This document shows, one piece after another, positions 1-64,000 of a stretch of 64,000 nt of DNA (position 1 is the first letter of the stretch; each line of letters starts with the position of its first letter). The translations under genes and the position numbers were made by a program. A model generated the notes under the pieces. That model was given only the letters and a program-made list of their open reading frames with translations, had not been told where the DNA came from and did not search any database. The stretch is from Sphaerolaimus hirsutus (taxonomy: Eukaryota > Nematoda > Chromadorea > Monhysterida > Sphaerolaimidae): assembly GCA_964036195.1 (NCBI GenBank), contig OZ038453.1:21662352-21726351 (forward strand), given 5' to 3'.

Positions 1-1
1 G

Positions 2-3000
2 CCTGATTCACAACCAGCTAATGCTCTTGCACAGCAAGTACCTGTCAATTTGGACCCCAATTTGTCACAAAATGTCACTCCTCAAAATCCGTTTGTCGAA
101 AGTCGACAACGTCACATTCCTTCAAATCCATTCGAAATCGACATTCGGCGATTTTCAACACTGTCAAAATTGTTGCGTACTGTCGTATACCTGCTTCGTG
201 TCAAAACATATTGGCTAAATCGCTCCATGCACAAAGCTGCAAAGCGCGAAAGCGAATATTTATCAAAACCCATCACACAAGCTGATTTAAACGAAGCATT
301 TAGACATGTATTGCGCATTTCACAGGCAGAGGAATGTGCCAGTTGCATTTCACAAGCGCAACTTGGCAAACACCACATGCTCAAATGGGACGCGTGGAAT
401 AATTTATTATATTGTGTCACGCGTGTATCTCACAAAGAACTCAGAAACCCTTCGTTGTTTTACTACCTGCCAAAGACCGGGTGGTTAACAACGCTAGTGG
501 TTACTCATTTTCATGAGCTTGCTGGTCACAGTGGCATGCTTCACACTTTAGCAGATTTACGCGAACACTGCTGGTTGTCAAGCGCCAAGCAGGTAGTTGC
601 AAAAATTTTGCGAAAATGTGTCACATGCCGCAAAGCGGAAGGAGGTCCATTCACGTTACCTGATTTTCACACATTACCTGTCACTCGAACTCAATCACAA
701 ATCAAGCCATTTCAACATATTGGCATTGATTATATGGGACCGTTAGTTTATTCACAGAACGGAACCCGTCACAGTCAACACATTTTGTTGCTAACATGCT
801 TCAGTACACGCGCCATTCATTTAGAGTCAACCAATAGTGTCTCGACAGTCGACACAATTATGGCTCTAAATCGTTTTATTTCACGTCGAGGCATGCCGGA
901 CACCATTTGGTCCGACAATGCCCCAGCATTCAAAAATTGCGTAAAAATGCTACCGGACGTAAAGTGGCATTTTATCACAGCCAATAGTCCATGGCAGGGC
1001 GGCGTGTACGAACGCATGGTCGGCTTAGTCAAACGCTTGCTCAAAAAAGCATGCGGACGACGTTGTCTCACATGGCATGAATTTCTCACAGTCATGCTTG
1101 ACGTCGAATTCTCCGTCAATACGCGACCATTGTCATACTTGTCAAACACAGACATTGGTGCAGCGATACTGCGCCCAATACATTTTCTTTGGGGCACCCC
1201 ACCACCATGTTACATGGATGAAAAACGTGAGTTGGAACTCGATTCCACCACGATTGAACCCATGCAAAAAATTCCAAAAGAGGAATGGGAAAGAATGACG
1301 GATGGATCTTTCAACCTCACGCCTTCACAAATCGAAAAAACCTACACACTCACACCCCCACGTGTCAATGACGTCAACTGCATTGACGAAATTGCACTCA
1401 ATTCTGTGCCTGAAAAGGACAGAGATGACATCACATTACTTTGGGACCAAATTCGTCACAATCGTGAAGTGCTTTGGTATGAGTGGTCACGTCAATACAT
1501 TGACCTACTCAAAGATCGAGCTAAAAATCAACGCTTGAAAAGAGGCACAATCAACGAAGCTCCCAAACGTGGCCAAGTGGTGTTAATCACAGATGATAAA
1601 CAACCACGCGGCATGTGGCAAATGGGCCGCGTTCACGAAATACACGTGTCAAGCGATGGCAAAATACGTGCAGTCACAGTATTGTCAAGCAACGGTCGTC
1701 GCACACGTAGATCTCCATCTAACCTAGTGCCTCTGGAAATCGACACAGAGGACGGTGTTGAATATAAAATCGACACTGAAGTAAAAGATGATGATAAGTC
1801 ACAACCTTCACCTGATAAGGGTGATGATTCACAAAAAGATCAATCACATCAACAATCACAATCTTCACAGCAAGATGCAAGACGCACAAACCCACGTCGA
1901 ACATGTCGCTACACTGGCACATATTCGTTCTGGGGAAACGTGTCGCATTTAATGGCACTTTCGTTGCTAATACAATCAAAATTAGCTAACGCACTCACAT
2001 GGACAGATCAATATCACAAAACTTTCAATCTGTGCCATAAAACACGCACTGGTCACGCAATTCAACTTCCAGAAAAAGTAACATGTCACTTTCCTCAAGT
2101 CACAGCTATAGAGGATATTGTGGTATCCATATGGACGTTGCGTGTTCAGCCGCAAACAACACCAATTTATAGATGCTTTCAACAAGAGCATACTATAGTC
2201 ACGTATATGAGCCTGGTGGGCGGAAAAGCTATGCTGCCACCAGAAATCATAAAAAACCACAGAGTCACAACCTACGATTGCATGATCGCCTACCAAAATA
2301 AAACTTGGAAAGGCGAACCCTTAATAAAAATCGGTCATGCATTGTGGAGCACTAACAAATCACTTCACATCGATTATTGTTACTTTTGTCACAATCTGAG
2401 TAACACAGTAATGAACTTTCACATAGAGGAAGGTGTGGTTGCAAGTCTTGACGGAAAGAAAATAGTTTCCGAAATTCAAGATCTGTCACATTGCAACCCA
2501 CAAGCCGGCTATTGTTATGACAGCGACAATGGCGTCTCTTTATGGAATGCTACCGCATTTAACAAGCAGTGTGCATTCCAAGAGATTGGTCAATTTGATG
2601 CGCAATATTCACAGAATCACTACATAGTGGAAAAATTGCAAGCTGCATTTTCTGTCACATGGAGATCACAACAATTCCCAAATAATGCAGAATGCGTGCC
2701 AAAAGACGCAAAATACATTGACCAGGGCTCGGCATTCATTCAATTTCTTCGATATCAACTTAAGAAATTGAAAAAACCTGAAACAGAAAAAGCTCCTCTT
2801 CATTTCAAACTCGCACCAAATCTGGATGTTGGTGTGTTTCACTTGCTCACAGCCCGTCAACAATACGAAGTTGACAAAATTGCACATCTAGAACAAAAAC
2901 AATTTGGATCAATCTGGCAACAATTATGTCACATCCGTCAGACCCAACTAGATATAATTCATGCAATTGTCACATTCAATCCCACACTTGGCTTGCGAGC

Positions 3001-4852
3001 ATTGCTAGGACGTCAAAATCTCTATGCTGAATGGCATGGAGATATATTAATGTTCTGGGATTGTAAACCAGTCACAGCAGAAATTATTTATTTTCAACAT
3101 GAATATAACAATACATGTTATAAATTTCTGCCGGTCAAAGTCACAAATCACCCACATATTATGTTCGTAGCTCCTGGCACCAATGATCTGATCACACATT
3201 CACCAATAGATCATTGTCTCATGAAAGATCACAAATATTATCAATTAAATGATAATTCATGGGCCAACGAAAATGGACCAACGAATTTACACGTCACAAA
3301 ACTCCCAATCGAATTAATTTGGGCTGGCTCGTGGAAACCATTCACACTAAATGTTTCCGGGTCACCAGGTGTAAGCATGACTGACATTGCATTCAGTATC
3401 ATGGCTGCACATCATCACTTTCAAAATTTGCAACGACTTGAACAACAAGTCACACGTTCAGTTGATTATATTGCAACAAAATCCAACGATCCTAAAGCAG
3501 TGCAAGCATATATTGCTGGCATCGGCCAAGGGGTTGGTGCATATTTTGAAGGTGTAGGAAAAGAATTGGGTCACATCATTCACGGTAGTGTCACAGGTGG
3601 TGCGTCTGCATTAGATACGTTACTTACTGGGCCACTTCAAACAGCTGTGAACATTATACTCATTATTCTCACAATCGCCTGTATTGGGTATATTGGTTAT
3701 GTTTACATGCAGTGGCGGCTCGTAACCGGCAGGGGTATGCTGCCAGACATCAAGGGCTTTTTCCGAAGAAAGGGCAGAAAGGACAGAAACCCAAACAAAT
3801 GGGAGCCCCGCCCGTTCAACAAGGAAAAATCGGTAAGCGACGGCGACGTAACCGCCAGAAGAAGCCGGCAAGCGGTTTCAACAAACCCGCTTTGTCAAAC
3901 CAAATCGTCACACAATCGTCACAATCGTCAAGTTCGTCACAGTTACCTTCAAAGTTTGTCACACCCCTCAAACGAGTTTCTCCATTCAAACGGCTTTCAG
4001 GACGCACGGTACAGCCTAGATCGGATCCCCCGGTCGGTTATAGTACCGAACGCGCCGAGGAAATCGAAATGGAGACGGGGGCGCGCCGGGTCACAAAACC
4101 TGCACCCTCCTGCGAGTCACAAACGCAGAGCTCGTCACCAAACGCCAGACTCACAGTCACCGAGCCTGTCACAACGGAAGTCACAATGGAAGACGCGATC
4201 CCTGACCGCGAGCCCTTGCAAAAGCGACTCAAGAGATTCGCTGGAGTCGCAGGGCTCCCAGGTGAGCAGAAATTGTCACACCAAACATTTTCCTTTATAC
4301 CCCAAACTTTTCACAAATTCAATAACATCAATCAAAAACTGGTCAAATCAAAAGTTAAACGATCTAAAAAGATCTGTGACCTTCCTCAGACAAACACCTT
4401 CACAGTCCGACATAGAGCTCGGAGAGATGGAAGAAAGTCACGATCAAGAACTAGATCCCCCACCGTACCATTTGACCAATTCAACTCAATCACTTCACAG
4501 TGTACGACCTCATTCACAACCTCCCATGTCCCCTTGCTATCAAGCCAACCGCTTGCAGCATCGGAGCAATGGCAGCCCACCGAGCCGTCGAGGGCGATCG
4601 TCGACGAGACCGACGCGCTCCGACAAGCCTTCGAGAGGCTCGCCGAGGAATCTGAGAAGCTCCCCAACTGGCCGGGACGACCAGCGGGGGCCCCAGAAGA
4701 CCAGGCGCCCGGACACGGGGAAGGCAGCCAGCCTGAGGAGGATGCCGTCGAACCCATGGACGAGCATCATGAGGAGGGCCGGGAAAATGCCGGCGTCGAA
4801 GACGCCGACGATCTGCTACCACAGGAGTGATGAGAGTATCACAGGCGTTTGA
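2..4852 (+). CDS. Integrase-DUF5641-envelope polyprotein of BEL element, copy 1 (5' partial)
   Basis: The frame is open from base 2 to a stop at 4850-4852 (over 1,600 codons), so it continues from outside the window. Domains in order: the BEL-type linker before integrase (about 110-240); an H2C2 zinc-binding domain (about 505-640); the integrase core with Asp near 727, Asp near 914 and Glu near 1009 (SDNAPAF and WQGGVYERMV context); and a DUF5641-like domain (about 1440-1735, PRGMWQMGRV). A signal-peptide-like stretch follows (about 1940-2000, MALSLLIQSKLANAL), then a cysteine-rich ectodomain, a glycine-rich membrane-proximal part and a transmembrane segment (about 3645-3710). The last 370 codons are Ser/Arg-rich and overlap another ORF. 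Fusion of the envelope in frame with pol suggests release by proteolysis. The integrase assignment is firm; the envelope role is inferred from topology. Confidence 0.88.
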   Translation, partial: PDSQPANALAQQVPVNLDPNLSQNVTPQNPFVESRQRHIPSNPFEIDIRRFSTLSKLLRTVVYLLRVKTYWLNRSMHKAAKRESEYLSKPITQADLNEAFRHVLRISQAEECASCISQAQLGKHHMLKWDAWNNLLYCVTRVSHKELRNPSLFYYLPKTGWLTTLVVTHFHELAGHSGMLHTLADLREHCWLSSAKQVVAKILRKCVTCRKAEGGPFTLPDFHTLPVTRTQSQIKPFQHIGIDYMGPLVYSQNGTRHSQHILLLTCFSTRAIHLESTNSVSTVDTIMALNRFISRRGMPDTIWSDNAPAFKNCVKMLPDVKWHFITANSPWQGGVYERMVGLVKRLLKKACGRRCLTWHEFLTVMLDVEFSVNTRPLSYLSNTDIGAAILRPIHFLWGTPPPCYMDEKRELELDSTTIEPMQKIPKEEWERMTDGSFNLTPSQIEKTYTLTPPRVNDVNCIDEIALNSVPEKDRDDITLLWDQIRHNREVLWYEWSRQYIDLLKDRAKNQRLKRGTINEAPKRGQVVLITDDKQPRGMWQMGRVHEIHVSSDGKIRAVTVLSSNGRRTRRSPSNLVPLEIDTEDGVEYKIDTEVKDDDKSQPSPDKGDDSQKDQSHQQSQSSQQDARRTNPRRTCRYTGTYSFWGNVSHLMALSLLIQSKLANALTWTDQYHKTFNLCHKTRTGHAIQLPEKVTCHFPQVTAIEDIVVSIWTLRVQPQTTPIYRCFQQEHTIVTYMSLVGGKAMLPPEIIKNHRVTTYDCMIAYQNKTWKGEPLIKIGHALWSTNKSLHIDYCYFCHNLSNTVMNFHIEEGVVASLDGKKIVSEIQDLSHCNPQAGYCYDSDNGVSLWNATAFNKQCAFQEIGQFDAQYSQNHYIVEKLQAAFSVTWRSQQFPNNAECVPKDAKYIDQGSAFIQFLRYQLKKLKKPETEKAPLHFKLAPNLDVGVFHLLTARQQYEVDKIAHLEQKQFGSIWQQLCHIRQTQLDIIHAIVTFNPTLGLRALLGRQNLYAEWHGDILMFWDCKPVTAEIIYFQHEYNNTCYKFLPVKVTNHPHIMFVAPGTNDLITHSPIDHCLMKDHKYYQLNDNSWANENGPTNLHVTKLPIELIWAGSWKPFTLNVSGSPGVSMTDIAFSIMAAHHHFQNLQRLEQQVTRSVDYIATKSNDPKAVQAYIAGIGQGVGAYFEGVGKELGHIIHGSVTGGASALDTLLTGPLQTAVNIILIILTIACIGYIGYVYMQWRLVTGRGMLPDIKGFFRRKGRKDRNPNKWEPRPFNKEKSVSDGDVTARRSRQAVSTNPLCQTKSSHNRHNRQVRHSYLQSLSHPSNEFLHSNGFQDARYSLDRIPRSVIVPNAPRKSKWRRGRAGSQNLHPPASHKRRARHQTPDSQSPSLSQRKSQWKTRSLTASPCKSDSRDSLESQGSQVSRNCHTKHFPLYPKLFTNSITSIKNWSNQKLNDLKRSVTFLRQTPSQSDIELGEMEESHDQELDPPPYHLTNSTQSLHSVRPHSQPPMSPCYQANRLQHRSNGSPPSRRGRSSTRPTRSDKPSRGSPRNLRSSPTGRDDQRGPQKTRRPDTGKAASLRRMPSNPWTSIMRRAGKMPASKTPTICYHRSDESITGV
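3712..4830 (+). CDS. Overlapping ORF (about 372 codons) within the envelope tail of BEL copy 1
   Basis: This frame lies wholly inside the last part of the pol-envelope frame. It starts just after the transmembrane segment and ends 22 bases before the main frame does. The track-style start is a GTG; the first ATG comes about 30 codons later, so expression would need splicing, frameshifting or that ATG. It encodes an arginine-rich block (GKRRRRNRQKKP), a Ser/Thr-rich middle, two more basic patches, and a helical, strongly acidic C-terminus (ETDALRQAFERLAEESEKL). No homologue recognised. The frame is also open in the second BEL copy (60010-61161, minus). An arginine-rich protein overlapping an envelope tail resembles accessory genes of complex retroviruses in position only; function unknown. 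Confidence 0.6.
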   Translation: MAARNRQGYAARHQGLFPKKGQKGQKPKQMGAPPVQQGKIGKRRRRNRQKKPASGFNKPALSNQIVTQSSQSSSSSQLPSKFVTPLKRVSPFKRLSGRTVQPRSDPPVGYSTERAEEIEMETGARRVTKPAPSCESQTQSSSPNARLTVTEPVTTEVTMEDAIPDREPLQKRLKRFAGVAGLPGEQKLSHQTFSFIPQTFHKFNNINQKLVKSKVKRSKKICDLPQTNTFTVRHRARRDGRKSRSRTRSPTVPFDQFNSITSQCTTSFTTSHVPLLSSQPLAASEQWQPTEPSRAIVDETDALRQAFERLAEESEKLPNWPGRPAGAPEDQAPGHGEGSQPEEDAVEPMDEHHEEGRENAGVEDADDLLPQE

Positions 4853-4929
4853 TTTTGATTCACATCAATTTGCCGAGATTGGCTGAGATAAAATTAAATT
4901 AAATTTAATTTTCATTCTAGTTTCGGGAG
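4853..4929 (+). other. Leader between envelope stop and 3' LTR, BEL copy 1
   Basis: It contains an AT palindrome (TTAAATTAAATTTAATTT) and ends TTTCGGGAG just before the LTR. A purine tract for plus-strand priming is expected here; only the short CGGGAG is visible. Confidence 0.5.
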
Positions 4930-6026
4930 TGTGTAACATTATCGTAAAATGTAAAAACCTATAATATTTAAGTTAACTTTCTTATGTTCTCTTTTATATT
5001 CAATTAATTCAACTTGTCAAGATTTCATTCATATTTACATTCCCATTTTAACATCTTCACATTAACCAATTAATATCTCAAGCGATGTTGTTTACAACGT
5101 GCGCTTCACATCGCTCACATATTTAGATCTTAGTCATTGCTCACATTCCGCCACATTTCCTTGACAAGCAGCACGCAAATACGCCGTCATGTTTATGTTA
5201 AGCGGCGGGCCCGCTCCGAGCGGGGCGCCGGGCCCGCGCGCCATTTCAAATGCTGTCTGGCTTGTCTCACATTTTCACTATCTTGCCAGTTAAGCTCGCT
5301 TTTCATCGGAGAAGCAAGCGGGCAAGGATTGAACTTTCACAATTGGAAATGTTGGATAAAAATCGGAGATTAGAGCCGACCGATTGGCGCCAAACAAATC
5401 GCCATCGGTCTGGCCCTTAAAAGCCGATTTCACAGCTAAAATCGGCAGTGTTTGCAACCTCGTCAACTTCACACGAATCTCTTCCTAGGATCTAAATAAG
5501 CGCCGTAGTCACCTTATTAAGTCGCTTGTTTTTGGTGCTAAGTTTAACGCTTGGTGCTTTAAGTCACCTCAGTGCTTTATTTCACACCAGCGCTGTTTTG
5601 AGGTGCTTTATTCACAACCGCGCCACTTAATTCTCGCCTTTTGTCGTAATTAAGTGCCTTTAAATTGCCTTATTTCTCCGGTAATTAGAGCTTCTTTTAC
5701 GTTTTATTTAAGTAATTAATTTAGTTGTAAATTAATTCCTTTGTTTACGTATATTTTGATATATATTTTATTTACATTTAATTCTTTGTATTTAATCGCC
5801 TAAATAAAAACGTTCGTCAAAACCTTTGGTAAACAATCTAAATTTGCTTCACATTAACTCACGTCAATTCACTTCAACTCAACTAATCACATTTGATAAA
5901 ATAACGGAACGTCAACTAGAGACGACGCTTCACGTCAACTTACACTTGTTCACATTTGTCCTCTTCCTCGGTTAGGAATAGGAGCTGGTTCACAAGTCAC
6001 TTCAACAAGTTCCGCATTATTTTACA
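4930..6026 (+). repeat. 3' LTR of BEL copy 1
   Basis: Begins TGTGTAACATT and ends ATTATTTTACA, so the ends are TGT...ACA. The length is 1,097 bp; the matching LTR in the other copy is 1,099 bp. It holds a GC-rich block near 5200-5245 and many TCACA pentamers. The right boundary is well supported by loss of identity between copies. The left boundary is inferred from the TGT/ACA symmetry and the abutting CGGGAG. Confidence 0.8.
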
Positions 6027-8082
6027 CGGGGGGCGTCAACATTCTTTCCCATAGCGACGCGGCTGGGCGCCCAAACAAAAGTGCGCACGGCATGGTGCCC
6101 ATTGCCGGGTGTTTTGACGTATTGTATGCGTGCACCGCGGCGCCTAAATGGTAATCCCAATCGGAATGGGTTTGGTTTACGTAATGGGACACGATTTCCA
6201 TCAGAACACCGTTCTGGCGCTCCACCATTCCGTTGCCCTTTGGCATATACACAAATAAGCGATGCTGAAGGGTATTGAAATACAATAACAATCTTTTGAA
6301 TGCCCCTTCGACAAAGCTTGGCGCGTTATCGCTCAAAATGGCGCCGGGCACGCTGAATATGGGAAGAATGTGTAGCAAGAATGCAAACGCTACAGTATCC
6401 TGCCGGATATCGGGTACCAGCACAGCGATGCCGAATCGCGTGCACTGGTCAACAAAAACCAACACGTGTTTATGCCCGCGTTGCGTGCGTGGCAAGGGGC
6501 CAACGGCGTCGACTGCGATGACATCGCCGGGTGATCGCGCGATTTTCCGGCACGCCATCAAAGTCTGCATCGACTGCCTAAGCCCTTTTCGCGCACAACA
6601 CAAAGGGCACGTGGCGACCCAATGCGCGCTTTCCGGTCGCATATTTGGGAACCACGCGAATTCCTGCAATCTTTCGAAAGTTTTCATTATTCCCAGGTGT
6701 CCAGCTGTGGGGTGATTGTGCGCTAGTTCGAACACTAGCGGACACAAAGATGCTGGAATACACACAGGATCATACAACTTGATCCCCGGTACTATTGAAG
6801 CCTCAGCCCTTTTTTGCATGATTCCATACTGATCAATAAAAAACGGTGGCATGCATTGCCCAGGCGCATCTTTACATACTTCCATCAAATTCACTATGTA
6901 CGCTTCTTGCATTTGCAAACGCTTTAATTCCATTATGGGTACAAACGGGGGCAAAACGTGATCAGTGTGAAACCCATTTACGCGCACTTCGGTGGCCGCG
7001 GGGCCACCAGCCATTGTTTGTGGACCTACGGTAGTGAATCCGGTAATTGGCGCCACCCCATTGTTCGCCGGCTGTCGCGTGTCCATTGTCCCGGGGTTGC
7101 AATCACGCGCAGCAGACTCCGCCCTCGCCCGCGCGCGCGTCCTCATTGGCTCCTTGGTAGGCGCGCGTCTGGAAACAGTAGCTACCGTATCCCACGGGTT
7201 GATTGCGGTCTGCGTCGCGACATTTTTGTTGTGTGATATTTTAATTAATGCAAATTGCTCAAATGCTTCGTCAAGCTCTAATTTTTCATCGAAAGTTATC
7301 GGCGCGTCGCGCCTTCGGGATAGAGCGTCTGCGAGCTCATTGCACTTCCCTTTCAGGTGCTTGAATGTAATTTGATAAGGGGCAACAGCCAGCGCAAACT
7401 TATGCAATGCGGCGTGTGGGGTGGCCTCCAAATTGGGGTTCTTCACCCAGGGAATACTTTTTGCGTCGGTCCACACTTCAAAGGGGCGTCCCGCCAGATA
7501 ACAGTGCCAGTTTCGAATGCTCTCAAAAATTGCATAGGCTTCTAGAGTGATGGCGGGCCATCTGCTCTGAACCTTGGTCAGCTTCCGGCTGTAGAAAGCA
7601 CATGCATGCAGTCCAGACTTCTCGTCGGCGCGCTGCACCAGCACTCCAGCGACCGCAATTTGTGACGCGTCTGTAATTACGATGAATGTTTTATTTGGGT
7701 TCGGGTATTGCAAACAGGGGCTGTGTAATAGAATTTCTTTTAATTGGAAGAAAGCTCTCAGGGACTCAGGGTTGTCGTTGAGGTCTACCGGCGCGTTTCC
7801 ATCATAATTCTCACGCGGGCCAGTGCGTGTCAAATTTGACAGCGGCACTGCAATTTCAGCGGCATGGATCATGCGTCTGAAAAATCCCACCGCTCCCAAA
7901 AACCCTTTGACTTCCTTGACAGTTTTTGGGAGGGGCCATTCTGAAATAATATTACGCTTGTCCATGGGAATGCAGATGCCCTCGTGGCCGATCATGAAGC
8001 CCAGAAACTTTACCACAGTGATGTGTGCGAAAAAACATTTTCGGGGACTAATTTTGAAGTTATTTTTGATTAATCGATCCAA
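6022..8082 (-). pseudogene. RNase H and integrase part of the Ty3-like pol, truncated by BEL insertion
   Basis: 686 codons. It begins in the RT connection (FKISPRKCFFAH, FLGFMIGHEGI). An RNase H domain follows (VITDASQIAVAGVL, a Glu in ITLEAYAI, WTDAKS, ending ADALSRR). Next come an H2C2 zinc domain (HNHPTAGHLG...CPLCCARKG) and an integrase core with Asp in DVIAVDAVGPL, Asp in AILSDNAPSF and Glu in GNGMVERQNG. The frame runs into the BEL LTR: the last codon and stop come from bases 6022-6027 of the LTR. The integrase C-terminal domain is therefore missing here. The catalytic residues are all present. It is the same reading frame as the RT segment at 8119-8412, from which it is separated by two in-frame stops. 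Confidence 0.9.
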
Positions 8083-8100
8083 AATTTGGCCAATATCACT

Positions 8101-8626
8101 TCAATGAGTTTCCCAGTCCTAACTGTAAATTAGCAGGTCGTCAATGTACAGTAGCACATTGTGATGAATCAATCCAGCCATGGCAAGCTCAAAACATCTC
8201 TGCGCCAAACTCGGTGAACATTTTAATCCCATAGGTAATCTCTTTAATTGAAATTGGCCAAAAATGTTGCGGAATGAGGTGATATGTCTGTCGTCAGGAT
8301 GCAGTGCAATGTTGTAAAACGCCTGATTAATATCGGCGCTGCTAAAAAAACTTGCAGTTGCTGAGTGCATCCACGGGGTTGTCCAGTCTCGGCTGTGGAA
8401 ATTGCGGTGCATGCAAAACCAAATTTAATCGCCTGTAATCAATGACCATGCGTTTGGAACCATCAGGTTTGGAAACGACTAATGTGGGAGCGCAATATGG
8501 GCTTGTACTTGTCTCAATAATGTCATGTTCAATTAGACAGCGCAGGTGCTTTTCTAAGTACTGCTGGTCATCCAGGCTCAACCGATACATGTGGCACGCA
8601 ATCGGTTTTCGATCGGTTAATTGCAA
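8101..8626 (-). pseudogene. Reverse transcriptase segment of the Ty3-like element, broken
   Basis: Two open pieces, 8342-8626 and 8119-8412, together cover the RT fingers and palm. Visible motifs are SKPDGSKRMVIDYRRLN, FSSADINQAFYNIALHP, LPMGLKCSP and the catalytic YIDDLLIYS. Lesions: an in-frame TGA (8627-8629) separates RT from the envelope-protease frame; a run of seven T (8344-8350, A on the plus strand) shifts the frame; and TAG (8119-8121) and TGA (8101-8103) follow the catalytic motif. Four defects in about 530 bp contrast with none in the neighbouring long frames. The domain identity is certain. Confidence 0.9.
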
Positions 8627-11600
8627 TCAATAATCAACTAATTCGCTGTACCCTATGTTGTACTTGTGCCTTGCAAAAGCACCTTTGTGCTTCAAAAGTA
8701 CGGCCGCAAGTTCCTTACGCTCACTTTCTGACAGTGTTTTGGGCACAGAGAATTCCATTTCATGTCCGTCTGGACATTTCACATGCAATGGCTCACCTAA
8801 TTGGTCTTCAATTACTTTTTCTGGGGCGCTCGAGGACGCTGGTTCCGCTGCCTCGCTGGCGCGACACCGTTGCATGCATTCCTCAGGGGGGTCGCCGGCC
8901 TTGACTTTCAGGACACAATTGACGGGCTCGACCAATCCGATTTTTTGTTCCGCCTGTAAAGTAACTGGCTGATCACGAACATTTGCGACCCTAATTAAAA
9001 ACACATCGTCGCTTGTTTCGTATGCTGCGGATGCGGCAACTATTCCATCTTTCAAATTTACGGATTCCAGCCCGGTGACAGTAAACATACGGTAGCTAAC
9101 TGGGGCTGACAGGCGCACCGGCACCATTGCTTCATGCCTCACCTTGATTTCGGTAGCCGCCGAAACTAATGCAAACACTGCATGAATCTGTACGTCAGGC
9201 TTGTGATTATCAAATGGAACACTGACGCCTACTGATGGGATTTTTAATAGGCCCCCGGGCATGTCAATTATCATGTGTCTCAGCATGTCCGCGCCCAAAA
9301 TTAAATTGTCAACCAGACCGTCGATGGCTTGGAAGACGACACGAAAAGTGTGTCCCCCAATTTCAATTGGCATTTCTAGTTGACCAATTATCATTAGCTT
9401 GGAATCCGCAGCGCATCGCATGTGGGAAATGGGAGAAGTCTCTTCAACTGCATCATGTCCGTGACGATGCTCCTGAAACACGTCTCTGCTGCATAGTGAA
9501 CGCATGGCGCCGGTGTCCAGCAGACATCTGTGATACATGATACCGTCCATGCACACTGGCACTGCAGGACTGTAATAAACATGCACGGGTCCATTTCGCC
9601 TCGCGACGACAGATTTTATATTTTCCTGCTCATCTTTCGATAGCCTAATCATTCTAATTCTCTCTACCGGTGGGCTCATGGAGATTTCAGCCATTTCAAG
9701 TTGATGATTATATTCAATTGATGGAAACATCTGTACCTTTACCGTGTCATCTGGTGCGCACTCGGACGCACCTGTTGTCGGGTTCAACACGGTCAGGCGG
9801 CCGTCATAGCTTTGCATAAAGCTTCGCTTACCGGCGTCTCTGTGTCTGGTAATTAGCAGCCTTGACTCCCGCCGCAGTCGCCGGCGCGCACGCTCAATTA
9901 GCGTCGTAGCTGCCGGAGGCGCGGCGGCTAGCAGAGCTGCTAATAAATACTGACACGTTACTACAGCACACACTAGATAAATCCATATCTGCAGCCATGA
10001 CCTCAGGGCGTCAAAATCCCAAAATCCCACGCTCACTATTGACCTTGCCATTAACTGGTGCAATTGTAAACTGCCGTCAACTGCATGCGCCGGCATTCCA
10101 TGCACGCGCCGTACAATCGCGTATGAGTGCCATACGTCATTCAGCATGGTGGTCGGCAACAACTCAGTGAAATTGTACATTGTTGTTGCGGCAAAAATCT
10201 GATGGTGCACATCGGTCGGTCGCTCGAGCTGCCATCTGTGTGGGAAACTGTGGGTATTGTAAACTGGGATATGTTCCAGGGCACCTTTCTCAGGTAAGTA
10301 CTTATACCACTGCCCATGCAATTTCAGTACACGGTTGTGGCAATTTGTGCATGTTCCCATAACCGGTTGAAACAGAAGGGCATTTGTAATGGTATTCAAA
10401 TGCAAAGTCACGTTCTGTCCATGTAGTTTCATTTGAATGGGGACTGTAGCGTGGCACGCGCCTTTACCTGTTTCAATGCCCAACTGATAAGTCTTTACCG
10501 CAAAGCACTTATGCACTAGAAATCCGTCCGGCGCCGCCTTGGCCAAAATTTCATTGTCGCGCATGTACCAGCGCGCCGTTGTCGTAGGGTGTTTGGTCAT
10601 GGCTAGACGGAGGAGTTCCTGGAAATGTTGCACATGCCTACAAGTAGACACGGCCTGCGCGCACATAGTTTGCTCAGAAGTTTCATATACTGCTTGCATC
10701 GCTGCAGCCAAGTGACCAGTGTCCACTACGCCAAATCCAGGATGCGCTGCACGGCGCTTCTCACGCACGTACCTAATTGGGGGGATTTTGAACGGTGCCA
10801 CGACAATATCCTGGTCTGATTTCCATAATTTTTTACCACATGAAAAAACTTCTTCTTTTGATCGGAACAACAATGCCAAAGTGTGATCACGCGCAAGCCA
10901 AATATCTTGTCTAATTAATCCGGCGATCTCTTGCCATTCTTTGTAAGGGCATTCCGCCTTTGGATTTGGTTTCCAGACTAATTGGCTGCCGTCTGGCAGG
11001 GTGCATGTACCCTCCTTGTAATTACACTTTGACACTTCTCCTAGCATACTTCGCATGACCTTGGCCCCGTAGCGCATGCATACATCTCCCTTGAACAGCC
11101 CACACTGCGGGGTTTTAGTAATTAGCCAACTGCAACAGTACAGCCCATGCCCCAAATAACTTACGTTCGTCGGGTATTGCGTATCCCATGCATTGCTCAG
11201 CTCGTCAACTGGCTGGAGCGTGCCGTTGTTGCACTTGTGGTACTTCATCATGCTCTCGCATTCCGAGGGATCTACTGCACGCGGCTGCAAGTCAAAATGT
11301 TCCAAAGTGACGTCACCCCAGAAGTTCTGGTATGTATGGGCCGACTGTGTGGCCGCTACACATCGATACGCAGTGGCACAATACTCTACCATATTGCGTT
11401 TGTAAATTGTGAGTTTCAGGGGAACAGGCTTAGTCAAAGACACAGCAGAATTGACTAACGCTGTGCAATTAGGCAAGTCGGGGTAGGTGTACAGGTCGTA
11501 GTGGTCGGTCAGGTCGCTGCACAGCAACGGCGTGTCTGGCATTGTTGAAGCCACCGCCATGGGCACCAAACTCAAGCACGCCATCACCACGGCGATGGTG

Positions 11601-11701
11601 AACACTGTAAACAGGGTGCCAAAAATTTGATTATTATATGGGGGTTCAGAATAAGCCCGCTGGCTCGGCACTGCAGACGTTTTGTCTCTGAATTCGGCCA
11701 T
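8627..11701 (-). CDS. Envelope-like glycoprotein fused to retropepsin (Ty3-like element)
   Basis: The frame opens at 11746 with GTG, overlapping the gag stop as GTGA; the first ATG is at 11701 and is chosen here. Residue numbers count from 11746. A signal peptide lies at about 41-67 (hydrophobic, ending PMAVAS). The ectodomain at about 68-583 has many cysteines and N-glycosylation sequons. A furin-like site YVREKRR lies at 326-332, followed by Ala/Gly-rich sequence, and a transmembrane segment at about 585-609. A basic cytoplasmic stretch follows, then a retropepsin with LLDTGA (742-747) and NLILGAD (814-820), and a linker reaching the start of RT. In Ty3-like elements the envelope normally follows integrase, so this position is unusual. 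The envelope call rests on topology and the cleavage site; the protease call is firm. Confidence 0.85.
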   Translation of the reverse strand: MAEFRDKTSAVPSQRAYSEPPYNNQIFGTLFTVFTIAVVMACLSLVPMAVASTMPDTPLLCSDLTDHYDLYTYPDLPNCTALVNSAVSLTKPVPLKLTIYKRNMVEYCATAYRCVAATQSAHTYQNFWGDVTLEHFDLQPRAVDPSECESMMKYHKCNNGTLQPVDELSNAWDTQYPTNVSYLGHGLYCCSWLITKTPQCGLFKGDVCMRYGAKVMRSMLGEVSKCNYKEGTCTLPDGSQLVWKPNPKAECPYKEWQEIAGLIRQDIWLARDHTLALLFRSKEEVFSCGKKLWKSDQDIVVAPFKIPPIRYVREKRRAAHPGFGVVDTGHLAAAMQAVYETSEQTMCAQAVSTCRHVQHFQELLRLAMTKHPTTTARWYMRDNEILAKAAPDGFLVHKCFAVKTYQLGIETGKGACHATVPIQMKLHGQNVTLHLNTITNALLFQPVMGTCTNCHNRVLKLHGQWYKYLPEKGALEHIPVYNTHSFPHRWQLERPTDVHHQIFAATTMYNFTELLPTTMLNDVWHSYAIVRRVHGMPAHAVDGSLQLHQLMARSIVSVGFWDFDALRSWLQIWIYLVCAVVTCQYLLAALLAAAPPAATTLIERARRRLRRESRLLITRHRDAGKRSFMQSYDGRLTVLNPTTGASECAPDDTVKVQMFPSIEYNHQLEMAEISMSPPVERIRMIRLSKDEQENIKSVVARRNGPVHVYYSPAVPVCMDGIMYHRCLLDTGAMRSLCSRDVFQEHRHGHDAVEETSPISHMRCAADSKLMIIGQLEMPIEIGGHTFRVVFQAIDGLVDNLILGADMLRHMIIDMPGGLLKIPSVGVSVPFDNHKPDVQIHAVFALVSAATEIKVRHEAMVPVRLSAPVSYRMFTVTGLESVNLKDGIVAASAAYETSDDVFLIRVANVRDQPVTLQAEQKIGLVEPVNCVLKVKAGDPPEECMQRCRASEAAEPASSSAPEKVIEDQLGEPLHVKCPDGHEMEFSVPKTLSESERKELAAVLLKHKGAFARHKYNIGYSELVDY

Positions 11702-11742
11702 TTTATCAACACTTGTGCTTGAAAACGTATGCGGGGACAAAA

Positions 11743-12699
11743 TCACGGGGGTTCATTTAGAAGTGGGTCTAATGGGGTGTCACGCAAAACCCTCCACTCG
11801 ATCCTAGTGAGCGTGTCATTGTGGTCATCATGCGGGCGACAATCTGGGAGCACCACACAGTCTTCATCCTTCAGATCATGCATTGCAGTGCGCCACAGAT
11901 AATCCAACCAACTTGTACGAAATAGGATCGACATGGCTTCGCGTTGATACGCCCAGTGGCTGATCCACTGTTCCCGGTCCACCATAAGCGCATGCATTTT
12001 ATAATGAAGGCTAGCTGCAGGTTGCTCCTCCATTTCCTCCTCTTCTTCTTCAGGGGCTTCCGGTTCCAGCCCTTGCAATGTCAATAGTTGATCATGATGG
12101 AAGAGAATTCTAGCATACGACGGCAATGACTCGGTCACGGCCTTATAAGTGCATTTGCCTACCTGCGTCACCGTCGTCGGGTCCAGCAACGGCACACTGC
12201 TACTCTGGCCTTGCTGCGATTCCAACGGCTGTTGCGCCGGCTGTGGTTGCGGGCGCCACCTGATGGCCACGGGCTGCTGGCTCTGAGCGTATACAGGCTG
12301 CATCATCTGCGAAGAGGGCACAGTCATAGGTTGACTCAATTGCATTGGTACCCATCCACCTGGATACCCAAAATTTTGTGGGTATTGCCCGCCCTGTCCA
12401 CGGCCTTGCCCTCGTCCCCCACCTCTACTGCGCGCGCGAAAGTCGCCTCCGCGACCGCGCTGATTAGTATCATTGCCGGCAGACGGTTCGGGAGGGGGCC
12501 GATTTGGACACTGATAACGAACATGATCGGGAGACCCACATTCCCAACACCCATTTTCAAACCTCTTGGGCAGCAACTCACGCCTCGGGCGCGGCGCGCC
12601 CATCATCTTAGCTTCCTGGGCGTCGAGCTTTTTCTGTCGCTCGTCGAGTGCCCGTTCCTTGGCCTTGAGCTTCACATTCTCTGCACTCTCGGCCTCCAT
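11743..12699 (-). CDS. Gag C-terminal part with nucleocapsid zinc knuckle (Ty3-like element)
   Basis: 318 codons. It opens with a charged coiled-coil stretch (KLKAKERALDERQKKLDAQEAK). A CX2CX4HX4C knuckle follows (CWECGSPDHVRYQC), then an RG/RGG-rich tract typical of nucleic-acid binding, a Gln/Pro-rich region and an acidic patch (EEEEEEMEEQ). It ends in NEPP with a stop that overlaps the opening codon of the envelope-protease frame by one base set (GTGA). It overlaps the preceding gag fragment by 28 bases in another frame, so in this copy gag is broken. Confidence 0.85.
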   Translation of the reverse strand: MEAESAENVKLKAKERALDERQKKLDAQEAKMMGAPRPRRELLPKRFENGCWECGSPDHVRYQCPNRPPPEPSAGNDTNQRGRGGDFRARSRGGGRGQGRGQGGQYPQNFGYPGGWVPMQLSQPMTVPSSQMMQPVYAQSQQPVAIRWRPQPQPAQQPLESQQGQSSSVPLLDPTTVTQVGKCTYKAVTESLPSYARILFHHDQLLTLQGLEPEAPEEEEEEMEEQPAASLHYKMHALMVDREQWISHWAYQREAMSILFRTSWLDYLWRTAMHDLKDEDCVVLPDCRPHDDHNDTLTRIEWRVLRDTPLDPLLNEPP

Positions 12700-13109
12700 C
12701 GACTGATCGAGGGGTGCAGGTTCATGGCCATGATGCGCTCCATGACCTGGTTCGATGTCTCGGCGACGATCTTGCTGGCCGACTTCGCATGTTCCTTCTG
12801 AACGGTTTCAAGGTTTTTGTAACTTTCTTGCATGTGCGCGTTATCAACTAATTCCTTCCAACTTATATTGGCATGCACCACCAAATTACGCCTAATGTCT
12901 TTATCCAACCCCTGGTGAAACTTGGTGATGCACATGCCTTCCCTTTGGGCGGAATGCAGCATTGGATATGCGCGCTTTACCGCGCGTTCCAATCTGGTTG
13001 CCCAGTCTAACACAGATTCAGTGGGACTTTGGGTTGATTCAATAAATTCACGCTGCGCATGATGCTGAGCATTTGGATTTGCAAAAAGTTCTTCCAAACG
13101 GTCCATCAT
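12672..13109 (-). pseudogene. Gag capsid C-terminal fragment (Ty3-like element)
   Basis: 145 codons. They resemble the retrotransposon gag C-terminal capsid domain: RLEELFANPNAQ, then EFIESTQSPTESVLDWATRLERAVKRAYP and FHQGLDKDIRRNLVV, the usual pattern of a short Q-P-E-S stretch followed by helices. It overlaps the gag pieces on both sides in a different frame, entering by +1 and leaving by -1. That is what an insertion followed by a compensating deletion would give. Confidence 0.8.
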
Positions 13110-14310
13110 GGCCTTGTAATCTAGCTACAAAAATGGAATTTGCATTCTTTTGCAAAAAGATAGGCAGCAGCTTTTGCCTAGAGCGCATTGAGACACCTAG
13201 CGCATCGCATAAAATATCCCACTTACGTCTCCAGTCCTTGAAACTTTTATCAGCCCTTCCCATGAATGCATTGCACTGCGTAGCCAGGGCGGTCAGCGTA
13301 GCGGCCGTGCCGTGTGGCACCTGGTGCTGCGCCAAATAATCTGGATCCGTAGGATTAGGTGCAGGTGATATCAATCCTGACGATCCTGGGGAAGAGGGGC
13401 CCGGCTGTCCTGCCAAATTGATTACACTGGTAGCTGGTTGGGCCATAGCATTTGCAGGCGCAGGCGCCGTTCCGCTGCCGCCCGCTGATCCACTTACGCT
13501 CACCGGCGGGGGCACAGTCTGCACGGTTGTGTTCCCAGGGGTTGTTCCCGCGCCTAAGGTAGCATTAGCTGCAGACGCAATGGGCGCAATTAATCCCCTA
13601 TTAGAACAAAATGCCAAAAATTGAGTGGTAGCCTGCTCCAGCGCGCTAGGATTGCCTACGCTGGTATACATGCTCATGCCTAGCCTAATGGCCTGTAGCT
13701 TATTTTTATCTGCTGTAGAAGCATTAATTGAAATCGCCACGGGTCCCGCGCGAGTGAGTTCCCCAGACCACTGGTGCAAAAATTGTATCATGCCCGGAAA
13801 GGTCCAACCTTCTCTAGTGTACCCTGTGGTTTCCCTGCCCGGATCCGCCGCGGCCGCCGCCGTAAAGATCTGGCCCGGCGTCACTTGGTTGGCCGCCGCC
13901 GGGGTGATCGTTATCGTGGTGAGCGTGCCCGGCGCGGTCGTCACGCTTGTACCTTGGGGCGGGGTGTTAGTCATTATACTTTGATTTATGGGAGACGGTC
14001 CTACGATTCTGCGACGTGCTCTATTCAAAGAGACACCGCTTTCAATCGAGCCTTGCGCTGACGCAAGCTCGCGTGGTGTGGATGAACTTCGCGGGGCACT
14101 TAATTGAAGCTCCCCCAATGAATTTTCCGCCTCTTCGAGCTCTTCGGCTAATGAGGGAAATTCAATATTTATATCTGGGATCGCTACTGGGGTGTCAATT
14201 AGATTTACGGAAGTCTCACCGCTTCTACGCTGGTATGCAGACGAACTCACGGGCTCGTCTTCACCAGCGTACCCTGCTGAATCAGCCTTTGATCCAGACC
14301 CTGTCGACAC
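13048..14310 (-). pseudogene. Gag N-terminal/capsid fragment (Ty3-like element)
   Basis: 420 codons, Ala/Thr/Pro/Gly-rich and probably disordered for the first 300 residues. A capsid-like start follows (FKDWRRKWDILCDALGV...LPIFLQKNANSIFVARLQG). The same frame is open upstream from 14607, interrupted by an in-frame TGA at 14344-14346. The last 20 or so residues are out-of-frame sequence after the shift into the next gag piece. Confidence 0.75.
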
Positions 14311-14343
14311 CGGGGAACTACGGCCGCTTTTTCCCCAAGGTCG

Positions 14344-14828
14344 TCAAAATAAACCCCACTTACTTGATTTCCGCTGCTCTCGCCTGGGTTCAGCACTTAC
14401 TGGCCTGTCGGGTCGCAGGAGCGGACTATCTGGTGGGCATTCTGCTTCTGTGCCTCCACTGGACGCTCGTCGAGCCGCCCCAGTCGGTAGCGCACCTGGC
14501 GCGCAAGCCAGCGTATCCCAACGGCTGCCGCCTGTTCCTGCACGTGCAATTCCAAATTGCAGCACTGGCCGGACGACGGGAGTGCTATCCTCTGTGCATC
14601 GGTCCAAGTCGCTGCTTCCTGTGCGCGCTCGGCTTCTGCTTCTGCTTCCTGCGCACCTGCTTCAACTCTTACCTGTTCAACCTCAGCGTCCTGCGCGTCC
14701 GCAGTCTGCTGTGCCCTGCGCAAAGCCGCCTCTCGGCGCGTGCGCTTCTGTAGCTGTTCTGCAGCTCTCCACACTTCCTCAACTGACCCTGGGATCGACG
14801 CTGGCCCTCCTGACCGCAGCGTTTCCAC
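14344..14828 (-). pseudogene. Probable gag N-terminus (coiled coil), Ty3-like element
   Basis: From the ATG at 14828 about 85 codons form an Ala/Glu/Gln/Arg-rich coiled-coil stretch (VEEVWRAAEQLQKRTRREAA...AEAEAERAQEAATW). A protein-like Pro/Arg-rich stretch then continues in another frame (14344-14607), which is the frame of the next gag piece. I infer one original gag with a frameshift near 14580 and a TGA at 14344. Either piece could be chance. Confidence 0.45.
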
Positions 14829-14889
14829 CCGGCGCGACAGATCGTTTGTTGCTTATCACTTAATGGCTTGGCGTTGATCAGGCGCCGCA

Positions 14890-16560
14890 CCGTTCACTGA
14901 AGTGAATTAAACAAACCACTCGCTGCTACCAAGTTGTCATGAATCCGTGTATTCAGCTGTTTTTTGTCTACACGATTCAGAGCGTTTTTACTGCACGTTT
15001 TCCCTCTATCTCCACTTCACCGACTGCTTGCCGCTGCAGTGCACTGCACTGGGCCCAGAGGTCCAGATTATAAATGCGTGTGTAAATTTTAAGGAAACGT
15101 GTCCGAAGACGGTAGGTTTTTTCAGAACGTGCAGTGAACCACTCGGTGGCTCACGCTGTTCCGTTTCCCGCAGCACGCACAGCACCTACACCTAGCGCAA
15201 GCAGCGCGGCAATTAGAGCAGTTGTTAATTAGCTAACTTAGGGAAAACAGTTAGTACTTAGTGCTAATACAAAAGGGGGTCCGAGTTGGGTTGAGAAGAG
15301 AGTTTATTTTTTTAGGGCGATGGAAGAACAGTAGCGGCAGAGTAGAAGCAAAATCAATTTTTGTTGAATCGAAGAATTGGGTAAAAAACAACAATTTCAG
15401 CTACTTATAAGGCAATTGAAACTACCATAATTGACAGGAATAAACAGTTAAAAAAGGCATAATATTACATAGGTACACAATCACTATCAAATCACATAAG
15501 CTCTGATGTAAATACTTAGTAAAATCTTGACACATAGCTACCTATGAAAAGAGTACCAATTAAGCTAATAAAAAAGGGGCGGTAATAATTAAGAATGGCT
15601 AATATCAATAATTAAAAAGGCTTCATGCGACATGGGGCTTAATGTACAATTCACTACATCACTTCAAAACAGCAATTATCTACTTCCATAATTACCTACA
15701 AATCCCTACTTAATCTAACCTAATCTAGAACAGGTAACAACACAGTGCAACGCATATTTACAAAGAACAGGAATGAATAAAGTATGGACAAAGGCAATTA
15801 CGGCGTCACAAACTAATACAGAAAATCAAGCTAACAAGTAATTAGACAATGATTCCAGCTTACAACTAATGTTAATTAATTAAGATGCAAGGTGATTAAT
15901 TAAGCTCGTGGGAATGAAAGGTACTGGCGTGAAACAATATGTACAATTATTTCTACATGTCACATGGAAACTCTATGTGGGGGCTTTGTATTCATAAGTT
16001 ACGGTAGCTAGCGAAATGCTCGCGGGCGCGAAATGCTTATCACCTCCAACCCCGCAACCCACTATTGTGACTATCCGGTCAGCTAGCGCCCGTGAGAAAG
16101 GTTTCAGCCCGATGGCCACACCCTTCCGAGCGCGAGGAGATATTTATGCTGGGGCGGCGGAAAAGTATTTTTTTGGACTGCGACTTGTCACTTGGGGTGT
16201 TATCAGAAGCTGTTCCTACCACCCACCGATACTAGATGACGCGCGACAATCTAGTCAACATGGGGAGGAACGCGGAACAGTTTTAATTTTGGTATTTTTT
16301 GAGTGAAATTCATTGTTCCTGGCTTCCGGTCGCCACCTACTTACCAGTCGTCAGTCTCCGCCTCTGCCCAAAGATAAGTAAAGGGTGGAACGTGCTTTAG
16401 ACCGCCCAGAAAGTCACAACAGTGTGCCGGCGAACTCAAAGGCGGCCACACGCTGCGTCGCGGCACTTCAAAGTGAAAATTGTGAAATTTCTCCTCTCAC
16501 CTTATGCCACGTGGAATGTAGTTACACTTAAGCTAGACAAAACTTAGCTAACTTTACTAA
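14890..16560 (-). other. Putative leader and 5' LTR region of the Ty3-like element
   Basis: No coding sequence seen. On the plus strand GCTGCTACCA (14922-14931) reads like the 3' end of a tRNA, as a primer-binding site would on this strand, and TGTCATG follows three bases later (from 14935) as a possible LTR edge. A TATA-like TTTATAA lies near 15068-15078 and another near 15405 in minus orientation. Without the partner LTR none of these limits is proven. Confidence 0.35.
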
Positions 16561-16610
16561 AATAGATCTGGCGCACAAAATTAGTAATTAAAATTGGGGG
16601 GTAAGGAAAC

Positions 16611-16785
16611 GAAATGGTGCAGAGCACTACAACCACTAGAAACATGGCGAACTCGGTCTGCCAGTGAAGCGGCGTCGATCTTGCGATGCAGTGCTTGGCC
16701 GGGGTACTGCACAGCCCACTGCGTAGCCGCGCATGCCGCGCAGTCCCCGTAGCCGTTGAAAAGCCGCCGAAATGTCTGAAAAAGT
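16611..16785 (-). CDS. DUF4817-like exon or fragment
   Basis: A GC-rich island in AT-rich surroundings. On the minus strand a pyrimidine tract and CAG precede an open stretch with YGDCAACAATQWAVQYPGQA and later LADRVRHVSSG. The spacing (Tyr-Gly, small helix, aromatic-Pro-Gly, then a Leu-Arg helix) matches the DUF4817 helix-turn-helix domain that is common in arthropod transposon-like proteins. No continuation was found, so it may be a solo exon or a relic. Confidence 0.35.
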
Positions 16786-16949
16786 TTAATCAAAGTTAAT
16801 TTACAAAACACCTAGCAGTTTACGTTCCGTGAATTATTATTGCATTTGGTTGTCTGAAATTTTGTGGGGTGGTGTCTTTCCCATCGTAAAAAACACTCTT
16901 ACATGATCATATAAACATGCCATTGCTGGCGCCTATTATGTCTGGGAAT

Positions 16950-17170
16950 TTTTGTGGGATTGGGATTGGGGTTTCGGGATCAGGATTGGGTTCTGCAAAA
17001 TTTCGGGATTGGGATTGAGATTTTGAGATTTCAGGATTGGGATTGGGGCTTTGGGATTGGGACCACAACATTGCAACAACCCCTCCCCACCAAAAAATCT
17101 TCAACCATGTATCCCTCCAGAGGAGTGATTTGTTATCTATCCAACCCGCTGGAAGGTCAAAATTCAAGAT
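16950..17170 (+). repeat. GGGATT-type simple repeat and 'CTATCTATCC' interspersed repeat end
   Basis: 16950-17065 is a degenerate GGGATTGGGATC array related to the CCCGAT arrays of the hAT-like elements at 45-48 kb, but without readable ends. It is followed by CTCCAGAGGAGTGATTTG and the GGTCAAAATTCAAGAT ending. Versions of that ending recur near 21060-21130, 30670-30735, 31560, 32510 and 53180-53255. Confidence 0.5.
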
Positions 17171-17570
17171 CCCCCGGATAATCCTCAAGAATTCCACATC
17201 TTATTTAGGTAGTTGTTTAGTTACATAGAGTTGAAAGTTATTCATTATCCATATGCACAGTGTACTTTACACAATAATAATTTCCAGTTGTATCAATGGT
17301 TGGATTTTTCTTGACAAACTAAGATAAAATACTTTCTCGTTTACCAGACAAAAGTTTGGCAGATTGCCATGTTGGGTGCCTTACATGCATGCACCTTATG
17401 TACAAATTCCATTTGATGCCTGACACCCAACAAAAATGCCTCTAACATCATAATTTTGGTAATATTCTCATTCAGAATCTATGTAAATAGGTCCAATAAT
17501 TATAATTCATATAAATAGCATCATCAACAAGTATTATATTTCACAGATTCTGTGCAGCTTGAGGAAAATT
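17171..17570. other. Gene-free AT-rich stretch
   Basis: No coding, RNA or repeat structure recognised. It lies just beyond the 3' end of the first gustatory-receptor gene. Confidence 0.5.
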
Positions 17571-19998
17571 TCACATGATATTGGTCTGCATCAGCAATGT
17601 CAGGTAAGTAACAGTGACAGATAGAAGCTGCAGATTTGAATGGCCCTGATTTGTGCATTTGCCATCTAGATGTGAAAATAATTATACAAGAAGTATACAC
17701 TCACTGTAAGCAAGAGAGATCTATTGACTATAAAAAATCCATAACAGTTGATTCCATGCATTTCTGAACCCTGCATGGTAATCATGTAGTCTCTGATGAT
17801 ACTACTGATTTTGCTGTCTGGATTAGGTACTCCCAAAATTTCTCCAAGAAATGAGCTGAATGAAGTCATCTGAAAAGCACATTTGAATTGGATTTTAAAT
17901 CAGATTCTTCATAAGTCAAATTTAAAAACACAGATACCTGACTAGTGATGGAAAAGCGCCATGGCGCTGGCGCCTGGCGCTAGCGCCAAAGCAAAAAGCG
18001 CCATGGCGCTTTTGGCGCTTGGCGCTAAAACGCTCTGGCGCCATTGGCGCTTGGCGCCGGGATCTGAGAAAGCGCCATGGCGCTTTTGGCGCTTGGCGCC
18101 ATTTTCTGGTGGCGCTATTGGCGCCTGGCGCTGGCATTTTAAATGGCGCCAAAAAAGCGCTAACCATGACTATAAAAATTGTTATAATAAAAACAATGAA
18201 AATCGACAACCCAGTTTATCAGTTTTGAGAACAACTGAATAAATATTGATAAATTTAAGGATGTTACGGCCCGTACACGGGACATAAATATTGATGGAAT
18301 ATTGATTAAATATTATTTGGGGACAAATGTAATACACATAATTAGGATAAAAGCAGAGGTGTTAAAATTTGTTTCCTTTTTGTGCAAGAGATCCTCATAT
18401 TTAGTTGTGGAGCAAATGTTTTCATGTTTGCTCAAAAAATGTACTGGCATTACTTTACTGGTAGTACTTTCCACCTTTACTCATTTAAAGCTTCAACTGT
18501 TGAACATGGTATTTTATGTCTTCTAATCTTCCAATCAATTTTTATGCTTCAACAGTTCCCCCCTTAAAAAAACGCAAATGAAATAATAGTTTCCCGTGGC
18601 AATTATAACAAACATGGCAATTAGCAAATTCAATTTTTTTTTCTCTGGGTATTTTTCGAGTACATGTAAATACATTTTAACAATAAATTTCTCTGTATGG
18701 CAAAAAATACCATAAATTATCAAATTAATCCTTTCCCTAGAATAACTCCAACTGTTAGCTAAATGAGAATAAAATAAATCTCCCTTAACAAACTGCACCT
18801 TTTGGCTGTGAACAATAAAGGACAGTATTTTATGAAACATTGTAATGGTTGATTGAACTTTAATGGCAAAGTTAAATCGACTACTACAACATCAGCGGTA
18901 TGTCACTGTCACGAATTCATCATTCTACAAATGAATTGCAGAAAAAAATTTTTGGCGCTGGCGCTATTGGCGCTTGGCGCCATTATTCTCTGGCGCCATT
19001 GGCGCTTGGCGCTGTGGTTCAGAAAAGCGCCATGGCGCTTTTGGCGCTTGGCGCTAATTTGCTCTGGCGCCATTGGCGCTTGGCGCTGGGGGTAAGAAAA
19101 GCGCCATGGCGCTTTTGGCGCTTGGCGCCAAAAGTCTGGCGCTTTTTCCATCACTATACCTGACAGTCAATTTTACTAGGCATAAAGAAGTGTATTTTCT
19201 TCATGGTATCAACAAGTTTACATGGACTTCAACTGCAAATGTTTCACCATCCTTCAAAATCATCATGCTGTACTTACCTCCTCACTGAGTCCAGCTGCAG
19301 ACAAAACAGGTGGCAACACCTTCAATGAAGTCACAATCAGATGAACCACCATCATCAAAATCATTTGTCCACTCGTCATACGAAAAGTAATGTACAGTGA
19401 AAATACAAACAGTGGCAGTTCAAAGACTATAACAAGAAATAGTGAAATGGATGAGATATTATCAATCATTTTGATCATCTGACACAAGTCAATATGGTCC
19501 TGGATAAAAGTTTTAACATGAAATTCACACAAAGCCGATTTTTTATCTGAGAGATGTTGCTTCAAGTCCCGCATGGCATACGAAAGTGATGCAATGCAAC
19601 CTGCAAGACTGGACATGAAACAAATAACAAAAGTATCTGAAAAAAAACCTGACAGAGTGAAAAACACTGCAAATGAACCAGTTGGGGTAATTATTTTGTA
19701 AGCATGAAGCATTTTATTTTCAACTGTTGTCACATTATTTTCTGAGAAAACAGTTGCAACCATTCCCTCCTGCTGAAAATCTATCCCAAAAGTTGCGGCC
19801 ATAGCAATAAGAAAAAAACATAAGGAAAATCGCAATGGTCAATATCAGGTTGAAAGCTGTCACTTTTGAGATATTTTTGAAGAATGTGATGTACCTAATT
19901 CGCATCCCACTTACAAAAAAATTATGTAAATTTGAAAACTCCAAGGACTTTATGGCAACTATTGTGAAAATACATGCTTTTAGCTGGTAAAGAATGTT
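17571..19998 (-). pseudogene. Gustatory receptor A, 5'-incomplete and frameshifted
   Basis: A chemoreceptor of the insect-type gustatory receptor (7tm_7) family. Three exons read leftwards: a main exon 19278 to about 19998 with several hydrophobic helices, ending at LSEE before GTAAGT; an exon 17705-17869 (MTSF...VNRSLLLT) before GTGAGT; and a terminal exon 17571-17627 carrying TYLTLLMQ, the family's TYhhhhhQ signature, then TGA. The main exon is shifted in a seven-T run (19812-19818), and its 5' end loses similarity to gene C near 19998. The two N-terminal exons of gene C have no counterpart. Its long intron holds a hAT-like element (17943-19156). A pseudogene unless the homopolymer is a sequencing error. 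Confidence 0.8.
17943..19156. mobile_element. hAT-like non-autonomous element, GGCGC-ended
   Basis: Perfect 8-bp duplication TACCTGAC at 17935-17942 and 19157-19164. Inverted ends TAGTGATGGAAAAGCGCC. Both ends are filled with GGCGC-type repeats (17955-18155 and 18950-19145) around an AT-rich middle. It lies in the intron of gustatory receptor A. Confidence 0.88.
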
Positions 19999-19999
19999 G

Positions 20000-20560
20000 A
20001 AGCCACATTATTGTACTTGATACTTAAATAAGTCAAAGAGTAATATCAGAAATCAGCATATCAACAAAAGATTGTAAATACCTAAATACTTATCTTGAGG
20101 CAGTCACACTCCCCATTTAACATCATGTAAGGTGCTAGAATTAGAAACCTGCAAACCACAAAAATAGAATCTGCAGGTTTTCCCAATCATTTTAAGTGTT
20201 GAATGATCAAAATCAGCCCAGAAATGGTCGAGTGATTAAGCTTCAAAGACACTCATCCAGATTGCCCTTTTTTGTATATTTATTGACCATCTTTTTATAG
20301 ACCCCCCTTATCTTGGGCCTGGGGGATTATTTGAGCAAACAAATTTTTTTCGTAGTAGCCCCAGCATCAAACCCCAACATACTCAAACAGCATCAAAATT
20401 GGGCAAGGGACAAGAAATTGGGAAGCAAAAAACGTGCGGTGGACCCACAACCTACCGTTTCTCTATGTGTGAAAAGTCTCAACTATTCTGCACGGTAGTG
20501 TATTTACAGAAAGTTTTTGGATTGGGGTTGGGCACATTTGCCACACATTTTAGGCTACTT
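20000..20560. other. Gene-free stretch
   Basis: Nothing recognised except scattered low-complexity sequence. Confidence 0.4.
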
Positions 20561-20571
20561 CTTCAGCAGGC

Positions 20572-20759
20572 ATATACTCCAGCAACATTAGACCTTACAA
20601 TGAAATCTACCATATCCCATCTGAGTCAAAGAATAAACATAAAAAAAATCATATTTATCAAAGCAATTTGATAAATATGATGAAATTTTTTATCATATTC
20701 TTTTATCCAGATGGTATATGGTAGATTTCATTGTAAGGTGTAATATCTCTGGAGTATAC
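20572..20759. repeat. Palindromic repeat with TATACTCCAG ends
   Basis: A foldback. TATACTCCAG and ACCTTACAATGAAATCTACC on the left are mirrored by GGTAGATTTCATTGTAAGGT and CTGGAGTATA on the right. Related inverted pairs with GAGTATAC ends occur near 30840-30870, 41150-41330 and 46916-47110. Confidence 0.75.
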
Positions 20760-20789
20760 CGGCCCAATTGGGTGCACTATAATCTCAAG

Positions 20790-21130
20790 GGGCCTTGAAT
20801 GGAGGGTGCGGGATAACACCCCCCCCTAAATCACCCAGGTTTCTATCCATTCTTGAGGAACTTATTCTATCGCTAATTCTATAGATTTTTACCTTCAAAG
20901 TCATTAGTTCATGTGCCGTATTGCCCATTTTCAGTTGGCTATACGTGCTTGTACACCTATTGTTGGCTGTATTTCCACTATTTAACAAAAAATCTATTCT
21001 AAACCTTGAAAAAGCCCATATATTGAACCCCGCCCACCCCCCCCCCCAAAAAAAAAAATTCAGCTATCCATCCCTCCAGAGGAGTGATTTGCTATTTGTC
21101 CAACCCTCTGGAGGGTCAAAATTAAAGATA
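20790..21130. repeat. Interspersed repeat of the CTATCTATCC/GGTCAAAATTC family
   Basis: C-run, AAAAAAATTCAGCTATCCATCCC and the GGAGGGTCAAAATTAAAGATACCC ending match similar stretches elsewhere in the window. The ends are not defined. Confidence 0.5.
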
Positions 21131-21248
21131 CCCGAAGAAGATTCAACATTACTCAAGATGTAAATAGGTCCAATTCATTATAATTTATATAAACAGCATC
21201 ATCAACAAACATTATATTTAACAGATTCTGTGCAGCTTGAGGACACTT

Positions 21249-22350
21249 TCACGCGATATTGGTCTGCATCAGCAATGTTAGGTAAGTCACCGTGACAGAT
21301 AGAAGCTGCAGATTTTAATGGCCTGATTTGTGTATTTACCAACTAGGTGTAAACATAATTAAACAAGTGAAGTATACGCTCACTGTAAGCAGGAAAGATC
21401 TATTAACAGTAAAAAATCCATAACAGTTGATTCCATGCATTTCTGAACCCTGTATGGAAATCATGTAGTCTCTGATGATACTACTGATTTTGCTGTCTGG
21501 ATTAGGTACTCCCAAAATGTCTCCGAGAAATGGGTTGAATGAAGTCATCTGAAAAGTGAAAAGCACATTTGAATTGGATTATAAATCAGATTCTTCATAA
21601 ATCAAGGGTTGTTCATAAAATGCATTCCAATTTGAGTTCAGCAATCATTGAGAAGATCAACAAACTGACTCAGATTGTAAATGACAATAAACATGCTTCA
21701 TGTTTCTCAAATTCTAAAACACAGATACCTTACAATCGATCTTATTAGGCATAAATAAGTGTATTTTCTTCATGGCATCAACAAGTTTGACCACAACAGC
21801 AAATGTTTAACCATCTTTCAAAATCGCCATTAATGCTGTACTTACCTCCTCACTGAGTCCAGCTGCAGACAAAACAGGTGGCAACACCTTCAGTGCAGTC
21901 GCAATCAGAGTAGCCACCATCATCAAAATTGTTGGTAAACTTTTCAGACGGAAAATAATGTACAGTGAAAATACAAAGACCGGCAGTTCAAAGACTATAA
22001 CAAGAAACAGTGAAATGGATGAGATATTATCAATCATTTTGATCATCTGACACAAGTCAATATGGTCCTGGATAAAGGTTTTAACATGACATTCCAACAA
22101 AGCAGACTGTTTTTCTGCAAATTGTTTCTTCAAGTCCCGAATGGCATACGAAAGTGATGCAATGCAATCTGCCAGCATGCACATGAAACAAGTAACAAAA
22201 GTATCTGAATAATACAATGACAGAGAGTACAATACCCCAAGTAAACAATATGGGGAAATTATGTTGTAGAGATGAAGGATTTTATGGTCAACTGTTGTCA
22301 CATCATTATTTTCTGAGAAACCAATTGCAGACATTAACTGCTGAATATGC
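21249..22350 (-). pseudogene. Gustatory receptor B, 5'-truncated copy
   Basis: Exons: main exon 21846 to about 22350 (AIGFSENNDVTT... to LSEE, then GTAAGT); second exon 21384-21548 (165 bp, MTSFNPFLG...FLLT); terminal exon 21249-21305 (57 bp, TYLTLLMQ, TGA). The sequence is very close to gene C, but similarity breaks off abruptly at about 22350 in the middle of the main exon, after ACATTAACTGCTGAA. The N-terminal half and the first two exons are absent. No stop or shift is seen in what remains. It reads as a recent partial tandem duplicate. Confidence 0.8.
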
Positions 22351-22686
22351 CGTTAACATACCTAATATTTGTATACTCGGCAGACACGATACTCTACAAA
22401 CAGATAGGAGTTATGTCTTCGGCTGGCAGACGGCCAGCCGAGAACTTATGGAAGGCGTGATGACGATGAAGTGATGGCGAGAGATGACGGCGACGAAAGT
22501 GATCACGTCATGATGGAGTGTTTCCTCTGGAAAAATGTAAATACGGCGTGATGTCATCCAAGTATACTAATAGGTATTCTAATTCATAACCTATGGAAAA
22601 AAAGCCCAATTATTAATGCATTATAATTAATATGAATAGCATCATCAAGAAGTATTCAACACATTCTATGCATTTTGAAGTAACAT

Positions 22687-25192
22687 TCACATGATATTGG
22701 TCTGCATCAGCAATGTTAGATAAGTAACAGTGACAGATAGAAGCTGCAGGTTTAATGGAGCATGATTTGTGTATTTACCAACTAGGGTGAAAAAAAACTG
22801 AAAAAGTAAGTAGGTATATACTCACTGTAAGGAGGAGAGATCTGTTAACAGTGAAAAATCCATAGCAATTGATTCCATGCATTTCTGATCCCTGTATGGA
22901 AATCATATAGTCTCTGATAATGCTGCTGATTTTGCTGTCTGGATTAGGTACTCTGAAAATTTCTCCAAGAAATGGGCCGAATGAGGTCATCTGAAAAGCA
23001 CATCTTTTTTATCAAACAGAAGTTATTTTTCAGGTAAACATTTTCTACCTATCCATTTCCAGTTATGTGATTTCCAGGGGGTGTAAAGGGGTTTGACCTC
23101 AACATATTTTAACAAACTGCAAATGTTTGGGTACTTCAAAAATGCCATTGATGTTTTACTCACCTCCTCACTGAGTCCAGCTGCACACAAAACAGGTGGC
23201 AGCACCTTCAGTGCAGTCATAATCAGAACAGCCACCATCCACAAAATCATTTGTTCACTTGTCAAGCGAAAAATAATGTACAGTGTAAATACAAACACTG
23301 GCAGTTCAAAGACTATAACAAGAAACAGTGAAATGGATGAGATATTATCAATCATTTTGATCATCTGACACAAGTCAATATGGTCCTGGATAAAGGTTTT
23401 AACATGACATTCCAACAAAGCAGACTGTTTTTCTGCAAATTGTTTCTTCAAGTCCCGAATGGCATACGAAAGTGATGCAATGCAACCTGCCAGCATGCAC
23501 ATGAAACAAGTAACAAAAGTATCTGAATAATACAATGACAGAGAGTACAATACCCCAAGTAAACCATATGGGGAAATTTTGTTGTAGAGATGAAGGATTT
23601 TATGGTCAACTGTTGTCACATCATTATTTTCTGAGAAACCAATTGCAGACATTAACTGCTGAAAATCTATCCCAAATGATGCAGCCAAATTGGAAAGAGA
23701 AAATGGTAAAAAAATTGCAATGATCACTATTAGATAGATAGCTGTCACTTTTGAGATGTGTTTCAAGTATGTGATGTAATTAATTGTCATCCCACTTACA
23801 AAAAATGTAAGTAAATTTGAAAACTCCAATGACTTTATGGCAACTATTGTGAAAATAAATGTCTTCAAGTTGTAAAGAATGTTGAAGAGCAGATGCAATG
23901 TTCCAGTATCCATGTCAAACACATGCTCAGTTAGTGCATATTTTAAGCATTTGGTAAGCTGGATGCACAGTGCTGAAATAATGATAATTTTTATGAGTCA
24001 TTCCAACATGTTGAAAAGTTTGGAGCTCCAGCTACTAATTGGGCTACAACATCTGTTACCATGGCACTAATTGCCACAGCAAAATCTCTAATTCTGCTTT
24101 AATCTATTGCGAGTTTTTTTTTGCATTATACAACAAATACAAATGCACTGCAGTTCTTCAATTATATTTGTTTGTATTTGGATGGTTCTGATTTTGTAAA
24201 AGCAAATCTTTTCAAATCTAAAAGCAAGTATTTTTAGTTAGATATGGTTGTTTGAATGTGAGATTGCAGTCTCTGTGTAATATTGTTGATTGATACATCA
24301 ATTGCAAGTGTTTTTGGTGATAATCCTTAAATGCAGATCCACACAGTGACAATTTACAGTGAATGCTGGTGAAAACTAGGGTGCAAATTGCCGTTTTCCA
24401 AAGGCAAATTTTTTTTTCTGTTCCGATGTCTGACAGCTGAAATTTGTTCCCGTTTTCCGTACCATCTTCTGGCCACTAATTTTTTTCTTTTTCTGTTACT
24501 ATTTTTCTGGCACATTTTCCATTTCCTGGCTAAATTTTCAGTTTTTCCACCCTTTTCCATTTTCCAGCTAAATTTTCTCCTCATAGTTTGTCTGCCTCAT
24601 ATTTCCTTTTTCTGGCTCAACTGTCTGTTGTCTGTTTCAGCCAAACTGGTAAACATGCATGCAGGTTTTCAATTGTGATTTTTTTACATTTTCCATCAAG
24701 ATTTCGGCAAATTTTTTGTTTTCTGGCAAAATTTCAGCAATTTTTTTTCCATTTCCATGCAAATTTCATTTTTCCATTTCTGTTTTCCAGCTGCTGAAAT
24801 TTTGTTTCCATTTCCGTTTTCTGGCAAGTGCAAAAAATTTTCCATTTCTGGTCCCATTTTCTGGCAAGTGCAAAAATGTTCCATTTCCATTTTCCATAAA
24901 AAATTTTTATTGACACCCTAGTGAAAACTATTACAGGAATGAAAAGTTTGAAACATGGCAAGTCTCAATAAAACCAACATAGAAGTACAGTGGCAACCAC
25001 CAACAAAGCAATGCATGCTTTGATGCAGAACATTCCACTGAAACCACTCCTCCACCTTTGCCACTGCCCAAGTGTATCAATGCTGAGAATCCTTAGTACA
25101 AACACTGGGAAAGACACTGTTCTATACAGTGCAGAGTTTCTTAGTGCCTTGGGATCCATGCTTTCTAGAGCAGAGTCTTTGGAATTATCCAT
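22687..25192 (-). CDS. Gustatory receptor C (complete, 5 exons)
   Basis: A chemosensory seven-helix receptor of the gustatory-receptor family, probably a ligand-gated cation channel in chemosensory neurons (family knowledge). Exons: 24975-25192 (ATG at 25192, first helix IKACIALLVVATVLLC), 24008-24066, 23164-23972 (most helices), 22826-22990 (GFFTVNRSLLLT), and 22687-22743 (TYLTLLMQ, stop). The phases match at every junction and the total is 1,308 bases, 435 residues, the normal size for the family. The donors of exons 1 and 2 are GTTTTA and GTTGGA. A hAT-like element (24377-24920) sits in the first intron. It is the only intact member of the tandem of three. Confidence 0.87.
24377..24920. 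mobile_element. hAT-like non-autonomous element, TTTCC-ended
   Basis: Perfect 8-bp duplication GTGAAAAC at 24369-24376 and 24921-24928. Ends TAGGGTG and CACCCTA. The interior is an almost continuous TTTTCC/TTTCTGG pyrimidine array. It lies in intron 1 of gustatory receptor C. Confidence 0.85.
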
Positions 25193-25660
25193 ATCTGCAA
25201 AATACTTTCCAACAAAAATGTGGATGGTTCAATTCATTCAACTGATGGTTTTATGTTTGAGTTCAGGTGGCATCAGATCAGATTACTTTGAGGGATGCAT
25301 CCACTGTGCAGGGTTGAGTTAACTGGGCTATACAGAGCAAATACTGTTTCAAATTTTGTTTGCATTTCAGAACACTTTTTAAATTACAGAAAATATTAAA
25401 TGGCAACTCTTTGTTAAATGAAAAGTCAAGCATGTTACTCAAACCATAATGTAGGAATGACTATAGTTTTTTACAATTTTTAACAGTGTTTTTAAAATTC
25501 CTTATTAAGACATAATTCGCTTAATAACCAATGAACCATGTGCAAAGGCTATCTAAACACGCTGCTTGTTGATTGTGTTGTTGAATTGTTGCGAAACACA
25601 TGAGATTGTTATATTTCTGAATTGAATGTAAATATTTAGGTATGATTGATACGACAGTAC
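25193..25660. other. Upstream region of gustatory receptor C
   Basis: AT-rich. It should contain the receptor promoter (minus strand), but no clear TATA or initiator could be chosen. Confidence 0.35.
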
Positions 25661-25669
25661 TAATGAGCA

Positions 25670-26090
25670 TAGTTGTTAAAACGTATTTACATTTACTCAA
25701 AAAAATACACGTAAACGCGTACAGCGTAAATACGTTTACGTTTCCTCCTGAGAAAAATACCAGTACTCACTTACTTGCATACTTTTTGAAAGTACGCGAA
25801 CACGGAAAACGTAATTTTTCCAGACAGAAAGTGACAAAATAGAAAAAAATTTACTAAGTAATACTTATCAGGAGAGAAAACACATTTTTGATGTATTCCA
25901 GAGTGAACATCAAAAAAGATATTGTTTTTACAGTATTTTTGTGAAAGTAAATACCCACTTTTACGTTTTCTGTCAAAAAATACCCATTTTTACATTTTCA
26001 TTGGAAAAAATACTTATTTTTACATTTTTTCTAAAAAAAGTATTTTACGCACGTTTTACGCGGTGTAAAAGTATTTTAAAAAACAGTGAA
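25670..26090. repeat. ACGTTTACG/TTTTTAC repeat block
   Basis: Begins TAGTTGTTAAAACGTATTTAC and continues as variants of AAATACGTTTACG and TACCCATTTTTACATTTTC. The same motif reappears at 48075-48180 before the assembly gap. It looks like another microsatellite-filled element, but no target duplication could be matched. Confidence 0.5.
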
Positions 26091-26099
26091 AAATAACCA

Positions 26100-26260
26100 T
26101 CTTTCATTGTTCTTCACTTGACACATTTTCAAGTGATTTTCAGATATGAGTGAAGTGAAAAAAGTTCACTAATGTCATTGCGCAGCGTTTTTCACTTCAC
26201 TCATATCTGAAAATCACTTATATCTGAAAAGTGTCAAGTGAAAAAACAGGAAAATGTGCG
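26100..26260. repeat. Foldback repeat (TTCACTTGACAC arms)
   Basis: Left arm CACTTGACACATTTTC and TTTTCAGATATGAGTGAAGTG; right arm CACTTCACTCATATCTGAAA and GTGTCAAGTGAA. The centre is near 26175. Confidence 0.7.
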
Positions 26261-26817
26261 TAACGGGCAGATGTGCGTATCAGTGCACCACCCCCACGTG
26301 ATCTACAGTTGACGGAGAGTAACAATGACTCATTCTAGAAAACTTAAATGTGTTCAATGCTGATTGACAAGTTTTCAAAAGTTTCGATTGAAAACTAGCT
26401 TGCGAATATGCACTCTTCAGAGTAACCTTCAGAGTCTTCAGCTAACCCCACCCCAAACTGCCCAGCGACCTATCTATCGTTGGGGCAATTTTTTTTGGCT
26501 ACTTTCCCCCGAAACCCCCCGCCCCCGTCCCCGCTAATTGCCTAGCTATTTGGAGCGCTTTTGAGCAATTTAACTCAAATTTGCCCCAACAATATCTAAT
26601 TTTCATACTTCTTATAGATTTTCACCTTCCAAATCATTAGGTCATGTGTTTTATTAACTATTCTCAGCATGAGGGTATAATTAAATGTGTTCCGTGTCAA
26701 CATGTTCGGTGTCCCAGTCTAGATGTGGGATGGGTCTAGATGTCGGTGAAGCATGGCCCTTTGTACCTACCTAAATGCAAAAACACTGTATCGTGTAATG
26801 TCCGCCGAGTTTATCTA

Positions 26818-27242
26818 CCGTATTACCTCGAAATACCCCCAGGGGGTTTATTATTTCGCCAGCAAAATTTGAGGGGGGATAATTCGAGGGGGGGTTTATT
26901 CGAGGGGGGGGGTCTATTTTTTCGCCAGAAATTTTCGGAGATTCCCCATACGCAGATGTAGAAAAATCGAACAATCACATAGATTTATATGTGTTTATAG
27001 GCATATATTACTGTATATACACAAAAACCCTTCCCTAACGTCACTTAATCATCAGTTTTAACATGTATTCTGCATAGTACAGATCACAAACTGCGGTATT
27101 TGTCATGTACGTTCACGTTACACTCAATTTTAGGGGGGGTATTTCGAGGGGGGGGGGGTTTATTATTTCCTCAGCTGAAATTTAGGGGGGGTATTTCGAG
27201 GGGGGGGGTTAATTCAAGGGGGGATAATTCGAGGTAATACGG
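26818..27242. mobile_element. TA-flanked element with G-run interior (CCGTATTACC ends), copy 1
   Basis: Ends CCGTATTACCTCGAA and TTCGAGGTAATACGG, flanked by TA on both sides (26816-26817, 27243-27244), as for Tc1/mariner-type insertions. Inside, tandem AATTCGAGGGGGGG/TATTTCGAGGGGG units occur at both ends. Confidence 0.75.
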
Positions 27243-27250
27243 TATATTTA

Positions 27251-27426
27251 CCACCTGGTGCCAATCCCAAGCCCTGTAAAGTGTCAAATGTAAAGTCAAA
27301 TGTAAATTTGACTTGACACTTGACTTTACATTTGACAATTTACTTTACATTTGACATTTGACTTGACAGTTTACTTTACATTTGACACTTTACTTTACAC
27401 TTTACAGGGCTTGGGACTGCTCCCAG
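27251..27426. repeat. Foldback repeat with CCCTGTAAAGTG arms, copy a
   Basis: CCAATCCCAAGCCCTGTAAA on the left is mirrored by TTTACAGGGCTTGGGACTG on the right. The interior is a palindromic array of GTAAAGTCAAATGT units. Further copies lie at 27591-27778, 28433-28572, 28708-28906 and 56849-57048. Confidence 0.8.
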
Positions 27427-27590
27427 ACGGGTCCAAATCCACTAAATACCCGCGCAGTATACTTACCTATGCTTGAATACTCGTCTCTAAAATATAATAT
27501 AAAATATAATGTAGTTTGCTCGATTTATTTCCACAAGCACTGGGGGTAATTGAATGGTACTTGGTACCTTAATCAGTCCAAAAAATCCCA

Positions 27591-27778
27591 GACCAGATGC
27601 CAATCCCAGACCCTGTAAAATGTTAAATGTCAATGCAAAGTATCAAAAGTCAAGTTCAATGCCCTACAAAATGGCAACTCGGTTGCCATTTTGCATGACA
27701 TTCTTCATGACTTTTGACACTTTGCATGACATTTGACATTATTTGACATTTTACAGGGTCTAGGAGTGACCCCAGCAC
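27591..27778. repeat. Foldback repeat with CCCTGTAAA arms, copy b
   Basis: A diverged member: GCCAATCCCAGACCCTGTAAA and TTTTACAGGGTCTAGGAGTG. The interior has CAAAATGGCAACTCGGTTGCC, a tight hairpin. Confidence 0.7.
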
Positions 27779-27779
27779 A

Positions 27780-28430
27780 TCAACAAAAGTTTGCACCCAC
27801 CCCGACAGCAGTTACACTCTGCGTTGCGTGTCTAAGGTGCTACGAAAAGGCAAAACAATTTTTTTCTCCAAATTTTACATGTTAAGCGGCATTGGTCCGA
27901 CACACGCTAGTTGACATCGTAAATTCGCGTCTACTGAATATTAACTCAATAACAAAGACGTTTAAAAGAACCACACAAGGTTGGAAAAAATCGACGACCC
28001 TGATTTCTAGAAAAAAAATATCTATTTTTCAATAAAAATCGCTGGGATCAAAATTAGTCTTTATTCTAAAATTGCCTCTACAGGGTACATAGATGAACTA
28101 AAAGCCACATCCAATTGATAGCCAGTACACACTTATGCTTTCTATGGTAATATAAATTCTGTAGCGCTGTTAAAAAAATTTGAAAGTCAGTTATTTTCAT
28201 TTTAAAAGTTACGAATTTGCAATATTTGCACCATATTTGTGAACCATATTTCATCGACTATTTGCAATTTCGTTTGCAGGAATTGCATGTTCTTGCTGAG
28301 AACACAATATCAATCCTGGAAGTAAACGCGAATTAATTGCATCAATGTTTGATATGAAAATCACATATGAAAGTTGAAATAACATAATAAACCAAAATTA
28401 GTAGAATTTAGTTGACGTGAATTTCGATGT
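27780..28430. other. Gene-free AT-rich stretch
   Basis: No gene or RNA recognised. It contains a pair of GTTGAC/GTCAAC ends (near 27910 and 28410-28433) like those of other small repeats here. Confidence 0.4.
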
Positions 28431-28432
28431 CA

Positions 28433-28572
28433 ACTGGTGGCTGTCCCAAGCCCTGTAAAGTGTAAAGTGCCACTTGTAAAGTCAAATGCAAAGTAAACTG
28501 TCAATTATGATGCAAAGTTCAGTAATAAACTCTTTACTTTACACTTTACAGGGCTTGGGACTGCCCCCTGGT
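28433..28572. repeat. Foldback repeat with CCCTGTAAAGTG arms, copy c
   Basis: TGTCCCAAGCCCTGTAAAGTG and CACTTTACAGGGCTTGGGACT-type arms with GTAAAGT units between. Confidence 0.75.
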
Positions 28573-28707
28573 CTGTGTGGGTCATTATTCAGCAAACGGG
28601 ACCGGCCTCATTAACATTGGGTAGAATTCGGGACCGCCACAACGGATTTTTTGTAGATCAACTGCTGCCTGTTCTAATAGTAGGCAAAAATACAAATAAA
28701 TGTTTTT

Positions 28708-28906
28708 CCAGGGGGCAGTCCCAAGCCCTGTAAAGTGGAAAGTAAAGTGTCAAATGTAAAGTCAAATGCAACGTCAAGTGTCAATTAAAACAAAAAAGAA
28801 AAGATTTTATAATGGAACTTTGCATGACAATTGACACTTTACTTTGCATTTGACTTTACATTTGACACTTTACTTTACACTTTACAGGGCTTGGGATTGC
28901 CACCAG
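28708..28906. repeat. Foldback repeat with CCCTGTAAAGTG arms, copy d
   Basis: CAGTCCCAAGCCCTGTAAAG and CTTTACAGGGCTTGGGATTG arms, with ATTTGACA units in between. Confidence 0.75.
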
Positions 28907-29070
28907 TCGTCGACCTTGGGTATGGGGCGAAATCAGAGCACAAGGAACGTGGTGGTTTATAATTTTCGAATGTTCACACAACAATAACAATATTACAAAG
29001 AATACATACATATATAGGTATATGAAAAGTAGTTATCATCAACCAGACCTGTCAATTACCATTATCAATA

Positions 29071-29165
29071 CCGTATTTCTTCTAATAGAAAGTCCAAAGT
29101 CCGGTCTCCAATAAAGGTACACTTTTGAGTTTAATTAGGGCGCCCTTCTATTAGAAGAAATACGG
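29071..29165. mobile_element. Small TA-flanked inverted-repeat element (CCGTATTTCTTC ends)
   Basis: 95 bp. CCGTATTTCTTCTAATAGAA is mirrored by CTATTAGAAGAAATACGG, with TA on both sides. It lies 13 bases beyond the stop codon of the GLD-2-like gene, so it would be in its 3' UTR. Confidence 0.75.
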
Positions 29166-29178
29166 TATCACGTTAAAA

Positions 29179-32100
29179 TTAATCGCAATTCAAAAAGACG
29201 CCAATTTCTTGCAAACTCGGCGCGTCAGTGAAAACTTCGTACGCGTGTTGAAACGCTTCGACAATTTGTAGCAAGCCCGCTGGGCGGACGCATCTGCGAA
29301 AATAAAACGGCCGGGTGAAAATTGGGCAAAGTTTAGCGATTTTGAGTAAAAATTTGGGAAAAATCGCTGAAACTTTGCTCCACGTAGATAGATAGCTTGA
29401 GCGATTGGGGGGGGGGGCTCAGGGATAGTAGCCAAAAAGTTCTCATTGGGATTGGTAGATAGCTGAGTGGCCTCCGGGATGGATAGATAGCTGGCCGATT
29501 TGGGGGGGGGCAGCAGACCCCCCATTGGAGACCCCTGTCCGCTCACGATTTTATCATTGCCAAGTTTCCAACTCACCTAGCCGTATTCCCCCCATCAAAC
29601 GGTTCCTCAATAAACATGGCATAGTTCCCTTTCATCCTGCCGCCGAACCTTTGATCCTGCCGCCACATCGCTACGCGCGCCCGCTCCATAATACACGCGT
29701 TTCTGATGCTAATCGCGTGGTTGCTAAAATCGAACACTTGAGAATAGTAGGCGAAAAAGCCGCACAGCAACTCGCCCACTGATTGGTTGTTTTCTGCGTT
29801 GGGCGGGGGCTGATTTTTTTTGTGCCGAAAAAAATGCACCCAGATAAATACAAAAATGAATTGTAGGTATTTTTGTACTATATCAATGTGATTATACCTA
29901 TGTTTAGCTAAGTTTTCCATGCTTTTCCCCCTTTTTAGTGATACCCCATAGTACCCATGGGTTATTGGTTAATCCCCCCACATAGATTGGCACCAAAACA
30001 CACCTTTCTCATAACAATCTGGCAAAGTGCCAAACAACCGCAGTCTCTCAACTGGCACAAAATTGGCCCCTCCAAATGTCTCGGGATATTTCTCTTGTAA
30101 ATTTGGCAACACCGCCGGTGAAACACCACATTGGAGGTAGTGAACTAGCATGAGTAGAAGGGAGTAACTGCGAATGATATTTTTGGCATAAAAATAGGTA
30201 AAGGGGTGGCAAATAAGGGCATCAAAATATGGAAACGAAAACTGAAAGTGATAAAAAAGTAAAAATGTACACGTTCAACGTACATAAACTGGACAGACAG
30301 ATCGCAATACAATGACAAATACCATATTTTGATCAGGGGTCTCGAATGGGGGGGGGGGAGTACTCCCCCCCCCAAACCACCCAGCTATCTATCTATCCCG
30401 AAGGCCGCTCAGCTATATATCTATCCCGGAGGCAAAAGTTTGGGCTACTACCCCCAACCCCCCCCCCCCCCAAATCGCTCAGCTATCCACCTATCTGGAG
30501 CGACTTTTGAGAAACTATACCCAATTTTTTGTACTATATGCTCTTTTTTACCCATTTTGAGCTATTTGACACCTACTTGTAGCGATTTTTCTCTTTTCTT
30601 CCTTCTACACCCTGAAATAGCCTATATATCGAACCACCACGACCCCCCCCCCAATTTTTTTCCAGCTATCTATCCCGAAAGCCGCTGAGCTATCTATCCA
30701 ACCACTCGGAGGGTCAAAATTCAAGATACCCCTGATTTTGTTGAATAAGGTCACGCGAAAAACTGCACAAAGTTTGTCACCCAAAGTGGAAGCAATGTGA
30801 TAAATATGATAATTTTTAATGTTTAATATATTATTCAGATGGGATATGGTAGATTTCATTGTACGGTGTTCAGTGGACTTTACCTATTGAGCGTTCCGTT
30901 CATGGCATCGTTTATTTCATTTCTGATAGCCCAGTGTTTTAATAATAGTGCCAATTGTTTGTATCGCTCGTCACACCTGAAAATGTTGATTTTTACCATA
31001 AATTTGAAATTTCGCAAATAACTTTAGATCAAATTTTGTCTTCGTATACCGAACCTCGCATAATAGTGTAGCAGGTGGCTGTTGTAAATCCCGGCGAGGT
31101 TATTCACATTCATATCGATCTGGAGAGAAAAGAATGGCATAATTGACACGAATTTTTAATTATAACATACATTAAATACACTGAATACAGTCAGTGATTC
31201 AGGAAAACAATATATTTAAACGTTAAAGCCCAATATTTCAGCAAGCTGCAAAAATGGAAGTGTCCATCCCCCCAAACGCTTCAGCTATCTAACCGGAAAC
31301 AAAAATCTTGGCTATTCTCTTTCGTACACCCCCACCCAAAAAAAATAGACCAATCATTTGTCTATCTGGAACGGTTTGTCGAGAGATTCAAGCCCAAATT
31401 TCGCTCTTTGTCGCTGATTTTCAACAATTTTATAGTTTTCCACTTTCACAACATACCTCATTTTAGTCATTTTTCAACGATTTTTATGTTATTTTATCTT
31501 CTGCAACTCTAAAAAGCCTATATGTTGAACCCCCGCGAACTACGAAACTTTTTCCACCGCCGTATCCCTCCGGGGGAGCGATTTACTATCTACATGAATC
31601 CCCGGAGTAGGGTGTCAAATTTCCGTTTCCGCCTTTCCGCAGGAAAATTTTTTACCTTTCCGTTTTCCGTTTTCCGGCAGCCGAAAAATTTTTACCTTTC
31701 CGTTTTCCGACAGCCAAACATTTTTTACCTTTCCGTTTTCCGTTTTCCGGCAGCTGAAATTTTTTTACCTTTCCGTTTCCGTTTTTCCGGCCCATTTTTC
31801 CATTTTCCGGCTGAAAAATTTTTACCTTTCCGTTTCCGTTTTACCATTTTCTGGCTCGATTTTAAGTTTTCTGGCATTTTTCCATTGTTTTACTAATCTG
31901 TATTTATCTTTTTCCACTATGGTGTTTTTAACTACCAGGTTCTTCTGTCATTCATAAGTTTTATCTGTATCCAAATCTGTAAAAAACACGAAGTAATTTT
32001 TGACACATACTTTGCAGTCCGCTGAGTATACTTTTTACTGTTCAGTTACATCAAAGTTCACTTTTGCTAAATTCTTATTGTTGTTGTAGTGTATTTTTGC

Positions 32101-35100
32101 TACTTTTTGATGATTTTTTGTTGGTTCAGTTAAGCTTGAACTACAAGTGAAGTTACTGGCATGATCCATAGTTGCAGAATGTACAGCTACCACAATCAAA
32201 GCCAAACAGGCAAACCTGCATGCAGGTTTTCCTTCTGCAAATTTGTCTATTACCGTGCAAATTTTTATCCGTTTCCGTGAAAATTTCGCTTTCCGTTTTC
32301 CGTTTTCCGGCATTTCATTTTTCCGTTTTCCGGCCAACAATTTTTTTTTACCTTTCCGTTTTCCGTTTTCCGCTGAGTGAAATTTTTTTAGCTTTCCGTT
32401 TTCCAGCAGAAAATTTTTTTTTTACCTTTCCGTTTTCCGTTTTCCGTAAAGTGAAAAATGTTTACCTTTCCGTTTTCTGTAAAAACATTTTTTTGACACC
32501 CTACCCCGGAGGGGTCAAAATTCATTAAACGGACGGGAATTTATACTGAATTTATTACCCAATTTGGCAAGATGCCATCTCAGTTTACTATTCAGCAATG
32601 AATCTAGATTTTCCGAATGGCCCTGCGCACACTAGTTTCACACGAAATTTCGAAAACTCACAGATGAATTTTGAATGTGCTTGAGTTTTCCACAATGAGT
32701 TTTTTAATCTCCGGTCATCTCATTGTAGAAAACTAAAATGCGTTCTAAGCTGATTTGTGAGTTTTCGAAATTTCGTGTGAAAACTAGTGTGCACAGGCAC
32801 AAAGTTCCAGTTTTCCCTATCCAAATACTTGACGCAGATAGATGAAAAATGAAAAACACAAACCTCAACATCTTCGCAATCGGGCGCGTGAGCGTCAAAA
32901 ACGTGGAACTTTAAAATGGGCACTTTGGCTGGTATCAGTTGCAATGTGTTGCGTATAAATGCGCTTCTTGAATTGTTCCGCATGCCGCCTGTATTCGTTT
33001 TTTTTGTATAGGGATGGACAGCGCCTTTTTTTAAAACGCCGTTTTTTTAAAAACCGCGAAGGTCCAGAGCTTTTTTTAAAAATGGGGGGGGGGTTACCCC
33101 CATACCGGCCAGCTGAGGGTGTAGCGGCCGTAATGAAAACCCGGCCGTAATGAAAGCCTGGGCGTAATGTATGCTTACCCGGCCGTAATGAAAGCCTGGC
33201 CGTAATGTAGGGGATGCTACATTACGGCCAGGCTTTCATTACGGCCGGGTAAGCATACATTACGCCCAGGCTTTCATTAGCCGGGTTTTCATTACGGCGA
33301 GGCCCCCGTCCGGCCAGCTATCTATCTATATCAAGGGCCGCTCAGCTATCTATCCACCCCCCCCCCCCGGAGGATAAAAATCTAGGAGACCCCTGGCCCT
33401 ACCAAACCTCCTGCGCCTAGTCTGGCATAACAAAACTAAATGTCTGTCAAAATTATTAAAATAAAAAAAACACGCAAACCTCTTTCAATTAAATTCGCAT
33501 CATACAACTGTCTTCTCACGGTGTTCAGTGTTTTATGTGCGAGCCTGCGAAAAAAATATCCGACGTAAAAATACAATTTTCGTGACACCGGTTCAAAAAA
33601 ACTTTTGGCATCCTTTATATAAATACCCAATAAATACATGATGTAAACTGCATACATGATGTACTTCACTCCAGACGGGGGTATTTCGGGGGGGGGGGGG
33701 TATTTTATCCTCAGCTCGAAAAGACCTGGGGGTATTCCGATGGGGGGTTAATTCAAGGGGGGAAATACGGTAGGTTTTTTTTCATTTGCCAGGATCAAGA
33801 TGGGGAAATGGCTATCTAACTTTGTAGGGACTGAAAATCACGACATTTTCATGAAATCGGGATCGGGATACCATTTTAACCCTACTAAGACAACTTTTTA
33901 AACCATTTTTTTAACAAACCAACATTCTATTTTGCTTCGCTCTAAAATCATCCGGTGTTATCAAAAGGCCATTTCTCATTTCGGCGCCACTGGGCAAAAA
34001 ACACAAATCCATATCGCTATTGTACGAGCCGCAGAAATTCACTGTACTCCCGGTGGCGTACAGCGAACTGTTGGGAAAGCGCTGTAACGATAAACAGATA
34101 TTTATTTACGTAAATAAATGCACATTAACGGATGTCATGAAAAAAAATTCGTAAAAATTAAATATATTAAAATAAAAAACGGGACGGAAGCGCCCAGAAA
34201 AAGTATTTTCATAGTATCGTTAAAAAAAAGTGGACATACCACCCGTAATAAATCCTGCAGTCGCGAACGAGCCTTCATTTTTCGATCGTATACTTCGTCA
34301 GACTGAAAAATTTGCACCCAACATCGAAAAATCATGAAAATGTAAATTCTAAAATTCAAACCTGCTTATTTTCCTCAAAATGCGCAACGATTTGTTCACT
34401 GATTTTGTCTAAAACAGCTTGATGTCTGGCGCGACAATCATCGAAATATTTCAACAGCCAAAATTTGCCCTGCATTCGTTCTTGCAAAGACTCGGCGTGA
34501 ATTCGACTGGGGCCGCTGCGAATTTGAACATTTTACAAAAAAATAAATCAAAAAAAAAATCGGTGATGGTAAGATGGCGTGGTTTAAAAAAAGTACACAC
34601 TATGCCACTGCACACACCATTTACGTCAACGGAAACAGAAAATTCCGGTGTGAGGCGACAATCAAACATAAAATATTCATGCGGGGGGGGGGGGTCTCTC
34701 AACGGAACGGGGGGTGCAACCCCCACAAATCGGACAACTACCGTATTACCTCGAATTATCCCCCCCCCTTGAATTACCCCCCCCCCCCTCGAATTAACCC
34801 CCCCCCCTCAAAATGGGCTGGGGAAATAATAACCCCCCCCTCGAAATACCCCCCCCCCTTCGGAATGATGTACGTCATGTACATAATAAATACGTCATGT
34901 ACGCAATGTACATGATGTATATTACTGTTAATTTGCATTGCAGCTACACATAGAGTAGTTTGTGTAGCTATATACGTTTCTATGTCCAAATATATCCTGT
35001 TTGGACACATTTATTACCTATTTTGGGTACGCAAATGCCTACTATTTACTACGATCATTACGAAAATTTCTGACGAAATTATAACCCCCCCCTCGAATAA

Positions 35101-38100
35101 ACCCCCCCCCCCTCGAATTAACCCCCCCCCTCAAATTTTGCTGGCGAAATAATAAACCCCCATGGGGGTATTTCGAGGTAATACGGTATCTTTCTTTCAT
35201 GAGGCAAAAAAATAGCGACTGAACCCCCACCTAATTTGCGATTGAAATAGAATTTTTGCATATTTTTCCAATAACTTGGCCCTTAAATCCCTACATACGT
35301 GGTTATATTACCTACGTCTTCCTGTTTTTATCCTTTTTTGCTTTTCTGTCTCTATACATCGACAAATCCAGTATATAAAGCCCACCCCCTGAACCCCTCC
35401 CCCCAAAAAAAACTGGACCCCCACACTGCACTCACGCGTATTCAATTTCACAACTGCTATTGGTGCCATTTTGTTGGTCCACGGGTAAAGGAGACATTTT
35501 CTTGGCTGCCAACGATTTGAGGGAGCCAAAACCAGAGTCCTCTGAACTTCTCGAGTTGGAAATTTTTGTAGGTTTCTGTGGAATGGAGGAAGAAGATGGT
35601 TATAGTGAGAATAGGGATGAAAAAACGTCGTTTTTTTCAACGACTGTGTTTTGAAAAAAGTTTTTTTATATTGAAAAACCCGTCTTTTCTTCAAAAGTTC
35701 CCAAACATGGTTATGAGTCAACAAAATATTCCTTATTGAGAAGTCATGGACACAGCATATAAATAAAATACGCTAGACGGGGAAAACGTTCTCGATATAC
35801 GACATTCTATGTATTTTGGTACTTTTTAGTCGACGCTAAAACACCAGTCAACGGTGCAGTACCGGTATTACAGACACGTTACGGTACCGGTATTACAGAC
35901 ACGGTGCGGTAATATCACGGACGAAAAAAACCCATTCAAAATCAGCAGGGACGTAGCCAGGATTTTTGAGCGGGGGGGGGGGCGGATTGTATACGGAGCC
36001 CGGCGAACGGGGAGGGGGGGCGGCGCCCCCCCCCCCTAAAATTTCACCCCTGTAGCAGGGGAATGGCGCCATGGCGCTGGCGCCATTCGTAGGCGCCACG
36101 CAATGGCGCCACTGGCGTTGGCATTGGCGCTAAAACAGCAGTATACGTCTGTACTTTACAGGCATATAGTGCGACATGGACTGGAATTGTGTCCATTTTC
36201 ACCGGCTTTGAGGCCGCGGAGACCGGTCAGCCAAAAATAGATGATGTGAAGGGAAAATGCGCGCTTGCGCGCAAAATTTTTTCAAACTGTCGACAAAATC
36301 GTCTTCTGAAAGTGCCATTTCCGGCACATTTTTTGGTCCGGCCCGGGAAGGGGGGGGGGCGGCCGCCCCCCCGCCCACCCCCCTGGCTACGTCCTTGAAA
36401 ATCAGGCAAAAATCGCACCTTGACCCCTCCAGATTCCTCCACCCCAGACCTTTTCTTCGCAAGTATCTTTTTCTTTTTCTTCGCGGCACTCAAAGGATTG
36501 GCACCTTCATCCAAATCAGACATCATCTGACTTCTTTTGGGCGTTTTTGCGCTTTTTGGCTCCGCCTTTTGCGGCACCTTAAATCGTCCCTTGGCGCTGG
36601 CGCCTTGAAATTCGGGGAGGTCTCCAGGGGGCGGAGGGGGTGGTTTTAGGGTGCCATCGGGGTTGACTATGTTCTGAAAATTGGAAGTGTGATTGGTACC
36701 ATTTCGTATTGGGTGCAGGGTGTTTACAAGGGAAATTTTACATTGCATTGGAAAAAATTACATTTTTTAAAGATTGATTTCTAAATCAAGCATAGGGATG
36801 GATGGCTGGTGTTTTTCAAATGTTGTTGAAAACAACCGTATTAAAAACGCGGGCATGGAAACAGCTTTTGAAAAAAACCTCAGTCAAAATTTTAGGTACT
36901 TATGCACTAGGTATTTTGGATTTTTTTGTACGCAATTTCGCATACACTTTACCATTGGCGGTTGTTTTGATTGGTTTTGAGGCATTTTTAGTATAAAAGC
37001 TGAATTTTTCTTGCTATTCTTTTATAACAAGCGTGTAAGCCAATAAGTGTTAGCGTACCATTTAATATCCAGCCAATCTACTCCACATACTCCTACAGTG
37101 TGAAACATCACCTTCAATGTATATTAGCACTCTTATAACCTTATTCACTATTACACCCACGTTCACATGGGTTTGGACACCTGAAAATTTTTCATTCAAA
37201 CATTAATTCCACTGGAACAGGTAAACCTAGGGTTGGCCGATGTTTTTTTAAACGTTTTTTTTTTTTTAAACATGACGTCCGAAATGTTGTTTTTTTTAAA
37301 AAAAACATCGACCAAAATTTTTAGTACTAAGCACTAGGTATTTTGCAAAATTTTTGCGCGCAAGCGCGCAATTTCACACACAGATTGACATGGGTGGTTG
37401 TTTTCATTGGTTTTGTGGCATTTTTAGTATCAAAGTGTCCATTTCTATGTGCTACCATGGGTTTATAAGCCGTCATATGTTGCTGTACTATATACTATTG
37501 AGGTAATGTGCTTCCATGTACCTCAACAGTGTGTAACTTCACTCCCAAAGTAACAACCTCCTTTTATAACCTTGTTTGATCACTATTCCGTGCCAAACTT
37601 TACCTGAAGTCACGAACATGGACTATAAGGCGATACACGAACGATATGTCGACGAAAAATGGATATTTTTGACACAAATCACCACTTATAATGCTATCCC
37701 ATGGCTCCACAGCCATTATATGGTCATATATAACATCACAGAGTATTGCCACTGTCTGATATACCTATATATGTTGACACAAGGTCATATCTGGGAGCTT
37801 TTAAAAAAAAACGTTTTTTATTTAAAAAAAACGTTTTTTTATTAAAAAAAACGTTTTTTTATAATAAAAAAAACGTTTAAAAAAAAAAAAAACATCGAGT
37901 TAAAAAAACGTTTTTTTTCCAACCCTAGGTAAACCCTAAAGGTTTTGGGTTGTATCAAATGAAAGCTCAAACATTTCTCTACAAATGCCTTGGGCCACCC
38001 TTGACAGAATCCCCTGTGGAATTTGTAAGAGGCCCACACATTTTTAATACAAAATTGTGTTGCTCACTTGGGTTCGGACACTTCATTTATGTAGCAATAA

Positions 38101-40027
38101 ATATGTCGTTCAAGGCTGGATTTTGGCTTTGAAGACAGAAATAAGCTCTGGCTGGTTGCCAGACTCCAATTCCTTTTAAAAATCAGATTTAGACAGACTT
38201 TAATCACCTCATGATTCTTGATACTCATTGGGTGAGTTAACAACCATTTTCCCTAGTTCCCCACAAATGTGCATAACTCAAGCACAGTTGGCACACAATT
38301 TTGGGCATTCAGCAGTGTGTATGCCACTGGGAACCACCAGGACAGTTAGAAAAGGTTGTTGGGAATCTTTTATACACACCCCCATTCAAGGGAACCTCCC
38401 CAAACTAGAGGCGCTTGAGTGCAAAAAAATTTGTGTTTATCTTACATTTTTACTACTAAATTTTACATTTTTTTCATTTTTCACTTTTGCTCTTAACATT
38501 CTGGAGTTTGGGAGGTTTCCTTGAATGGGGTGATAATAAAAAATTCCCCACAACCTCCTCTAACTGTCCTGGTCGTTTCCAGTGCCCTACACACTGCTGA
38601 ATGCCCAAAATTACATCCCAATGGTGCTTGAGTGATGCACATTCGTGGGGAACTAGGGGAAATGGTTGTCAACTCACCCAATGAGTATCAAGAAGCATGA
38701 GGTGATGACAGTCTGTCTTTATCTGATTTTTAACAGGAATTGGATTCTGGCAACAAGCCAGAGCTTATTTCTGTCTTCAAAGCCAAAATCTGGCCTTGAA
38801 AGACAGATCTATTGCTACATAAAGGAAGTGTCCGAACCCAAGTGAGCAACACAATTCTGTATAAAAAATGTGTGGGCCTCTTACGAATTCCACAGGGGAT
38901 TCTATCAAGGGCATTTGTTGAGAAATGTTTGAACTTTCTTTTGATAGAACCCAAACCCTTTAGGATTTACCTGTTCCAGTGGAATTAATGTTTGAATGAA
39001 AAATTTTCATGTGTCCGAACCCATGTGAACATGGGTGTATAACCCTATTAAGCACTATTCCATGCCAACTTTAAAAAACCAACGTTATAAATAACTCCAG
39101 GTGGAGACGGCGTATCCCCATCGCTATCAGAATCCGAACAACTTTCTCTCTGAACACAATTGCCATTTTCAACATTGGCACTTTTCCCAACGGCCGGAAG
39201 TATTGCCGCAGCTTTTACCGAATCTTCTACTAAAATTATATCGTTGTCACTTTCCGAACCCGATTCCAAAGTTATGACCTGCGGACATTTTCCGGACTTT
39301 TTCACGGCACCTTTGTTCTGGGGCGATTTTCGCTTGAGGTTCGGCTTTGACTGAAAATTTGAGGCGGAATGAAAATTGGTAGTAGAACATCATGAAATAG
39401 TTAGGGCCCACACACACAAGTTTATATCAAAACTCGCGTCAACTAAATTTTGGTTAATTATAGATTTTTGATGATAAGAGCATATATAATTTTATATAGT
39501 CGTGACACTTGTTTCTAATTGTTTCATGTGAATTGTGATGCTTTTAAATTTTTCTTGCGTTATTTAGTTGACATTTATTTGCTATGTCAACTAGTGTGTG
39601 TAGGCCCTTAATGACGTGAGTCGAGATAAGTTGCAAAATTGTCCGACACTTGTAGATGAAATGAAGTTTCCTTCAAAGGCATTCGCTTTAAGTGATATTT
39701 CACCGATGAAAAAAGGGAACAAAACACAATTGGCGGCGTGCCAAATCCATAGCATTCTAAAACGAACCAACCATTTTAGGGCTTCGATCTTTCGTCGTGA
39801 AATTCAATTTGGTTTGAATGAAATTCGGGCTGGATTTTGATCCTTTCAATCCGATGACCGCGTTCTTTTTGTATTGAGGACCATAAAAAATTATCGTATC
39901 CACGTCTCCCATCCGTTCTGCAACATCGAGCCAGAAAATTGTTTTTTTTGTTGTATTTTAGTAAATTTCGGTCGGTAAAGAACTTACTGCCTGAAATGGC
40001 GCCGTGCCAAGTGACATCGCTGCGCAT
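29179..40027 (-). CDS. TENT2: GLD-2/TENT2-type non-canonical poly(A) polymerase (15 exons)
   Basis: Cytoplasmic poly(A) polymerase of the GLD-2 family: adds A residues to mRNAs recruited by RNA-binding partners. Exons, 5' to 3': 40027-39988, 39917-39772, 39350-39096, 36673-36419, 35575-35436, 34515-34362, 34302-34240, 34081-33924, 33544-33480, 32988-32864, 31119-31055, 30976-30884, 30167-30004, 29793-29577, 29293-29179. Phases fit throughout and the sum is 2,055 bases (684 residues plus TAA). The N-terminal exons are disordered (acidic Ser/Asp, PPPPPP, Lys-rich). The catalytic core has GSTVNFCGSYNSDMDLC (two Asp), IPAKVPILKF and IDMNVNNLAG (third Asp). The PAP-associated part has KHWAIRNEINDAM, YSLLLMLVHYLQCG, SVGELLCGFFAYY and IEEPFDGGNTAR. 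Least certain: the exon 3 donor (39096, chosen for phase) and the first two exons. Confidence 0.9.
30350..30735. repeat. Interspersed repeat of the CTATCTATC family in an intron
   Basis: G and C runs with CAGCTATCTATCTATCCCG and the ending GGAGGGTCAAAATTCAAGAT, in the intron between the exons at 30976-30884 and 30167-30004. The motif recurs near 29400-29510, 31270-31620 and 33310-33390. Confidence 0.55.
31608..32503. mobile_element. hAT-like non-autonomous element, TTTCCG-ended
   Basis: Perfect 8-bp duplication CCCCGGAG at 31600-31607 and 32504-32511. Ends TAGGGTGTCAAA and TTTTGACACCCTA. Both ends are arrays of TTTTACCTTTCCGTTTTCCG. It is inserted in a CTATCTATC-family repeat within an intron of the GLD-2-like gene. 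Confidence 0.87.
32622..32797. repeat. Foldback repeat, CTGCGCACACTAGT family, copy 1
   Basis: CACACGAAATTTCGAAAACTC on the left is mirrored by GAGTTTTCGAAATTTCGTGTG on the right. It lies 66 bases from the exon at 32864-32988. A second copy is at 46602-46795; half-copies are near 26330-26415 and 49360-49420. Confidence 0.75.
33124..33301. repeat. Near-perfect long palindrome of CCGTAATGAAAGCC units
   Basis: Two arms of about 85 bp meet at GGGAT near 33211-33215. The left arm repeats GGCCGTAATGAAAGCCTGG; the right arm is its complement with a 3-base deletion in one unit. It lies in an intron of the GLD-2-like gene, inside a CTATCTATC-type repeat. Confidence 0.85.
34741..35186. mobile_element. 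TA-flanked element with C-run interior, copy 2
   Basis: CCGTATTACCTCGAATTATC and ATTTCGAGGTAATACGG ends, TA on both sides. C-run units (CCCCCCCCTCGAATTAA) at both ends. Intron of the GLD-2-like gene. Confidence 0.78.
35946..36397. mobile_element. hAT-like non-autonomous element, CAGGGACGTAGCC ends
   Basis: Perfect 8-bp duplication AAAATCAG at 35938-35945 and 36398-36405. Ends CAGGGACGTAGCCAGG and CCTGGCTACGTCCTTG. It contains a short GGCGCC block (36060-36140) and the internal module GCGCGCAAAATTTTTTC. It ends 21 bases from the 5' splice site of the exon at 36419-36673. Confidence 0.85.
37153..39039. repeat. Large foldback element interrupted by a hAT-like element
   Basis: Left-arm landmarks (CACATGGGTTTGGACAC, TTCCACTGGAACAGGTAAAC, CCACAAATGTGCATAACTC) recur as complements in reverse order on the right up to CCCATGTGAACATGGGTGT. 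Arms of about 550 bp meet near 38460. The left arm is split by the element at 37228-37927. It occupies an intron of the GLD-2-like gene. Confidence 0.8.
37228..37927. mobile_element. hAT-like non-autonomous element, AAACGTTTT-ended
   Basis: Perfect 8-bp duplication GGTAAACC at 37220-37227 and 37928-37935. Ends TAGGGTTGG and CCAACCCTA. Both ends are AAAAACGTTTTTTT repeats. Nested in one arm of the foldback at 37153-39039. Confidence 0.87.
39405..39610. repeat. Inverted-repeat element with GGGCCCACACAC ends and TTA flanks
   Basis: GGGCCCACACACACAAGT and ACTAGTGTGTGTAGGCCC, with TTA on both sides, as in PIF/Harbinger-type insertions. It lies between the second and third exons of the GLD-2-like gene. 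Confidence 0.55.
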
Positions 40028-40327
40028 TTTACGCAGAGATTAATTGAACTCAAACCGCAAAATGGGCAAAAAACGAATGTTCACCATGTATTTATAAATA
40101 TTTTGAACACAAAAATCTTGCGATTTTGAGTCTTTTCAGCGCTTTCACTTTGGTTTGTATAATACGCAACCGGTAACTTGGACGGGGGCTAACTTCGCAA
40201 CGTGCGCGATCCGATTTCTTCATCCAAGAAATGTTTGGACGTTTGCCAAAACGGAAAAAGCACGTGAAAAATAAAAAAATTAATACGCATTTCGGGTGGA
40301 CGTGCATTTGATAAGATCGCCGTCAAA
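40028..40327. promoter_or_regulatory. Shared intergenic promoter region of the GLD-2-like and SAMD8-like genes
   Basis: The two start codons (40027 minus, 40328 plus) face away from each other across 300 bp free of repeats. Any promoters and 5' leaders must lie here, so this is a candidate bidirectional promoter. No TATA box stands out. Confidence 0.55.
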
Positions 40328-43300
40328 ATGCCAGTTATATTCCACGCCGGAACTAAAAATCGCTGCCCCCGAGGAAAGAATCAAAATTCTCACTCTGGAC
40401 ATCAAAATGGGGTTGAAATTCCCTCTGAAATGAGAAACGGTTCCCACTTGGCAAGTGGCCAAGATTTGCCTAAAAGTGTTGGCTGTTGGACCAAAGAACA
40501 TGTAGCCACTTGGCTGGAATTACAGGGATTCGAAGAGTATATCGATTTACTAGTGTATCAACACAAAGTTGGTTTTTCAATTTTGTGCGTGCTTTGGTGG
40601 TAATTATTTTTCTACTTTGACTTGAGTGAGTTCTCTGCTCATTTAATGTTGAGTAGTAGTTTTTGTGTAAGATAACGTGTAAGCATAAGTATTAAGTATT
40701 GACGTGTGATGTTATTGAAGTTACTATGACATCCAATGTTATCTAAATTAGGACAATATCAAATAATCGACTACTAAAACATCAAATGTCGATAAATCCA
40801 CAATTATCAACTTCTCAGATCGATGGCCAAACACTTCTACTACTGAACGAGTCCGATTTACGGCAACCCCCGCTGCAATTGTCGATTTTGGCTGATTTGA
40901 AGAAAATAGCAGTAGCTTTAGACAATTTGAGAAGTAGGGAAAACGCCTTGAATGATGCAAATATGGATCTAAGAGTGAATAATTGGTTTGTCGATTTTTG
41001 TGTTTTTATAGCGCTGTTTTAGTTTTTGCCCCTGGGAGTGATAAAAATGTCGGATGCCATTTAAAAAAAAAGGTTTCGATGCTCGCATTTTTCAAATTCA
41101 AAAATATTGCGTATTCAATCGAATATTCTTGTCAAATACAAAAATTCACACTTACAATGGAAACCTACCATAACCCATCTGAATAAAGAACAATTTTTTT
41201 ACAGTTTTTTTCATAATATTTCGTTTTACTATGAAATAATTATGCACGAAATTTATAACAATATTTTATTCATTTAATTTTGGTAGAGTTCTGCAGATAC
41301 TTTGTGGTCCACTGAGTATATCCACTTTCAAAAACGTTTCACTTCAGCAATTCTACTGGCCCTATGGTGCCAACTATGACTTCTGTGCAGTCAACTCCGC
41401 ATATGGCGAATTTGCATAAGGCGGATGTTTATGGTTTTGTTCCCGATAGTCCTTTATCTCCGGATACTATTGATGTTAATTTTGGTTGGTTTTGGGTTTA
41501 TTACTTTTTTCTATTTTTATTTGTGCTTTGGTGACAGATTTCTGATCATGTGATAATTTCCCGAAAAATTGTCAAAATCCCTGTGATTTTGTAATTGCAC
41601 ACAATATTCCAATGCTTGATTCATTTATCAATAAATCATAGAAATAAAATTAGATAATCAAAACATTAATCATCATAGTTTCAAATTCCCCTTGCAAATT
41701 TAAAATCCGTGCTGAAACTTGATTTTTTTTCACTTCATACGGCCCTTTACAATCTTTACCCCTACACAGTTTTTCAAAAAATTTCAGACACCCCGAGAAT
41801 AGCGGAACTTGTGCGTCGATCTTCGGAACCACATTTGAATAAAAAAATGACTAAAGATGAATTCATAAGACAAGTTGAATCAGTGGACACATATAAAAAA
41901 GCATTGCTCAAAGTTTTTATCGCAGGTTTGTGTATTCTTTTGGGGGAGGGGGTCATATTTATTGAAAACAGATGTTTTATTTACCAAGCATGTATAAAAA
42001 GCGTGATGCTTCGAGATTTACCTTGTTTGTTTTTTGTGGTGTATAAAAAAATGCAAAAGTCGATAGGTGAAAAGCTAGAATGGCTGACAAATAGTGTGCG
42101 TGTAGCAATTCTGTCTGAATTGTGGCAAAATATGTTATCATTGAAACAATTTCAGGGATCTACTGTCAAGTGGCACTTTTGGTCACTTCAACAACCATGG
42201 TTATCGTTCACGACAGGTAATATTCGTCATTTTTTCTTCACTTTTCCATCATTTTTTTGTCAGTTTCTGAACTTGTCAAGTACTTATTTACATCTAATAG
42301 TTGTTATATTGGGTTGTAAAATGCCCAGAAACGAGTAAACTTGACGAAAGTGTTGTCATATAGCGAACTTTTTTCGGTTATGTTCTCGTATAACTTGTAA
42401 ATGCCTACTTGTCTACAATCACTTTCCCCCCCCACAGAGTGCCTGATATGACGAAATACCCCCCTCTACCGGACCTTGTTCTAGACAATTTACCATATAT
42501 CCCGTGGGCGTTCGAAGTTTGTGAAATGTTGGCGTCAGTTATGATGTTTATTTGGATAACCATGTTAATTTTTCATAAGCATAGGTGAGTTTTTGGGGCG
42601 GGTCTTGTCGATGATTTTTGTATAGTTTTTTGAGGGGGGGGGGCAGGGTAGGGTTCACACGATATATCGTATCGAATATCGGATATCGACTGTTTTTTTC
42701 ATATCGAATATCGATATCGAAAATTTTGAAAAAATATCGAATATCGACCATTTTCAAGTATCGATATTGAATATCGACCATTTTTGAATACCGATATCGC
42801 ATATCGACTATTTTTCTGATATATCAAACCTGTATTGTGCCCCAACACAAATTATCGTCCGAACCCTAGGGCAGGGAGGTTTCGTAAATCTGGAGTAATT
42901 TTCGAAACTTTATAGTCAAAATTGCGAATCATCACTACCTACTGTGAATTTGGAAATAGATTATCTTTCCACATCAAATATGGATAATAAAATTTACAAC
43001 CCTTGCGATGTCGCTACAACCCTACCCTCTACTCAAACATAACATTTACCATTCTACCTAGATTCATTTAATTGATATTCAGTTGACACGAATTTGCGAT
43101 GTCAACTGTAGGGATGGATAAAAATCGCTTTTTTCAACGGCCCCTTTTTTATGAAAAATGCGCTTTTTTTGACAAACGCGCTTTTTTCGCTCTTTTTGAA
43201 AAACGCGCTTTTTTCGCTTTTTTCCAAAAAATGTCAAGACATTACCTACAAAGCTCCCAAAAGTGGTTCTGAGTCAATATAATAAGGTATATCATACAAG

Positions 43301-46300
43301 TGGCAGTACTTGTGATGATATATAGCAATAGAATGGCTGTGGAGCCATGGGATAGCATTATAAGTGGGGTGATATGCCAAAAAATCCACTTATTATGATG
43401 ATTCACTATGTAAATTGCTATTTGTCAAATGGTCGTGAGTTCAACTGAAGTTAGGCATGAAATAGTGCTTAAATAAGGTTATAAAAGAAGGCTAATACGT
43501 TGAGACTGATGTTTCCAACTGTACACCTATGTGGAAGCACAGTGGCTGGATATTATATACCACACTAACTAGGGTTGGGACGATATGACTTTTCGATATC
43601 GATATTCGATATTTTTTCCTGAAACTCGATATTCGATATCGATACGATATGGACCCTCGATATCGATATTCGATATTAAAAAATGCTCGATATTCAATAT
43701 CGATATTTCGATATTTTCGATATTTCGATATTTTCGATATTTCGATATTTTCCTTTTGGTATAGCAGGGCATATCTCATTTGGCATATTGCATTTCCATT
43801 TGATCACAAACCCAACTGATCATCTCCACTGAAAAGTAGATGATACAAATTTAAATGGCACACAATGATCAAAATGACAAAATGATTTTAAAGTGTGACA
43901 GATGTGGTAAGGAAAAGGTGCCAGCTCCATTTATAGGTGCCATGCCATGGTGCCATTGATGTTTCCATGGTGTAAGTAGCCATTAAACATACATATACTC
44001 TTATGTGAACATCTGAGGGAGCATTTGCACAAGATTTGATGTTGCCGCAAGTGCTGAAACAAAAATACCCGTCATGCGAGAACAAAGTGCGCGCTGGCGC
44101 GCAAAATTTGTTAAAATTGCTCATGAAATCGCCTTCTAATAGTGCCATTCCCGGCTTATTTGAAGTCAGGCCCAGGGAGTATAGAATATCGAAAATATCG
44201 AAAAAATGGTCGATATTCGATATCGATATTTGATATTTTTTTCAAAATTTTCGATATCGATATTCGATATTCGATATGAAAAAATAGTCAATATCCGATA
44301 TTCGATATTCGATACGATATATCGTCCCAACCCTAACACTAACATATCATGGCTCATTATTATATGATAGCGTGCTGGAATAGATGTAATGTGCACGTGA
44401 AAGTGTGCGCTTGCGCGCAAAAAATGCAAAATACCTTTACCTAGTGCATAGGTACAAAACAATTTGCCAGCGTTTTTTTTAGAAAAAGCGCTGGGACCCT
44501 TACGCTTTAAAAAAAGCTGCGGTGAAAAAATCGCTGGCCATCCCTAGTCAACTGGTTAATGAGTGTCGATCCATTCAAACCATCGCACACCAAAACTCCC
44601 CCCCCCCAGACTAATAATTCTCCGCCGAGCCTTCTCCCTCGTGGGCACCGTATTCCTTCTGCGCTCGGTGACCATGCTGATCACCAGCCTGTCCGTGCCC
44701 GGCGTGCACTTGGAGTGCGCCGCGCAGACTTACATTGGGCTCAAAGCCAAGTTGTTGAGGGCGCTAGAGATTTGGAGTGGATTGGGTATGACTATACAGG
44801 TTGGATTTGGGGTTAGGAAGAAGAAAAAATTGAAGGGTTTTTATTAAAAAAATCGTTTTTTTAAAGAGATTGATTTAAAAAGTTAAAATCAGTTGAAAAA
44901 AAACAAGTGACATCCCTAGTTCGATCAGTGCCTGTTTAGTTGTCTATGTATTTGGATTTGTTGAGGCGATAATGATTGCACGCGAAATCATTTTGTTTTT
45001 TTGTCAAATGTTTGTGTTGGAAATTTTCGCTGCACAGTTGTGTTTTTTTCAATTTGGGAAACACGTAGCACGCGCATGACCAAAACCATTTATCGGTGTG
45101 AACTGAACTGGTCTGAAAAATGGACATTGCACTTCCGTTTGGTAACTTTTGCACCCACCCAGATTATTTTTTTACGAAATGGCAATTTTCCAAGACAGTT
45201 ATCGATAATGGATTAATAATTTAGAGTTTAATAAATTGGAGGTTATTTCCATAACCCATAGTATTTCTAGGGTTCAAACGGGATCCCGATCCCGATCCCG
45301 GATCCCGTGAAATTCCGGGATTTACCAGTCCCGATCCCGATCCCGATCCCGAAACCCCAATCCCGATCCCGATCCCGATCCCGAAATCTCAAAAATACCA
45401 ATCCCGATCCCGATCCCGATCCCGAAAGTTTTCAAATCCCGATCCCGATCCCGAGAAACTCCCAAGTCCGGGATCCCGATCCCGGAAAAATTAGTGGAAA
45501 TTATAAAAAGTGAAAAAATGACGTTTTTGCATGCACAAAAGTGGGTGCAAACCCCCAGCGTCAATTTTATGCCACTTTTCTGGCATCCAACAGTGTTTTG
45601 AGACCTTTATGAACAACTGTGAATGCCAGAAAAATGGCCAAAATCTCTATCCCTAGAACCCAATCCCGATCCCGGAAAAATGCCTATCCCAATCCCGATC
45701 CCGATCCCGTGACCCCAATCCCGGCCAATCCCGATCCCGATCCCGATCCCGAAATCTCAAAAAACCAATCCCGATCCCGATCCCGATCCCGAAACCCCAA
45801 TCCCGATCCCGATCCCGATCCCGAAATCTCAAAAAGTGAATCCCGATCCCGATCCCGATCCCGAAAAGTCAATCCCGTTTGAACCCTAAGTATTTCCACC
45901 TATAAATATTGTTTCCGGTGTTTGTAGCTGCTTGAAATTAACAAATAAATATTTAAAGTTCTGTACTTTTTTTATTCCAGGGAGTGCGCACTTGTGGCGA
46001 CTACATGTTCAGCGGGCACACGACCGCTGTAACCATGTTGAATCATTTTATCACTGAATGTTTGTTAATGTTGGATATATATATATTTTTTTTTTTGGGG
46101 GGGGGGTTAATAATGAGGAGTTTCTGCCAAAAATTACATTTATTTGAATATTGAATTTTATAGCCGCATTTAAAAGTTAGGAAGTGGCTTAACATCTACA
46201 CCTCGTTTTTCAAGAACGTCATAAGTTTTTGCGCGCTTTCCCGGAAAAGCACAATTCTATTCAACCACCAATTCCAGTTTTTCAACACTCCATTACTCTG

Positions 46301-48526
46301 AAAGTTCTAAAAGTGTCTAAAAAAATTTTTTTAACAGTTTTTTTTTAAACATCAAACACCAGTGCCATTTGAAAAAAAAACAAATCGAAAAATCGCAGAC
46401 ACCCCAGATTCCTGGCGGGGATTGCACACGGCCACTTGGGTGATGAATTTATTTGGCATTTTTTTCATTTTGGCCGGACACGAACACTACAGCATTGATG
46501 TGTTCATTGCATTTTATATCAGCTCAAGGATGTTTCTATATTATCATGTACTCGCCAGTCAGGTTTGTGGGGCAATATTGTGATTTTTTTGCGGTTTTGG
46601 ACCTGCGCACACTAGTTTTCACACGAAATTTCGAAAGCTCATCAATGAGCTTTGGACGTGTTTGAGTTTTCTACAAAGTGTCATTTTTAATCTCCGTCAA
46701 CTGTAGTTGACGCGACCCCATTGTAGTAAACTCAAATGAGTTTTAAGCTGATTTGTGAGTTTTTGAAGTTTCGTGTGAAAACTAGTGTGCGCAGGCACTT
46801 TAGTAGTGTTTTTACTTTTAATGCACACCGCACAGCCTGCACACCACAAAAAAATTATTTTGCAATTTTTTTGTCGGCAAACACGATCATTAATATTTTC
46901 ATGATTGAATTTTGAAGTATACTCTGATGACCGTAAAGTATGCGCGGAATCCTACCATAATTTAATGAATAAAATCTTGTGGTAAATTTCGTAATTTATC
47001 ATTGCATAGTAAATTCGAAATATTATGACGAAAAAGCTATAATTTTTGGTTCATTATACACATGGGTTATGGTAGGTTTCCATACTAAGTGTGGTGTCCG
47101 CCGAGTATACTGATACTGGTTCTACAAGTGGCAAAGTAAAATGACAAGTGATAAAAGCAATTAAAACACTATCTCAGATATCAACACATACGTTCGCGGA
47201 CGAGCGCGTCAGGGGCTGGTTTCCGTTTTTGTGGTCTGTTTTAGAATTTTCACATAATTTTTGATTAAAATTTTCTATAATTAATGTGACCCAGAATTTC
47301 CGAATAATTTACAAATTTTCTTTTGTATTCCGCGCAGGTTTTTCGAATCCGGATCGCCTTCTCGTTTGGAAAATGAATTTGAGTTGCCGCTGCCCAATAT
47401 GCTAATAGTTTCGACGTGTTTGCGAAATTGCAGGGATTGGATTTTGAGGTTATTTTGTTTAGCTGTGTATAGGGTTCAAACGAGACTGAATTTTCGGGAT
47501 CGGGGTCGGGATTGGCTTTTTGAGATTTCGGGATCGGGATTGGGGTTTTGGGATCGGGATTCGTTTCAGAGATTTCGGGATCGGGATCGGGATTGGTGTC
47601 TCGGGATCGGGACCGGGATTGGCATGTTTTCGGGATCAGGTTGGATCTTTGAAAAAAAGTTCTCATATTGAACGATTGTCTCAAATTTACCGTAAAAATG
47701 GGTCTAAAATGCCAGAAAAATGGCATAAATTGGACACTGGAGGTTGCTGGTTGCATTTTTAGTGCAAAAATGTTATTTACAAAAGTTGGCAAATTTTCCG
47801 AGATCGGGATTGAGTAAAAATTATCGGGGTCGGATCGGGACTCCATTTTTGAGATTTCGGGATCGGATCCGGATTCGTTTTTTGAGATTTCGGACCACAA
47901 AATCCCGAAATTTCTCGGGATTCGGGATCGGGATCCCGTTTGAACCCTAGCTGTGTATTTCATTGAGGTGAATAGAGAAATGTTGACGGTAGTTTTGAAC
48001 GTCAAGATTGGAATAAACCTGTGTGATTTGAACGGGAAAGGTGTCCATGTTTTGGTAAATTGTTTTTCGTGCTGTAGATGCAATTACGAAAACGTATTTA
48101 CGTTTACTCGAAAATACGAATACTCGAGTACTGAGTGAAACGTTTACGTTTCCTCTGAAAAAAAACGTGTACTCGTTTTTNNNNNNNNNNNNNNNNNNNN
48201 NNNNNNNNNNNNNNNNNNNNNNNNNNNNNNNNNNNNNNNNNNNNNNNNNNNNNNNNNNNNNNNNNNNNNNNNNNNNNNNNNNNNNNNNNNNNNNNNNNNN
48301 NNNNNNNNNNNNNNNNNNNNNNNNNNNNNNNNNNNNNNNNNNNNNNNNNNNNNNNNNNNNNNNNNNNNNNNNNNNNNNNNACGCGTGGACCTGGTTTGTG
48401 AAACCACGAGCGAACCATGTGCCAATTATTAATTCAGGACAAAAACAGAAATTGTTTCATCAAAGTGGGAAGAATTTAAATCAGCAGACGAACAAGTGTA
48501 AGGAACAAAACAAGAAGAAAAAGTGA
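40328..48526 (+). CDS. SAMD8: SAMD8/SMSr, sphingomyelin synthase-related protein
   Basis: An ER membrane enzyme of the sphingomyelin synthase family; SMSr makes ceramide phosphoethanolamine and acts in ceramide homeostasis (family knowledge). Exons: 40328-40567, 40819-40985 (these two give the SAM domain: [39 protein letters not shown]), 41348-41484, 41788-41925, 42156-42216, 42438-42584 ([19 protein letters not shown]), 44610-44799 ([12 protein letters not shown]), 45981-46059 ([11 protein letters not shown]), 46399-46562 ([15 protein letters not shown]), 47178-47233 (RGWFPFLW) and from 47338 ([19 protein letters not shown]). All phases agree. The two His and one Asp of the lipid-phosphatase-like triad are present. 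The C-terminus is unsure: a likely last exon follows the assembly gap at about 48381-48526, ending in KKKK and TGA. Introns carry many elements. Confidence 0.9.
41140..41330. repeat. Palindromic repeat, GAGTATA-ended family, in SAMD8 intron
   Basis: CTTACAATGGAAACCTACCATAACCC on the left resembles the right end of the copy at 46916-47110, and GTCCACTGAGTATA closes it. The ends are not exact. Confidence 0.45.
42649..42868. mobile_element. hAT-like non-autonomous element, CGATAT-filled (small)
   Basis: Perfect 8-bp duplication GGGCAGGG at 42641-42648 and 42869-42876. Ends TAGGGTTCACACGATA and TATCGTCCGAACCCTA-like. The interior is almost all ATATCGA variants. It lies 64 bases into a SAMD8 intron. 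Confidence 0.85.
43109..44546. mobile_element. hAT-like non-autonomous element, AAATCGCTTTTTT-ended
   Basis: Perfect 8-bp duplication GTCAACTG at 43101-43108 and 44547-44554. Ends TAGGGATGGATAAAAATCGC and CGCTGGCCATCCCTA. It hosts the nested element at 43570-44335. SAMD8 intron. Confidence 0.86.
43570..44335. mobile_element. hAT-like non-autonomous element, CGATAT-ended (nested)
   Basis: Perfect 8-bp duplication ACACTAAC at 43562-43569 and 44336-44343. Ends TAGGGTTGGGACGATAT and ATATCGTCCCAACCCTA. ATATCGAT arrays at both ends surround an internal part with GTGCGCGCTGGCGCGCAAAA. Inserted in the element at 43109-44546. Confidence 0.88.
45268..45888. mobile_element. hAT-like non-autonomous element, CCCGAT-ended
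   Basis: Perfect 8-bp duplication AGTATTTC at 45260-45267 and 45889-45896. Ends TAGGGTTCAAACGGGAT and ATCCCGTTTGAACCCTA-like. (CCCGAT)n tracts on both sides in the same orientation, with about 170 bp of non-repetitive sequence between. SAMD8 intron. Confidence 0.88.
46602..46795. repeat. Foldback repeat, CTGCGCACACTAGT family, copy 2
   Basis: CCTGCGCACACTAGTTTTCA and TGAAAACTAGTGTGCGCAGG ends. It begins 39 bases after a SAMD8 exon. Same family as 32622-32797. Confidence 0.8.
46916..47110. repeat. Palindromic repeat with GTATACTC ends in SAMD8 intron
   Basis: GTATACTCTG...GCGGAATCCTACCATAA and TTATGGTAGGTTTCC...CGCCGAGTATAC. Confidence 0.6.
47470..47949. mobile_element. hAT-like non-autonomous element, GGGATC-ended
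   Basis: Perfect 8-bp duplication GCTGTGTA at 47462-47469 and 47950-47957. Ends TAGGGTTCAAACGAGA and CCCGTTTGAACCCTA. Same family as 45268-45888 but in the opposite orientation. It lies just after the last clearly conserved SAMD8 coding sequence, and the reading frame runs on into it. Confidence 0.88.
48075..48180. repeat. ACGTTTACG repeat block next to assembly gap
   Basis: TAGATGCAATTACGAAAACG then ACGTATTTACGTTTACTCG-type units, like 25670-26090. The right side is lost in the gap. Confidence 0.5.
48181..48380. other. Assembly gap (200 N)
   Basis: Exactly 200 N, probably a fixed-size gap of unknown true length. It falls in the 3' part of the SAMD8 gene. Confidence 0.98.
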
Positions 48527-48770
48527 TTAAATGCGTTTGGTTTCAATTTTGTCTGCAAATTGATTTGCATATGAAAAACAGACATGTTTAAATCATCGAG
48601 TATCCTGTCAGGAATCAGGAAAAATCATTCAGACAATCAGATTTTTTCATAAATGAGAGTGACCATTTAAAGGATATTTCCTGTCCCTTGAAGGATTTGA
48701 TAAATTTGAAAGTATAAGTTTGCATCTGCTTATTAGTTTGATACGCTGCTGAATATGTGACCTATTGCTG
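48527..48770. other. Stretch downstream of SAMD8
   Basis: AT-rich. If 48526 is the SAMD8 stop, this is its 3' UTR and flank. No polyadenylation signal could be chosen with confidence. Confidence 0.35.
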
Positions 48771-48771
48771 G

Positions 48772-48963
48772 CCCACACACTAGTTGACATGTGTCAACTG
48801 GTCTGTGTCAACTCAGATTTCGGCTTCGTGTGTCGCAGAGCGATCTCCAAGTGCACATGCGGCAATGTTGAAAAATAAAAGTTGTGGTAAGTGCATTTGG
48901 AGATCGCTCTACGACACGTGCAGCTGAAATCTGAGTTGACACATGTCAACTAGTGTTGGGCCA
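48772..48963. repeat. Foldback repeat (GGCCCACACACTAGTTGACA ends)
   Basis: GTCAACTCAGATTTC, CGCAGAGCGATCTCCAAGTG on the left are mirrored by GGAGATCGCTCTACGACACG and GAAATCTGAGTTGAC on the right. Arms of about 85 bp. Confidence 0.8.
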
Positions 48964-50010
48964 CCAATGGTTGTTGTGATAAAACGTGCGATTTGATAGT
49001 TCCTATAGATGTTAATTTTATGTCGCTTTTCTGCGACATTTTTCATTCCTGGTAAATATTTTGCCGCCACACAAAATATTTTTTTTTGAATCTGATGTAT
49101 TTATTTATGCGGTTTTTTGCTTTTCATTTTATTTTTGTTGCATTGTGGCATTTGGGATTTATCATGCTTTGTTACGAGCCAAAAGTGTAAGCTGCGACTG
49201 CCTCTTTGCTAAACTGTATTTTTTCAGTGAATGAAAAGCTCCGTAACTTTTTTCACCACATATTATTGAAATTTGGGAAATTAAAATTAGTTTTAAATGT
49301 TTGATTTATCACCACCGTTGGCACCGTTCTCAACAATAATTCGATGTTATAAACTGAAATGTGTTCAAAACAGATTTATGAGTTTCCGAAAGTTCAATGG
49401 TATACTAGTGTGTTTTTTCCGGGCGGGGGGGGGGGTGTTTCTCCAGATGTTTATCTGACAGTTACTCAAGCCCGCAGTCATTTTCCCCAAAACTCAGATC
49501 GGAGATTATTCAGGGGGGAACTCAGTTGACAAAATCGCAGTTTCAGTTTACTTTGTAATGTGTAGCTGACGCCTTAGTTGTTATGCACGTGATTTGCCAT
49601 GTTTCCCCAGGTCTCCCGCGAATTTTTGTCGATTGTGTAGGATGCACATTGCGCGAGCTTTCAAAAAAAAACTTTTCTTTTTCGAACTCAATTTCTGAAT
49701 TCGGAATACTGATCTGTATTTAAATATATTTATTCTGCAAACTAATTGATGAATTTTTTCAGTTAGCATAACTGTGTTGTGTCTGGCCTGTGGTCTGAAT
49801 AAAATTTCCGTTTTTTTTGTTGGAAAATCGTCCCTTTTTACATACACGTATTTATTTTTATACCTTACTGATCAAGTCTGGCACCCAATAAAAATTTTCA
49901 CTTTGTGTACCCTGTCTCTGGATGTGGGTGGTGAGAAAATAAGCTGGGTTTATAGTGATCCCTCTGATAGTGAAAATAAGCCCTCTACTCGACGTAGGCT
50001 CCCTAGACAT
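48964..50010. other. Gene-free stretch
   Basis: No coding exon convinced me. It contains a diverged half of the CTGCGCACACTAGT foldback (49360-49420) and a G run at 49420-49435. Confidence 0.4.
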
Positions 50011-50019
50011 GTAAACCCG

Positions 50020-50203
50020 ACCGGCATGTAAATATTTCTGCCTTCTCGACAGGTCGACCCGCGCGACATGTATCGGGGTCATAGATGACCTGCGGGCAAG
50101 GCAGTAAAAAGTGAAAAATGAACACTTTTTACTGCCATGCCCGCTGGACATCTACGACCCCGATACATGTTGCCCGGGTCTACATGTCGCACGGTAGTTA
50201 CAT
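50020..50203. repeat. Foldback repeat (GACATGTATCGGGGTC arms)
   Basis: CATGTATCGGGGTCATAGATG and GGCAGTAAAAAGTG are mirrored across about 50114 by CACTTTTTACTGCC and CATCTACGACCCCGATACATG. The next element is inserted at its right end. Confidence 0.75.
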
Positions 50204-50211
50204 GTCCACAG

Positions 50212-51074
50212 TAGTGATGGAAAAGCGCCAGAAAAAAGGGCGCCAGGCGCCAATGGCGCCATTCGGAAACTGGGCGCCAAGGGCGCCACAGAAAAAGGGC
50301 GCCAGGCGCCAAGGGCGCCATGGCGCCATTCGGAAAGTGGGCGCCAGGCGCCACAGAAAGAGGGCGCCAAGCGCTAAGGGCGCCATGGCGCCATTTGAAA
50401 AATAGGGCGCCAGGCTAAATATGTGCGTATGGTACCTAGAGTGTGCTAAAAATATCTTTATAGCACTCTAACGCACACATTCACATCTTTACTCACGTTC
50501 TCCAGGATCTAATCATCAAAAATAAGACTAATGAGACAAAAAAGTCAACCATAAAATCATACCCCCACATGACATTCAATTCAAACAGAATGAAAATAGC
50601 CATTTAACAAAAAATTCATTCAGTTCATATAGCGCAAATTATGTTTTATTGGTTTCTGCTCGCAAATGTTTTCTTGAAGTGGACAAAAAAACAAATTCGA
50701 AAATTTGAATCTATTGATTCATGGGTTTGCAAGTTCGACGGTTCATCTTTCACAGTTTCTGATCGGTCAGACGCGTCTGATGAACCCGTTGGACGAAAAT
50801 TTATATCCAATAGCGCCATTTCGTACATTTTTATGGTGAATTTTGATTATCTACAGACGGTCACCTTGAAATCATAGTGGCGCCATTTTGGCGCCCTTTT
50901 AGGGCAGGGCGCCACAGAAAAAGGGCGCCACGCGCCAAGGGCGCCATGGCGCCTTTCAGAATATGGGCGCCAGGCGCCAGGGGCGCCACAGAAAAAGGGC
51001 GCCAATGGCGCCATGGCGCGGCGTCCTTTGGCGCCCTCAAATGGCGCCAGCGCCATGGCGCCATTCCATCACTA
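50212..51074. mobile_element. hAT-like non-autonomous element, GGCGCC-ended
   Basis: Perfect 8-bp duplication GTCCACAG at 50204-50211 and 51075-51082. Ends TAGTGATGGAAAAGCGCC and GGCGCCATTCCATCACTA. Arrays of GGGCGCCA units at both ends and an AT-rich centre. Same family as 17943-19156. Confidence 0.88.
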
Positions 51075-51440
51075 GTCCACAGGCACAGGGTTCTCTACTC
51101 CACATCAGTGGACGGGGCCACGGCGACTCAGTTCAGTGTGGATTGCCATGCAACAATTTTTTTGACATTTTCACCATTGTTTACGGTTAAGTCCGGCCCC
51201 CATTTGATGACGCTGCGGCTCCCATTCCCATGTATTCAACTTCGGGGATGTAGAAAGCTGAAATTTTGCCTGCACCATGATGAGGTTTTTGACCAGTGTT
51301 TATTGCTTCAGGTTGTCAATTCTGCAAGTTACAAGTGGAGTACGTAGTGATTTGTCTCATTTACCGAACTGTCATCGGTTTATTACTGACCACTTGTGGT
51401 TTGTATTCCATAAATGCCTTCTCATTTGTACATTTGGGTA

Positions 51441-51856
51441 CCGTATTTTTTACCTCGAAATACCCCCATGGGGGTCTATTATTTCGCCTGCAAAATTTGA
51501 GGGGGGGGGGGGGTTAATTCGAAGGGTGGGGGCTTATCCGAGGGGGGGGGGGGTTATTATTTCGTCAGAAATTTTCGTGAAATTCATAGTAAAGAATATG
51601 CGTTTTCATACACAAAAACGGTAATAAACGTGAGAAAATAGGTTATATTGGGGCTATAGACACAAATACACAAATGAGCGTATAAGTGTTGCTGCAATGC
51701 AAATTTGCAGTAATAAATACATCATGTACATTGCATTCATAATGTACATCATTCTGGAGGGGGGTATTTCGAGGGGGGGTTATTATTTCCCCAGCCCATT
51801 TTGAGGGGGGGGGGGGTTGATTCGAGGGGGGGGGGTGTTAATTCAATTCAATACGG
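51441..51856. mobile_element. TA-flanked element with G-run interior, copy 3
   Basis: CCGTATTTTTTACCTCGAAATA and AATACGG ends, TA on both sides. G-run units at both ends. Confidence 0.72.
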
Positions 51857-52419
51857 TAGTTGGCACCAAGACGAAAAACTGTGAAGGCAGTTTATTTCTT
51901 CACACAAATCGTAACTTTGCCAAAATGTAAATTTCGGATGACAGAAGTTTTCAAAAGTGATAATTTTGTCGTTGTTGAAATTGCTCACTTTTTAATCAAT
52001 AAATTGATGATTAAACAAATTTTCCGCTTTACAGATTGCAGTCATGTTCAGGGTTGGCAAAATCTCAGAAAAAAATAAAAATAAAATACAAATAAAATAG
52101 AAACTTGGAGAATAAAATAAAATAAAATAAAATGGAAAATTAATAAAATAAAAATACAATTTTACTAAAATTCAAATTTTAGTAAAATTTTAGTAAAATT
52201 GTACAAAAATTTGAATTTTTGTACAATTTTAGTAAAATTTTACAAAAACTCGAGTGTCTGTAAAGTTCTTTAAAAAGTTTTCTATCCTCTTGTTTAAGAT
52301 TCTAGCTGCCAATTTGCAGAACTGATGCTATGTGGTTGCTTTCATTGGTGTGATTTTGGCTCAAAATCGCAAATTTTCACATTTTTTTATATATTGTTAC
52401 CTTAAAAATAACTAATCTA

Positions 52420-52831
52420 CTGTATTATCTCGAATTATCCCCCCCCCCTTGAATTAACTCCCCCCCTCGAATAAACCCCCCCTCAAAATGGGCTGGGGAA
52501 AAAATAACCCCCCCCCTCGAAATACTCCCCTCCAGAATGATGTACATCATGTATGCGATGTACATGATGTACTTATTACTACTAATTTGCATACACTTAT
52601 ACGCTCATTTGTGTACAGATGTACATCTATAGCCCTAATACTACCTATTTTCTCGCGTTTATTACCATTTTTGTGTGTGAAAAAGTGTATTCTCTACTAT
52701 GAATTTCACAAAAATTTCTGACAAAATAATAAACCCCACCTTCGAAAAAACCCCCAACCTTGAATTAACCCCCTCTCAAATTTTGCTGGCGAAATAATAA
52801 ACCTCCATGGGGGTATTTCGAGGTAATACGG
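52420..52831. mobile_element. TA-flanked element with C-run interior, copy 4
   Basis: CTGTATTATCTCGAATTATC and ATTTCGAGGTAATACGG ends, TA flanks. Nested in the element at 52049-53537. Confidence 0.75.
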
Positions 52832-52879
52832 TATGTGATTTTTTCCCATTTACTTTGTTCCATATGATGAAAAAGCCTA

Positions 52880-53137
52880 CCGTATTTCCTCGAAATACCC
52901 CCAGGGGGTTTATTTTTTCAGAGTGGAAATTTTGAGAGAAAAACGTGAAAAATGCAACAATAACCACCATCTATAAGTTTTTACAGCCTAATATAAGGAT
53001 GTAGATGTTATAAACGTTGTTCTAACGTAACACAGTAAGTGTTTTGAACGTCTGTTATGCATTTCCCGGACCACAAATACATAGTGCCCATTTTGAGGGG
53101 GGTATTTCGAGGGGGGGGGTATTTCGAGGAAATACAG
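52880..53137. mobile_element. TA-flanked element with G-run interior, copy 5
   Basis: CCGTATTTCCTCGAAATACC and TATTTCGAGGAAATACAG ends, TA flanks. Nested in the element at 52049-53537. Confidence 0.72.
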
Positions 53138-53741
53138 TATATATTAACCCCGCAAGCCCCCCCCCCCAAATAACAAATTATTAGCTATCTTCCCTCGGGA
53201 GAAGCAAATTAGCTGCAGATCTATCCGGCCCCTGTGAGGGTCAAAATTCAAGATATCTACATAGCAACCAATGTCACAAGTCTACATAAAAGGGTTTTTG
53301 TATTCATCTGTACGCTTTTAGCGCTTTTTGCGTGCACATTGTTCTATGGTCTTGCATCCAAGATTTTAGATTTTTTGTTAAATTTTTGTAAAATGGTTTC
53401 ATTTTATTTTATTAATGACATTTCAGAATAAAATAAAATAAAATAAACTGAAACATGAATAAAATAAAAATAAAATACAATTTTAATAAAAATAAAATAC
53501 AATTTTAGTAAAAAGAATTTTACTAAAACCAACCATAGTCATGTTGAGTTATTTTTCGATAGATTGTTTTAGTCTTAACAAATATACTTACAAATACAAA
53601 CATATATATCAGAACCGAAAAATATAAATATTTATCAATTTTATTTGTTTATATTTTTGTTTTCAAAAGAAAACCGGTTATTTGATCAGCGATTATGGCA
53701 CTTGGCACTTAACTGAGTTGGCACTTACTTAACAAAGCGAT

Positions 53742-55222
53742 TATAAACACCTTCCCGATCAAGTCCGGCCGCCTACTTTTTTTTCACTTCGCAGGCCATA
53801 TCTCCGGTTGCGGGAGGGGTGGAAAACTAAAACTTGGGTGGTATATAGCCGCAACCCCCCACTACCCCACATGAATAAATGGGGCAGCGGCGACTCACTA
53901 TAGAGGGGGTCGCCATATACGTGAAAAAAATTTGCAGCGTTTTTACTGTCCCGCACAGGTCCGGCCCCCAGTTGATTTCTTACACTGCGGGTCCTGTATC
54001 TCCAGCTGTGGGAGGGGTATAGATTAAAAAATTTTGGGGATGTGTCGCCAACACCCCTCCCCTACTATACACTGGCCAGGCGGTTTTTGGCAACTCACCA
54101 GTGTGGGGTGCAAAGTTTAAAATTTATTAAAATGTTACTGTCCCACACAAGTCCAGCATCCAATTGAATTTCAAAAAATGGACACTTTTGTGTTGTTCTA
54201 ACACTAATGTGGTTGTCAATGTGACAAAAGCATGAAATATCCTCTAAAAAATATCTTATCCGACCTAAAACTGGCCACCACATGAACCCCTTCCCCCAAG
54301 TGGGTGACAAAAAAATCACTTTTTACAACTTTTTTATTAGACACTTGAACGGCTGGTTTACAATAATTTATTGGGGAGGGTTAAAGGTCTCAAATTGTGT
54401 AAAAAATCTTACCTCAAAAATGCCTTCATAAGAAAATTTGCTGGGGGTGAATTTCAAATTGTAAAAATGACATCATTGCAGGAACAAAAATAGGCAAAAT
54501 TCACAATTTTAAATTTACCCCCAGCAAATTTTCTTATGAAGGCATTTTTGAGGTAAGGTTTTTTACACAATTTGAAACCTTAAACCCTCCTCTATAAATC
54601 ATTGTAAACCAGCAGTTCAAGTGTCTGATGAAAAAGTTGTAAAAAGTGATTTTTTTGTCACCCACTTGGGAGGAGGGGTTCATGTGGTGGGCAGTTTTAG
54701 GTTGGATAAGATATTTTTTAGAGGATATTTCATGCTTAATTCACATTGTCAACCACATTAGTGTTAAAACAACACAAAAGTGTCCATTTTTTGAAATTCA
54801 ATTGGATGCTGTACTTGTGTGGGACAGTAACATTTTAATAAATTTTCAACTTTGCACCCCACACTGTGGTGAGTTGCCAAAAACCGCCTGGCCAGTGTAT
54901 AGTAGGGGAGGGGTGTTGGCGACATATCCCCAAAATTTTAGATTTATACCCCTCCCACAGGTGGAGGTACGGCACCCGCAGTGAAAGAAATCAGTGGGGG
55001 CCGGACCTGTGTGGGACACTAAAAAAGCTGCAAATTTTTTTTGCACTCAGCGACCCACCCTGTAGGGGGTCGCCGCGACCCCTTCAATTCATGCGAAGTA
55101 GAGGGGGGTTGCGCCATTATCTACCCCAAGTTTCAGCTTCTGACGCGTCCTAGAACCGGAGATAGGACGTCAGAAGTAAAATAAAAAATGGGGGGCCGGA
55201 CTTGATCGGGAAGGTGTTTATA
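53742..55222. mobile_element. 1.5-kb foldback element
   Basis: Arms of about 720 bp. TATAAACACCTTCCCGATCA begins the left arm and its complement ends the right arm. Shared landmarks: CCCCAGCAAATTTTCTTATG, GTGTTGTTCTAACACTAATG, AAGTCCGGCC. The centre is near 54475. TA at both outer ends may be the target site. No protein recognised inside. Confidence 0.87.
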
Positions 55223-55795
55223 TTAGATGTTCGTGTGTGAATTGTGATCGCAAAAAAATTCGCCATCCCCTTTGACGTTGGCAGTAGACTACTGTAATTT
55301 TTCATCAGTGGAAAAACTTGTTTCTTGTCATATCGTTATGCGTCAGTCATAATGAATTTTTTCAACTGATAAAAGGCCCATGTGGATAAAATCGATATCA
55401 AGAAAAATTACTCGCGTGTAAAAAAGCATATAGGTACCTAATTCCAAACAGGAAGTGTGATAAAAATTATCAACATAAGAACTATCAGTTGTTTAATTGG
55501 TTTATGGCTACAAATGTGAAAAATTCAAATTTAAAATTTACTTATTGAACAACTCGAGTAGCGATGTTCAAAAGATGAGTGTTTTTCTTTTGCGTCAAAT
55601 TTACCAACAATTTGTTTTTGAGTGCGCTTTTTCTGCATGTTTTATCCTATTTTTGTAATGTTACAGTTACGCAGACAAATCTGTGTTTGTATAATATACT
55701 GAATACATATTCATCCAAAGGTAAATATAGACGTAGAGTGCACAAAAACATTATTTGTTCACTTTTTTGTTTGTGTGAGGAAGTACCGTCACTTC
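55223..55795. other. Gene-free stretch
   Basis: AT-rich; nothing recognised. Confidence 0.4.
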
Positions 55796-56737
55796 TAGGG
55801 CTCGAAACTCGATTTTATTGAAACTCGAGTTCGAGTCTCAACCCCAAAATTTTTCCGGTCGAGTCGGCGAGTCGAGTCGGGCGAGTCGAGTCGGGTGAGT
55901 CAGTGAAAAGTCGAGTCGAGTCTGGCAAAAATCTTGCGTCTCGAGTCGAGTCTGATGGGTCACTTTTTCTCATGATACTTGCAGAAATTTCAGATACTGG
56001 TTCTTCAACCAATGTTTTCATACACACTCTAATGCCAACGGTTGATTTTAATATCAAGATAAAGCTAAAATATAACATTTTGTCACAAATGTTTACTTTC
56101 TTTTGTTGCCACAAACAAAAATGAAGCCAGCCTGGGGATGGAAAACAACATCTTTAAATGACCTGGTTTTCTAATGGCAGAGATTTTTCCAGTTATACCT
56201 TTTTTAATGGGAGTGTTTGTTTACAGAGGCTGGTGACCCTGTAAAATGCCAAGTAAAATATAAAATGTCATGCAAAGTGTTGAGAGAAGGTGACAAAGAC
56301 ACATACTGCCTAGACATTGTTGTATTCATATTCATTCATTCACTCCAATCCAATAGTGAAGTTAAATCAACTACATTACATCTTTTTGGGTCAGTGCCAA
56401 AGTTGTGGAATGTATTTGACATGGTGTGTGTGTTTTATTCTGTAGAATTGTATGGCAACTTGAGTTTAGAAACTTGACTTTAGACATCATTGAATAGACA
56501 TGACAAGCAATTATATATTTATGCTGCATGCTGTGCGGAAATGTGCGCTTGCGTGCAAAATTTTGAAAAATATGTTTAAAAGTCATATTAAAATTGATAT
56601 TTTTGATATGATTCAATGGGAAACCCGACTCGAAATTTGCTGAATTTTCGAGTCGAGTCGGGCAAAAACCTCTAGTCTCGAGTCTGGGCCATATTTTTTC
56701 TGTCGAGTCAGTCGAGTCGAGTCGAGTTCGAGCCCTA
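55796..56737. mobile_element. hAT-like non-autonomous element, GAGTCGAGTCG-ended
   Basis: Perfect 8-bp duplication GTCACTTC at 55788-55795 and 56738-56745. Ends TAGGGCTCGAA and TTCGAGCCCTA. GTCGA arrays at both ends. The interior contains GTGCGCTTGCGTGCAAAATTTT, the module also seen in other members. Confidence 0.88.
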
Positions 56738-56848
56738 GTCACTTCCCTTCCTACTCTTTGAAACTTTTTTTTACACACTGTATAATTATAACTGCATGAC
56801 GTTAAAAATAAACGCAAAAATCATTTAAACAGGTAAAATCATAACCTA

Positions 56849-57048
56849 CACCAGGTGCCAGTCCCGGACCCTGTAAAATGCCCTGTAACATGTCAAATGT
56901 CATGCAAAGTGTCAAAAGTCGTGGAAAATGCCCTGCAAAATGGCAACTCGGTTGTCATTTTGCAGGGCAGTTTACATGAATTTTGACACTTTGCATGACA
57001 TTTTCATTTTACAGGGCATTTTACAGGGTCTGGAACTGCCCCCAGCAG
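56849..57048. repeat. Foldback repeat with CCCTGTAAAATG arms, copy e
   Basis: GCCAGTCCCGGACCCTGTAAA and TTTTACAGGGTCTGGAACTG arms. It ends 30 bases before the ATG of the SLC46-like exon and so would form its 5' leader or promoter. Confidence 0.75.
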
Positions 57049-57077
57049 ACAAATTGAACCCCTATAATCCCCTCAAA

Positions 57078-58604
57078 ATGACAATGGATGGAGGCCCGAG
57101 TTGCTGGGGCCTGTTCCAATTGATAAATATGATGTCAACTGAACCAATTTGCTTCCTGCTACATTTTGCTGGTGCCATGATGACTACAGTTCTGCCCACT
57201 GTCAGTTTAGTGGAGTTTCGTTCAGATCAGACTTCACACTGGATAAATACTATTTTTTCCTGTAGATGAGCAGTCTTTGTTCCTATATGTTAGTGCCGTA
57301 TATCCTTGAATGAGACCTCCCCTTGAATAACACCCCCTTTGAATACCATGTTGGCCAGGTGAGGATAAAATGACTCTACCCTTGAATAACTCCCCCCCCT
57401 CCTGAATAACCCCCCTCTGGCTATTTGATATGTGTATCCACAATATGTATTTGAATGATTCCGATGCCAATGATATGAACTTAGGCATGGATATTACCTA
57501 TACCTTGTTTTCGTTGTCGTTGAACTGTTAAATACCTGTATGACATGAGTTTACGGCATGCATTCATACAATGAATCAAGTGCAATTTCTGAGGAAAAAT
57601 ACCCCCCCCCCCCTTGAATAACAACACCCCTGAATAGCTCCCCCTCCAAAACGTTTGACAAAATAATAACTCCCCGGGTTTTAGTCGAGTATATACGGTG
57701 GGTATGGAATGGAAACTACGCTTTAAAGTTTATCACCCCCTAGCGAAAACAGTACATCCTCAGGTATTATAGTTACTTGAGTCAATAACAATAAATGTAG
57801 ATTTTCCTATGGTCCACGGACCTACTCTTGTACATTTTTCTGGACAAAACATTCAATCATGACGTCATCGTTTAAACAAATCAAAATTGTTCTAAGAAAT
57901 ATCTCAGACGTGAAAGATGTGTTGTTTGAACTTGACTCCGCCTTATTCTTTTGAAAAGATTTATTTTTCCATGATAGTGCGCACTTACATAAGTGTGGGG
58001 TTTGGCCCATTTGCGCGTAAGACATAAGTATGCGCGGTTGCATACACAGCAAAAAATGGGGGTTGTGATGCGGCTGCCCGTGAAGCGGAGCGCTTCCACA
58101 CGCTTCACCACGAATCATCAAATTTGTGGTGAAGTGTCTTCCACACGCTTCACCTAGCTTCACCAACGCTTCACGCGCTTCCAAAAATTGTGGAAGGCAC
58201 TTCACGTCGCTTGGCGCTTCCACACGCTTCACTCACATATAAATTTACGTGCCAGCACCAGGTTAAGGAGCGTGAAGTGTCTTCACGCAAAATTTCGTGA
58301 AGCGTGTGGAAGCGCAGAGCAAGTGCGTGAAGCGTCGGCGTGAAGACTCTTCACCGCGCATCCAAACATCCATTTTTTGCTGTGATGCTGTTCTGTCCGC
58401 AGAGTATACCATAAATGTTCGTATTTATCGTAAACCATCAATTTCCACAGGCAATACAAATGAAAATTGAGGACACGTATGAAATCCCAGTGGAATATAA
58501 TATGAAAGATAGAAGGGATTTTATACAGTCTAAAAATGTTCAATGGAGTATGTTAATGATGATTCCGAGTATTCCAGTAACTACGGTATTCGCATTATTC
58601 TTGG
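57078..58604 (+). CDS. SLC46-like transporter, first exons (partial)
   Basis: Two exons read on the plus strand. The first starts at the ATG at 57078 (MTMDGGPSCWGLFQL...) and contains TEPICFLLHFAG, matching the ITVEP-hydrophobic start of SLC46/proton-coupled folate transporter-like proteins. It ends near 57205-57235 (donor not settled). The second, 58451-58604 (CAG before, GTTGGC after), has FIQSKNVQWSMLMMIPSIPVTTVFALFLG, the family's second-helix region just before the expected SDRYGR motif. The two do not join in phase with the donors I can see, so an exon may lie between them. The rest of the gene should lie beyond the BEL copy at 58806-64000. Family call moderate; direction and coding nature more secure. 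Confidence 0.5.
57297..57698. mobile_element. Diverged C-run inverted-repeat element, copy 6
   Basis: CCGTATATCCTTGAATGAG and CGAGTATATACGG ends. CCCCCTTGAATAAC units inside. TA flanks not intact. Intron of the SLC46-like gene. Confidence 0.55.
58050..58390. repeat. CTTCACGCGCTTCCAC repeat element
   Basis: Ends CACAGCAAAAAATGG and CCATTTTTTGCTGTG. The interior is a dense mixture of CGCTTCCACACGCTTCAC and its complement. No 8-bp duplication found. Intron of the SLC46-like gene. Confidence 0.6.
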
Positions 58605-58805
58605 GTTGGCTTTTATTGAATTTGACTGATTTTAATCATTAATGATTTTGGTTGAAAAATTGTTTCATTGTTAAAAGCAGTGAGGTTATTGTTGTTGTGA
58701 AAATTGGCAGGTGCCATACTGCGTTCTGTTTAAAATTTGGCACTGTTCCAGAATCTAATTACCAAGGGCCAGTTTTGAAACTGGGCCGAAAATTGACATG
58801 ACATT

Positions 58806-59904
58806 TGTAAAATAATACGGAACTTGTTGAAGTGACTTGTGAACCAGCTCCTATTCCTAACCGAGGAAGAGGACAAATGTGAACAAGTGTAAGTTGACGT
58901 GAAGCGTCGTCTCTAGTTGACGTTCCGTTATTTTATCAAATGTGATTAGTTGAGTTGAAGTGAATTGACGTGAGTTAGTGTGAAGCAAATTTAGATTGTT
59001 TACCAAAGGTTTTGACGAACGTTTTTATTAAGACAATTAAATACAAAGAAATAAATGTAAATAAAATATATATAAAAATATACGTAAACAAAGGAATTAA
59101 TTTACAACTAAATTAATTACTTAAATAAAACGTAAAAGAAGCTCTAATTACCGGAGAAATAAGGCAATATAAAGAGGGCACTTAATTACGACAAAAAGCG
59201 AGAATTAAGTGGCGCGGTTGTGAATAAAGCACCTCAAACAGCGCAGGTGTGAAATAAAGCACTGAGGTGACTTAAAGCACCAAGCGTTAAACTTAGCACC
59301 AAAAACAAGCGACTTAATAAAGTGACTACGGCGCTTATTTAGATCCTAGGAAGAGATTCGTGTGAAGTTGACGAGGTTGCAAACACTGCCGATTTTAGCT
59401 GTGAAATCGGCTTTTAAGGGCCAGACCGATGGCGATTGGTTTGGCGCCAATCGGTTGGCTCTAATCTCCGATTTTACCCAACATTTCCAATTGTGAAAGT
59501 TCAATCCTTGCCCGCTCGCTTCTCCGATGAAAAGCGAGCTAAACTGGCAAGATAGTGAAAATGTGAGACGAGCCAGACAGCATTTGAAATGGCGCGCGGG
59601 CCCGGCCCCCCACTCGGGGCGGGCCCGCCGCTTAACATAAACATGACGGCGTATTTGCGTGCTGCTTGTCAAGGAAATGTGGCGGAATGTGAGCAATGAC
59701 TAAGATCTAAATATGTGATCGTTGTGAAGCGCACGTTGTAAACAACATCGCTTGAGATATTAAATGACGAATGTGAAGATGTTAAGAAAAGGAATGTGAA
59801 TAAAATTGGAATCGTAATAAGTTGAATTAATTAAATATAAAAGCGAACTTAAGAACGTCAACTTAAATATTAAAGATTTTTACATTTTACGATAATGTTA
59901 CACA
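58806..59904 (-). repeat. 3' LTR of BEL copy 2
   Basis: 1,099 bp. Reads TGTAAAATAAT...GTTACACA on the plus strand, the complement of the copy 1 LTR. Small differences from copy 1 occur throughout, for example in the GC-rich block near 59590-59635. Confidence 0.82.
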
Positions 59905-59987
59905 CTCCCGAAACTAGAATAAAAATTAAATTAAATTTAATTTTATCTCAGCCAATCTCGGCAAATTGATGTGAAACAAAATCAAAA

Positions 59988-62900
59988 TCAAACGCCTGTG
60001 ATACTCTCATTACTCCTGTGGTAGCAGATCGTCGGCGTCTTCGACGCCGGCATTTTCCCGGCCCTCCTCATGATGCTCGTCCATGGGTTCGACGGCATCC
60101 TCCTCAGGCTGGCTGCCTTCCCTGTGTCCGGGCGCCTGGTCTTCTGGGGCCCCCGCTGGTCTTCCCGGCCAGTTGGGGAGCTTCTCAGATTCCTCGGCGA
60201 GCCTCTCGAAGGCTTGTCGGAGCGCGTCGGTCTCGTCGACGATTGTCTTCGACGGCTCGGTGGGCTGCCATTGTTCCGATGCTGCAAGCGGTTGGCTTGA
60301 TAGCAAGGGGACATGGGAGGTTGTGAATGAGGTCGTACACTGTGAAGTGATTGAGTTGAATTGGTCAAATGGTACAGTGGGGGATCTAGTTCTTGATCGT
60401 GACTTTCTTCCATCTCTCCGAGCTCTATGTCGGACTGTGAAGGTGTTTGTCTGAGGAAGGTCACAGATCTTTTTAGATCGTTTAACTTTTGATTTGACCA
60501 GTTTTTGATTGATGTTATTGAATTTGTGAAAAGTTTGGGGTATAAAGGAAAATGTTTGGTGTGACAATTTCTGCTCACCTGGGAGCCCTGCGACTCCAGC
60601 GAATCTCTTGAGTCGCTTTTGCAAGGGCTCGCGGTCAGGGATCGCGTCTTCCATTGTGACTTCCGTTGTGACAGGCTCGGTGACTGTGAGTCTGGCGTTT
60701 GGTGACGAGCTCTGCGGTTGTGACTCGCAGGAGGGTGCAGGTTTTGTGACCCGGCGCGCCCTCGTCTCCATTTCGATTTCTTCGGCGCGTTCGGTACTAT
60801 AACCGATCGGGGGATCCGATCTAGGCTGTACCGTGCGTCCTGAAAGCCGTTTGAATGGAGAAACTCGTTTGAGGGGTGTGACAAACTTTGAAGGTAACTG
60901 TGACGAACTTGACGATTGTGATGATTGTGTGACGGTTTGATTTGACAAAGCGGGTTTGTTGAAGCCGCTTGTCGGCTTCTTCTGGCGGTTACGTCGCCGT
61001 CGCCTACCGATTTTTCCTTGTTGAACGGGCGGGGCTCCCATTTGTTTGGGTTTCTGTCCTTTCTGCCCTTTCTTCGGAAAAAGCCCTTGATGTCTGGCAG
61101 CATACCCCTGCCGGTTACGAGCCGCCACTGCATGTAAACATAACCAATATACCCAATACAAGCAATTGTGATAATAATGAGTATAATGTTCACAGCTGTT
61201 TGAAGTGGCCCAGTAAGTAACGTATCTAATGCAGACGCACCACCTGTGACACTACCGTGAATGATGTGACCCAATTCTTTTCCTACACCTTCAAAATATG
61301 CACCAACCCCTTGGCCAATGCCAGCAATATATGCTTGCACTGCTTTAGGATCGTTGGACTTTGTTGCAATATAATCGACTGAACGTGTGACTTGTTGTTC
61401 GAGTCTTTGCAAATTTTGAAAGTGATGATGTGCAGCCATGATACTGAATGCAATGTCAGTCATGCTTACACCAGGTGACCCGGAAACATTTAGTGTGAAT
61501 GGTTTCCACGAGCCAGCCCAAATTAATTCGATTGGGAGTTTTGTGACGTGCAAATTCGTTGGTCCATTTTTGTTGGCCCATGAATTATCATTTAATTGAT
61601 AATATTTGTGATCTTTCATGAGACAATGATCTATTGGTGAATGTGTGATCAGATCATTGGTGCCAGGAGCAACAAACATAATATGTGGGTGATTTATGAC
61701 TTTGACCGGCAGAAATTTATAACAAGTATTGTTATATTCGTGTTGAAAATAAATAATTTCTGCTGTGACTGGTTTACAATCCCAGAACATTAATATATCT
61801 CCATGCCATTCGGCATAGAGATTTTGACGTCCTAGCAATGCTCGCAAGCCAAGTGTGGGATTGAATGTGACAATTGCATGAATTATATCTAGTTGGGTCT
61901 GACGGATGTGACATAATTGTTGCCAGATAGATCCAAATTGTTTTTGTTCTAGATATGCAATTTTGTCAACTTCGTATTGTTGACGGGCTGTGAGCAAATG
62001 AAACACACCAACATCAAGATCTGGTGCGAGTTTGAAATGAAGAGGAGCTTTTTCGGTTGGAGGCTTTTTCAATTTCTTAAGTTGATATCGAAGAAATTGA
62101 ATAAATGCCGAGCCCTGGTCAATATATTTTGCGTCTTTTGGCACGCATTCTGCATTATTTGGGAATTGTTGTGATCTCCATGTGACAGAAAATGCAGCTT
62201 GCAATTTTTCCACTATGTAATGATTTTGTGAATATTGCGCATCAAATTGACCAATCTCTTGGAATGCACACTGCTTGTTAAAGGCGGTAGCATTCCATAA
62301 AGAGACGCCATTGTCGCTGTCATAACAATAGCCGGCTTGTGGGTTGCAATGTGACAAATCTTGAATTTCGGAAACTTTTTTCTTTCCGTCAAGACTTGCG
62401 ACCACACCTTCCTCTATGTGAAAGTTCATTACTGTGTTACTCAAATTGTGACAAAAGTAACAATAATCGATGTGAAGTGATTTGTTAGTGCTCCACAATG
62501 CATGACCGATTTTTATTAAGGGTTCGCCTTTCCAAGTTTTATTTTGGTAGGCGATCATGCAATCGTAGGTTGTGACTCTGTGGTTTTTAATGATTTCTGG
62601 TGGCAGCATAGCTTTTCCGCCCACCAGGCTCATATACGTGACTATAGTATGCTCTTGTTGAAAGCATCTATAAATTGGTGTCGTTTGCGGCTGAACACGC
62701 AACGTCCATATGGATACCACAATATCCTCTATGGCTGTAACTTGAGGAAAGTGACATGTTACTTTTTCCGGAAGTTGAATTGCGTGACCAGTGCGCGTTT
62801 TATGGCACAGATTGAATGTTTTGTGATATTGATCTGTCCATGTGAGTGCGTTGGCTAATTTTGATTGTATTAGCAACGAAAGTGCCATTAAATGCGACAC

Positions 62901-64000
62901 GTTTCCCCAGAACGAATATGTGCCAGTGTAGCGACATGTTCGACGTGGGTTTGCGCGTCTTGCATCTTGCTGTGAAGATTGTGATTGTTGATGTGATTGA
63001 TCTGTTTGTGAATCATCACCCTTATCAGGTGAAGGTTGTGACTTATCATCATCTTTTACTTCAGTGTCGATTTTATATTCAACACCGTCCTCTGTGTCGA
63101 TTTCCAGAGGCACTAGGTTAGATGGAGATCTATGTGTGCGACGACCGTTGCTTGACAATACTGTGACTGCACGTATTTTGCCATCGCTTGACACGTGTAT
63201 CTCATGAACGCGGCCCATTTGCCACATGCCGCGTGGTTGTTTATCATCTGTGATTAACACCACTTGGCCACGTTTGGGAGCTTCATTGATTGTGCCTCTT
63301 TTCAAGCGTTGATTTTTTGCTCGATCTTTGAGTAGGTCAATATATTGACGTGACCACTCATACCAAAGCACTTCCCGATTGTGACGAATTTGGTCCCAAA
63401 GTAATGTGATGTCATCTCTGTCCTTTTCAGGCACAGAATTGAGTGCAATTTCGTCGATGCAGTTGACGTCATTGACACGTGGGGGTGTGAGCGTGTAGGT
63501 TTTTTCGATTTGTGAGGGTGTGAGGTTGAAAGATCCATCCGTCATTCTTTCCCATTCTTCTTTTGGAATTTTTCGCATGGGTTCAATCGTGGTGGAATCG
63601 AGTTGGAACTCGATTCCACCTCACGTTTTTCATCCATGTAACATGGTGGTGGGGTGCCCCAAAGAAAATGTATTGGGCACAGTATCGCTGCACCAATGTC
63701 TGTGTTTGACAAGTATGACAATGGTCGCGTATTGACGGAGAATTTGACGTCAAGCATGACTGAGAAATTCATGCCATGTGAGACAACGTCGTCCGCATGC
63801 TTTTTTGAGCAAGCATTTGACTAAGCCTACCATACGTTCGTACACGCCGCCCTGCCATGGACTATTGGCTGTGATAAAATGCCATTTTACGTCCGGTAGC
63901 ATTTTGACACAATTTTTGAATGCTGGGGCATTGTCGGACCAAATTGTGTCCGGCATGCCTCGACGTGAAATAAAACGATTTAGAGCCATAATTGTGTCGG
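59988..64000 (-). pseudogene. Integrase-DUF5641-envelope frame of BEL copy 2, two frameshifts
   Basis: Open from 63578 down to 59988 (about 1,196 codons). This part covers the end of the integrase-DUF5641 linker, DUF5641, signal peptide, ectodomain, transmembrane segment and tail, almost the same as copy 1. Upstream, the integrase core (SDNAPAF, WQGGVYERMV) is in the same frame at 63750-64000. Between them a 2-base loss near 63761 and an 11-base net gain at 63591-63620 put about 150 bases in another frame with a stop. The net frame is restored but the protein is interrupted. The gain creates a 30-base perfect palindrome. Confidence 0.88.
60010..61128 (-). CDS. Overlapping ORF in BEL copy 2
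   Basis: The counterpart of 3712-4830, open over its full length (the frame extends a little further upstream, to 61161). It encodes the same arginine-rich block (RRRRRNRQKKP), basic patches and acidic helical C-terminus. Differences from copy 1 are few. Comparing the two readings by eye, there are about eight amino-acid differences in this frame against about twelve in the main frame over the same bases. Confidence 0.6.
   Translation of the reverse strand: MAARNRQGYAARHQGLFPKKGQKGQKPKQMGAPPVQQGKIGRRRRRNRQKKPTSGFNKPALSNQTVTQSSQSSSSSQLPSKFVTPLKRVSPFKRLSGRTVQPRSDPPIGYSTERAEEIEMETRARRVTKPAPSCESQPQSSSPNARLTVTEPVTTEVTMEDAIPDREPLQKRLKRFAGVAGLPGEQKLSHQTFSFIPQTFHKFNNINQKLVKSKVKRSKKICDLPQTNTFTVRHRARRDGRKSRSRTRSPTVPFDQFNSITSQCTTSFTTSHVPLLSSQPLAASEQWQPTEPSKTIVDETDALRQAFERLAEESEKLPNWPGRPAGAPEDQAPGHREGSQPEEDAVEPMDEHHEEGRENAGVEDADDLLPQE

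What the first reader, a model, noticed from the sequence alone, without database searches (positions are those of the whole stretch)
6027..14828. Envelope-like gene placed between gag and protease in a Ty3-like element
On the minus strand, gag ending in a zinc knuckle is followed by a signal peptide, a cysteine-rich ectodomain, a furin-like site (VREKRR) and a transmembrane segment, and only then by retropepsin, RT, RNase H and integrase. In the Ty3-like and retroviral elements I know, env follows integrase. The frame is intact for over 1,000 codons, so this is not a chance juxtaposition of fragments. It could define a lineage with a different gene order.
Basis: partly seen in the sequence, partly recalled or inferred. 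Interest (0 to 1): 0.88.

Follow-up and report, generated by a model that had tools for sequence, protein, structure and literature searches.

The report
Retroelement with envelope between gag and protease
A family of virus-like jumping genes in an unnamed, probably animal, genome carries its envelope protein in the middle of its gene string instead of at the end, in many copies, which hints at an unusual way of making a retrovirus-like particle.

Summary
On the minus strand a Ty3/gypsy element reads gag, envelope-like glycoprotein, protease, RT, RNase H, integrase. It is no one-off chimaera: the glycoprotein piece has 72 matches in the host genome, 57 full length at 91-100% identity (49 of 57 without a stop) and 3 stop-free ones of a second subfamily at 65%. 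In 18 of 20 loci read, gag C-terminus, glycoprotein, protease and the start of RT share one open frame. Glycoprotein dN/dS is 0.00-0.06, like gag and protease. It matches the chuvirus-type fusion family PF24664 just above cut-off, not the F type of errantiviruses. The window's copy is dead: frames are broken in gag, at the gag/glycoprotein junction and in RT, and a BEL/Pao element cuts its integrase at 6026/6027. I prefer a Gag-Envelope-Pol polyprotein with a membrane-spanning envelope inside; differential splicing is the main rival. Not examined, because the genome server answered once: LTRs, anything after integrase, copies without the glycoprotein, and RNase H-integrase of the other copies.

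The parts
14397..14828 (-). short ORF upstream of gag; possible gag N-terminus or leader (weak)
   Evidence: ORF of 143 aa, no Pfam match at E <= 1
13048..14310 (-). gag, N-terminal piece of this broken copy
   Evidence: ORF of 420 aa, no Pfam match at E <= 1; its C-terminal end matches, by eye, the gag-side translation of L007 printed
12672..13109 (-). gag, capsid piece
   Evidence: weak PNMA and Retrotrans_gag matches, below cut-off; same in copy L007
11743..12699 (-). gag, nucleocapsid and C-terminal piece
   Evidence: zf-CCHC match residues 50-66, below cut-off; dN/dS 0.071 against L007
12502..12552 (-). zinc knuckle
   Evidence: PF00098, E 0.012, below cut-off
8627..11746 (-). one 1039-codon frame: envelope-like glycoprotein, protease, start of RT
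   Evidence: in other copies open and continuous with gag
11549..11605 (-). hydrophobic segment, internal signal sequence or signal anchor (inferred)
   Evidence: Kyte-Doolittle 2.44, residues 48-66
10214..11032 (-). glycoprotein region matching PF24664 Monjiviricetes_fusion
   Evidence: 27.9 bits, cut-off 27; 34.9 bits on the piece alone
10751..10768 (-). furin-like site VREKRR
   Evidence: REKRR in 18 of 18 other loci examined
9920..10009 (-). C-terminal transmembrane segment of the glycoprotein (inferred)
   Evidence: two overlapping Kyte-Doolittle peaks, residues 580-609
9275..9562 (-). retropepsin-like protease
   Evidence: PF13975 E 0.0012 on the ORF, 0.00024 on the piece, both below the curated cut-off
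8122..8626 (-). reverse transcriptase, in two frames with stops (broken)
   Evidence: PF00078 54.7 bits on the in-frame piece 8122-8424; piece 8345-8626 matched no family; frames
7429..7770 (-). RNase H
   Evidence: PF17919 98.4 bits, PF17917 86.9 bits
6268..6759 (-). integrase, zinc-binding and core part; C-terminus cut off at 6027
   Evidence: PF17921 56.3 bits; PF00665 31.1 bits, below cut-off 32.6
850..6026 (+). BEL/Pao element whose 3' end interrupts the integrase (not part of the element; limits what can be seen)
   Evidence: 97% identical to 58806-63999; shared sequence ends at 6026 and 58806 with different bases beyond

Best explanation
It is one damaged copy of a multi-copy, env-bearing Ty3/gypsy lineage whose envelope, a chuvirus-type fusion glycoprotein, sits between gag and protease and is read in the same frame as both. 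Most likely mechanism (inferred): genomic RNA is translated into a Gag-Envelope-Protease(-Pol) polyprotein; the hydrophobic segment before the ectodomain sends the nascent chain into the ER and is cut by signal peptidase; the second hydrophobic segment stops transfer, so Gag on one side and protease-RT on the other stay in the cytosol; a furin-type protease cuts the ectodomain and the element's own protease frees Gag and Pol. Envelope would thus be made with Gag rather than from a separate env mRNA, and the particle could bud and enter new cells. Shown: gene order in the window, common frame from gag C-terminus to the start of RT in 18 of 20 loci, purifying selection on the glycoprotein, a second subfamily with long open frames around its glycoprotein. 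Inferred: polyprotein translation, topology, processing, entry function.
For: 72 matches in the host genome, 57 full length at 91-100% identity (window's copy included), 49 of these 57 without stops; 36 of 57 are stop-free and inside open frames of 2175-2178 codons, far longer than the 621-residue query; 3 matches at 65% identity with open frames of 2223, 2227 and 1807 codons and no stops. Glycoprotein frame open over the whole locus in 18 of 20 loci, gag to start of RT. dN/dS of the glycoprotein against L007: 0.057 for the window's copy (dS 0.52), 0.00-0.059 for the other 18; protease side 0.00-0.131 (18 loci, window's copy included, L006 too short); gag C-terminal part 0.00-0.062 (16 loci) and 0.071 for the window piece. 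Variable sites are mostly at third codon positions: 176 of 214 in 13 loci, with 55 of 62 on the gag side, 68 of 86 in the glycoprotein bins and 53 of 66 beyond (my sums of the table). REKRR in 18 of 18 loci, the 4 sequons of one of those loci in 18 of 18, 19 of the 23 Cys of the window's copy in all 18. PF24664 above cut-off in two copies. Ty3 pol.
Against: No RNA or protein data. Frame continuity was read only to the start of RT; beyond that there is only the open-frame length, which suggests that the frame does not run through all of gag and all of pol if gag begins where the window's copy suggests. LTRs, target-site duplication, RNase H-integrase and anything after integrase were not seen in any other copy. 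Copies are related, and L009, L010 and L011 are identical and may be one. PF24664 is a weak match. Structure prediction failed (mean pLDDT 27.6), so a fusogen fold is unconfirmed. 12 of the 72 matches hold stops, and 4 of 23 Cys and 1 of 5 sequons of the window's copy are not shared by all or by the reference locus. The glycoprotein aligns with the BEL glycoproteins of the same window at only 22-23%. 57 relatives by RNase H-integrase list no PF24664, so no relative with this architecture was found, but only proteins of limited length were candidates.
Confidence: 0.5

Rival explanations
1. Same lineage and gene order, but expressed by splicing: unspliced RNA gives Gag or Gag-Env, a spliced RNA drops the glycoprotein like an intron and joins gag to protease in frame, and perhaps another makes Env alone.
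For: Env of insect errantiviruses comes from a spliced subgenomic RNA (PMC12992720, passages). In Cer1 of C. elegans the CERV protein, four of whose five exons share the polyprotein frame, is made from a spliced mRNA (PMC10309623, passages). Excision would solve the problem of 1:1:1 products.
Against: If Env were only made from its own mRNA or always spliced out, nothing obvious would keep it in frame with gag on one side and protease on the other, yet 18 of 20 loci keep both. Splice sites were not tested.
Confidence: 0.38
2. The glycoprotein has lost its entry role and serves inside the cell, for example as a membrane anchor that targets Gag-Pol to a compartment for assembly.
For: A fusion to Gag and protease is odd for an entry protein; no fold could be predicted.
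Against: Furin-like site and four sequons, and 19 of 23 Cys of the window's copy, are kept in the 18 loci compared, features of an exported ectodomain.
Confidence: 0.1
3. Chance juxtaposition, chimaera or assembly error: the glycoprotein belongs to another element that landed in this copy.
For: The window's copy is broken in several places and lies beside BEL elements that carry distantly related glycoproteins.
Against: Same order from gag to the start of RT in one frame in 18 loci on many contigs, 72 matches in all, selection on the glycoprotein; only 22% identity to the BEL glycoproteins.
Confidence: 0.01

Closest known systems
Anakin (BEL/Pao element of mosquitoes with a chuvirus glycoprotein; PMC7642597, passages)
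   Same: An LTR retroelement that captured a Jingchuvirales-type glycoprotein
   Different: Pol is BEL/Pao, not Ty3. The passages place the envelope of three other BEL-Pao elements (Roo, Tas, Cer-7) downstream of the polyprotein; the position in Anakin was not stated in what I read
Errantiviruses / insect endogenous retroviruses (PMC12992720, passages)
   Same: Ty3/gypsy pol plus an envelope
   Different: Their env is F-type, baculovirus-related, downstream of gag and pol and typically made from a spliced RNA; here the glycoprotein is PF24664 and lies between gag and protease
Cer1 of C. elegans (PMC10309623, passages; that it is of the Ty3/gypsy kind is recalled)
   Same: No stop between gag and pol, and an extra protein largely in the polyprotein frame
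   Different: The extra part (CERV C-terminal half) lies after pol; CERV is nuclear and does not resemble retroviral Env
Pol relative in Apolygus lucorum (P0017, GE061_000511)
   Same: Sister to the window's RNase H-integrase in a FastTree of 44 sequences, local support 0.93
   Different: 1041 aa; precomputed domains list RT, RNase H and integrase, no envelope. Branches are very long, and P0004 is slightly nearer by distance

Membership tests
Ty3/gypsy (Metaviridae) | RT, RNase H, integrase in that order with Ty3-type sequence | tested here: met
   best solved match Ty3 Gag-Pol 7q5b
Ty3/gypsy (Metaviridae) | Phylogenetic position of RT within Ty3 | tested here: inconclusive
   RT is broken in this copy and was not joined; only an RNase H-integrase tree of 44 sequences without named reference clades
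Ty3/gypsy (Metaviridae) | Two LTRs with target-site duplication | not tested
   3' end off the window; no repeat pair at 3000-18000; flanks of other copies never delivered (server busy)
Errantivirus | F-type (baculovirus-like) envelope | tested here: not met
   Of Pfam families at E <= 1 only PF24664 reached its cut-off on the glycoprotein; no baculovirus F family was listed
Errantivirus | env downstream of integrase | tested here: inconclusive
   Glycoprotein lies between gag and protease; the region after integrase was not seen
Anakin-type BEL/Pao elements | chuvirus-type glycoprotein | tested here: met
   PF24664, 27.9 to 34.9 bits, cut-off 27
Anakin-type BEL/Pao elements | BEL/Pao-type pol | tested here: not met
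   RNase H-integrase matches Ty3 and 57 pol proteins with Ty3-like domain lists, and its integrase is only 24% identical to the BEL integrase of the window. DUF5641, which follows integrase in the BEL ORFs, cannot be judged: that end is cut off

The most novel reading that the evidence does not exclude
A lineage of Ty3-type retroviruses makes Gag, a membrane-spanning envelope glycoprotein and Pol as one polyprotein threaded through the ER membrane, so that envelope, capsid and enzymes are made in fixed proportion without an env mRNA.
Probability: 0.4. Interest if true: 0.9.

Novelty: new variant of a known kind. Interest (0 to 1): 0.76.

Why it matters
In the retroviruses and env-bearing LTR retroelements described in the passages I read, the envelope gene stands after pol. 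A multi-copy lineage with the envelope inside the gag-to-protease frame would show that this order is not required, and makes testable how a membrane glycoprotein can be made from the middle of a capsid-enzyme polyprotein. It would also be a capture of a chuvirus-type glycoprotein by a Ty3/gypsy element. A 2023 survey of arthropod genomes found many Gypsy fragments beside such glycoproteins, in Hymenoptera above all, but no clear evidence of capture by Gypsy or Copia elements (PMC10084718, passages).

Tried and rejected
Rejected: chimaera of one copy. Rejected: baculovirus-F envelope. Set aside: a programmed frameshift at the gag/glycoprotein junction, because 18 of 20 loci are in frame there; L018 is in frame at the junction but broken further upstream.

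Led nowhere: protein-database searches with the glycoprotein-protease ORF and with alignment A1 gave no hit at E <= 0.001 (8000 and 4710 candidates scored); three scans of viral contigs gave no relative; a PDB sequence search with the glycoprotein gave nothing at E <= 1; PHROGs gave only matches at E 0.24 and 0.25; AlphaFold on 3 sequences gave mean pLDDT 27.6, so no fold search was run; no tRNA and no Rfam match at gathering threshold. Left out of counts: L007 was the reference, 19 loci were compared, and L006 was too short for the protease side. In one search, L001, L006 and L018 were left out (frame broken or locus short), the window's gag piece being compared apart. In one search, 13 of 17 full-length unbroken loci were used for the codon-position table; the other 4 were out of register upstream. 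In one search, 43 of 57 relatives were used (matched span over 450 residues).

Literature: ten searches of the open PMC library listed no paper that I recognised, from the titles and abstract starts shown, as describing an envelope between gag and protease. The lists were capped, and papers not held are not covered. Papers seen: PMC12440569 (abstract, one section, passages); PMC5408684, PMC7642597, PMC10084718, PMC10309623, PMC12992720, PMC11673190 (passages only).
Full report
What is in the window. The finding lies on the minus strand. In reading order there are three gag pieces (14310-13048, 13109-12672, 12699-11743), a 1039-codon frame (11746-8627) with a membrane glycoprotein followed by a retropepsin-like protease, RT in pieces, and a frame with RNase H and integrase (8082-6022). 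Pfam supports RT (54.7 bits), RNase H (98.4 bits) and the integrase zinc-binding domain (56.3 bits) above cut-off; integrase core, protease, zinc knuckle and capsid matches are below their cut-offs. The Ty3 kinship is clear: the best solved-structure match of the RNase H-integrase ORF is Ty3 Gag-Pol, E 8.5e-33.

The copy is dead and incomplete. Gag changes frame twice, the junction of gag and glycoprotein is out of frame, and RT has stops and a frame break. The integrase is cut at 6026/6027 by a BEL/Pao element on the plus strand: 850-6026 is 97% identical to 58806-63999, and the shared sequence ends at 6026 and 58806, with different bases beyond. The rest of this copy, including any 3' LTR, lies outside the window.

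The glycoprotein. It has a hydrophobic segment at residues 48-66, a furin-like VREKRR at 327-332, a C-terminal hydrophobic segment at 580-609, and 23 cysteines. It matches PF24664, Monjiviricetes fusion glycoprotein, at 27.9 bits on the whole ORF, 34.9 on the piece and 31.3 in copy L007; the cut-off is 27. The two BEL elements of the window carry a better-scoring member of the same family after DUF5641 (41.9 and 41.1 bits), but the two kinds are only 22-23% identical, so this glycoprotein was not recently taken from that BEL family. AlphaFold with three sequences failed, so the fold is untested.

Other copies. One search of the host genome with a 621-residue piece of the glycoprotein was answered: 72 matches. 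57 cover the whole piece at 91-100% identity (the window's copy included); 49 of these have no stop and 8 have one or more. 12 further rows are partial, 4 of them with stops; two of the 12 lie side by side and are probably one copy. Three rows are a second subfamily at 65% identity without stops. Open frames are long: 36 of the 57 are stop-free and lie in frames of 2175-2178 codons, and the second subfamily has 2223, 2227 and 1807. Counts are lower bounds, as the tool states; a few small contigs may duplicate others (L009, L010 and L011 are identical).

One frame. In 18 of the 20 loci fetched the glycoprotein frame is open from end to end, covering about 500 codons of gag side (in L007, one search finds the zinc knuckle there), the glycoprotein, the protease and the start of RT; L006 is cut by its contig end after about 200 codons of the protease side. 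The two exceptions are the window's copy and L018, whose gag side is broken. What happens further out is not known: if gag begins where the window's copy suggests, a frame of 2177 codons would stop inside pol, so 'one Gag-Env-Pol frame' is not shown to the end of integrase. RNase H and integrase were not read in any other copy.

Selection. Against L007, the glycoprotein of the window's copy has dS 0.52 and dN 0.030 (ratio 0.057); the other 18 loci give ratios of 0.00-0.059. The protease side gives 0.00-0.131 in 18 loci, the gag C-terminal part 0.00-0.062 in 16 loci and 0.071 for the window piece. Of 214 variable sites in 13 loci 176 are third codon positions, with similar shares in the three regions. 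The furin-like site is kept in 18 of 18 loci and 19 of the 23 cysteines in all 18. These are simple pairwise estimates on related copies, but the contrast is large: the glycoprotein seems to have been needed for spread as much as gag and protease.

How it may work. Inferred: a Gag-Env-PR(-Pol) polyprotein, with an internal signal sequence and a stop-transfer segment that leave Gag and protease-RT in the cytosol and the ectodomain in the ER lumen. The conserved frame on both sides of the glycoprotein is the main argument. The main rival is splicing, for which errantiviruses and Cer1 give precedents.

Placement and novelty. The RNase H-integrase part found 57 relatives among 8000 scored candidates, none with PF24664 among its precomputed domains; longer polyproteins were not candidates. 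In a tree of 44 sequences its sister is a protein of the bug Apolygus lucorum, local support 0.93, on long branches. Anakin couples a chuvirus glycoprotein to BEL/Pao; a 2023 survey saw Gypsy fragments beside such glycoproteins but no clear capture by Gypsy or Copia elements. Ten literature searches (named in Tried and rejected) listed nothing that I recognised as this gene order. I file it as a new variant of env-bearing Ty3/gypsy elements.

Limits. After the genome server answered no further request, so LTRs, target-site duplications, dating, the region after integrase, copies without the glycoprotein and the second subfamily's sequence were not examined.

Noticed in passing
850-6026 (+) and 58806-63999 (-): Two BEL/Pao copies, 97% identical and in opposite orientation near the window's ends; in each, DUF5641 and a PF24664 glycoprotein are in one frame (ORFs of 1600 and 1196 codons), so a pol-env fusion frame.
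   Followed up: partly
53742-55222 and 37927-38972: Long palindromes: each stretch matches its own reverse complement, 86.8% and 84.4% identity.
   Followed up: no
17463-23887: A field of related direct repeats, several hundred bases each, 81-92% identical.
   Followed up: no
11743-12500 (-): About 250 residues between zinc knuckle and glycoprotein ORF with no Pfam match above cut-off, conserved in other copies.
   Followed up: partly
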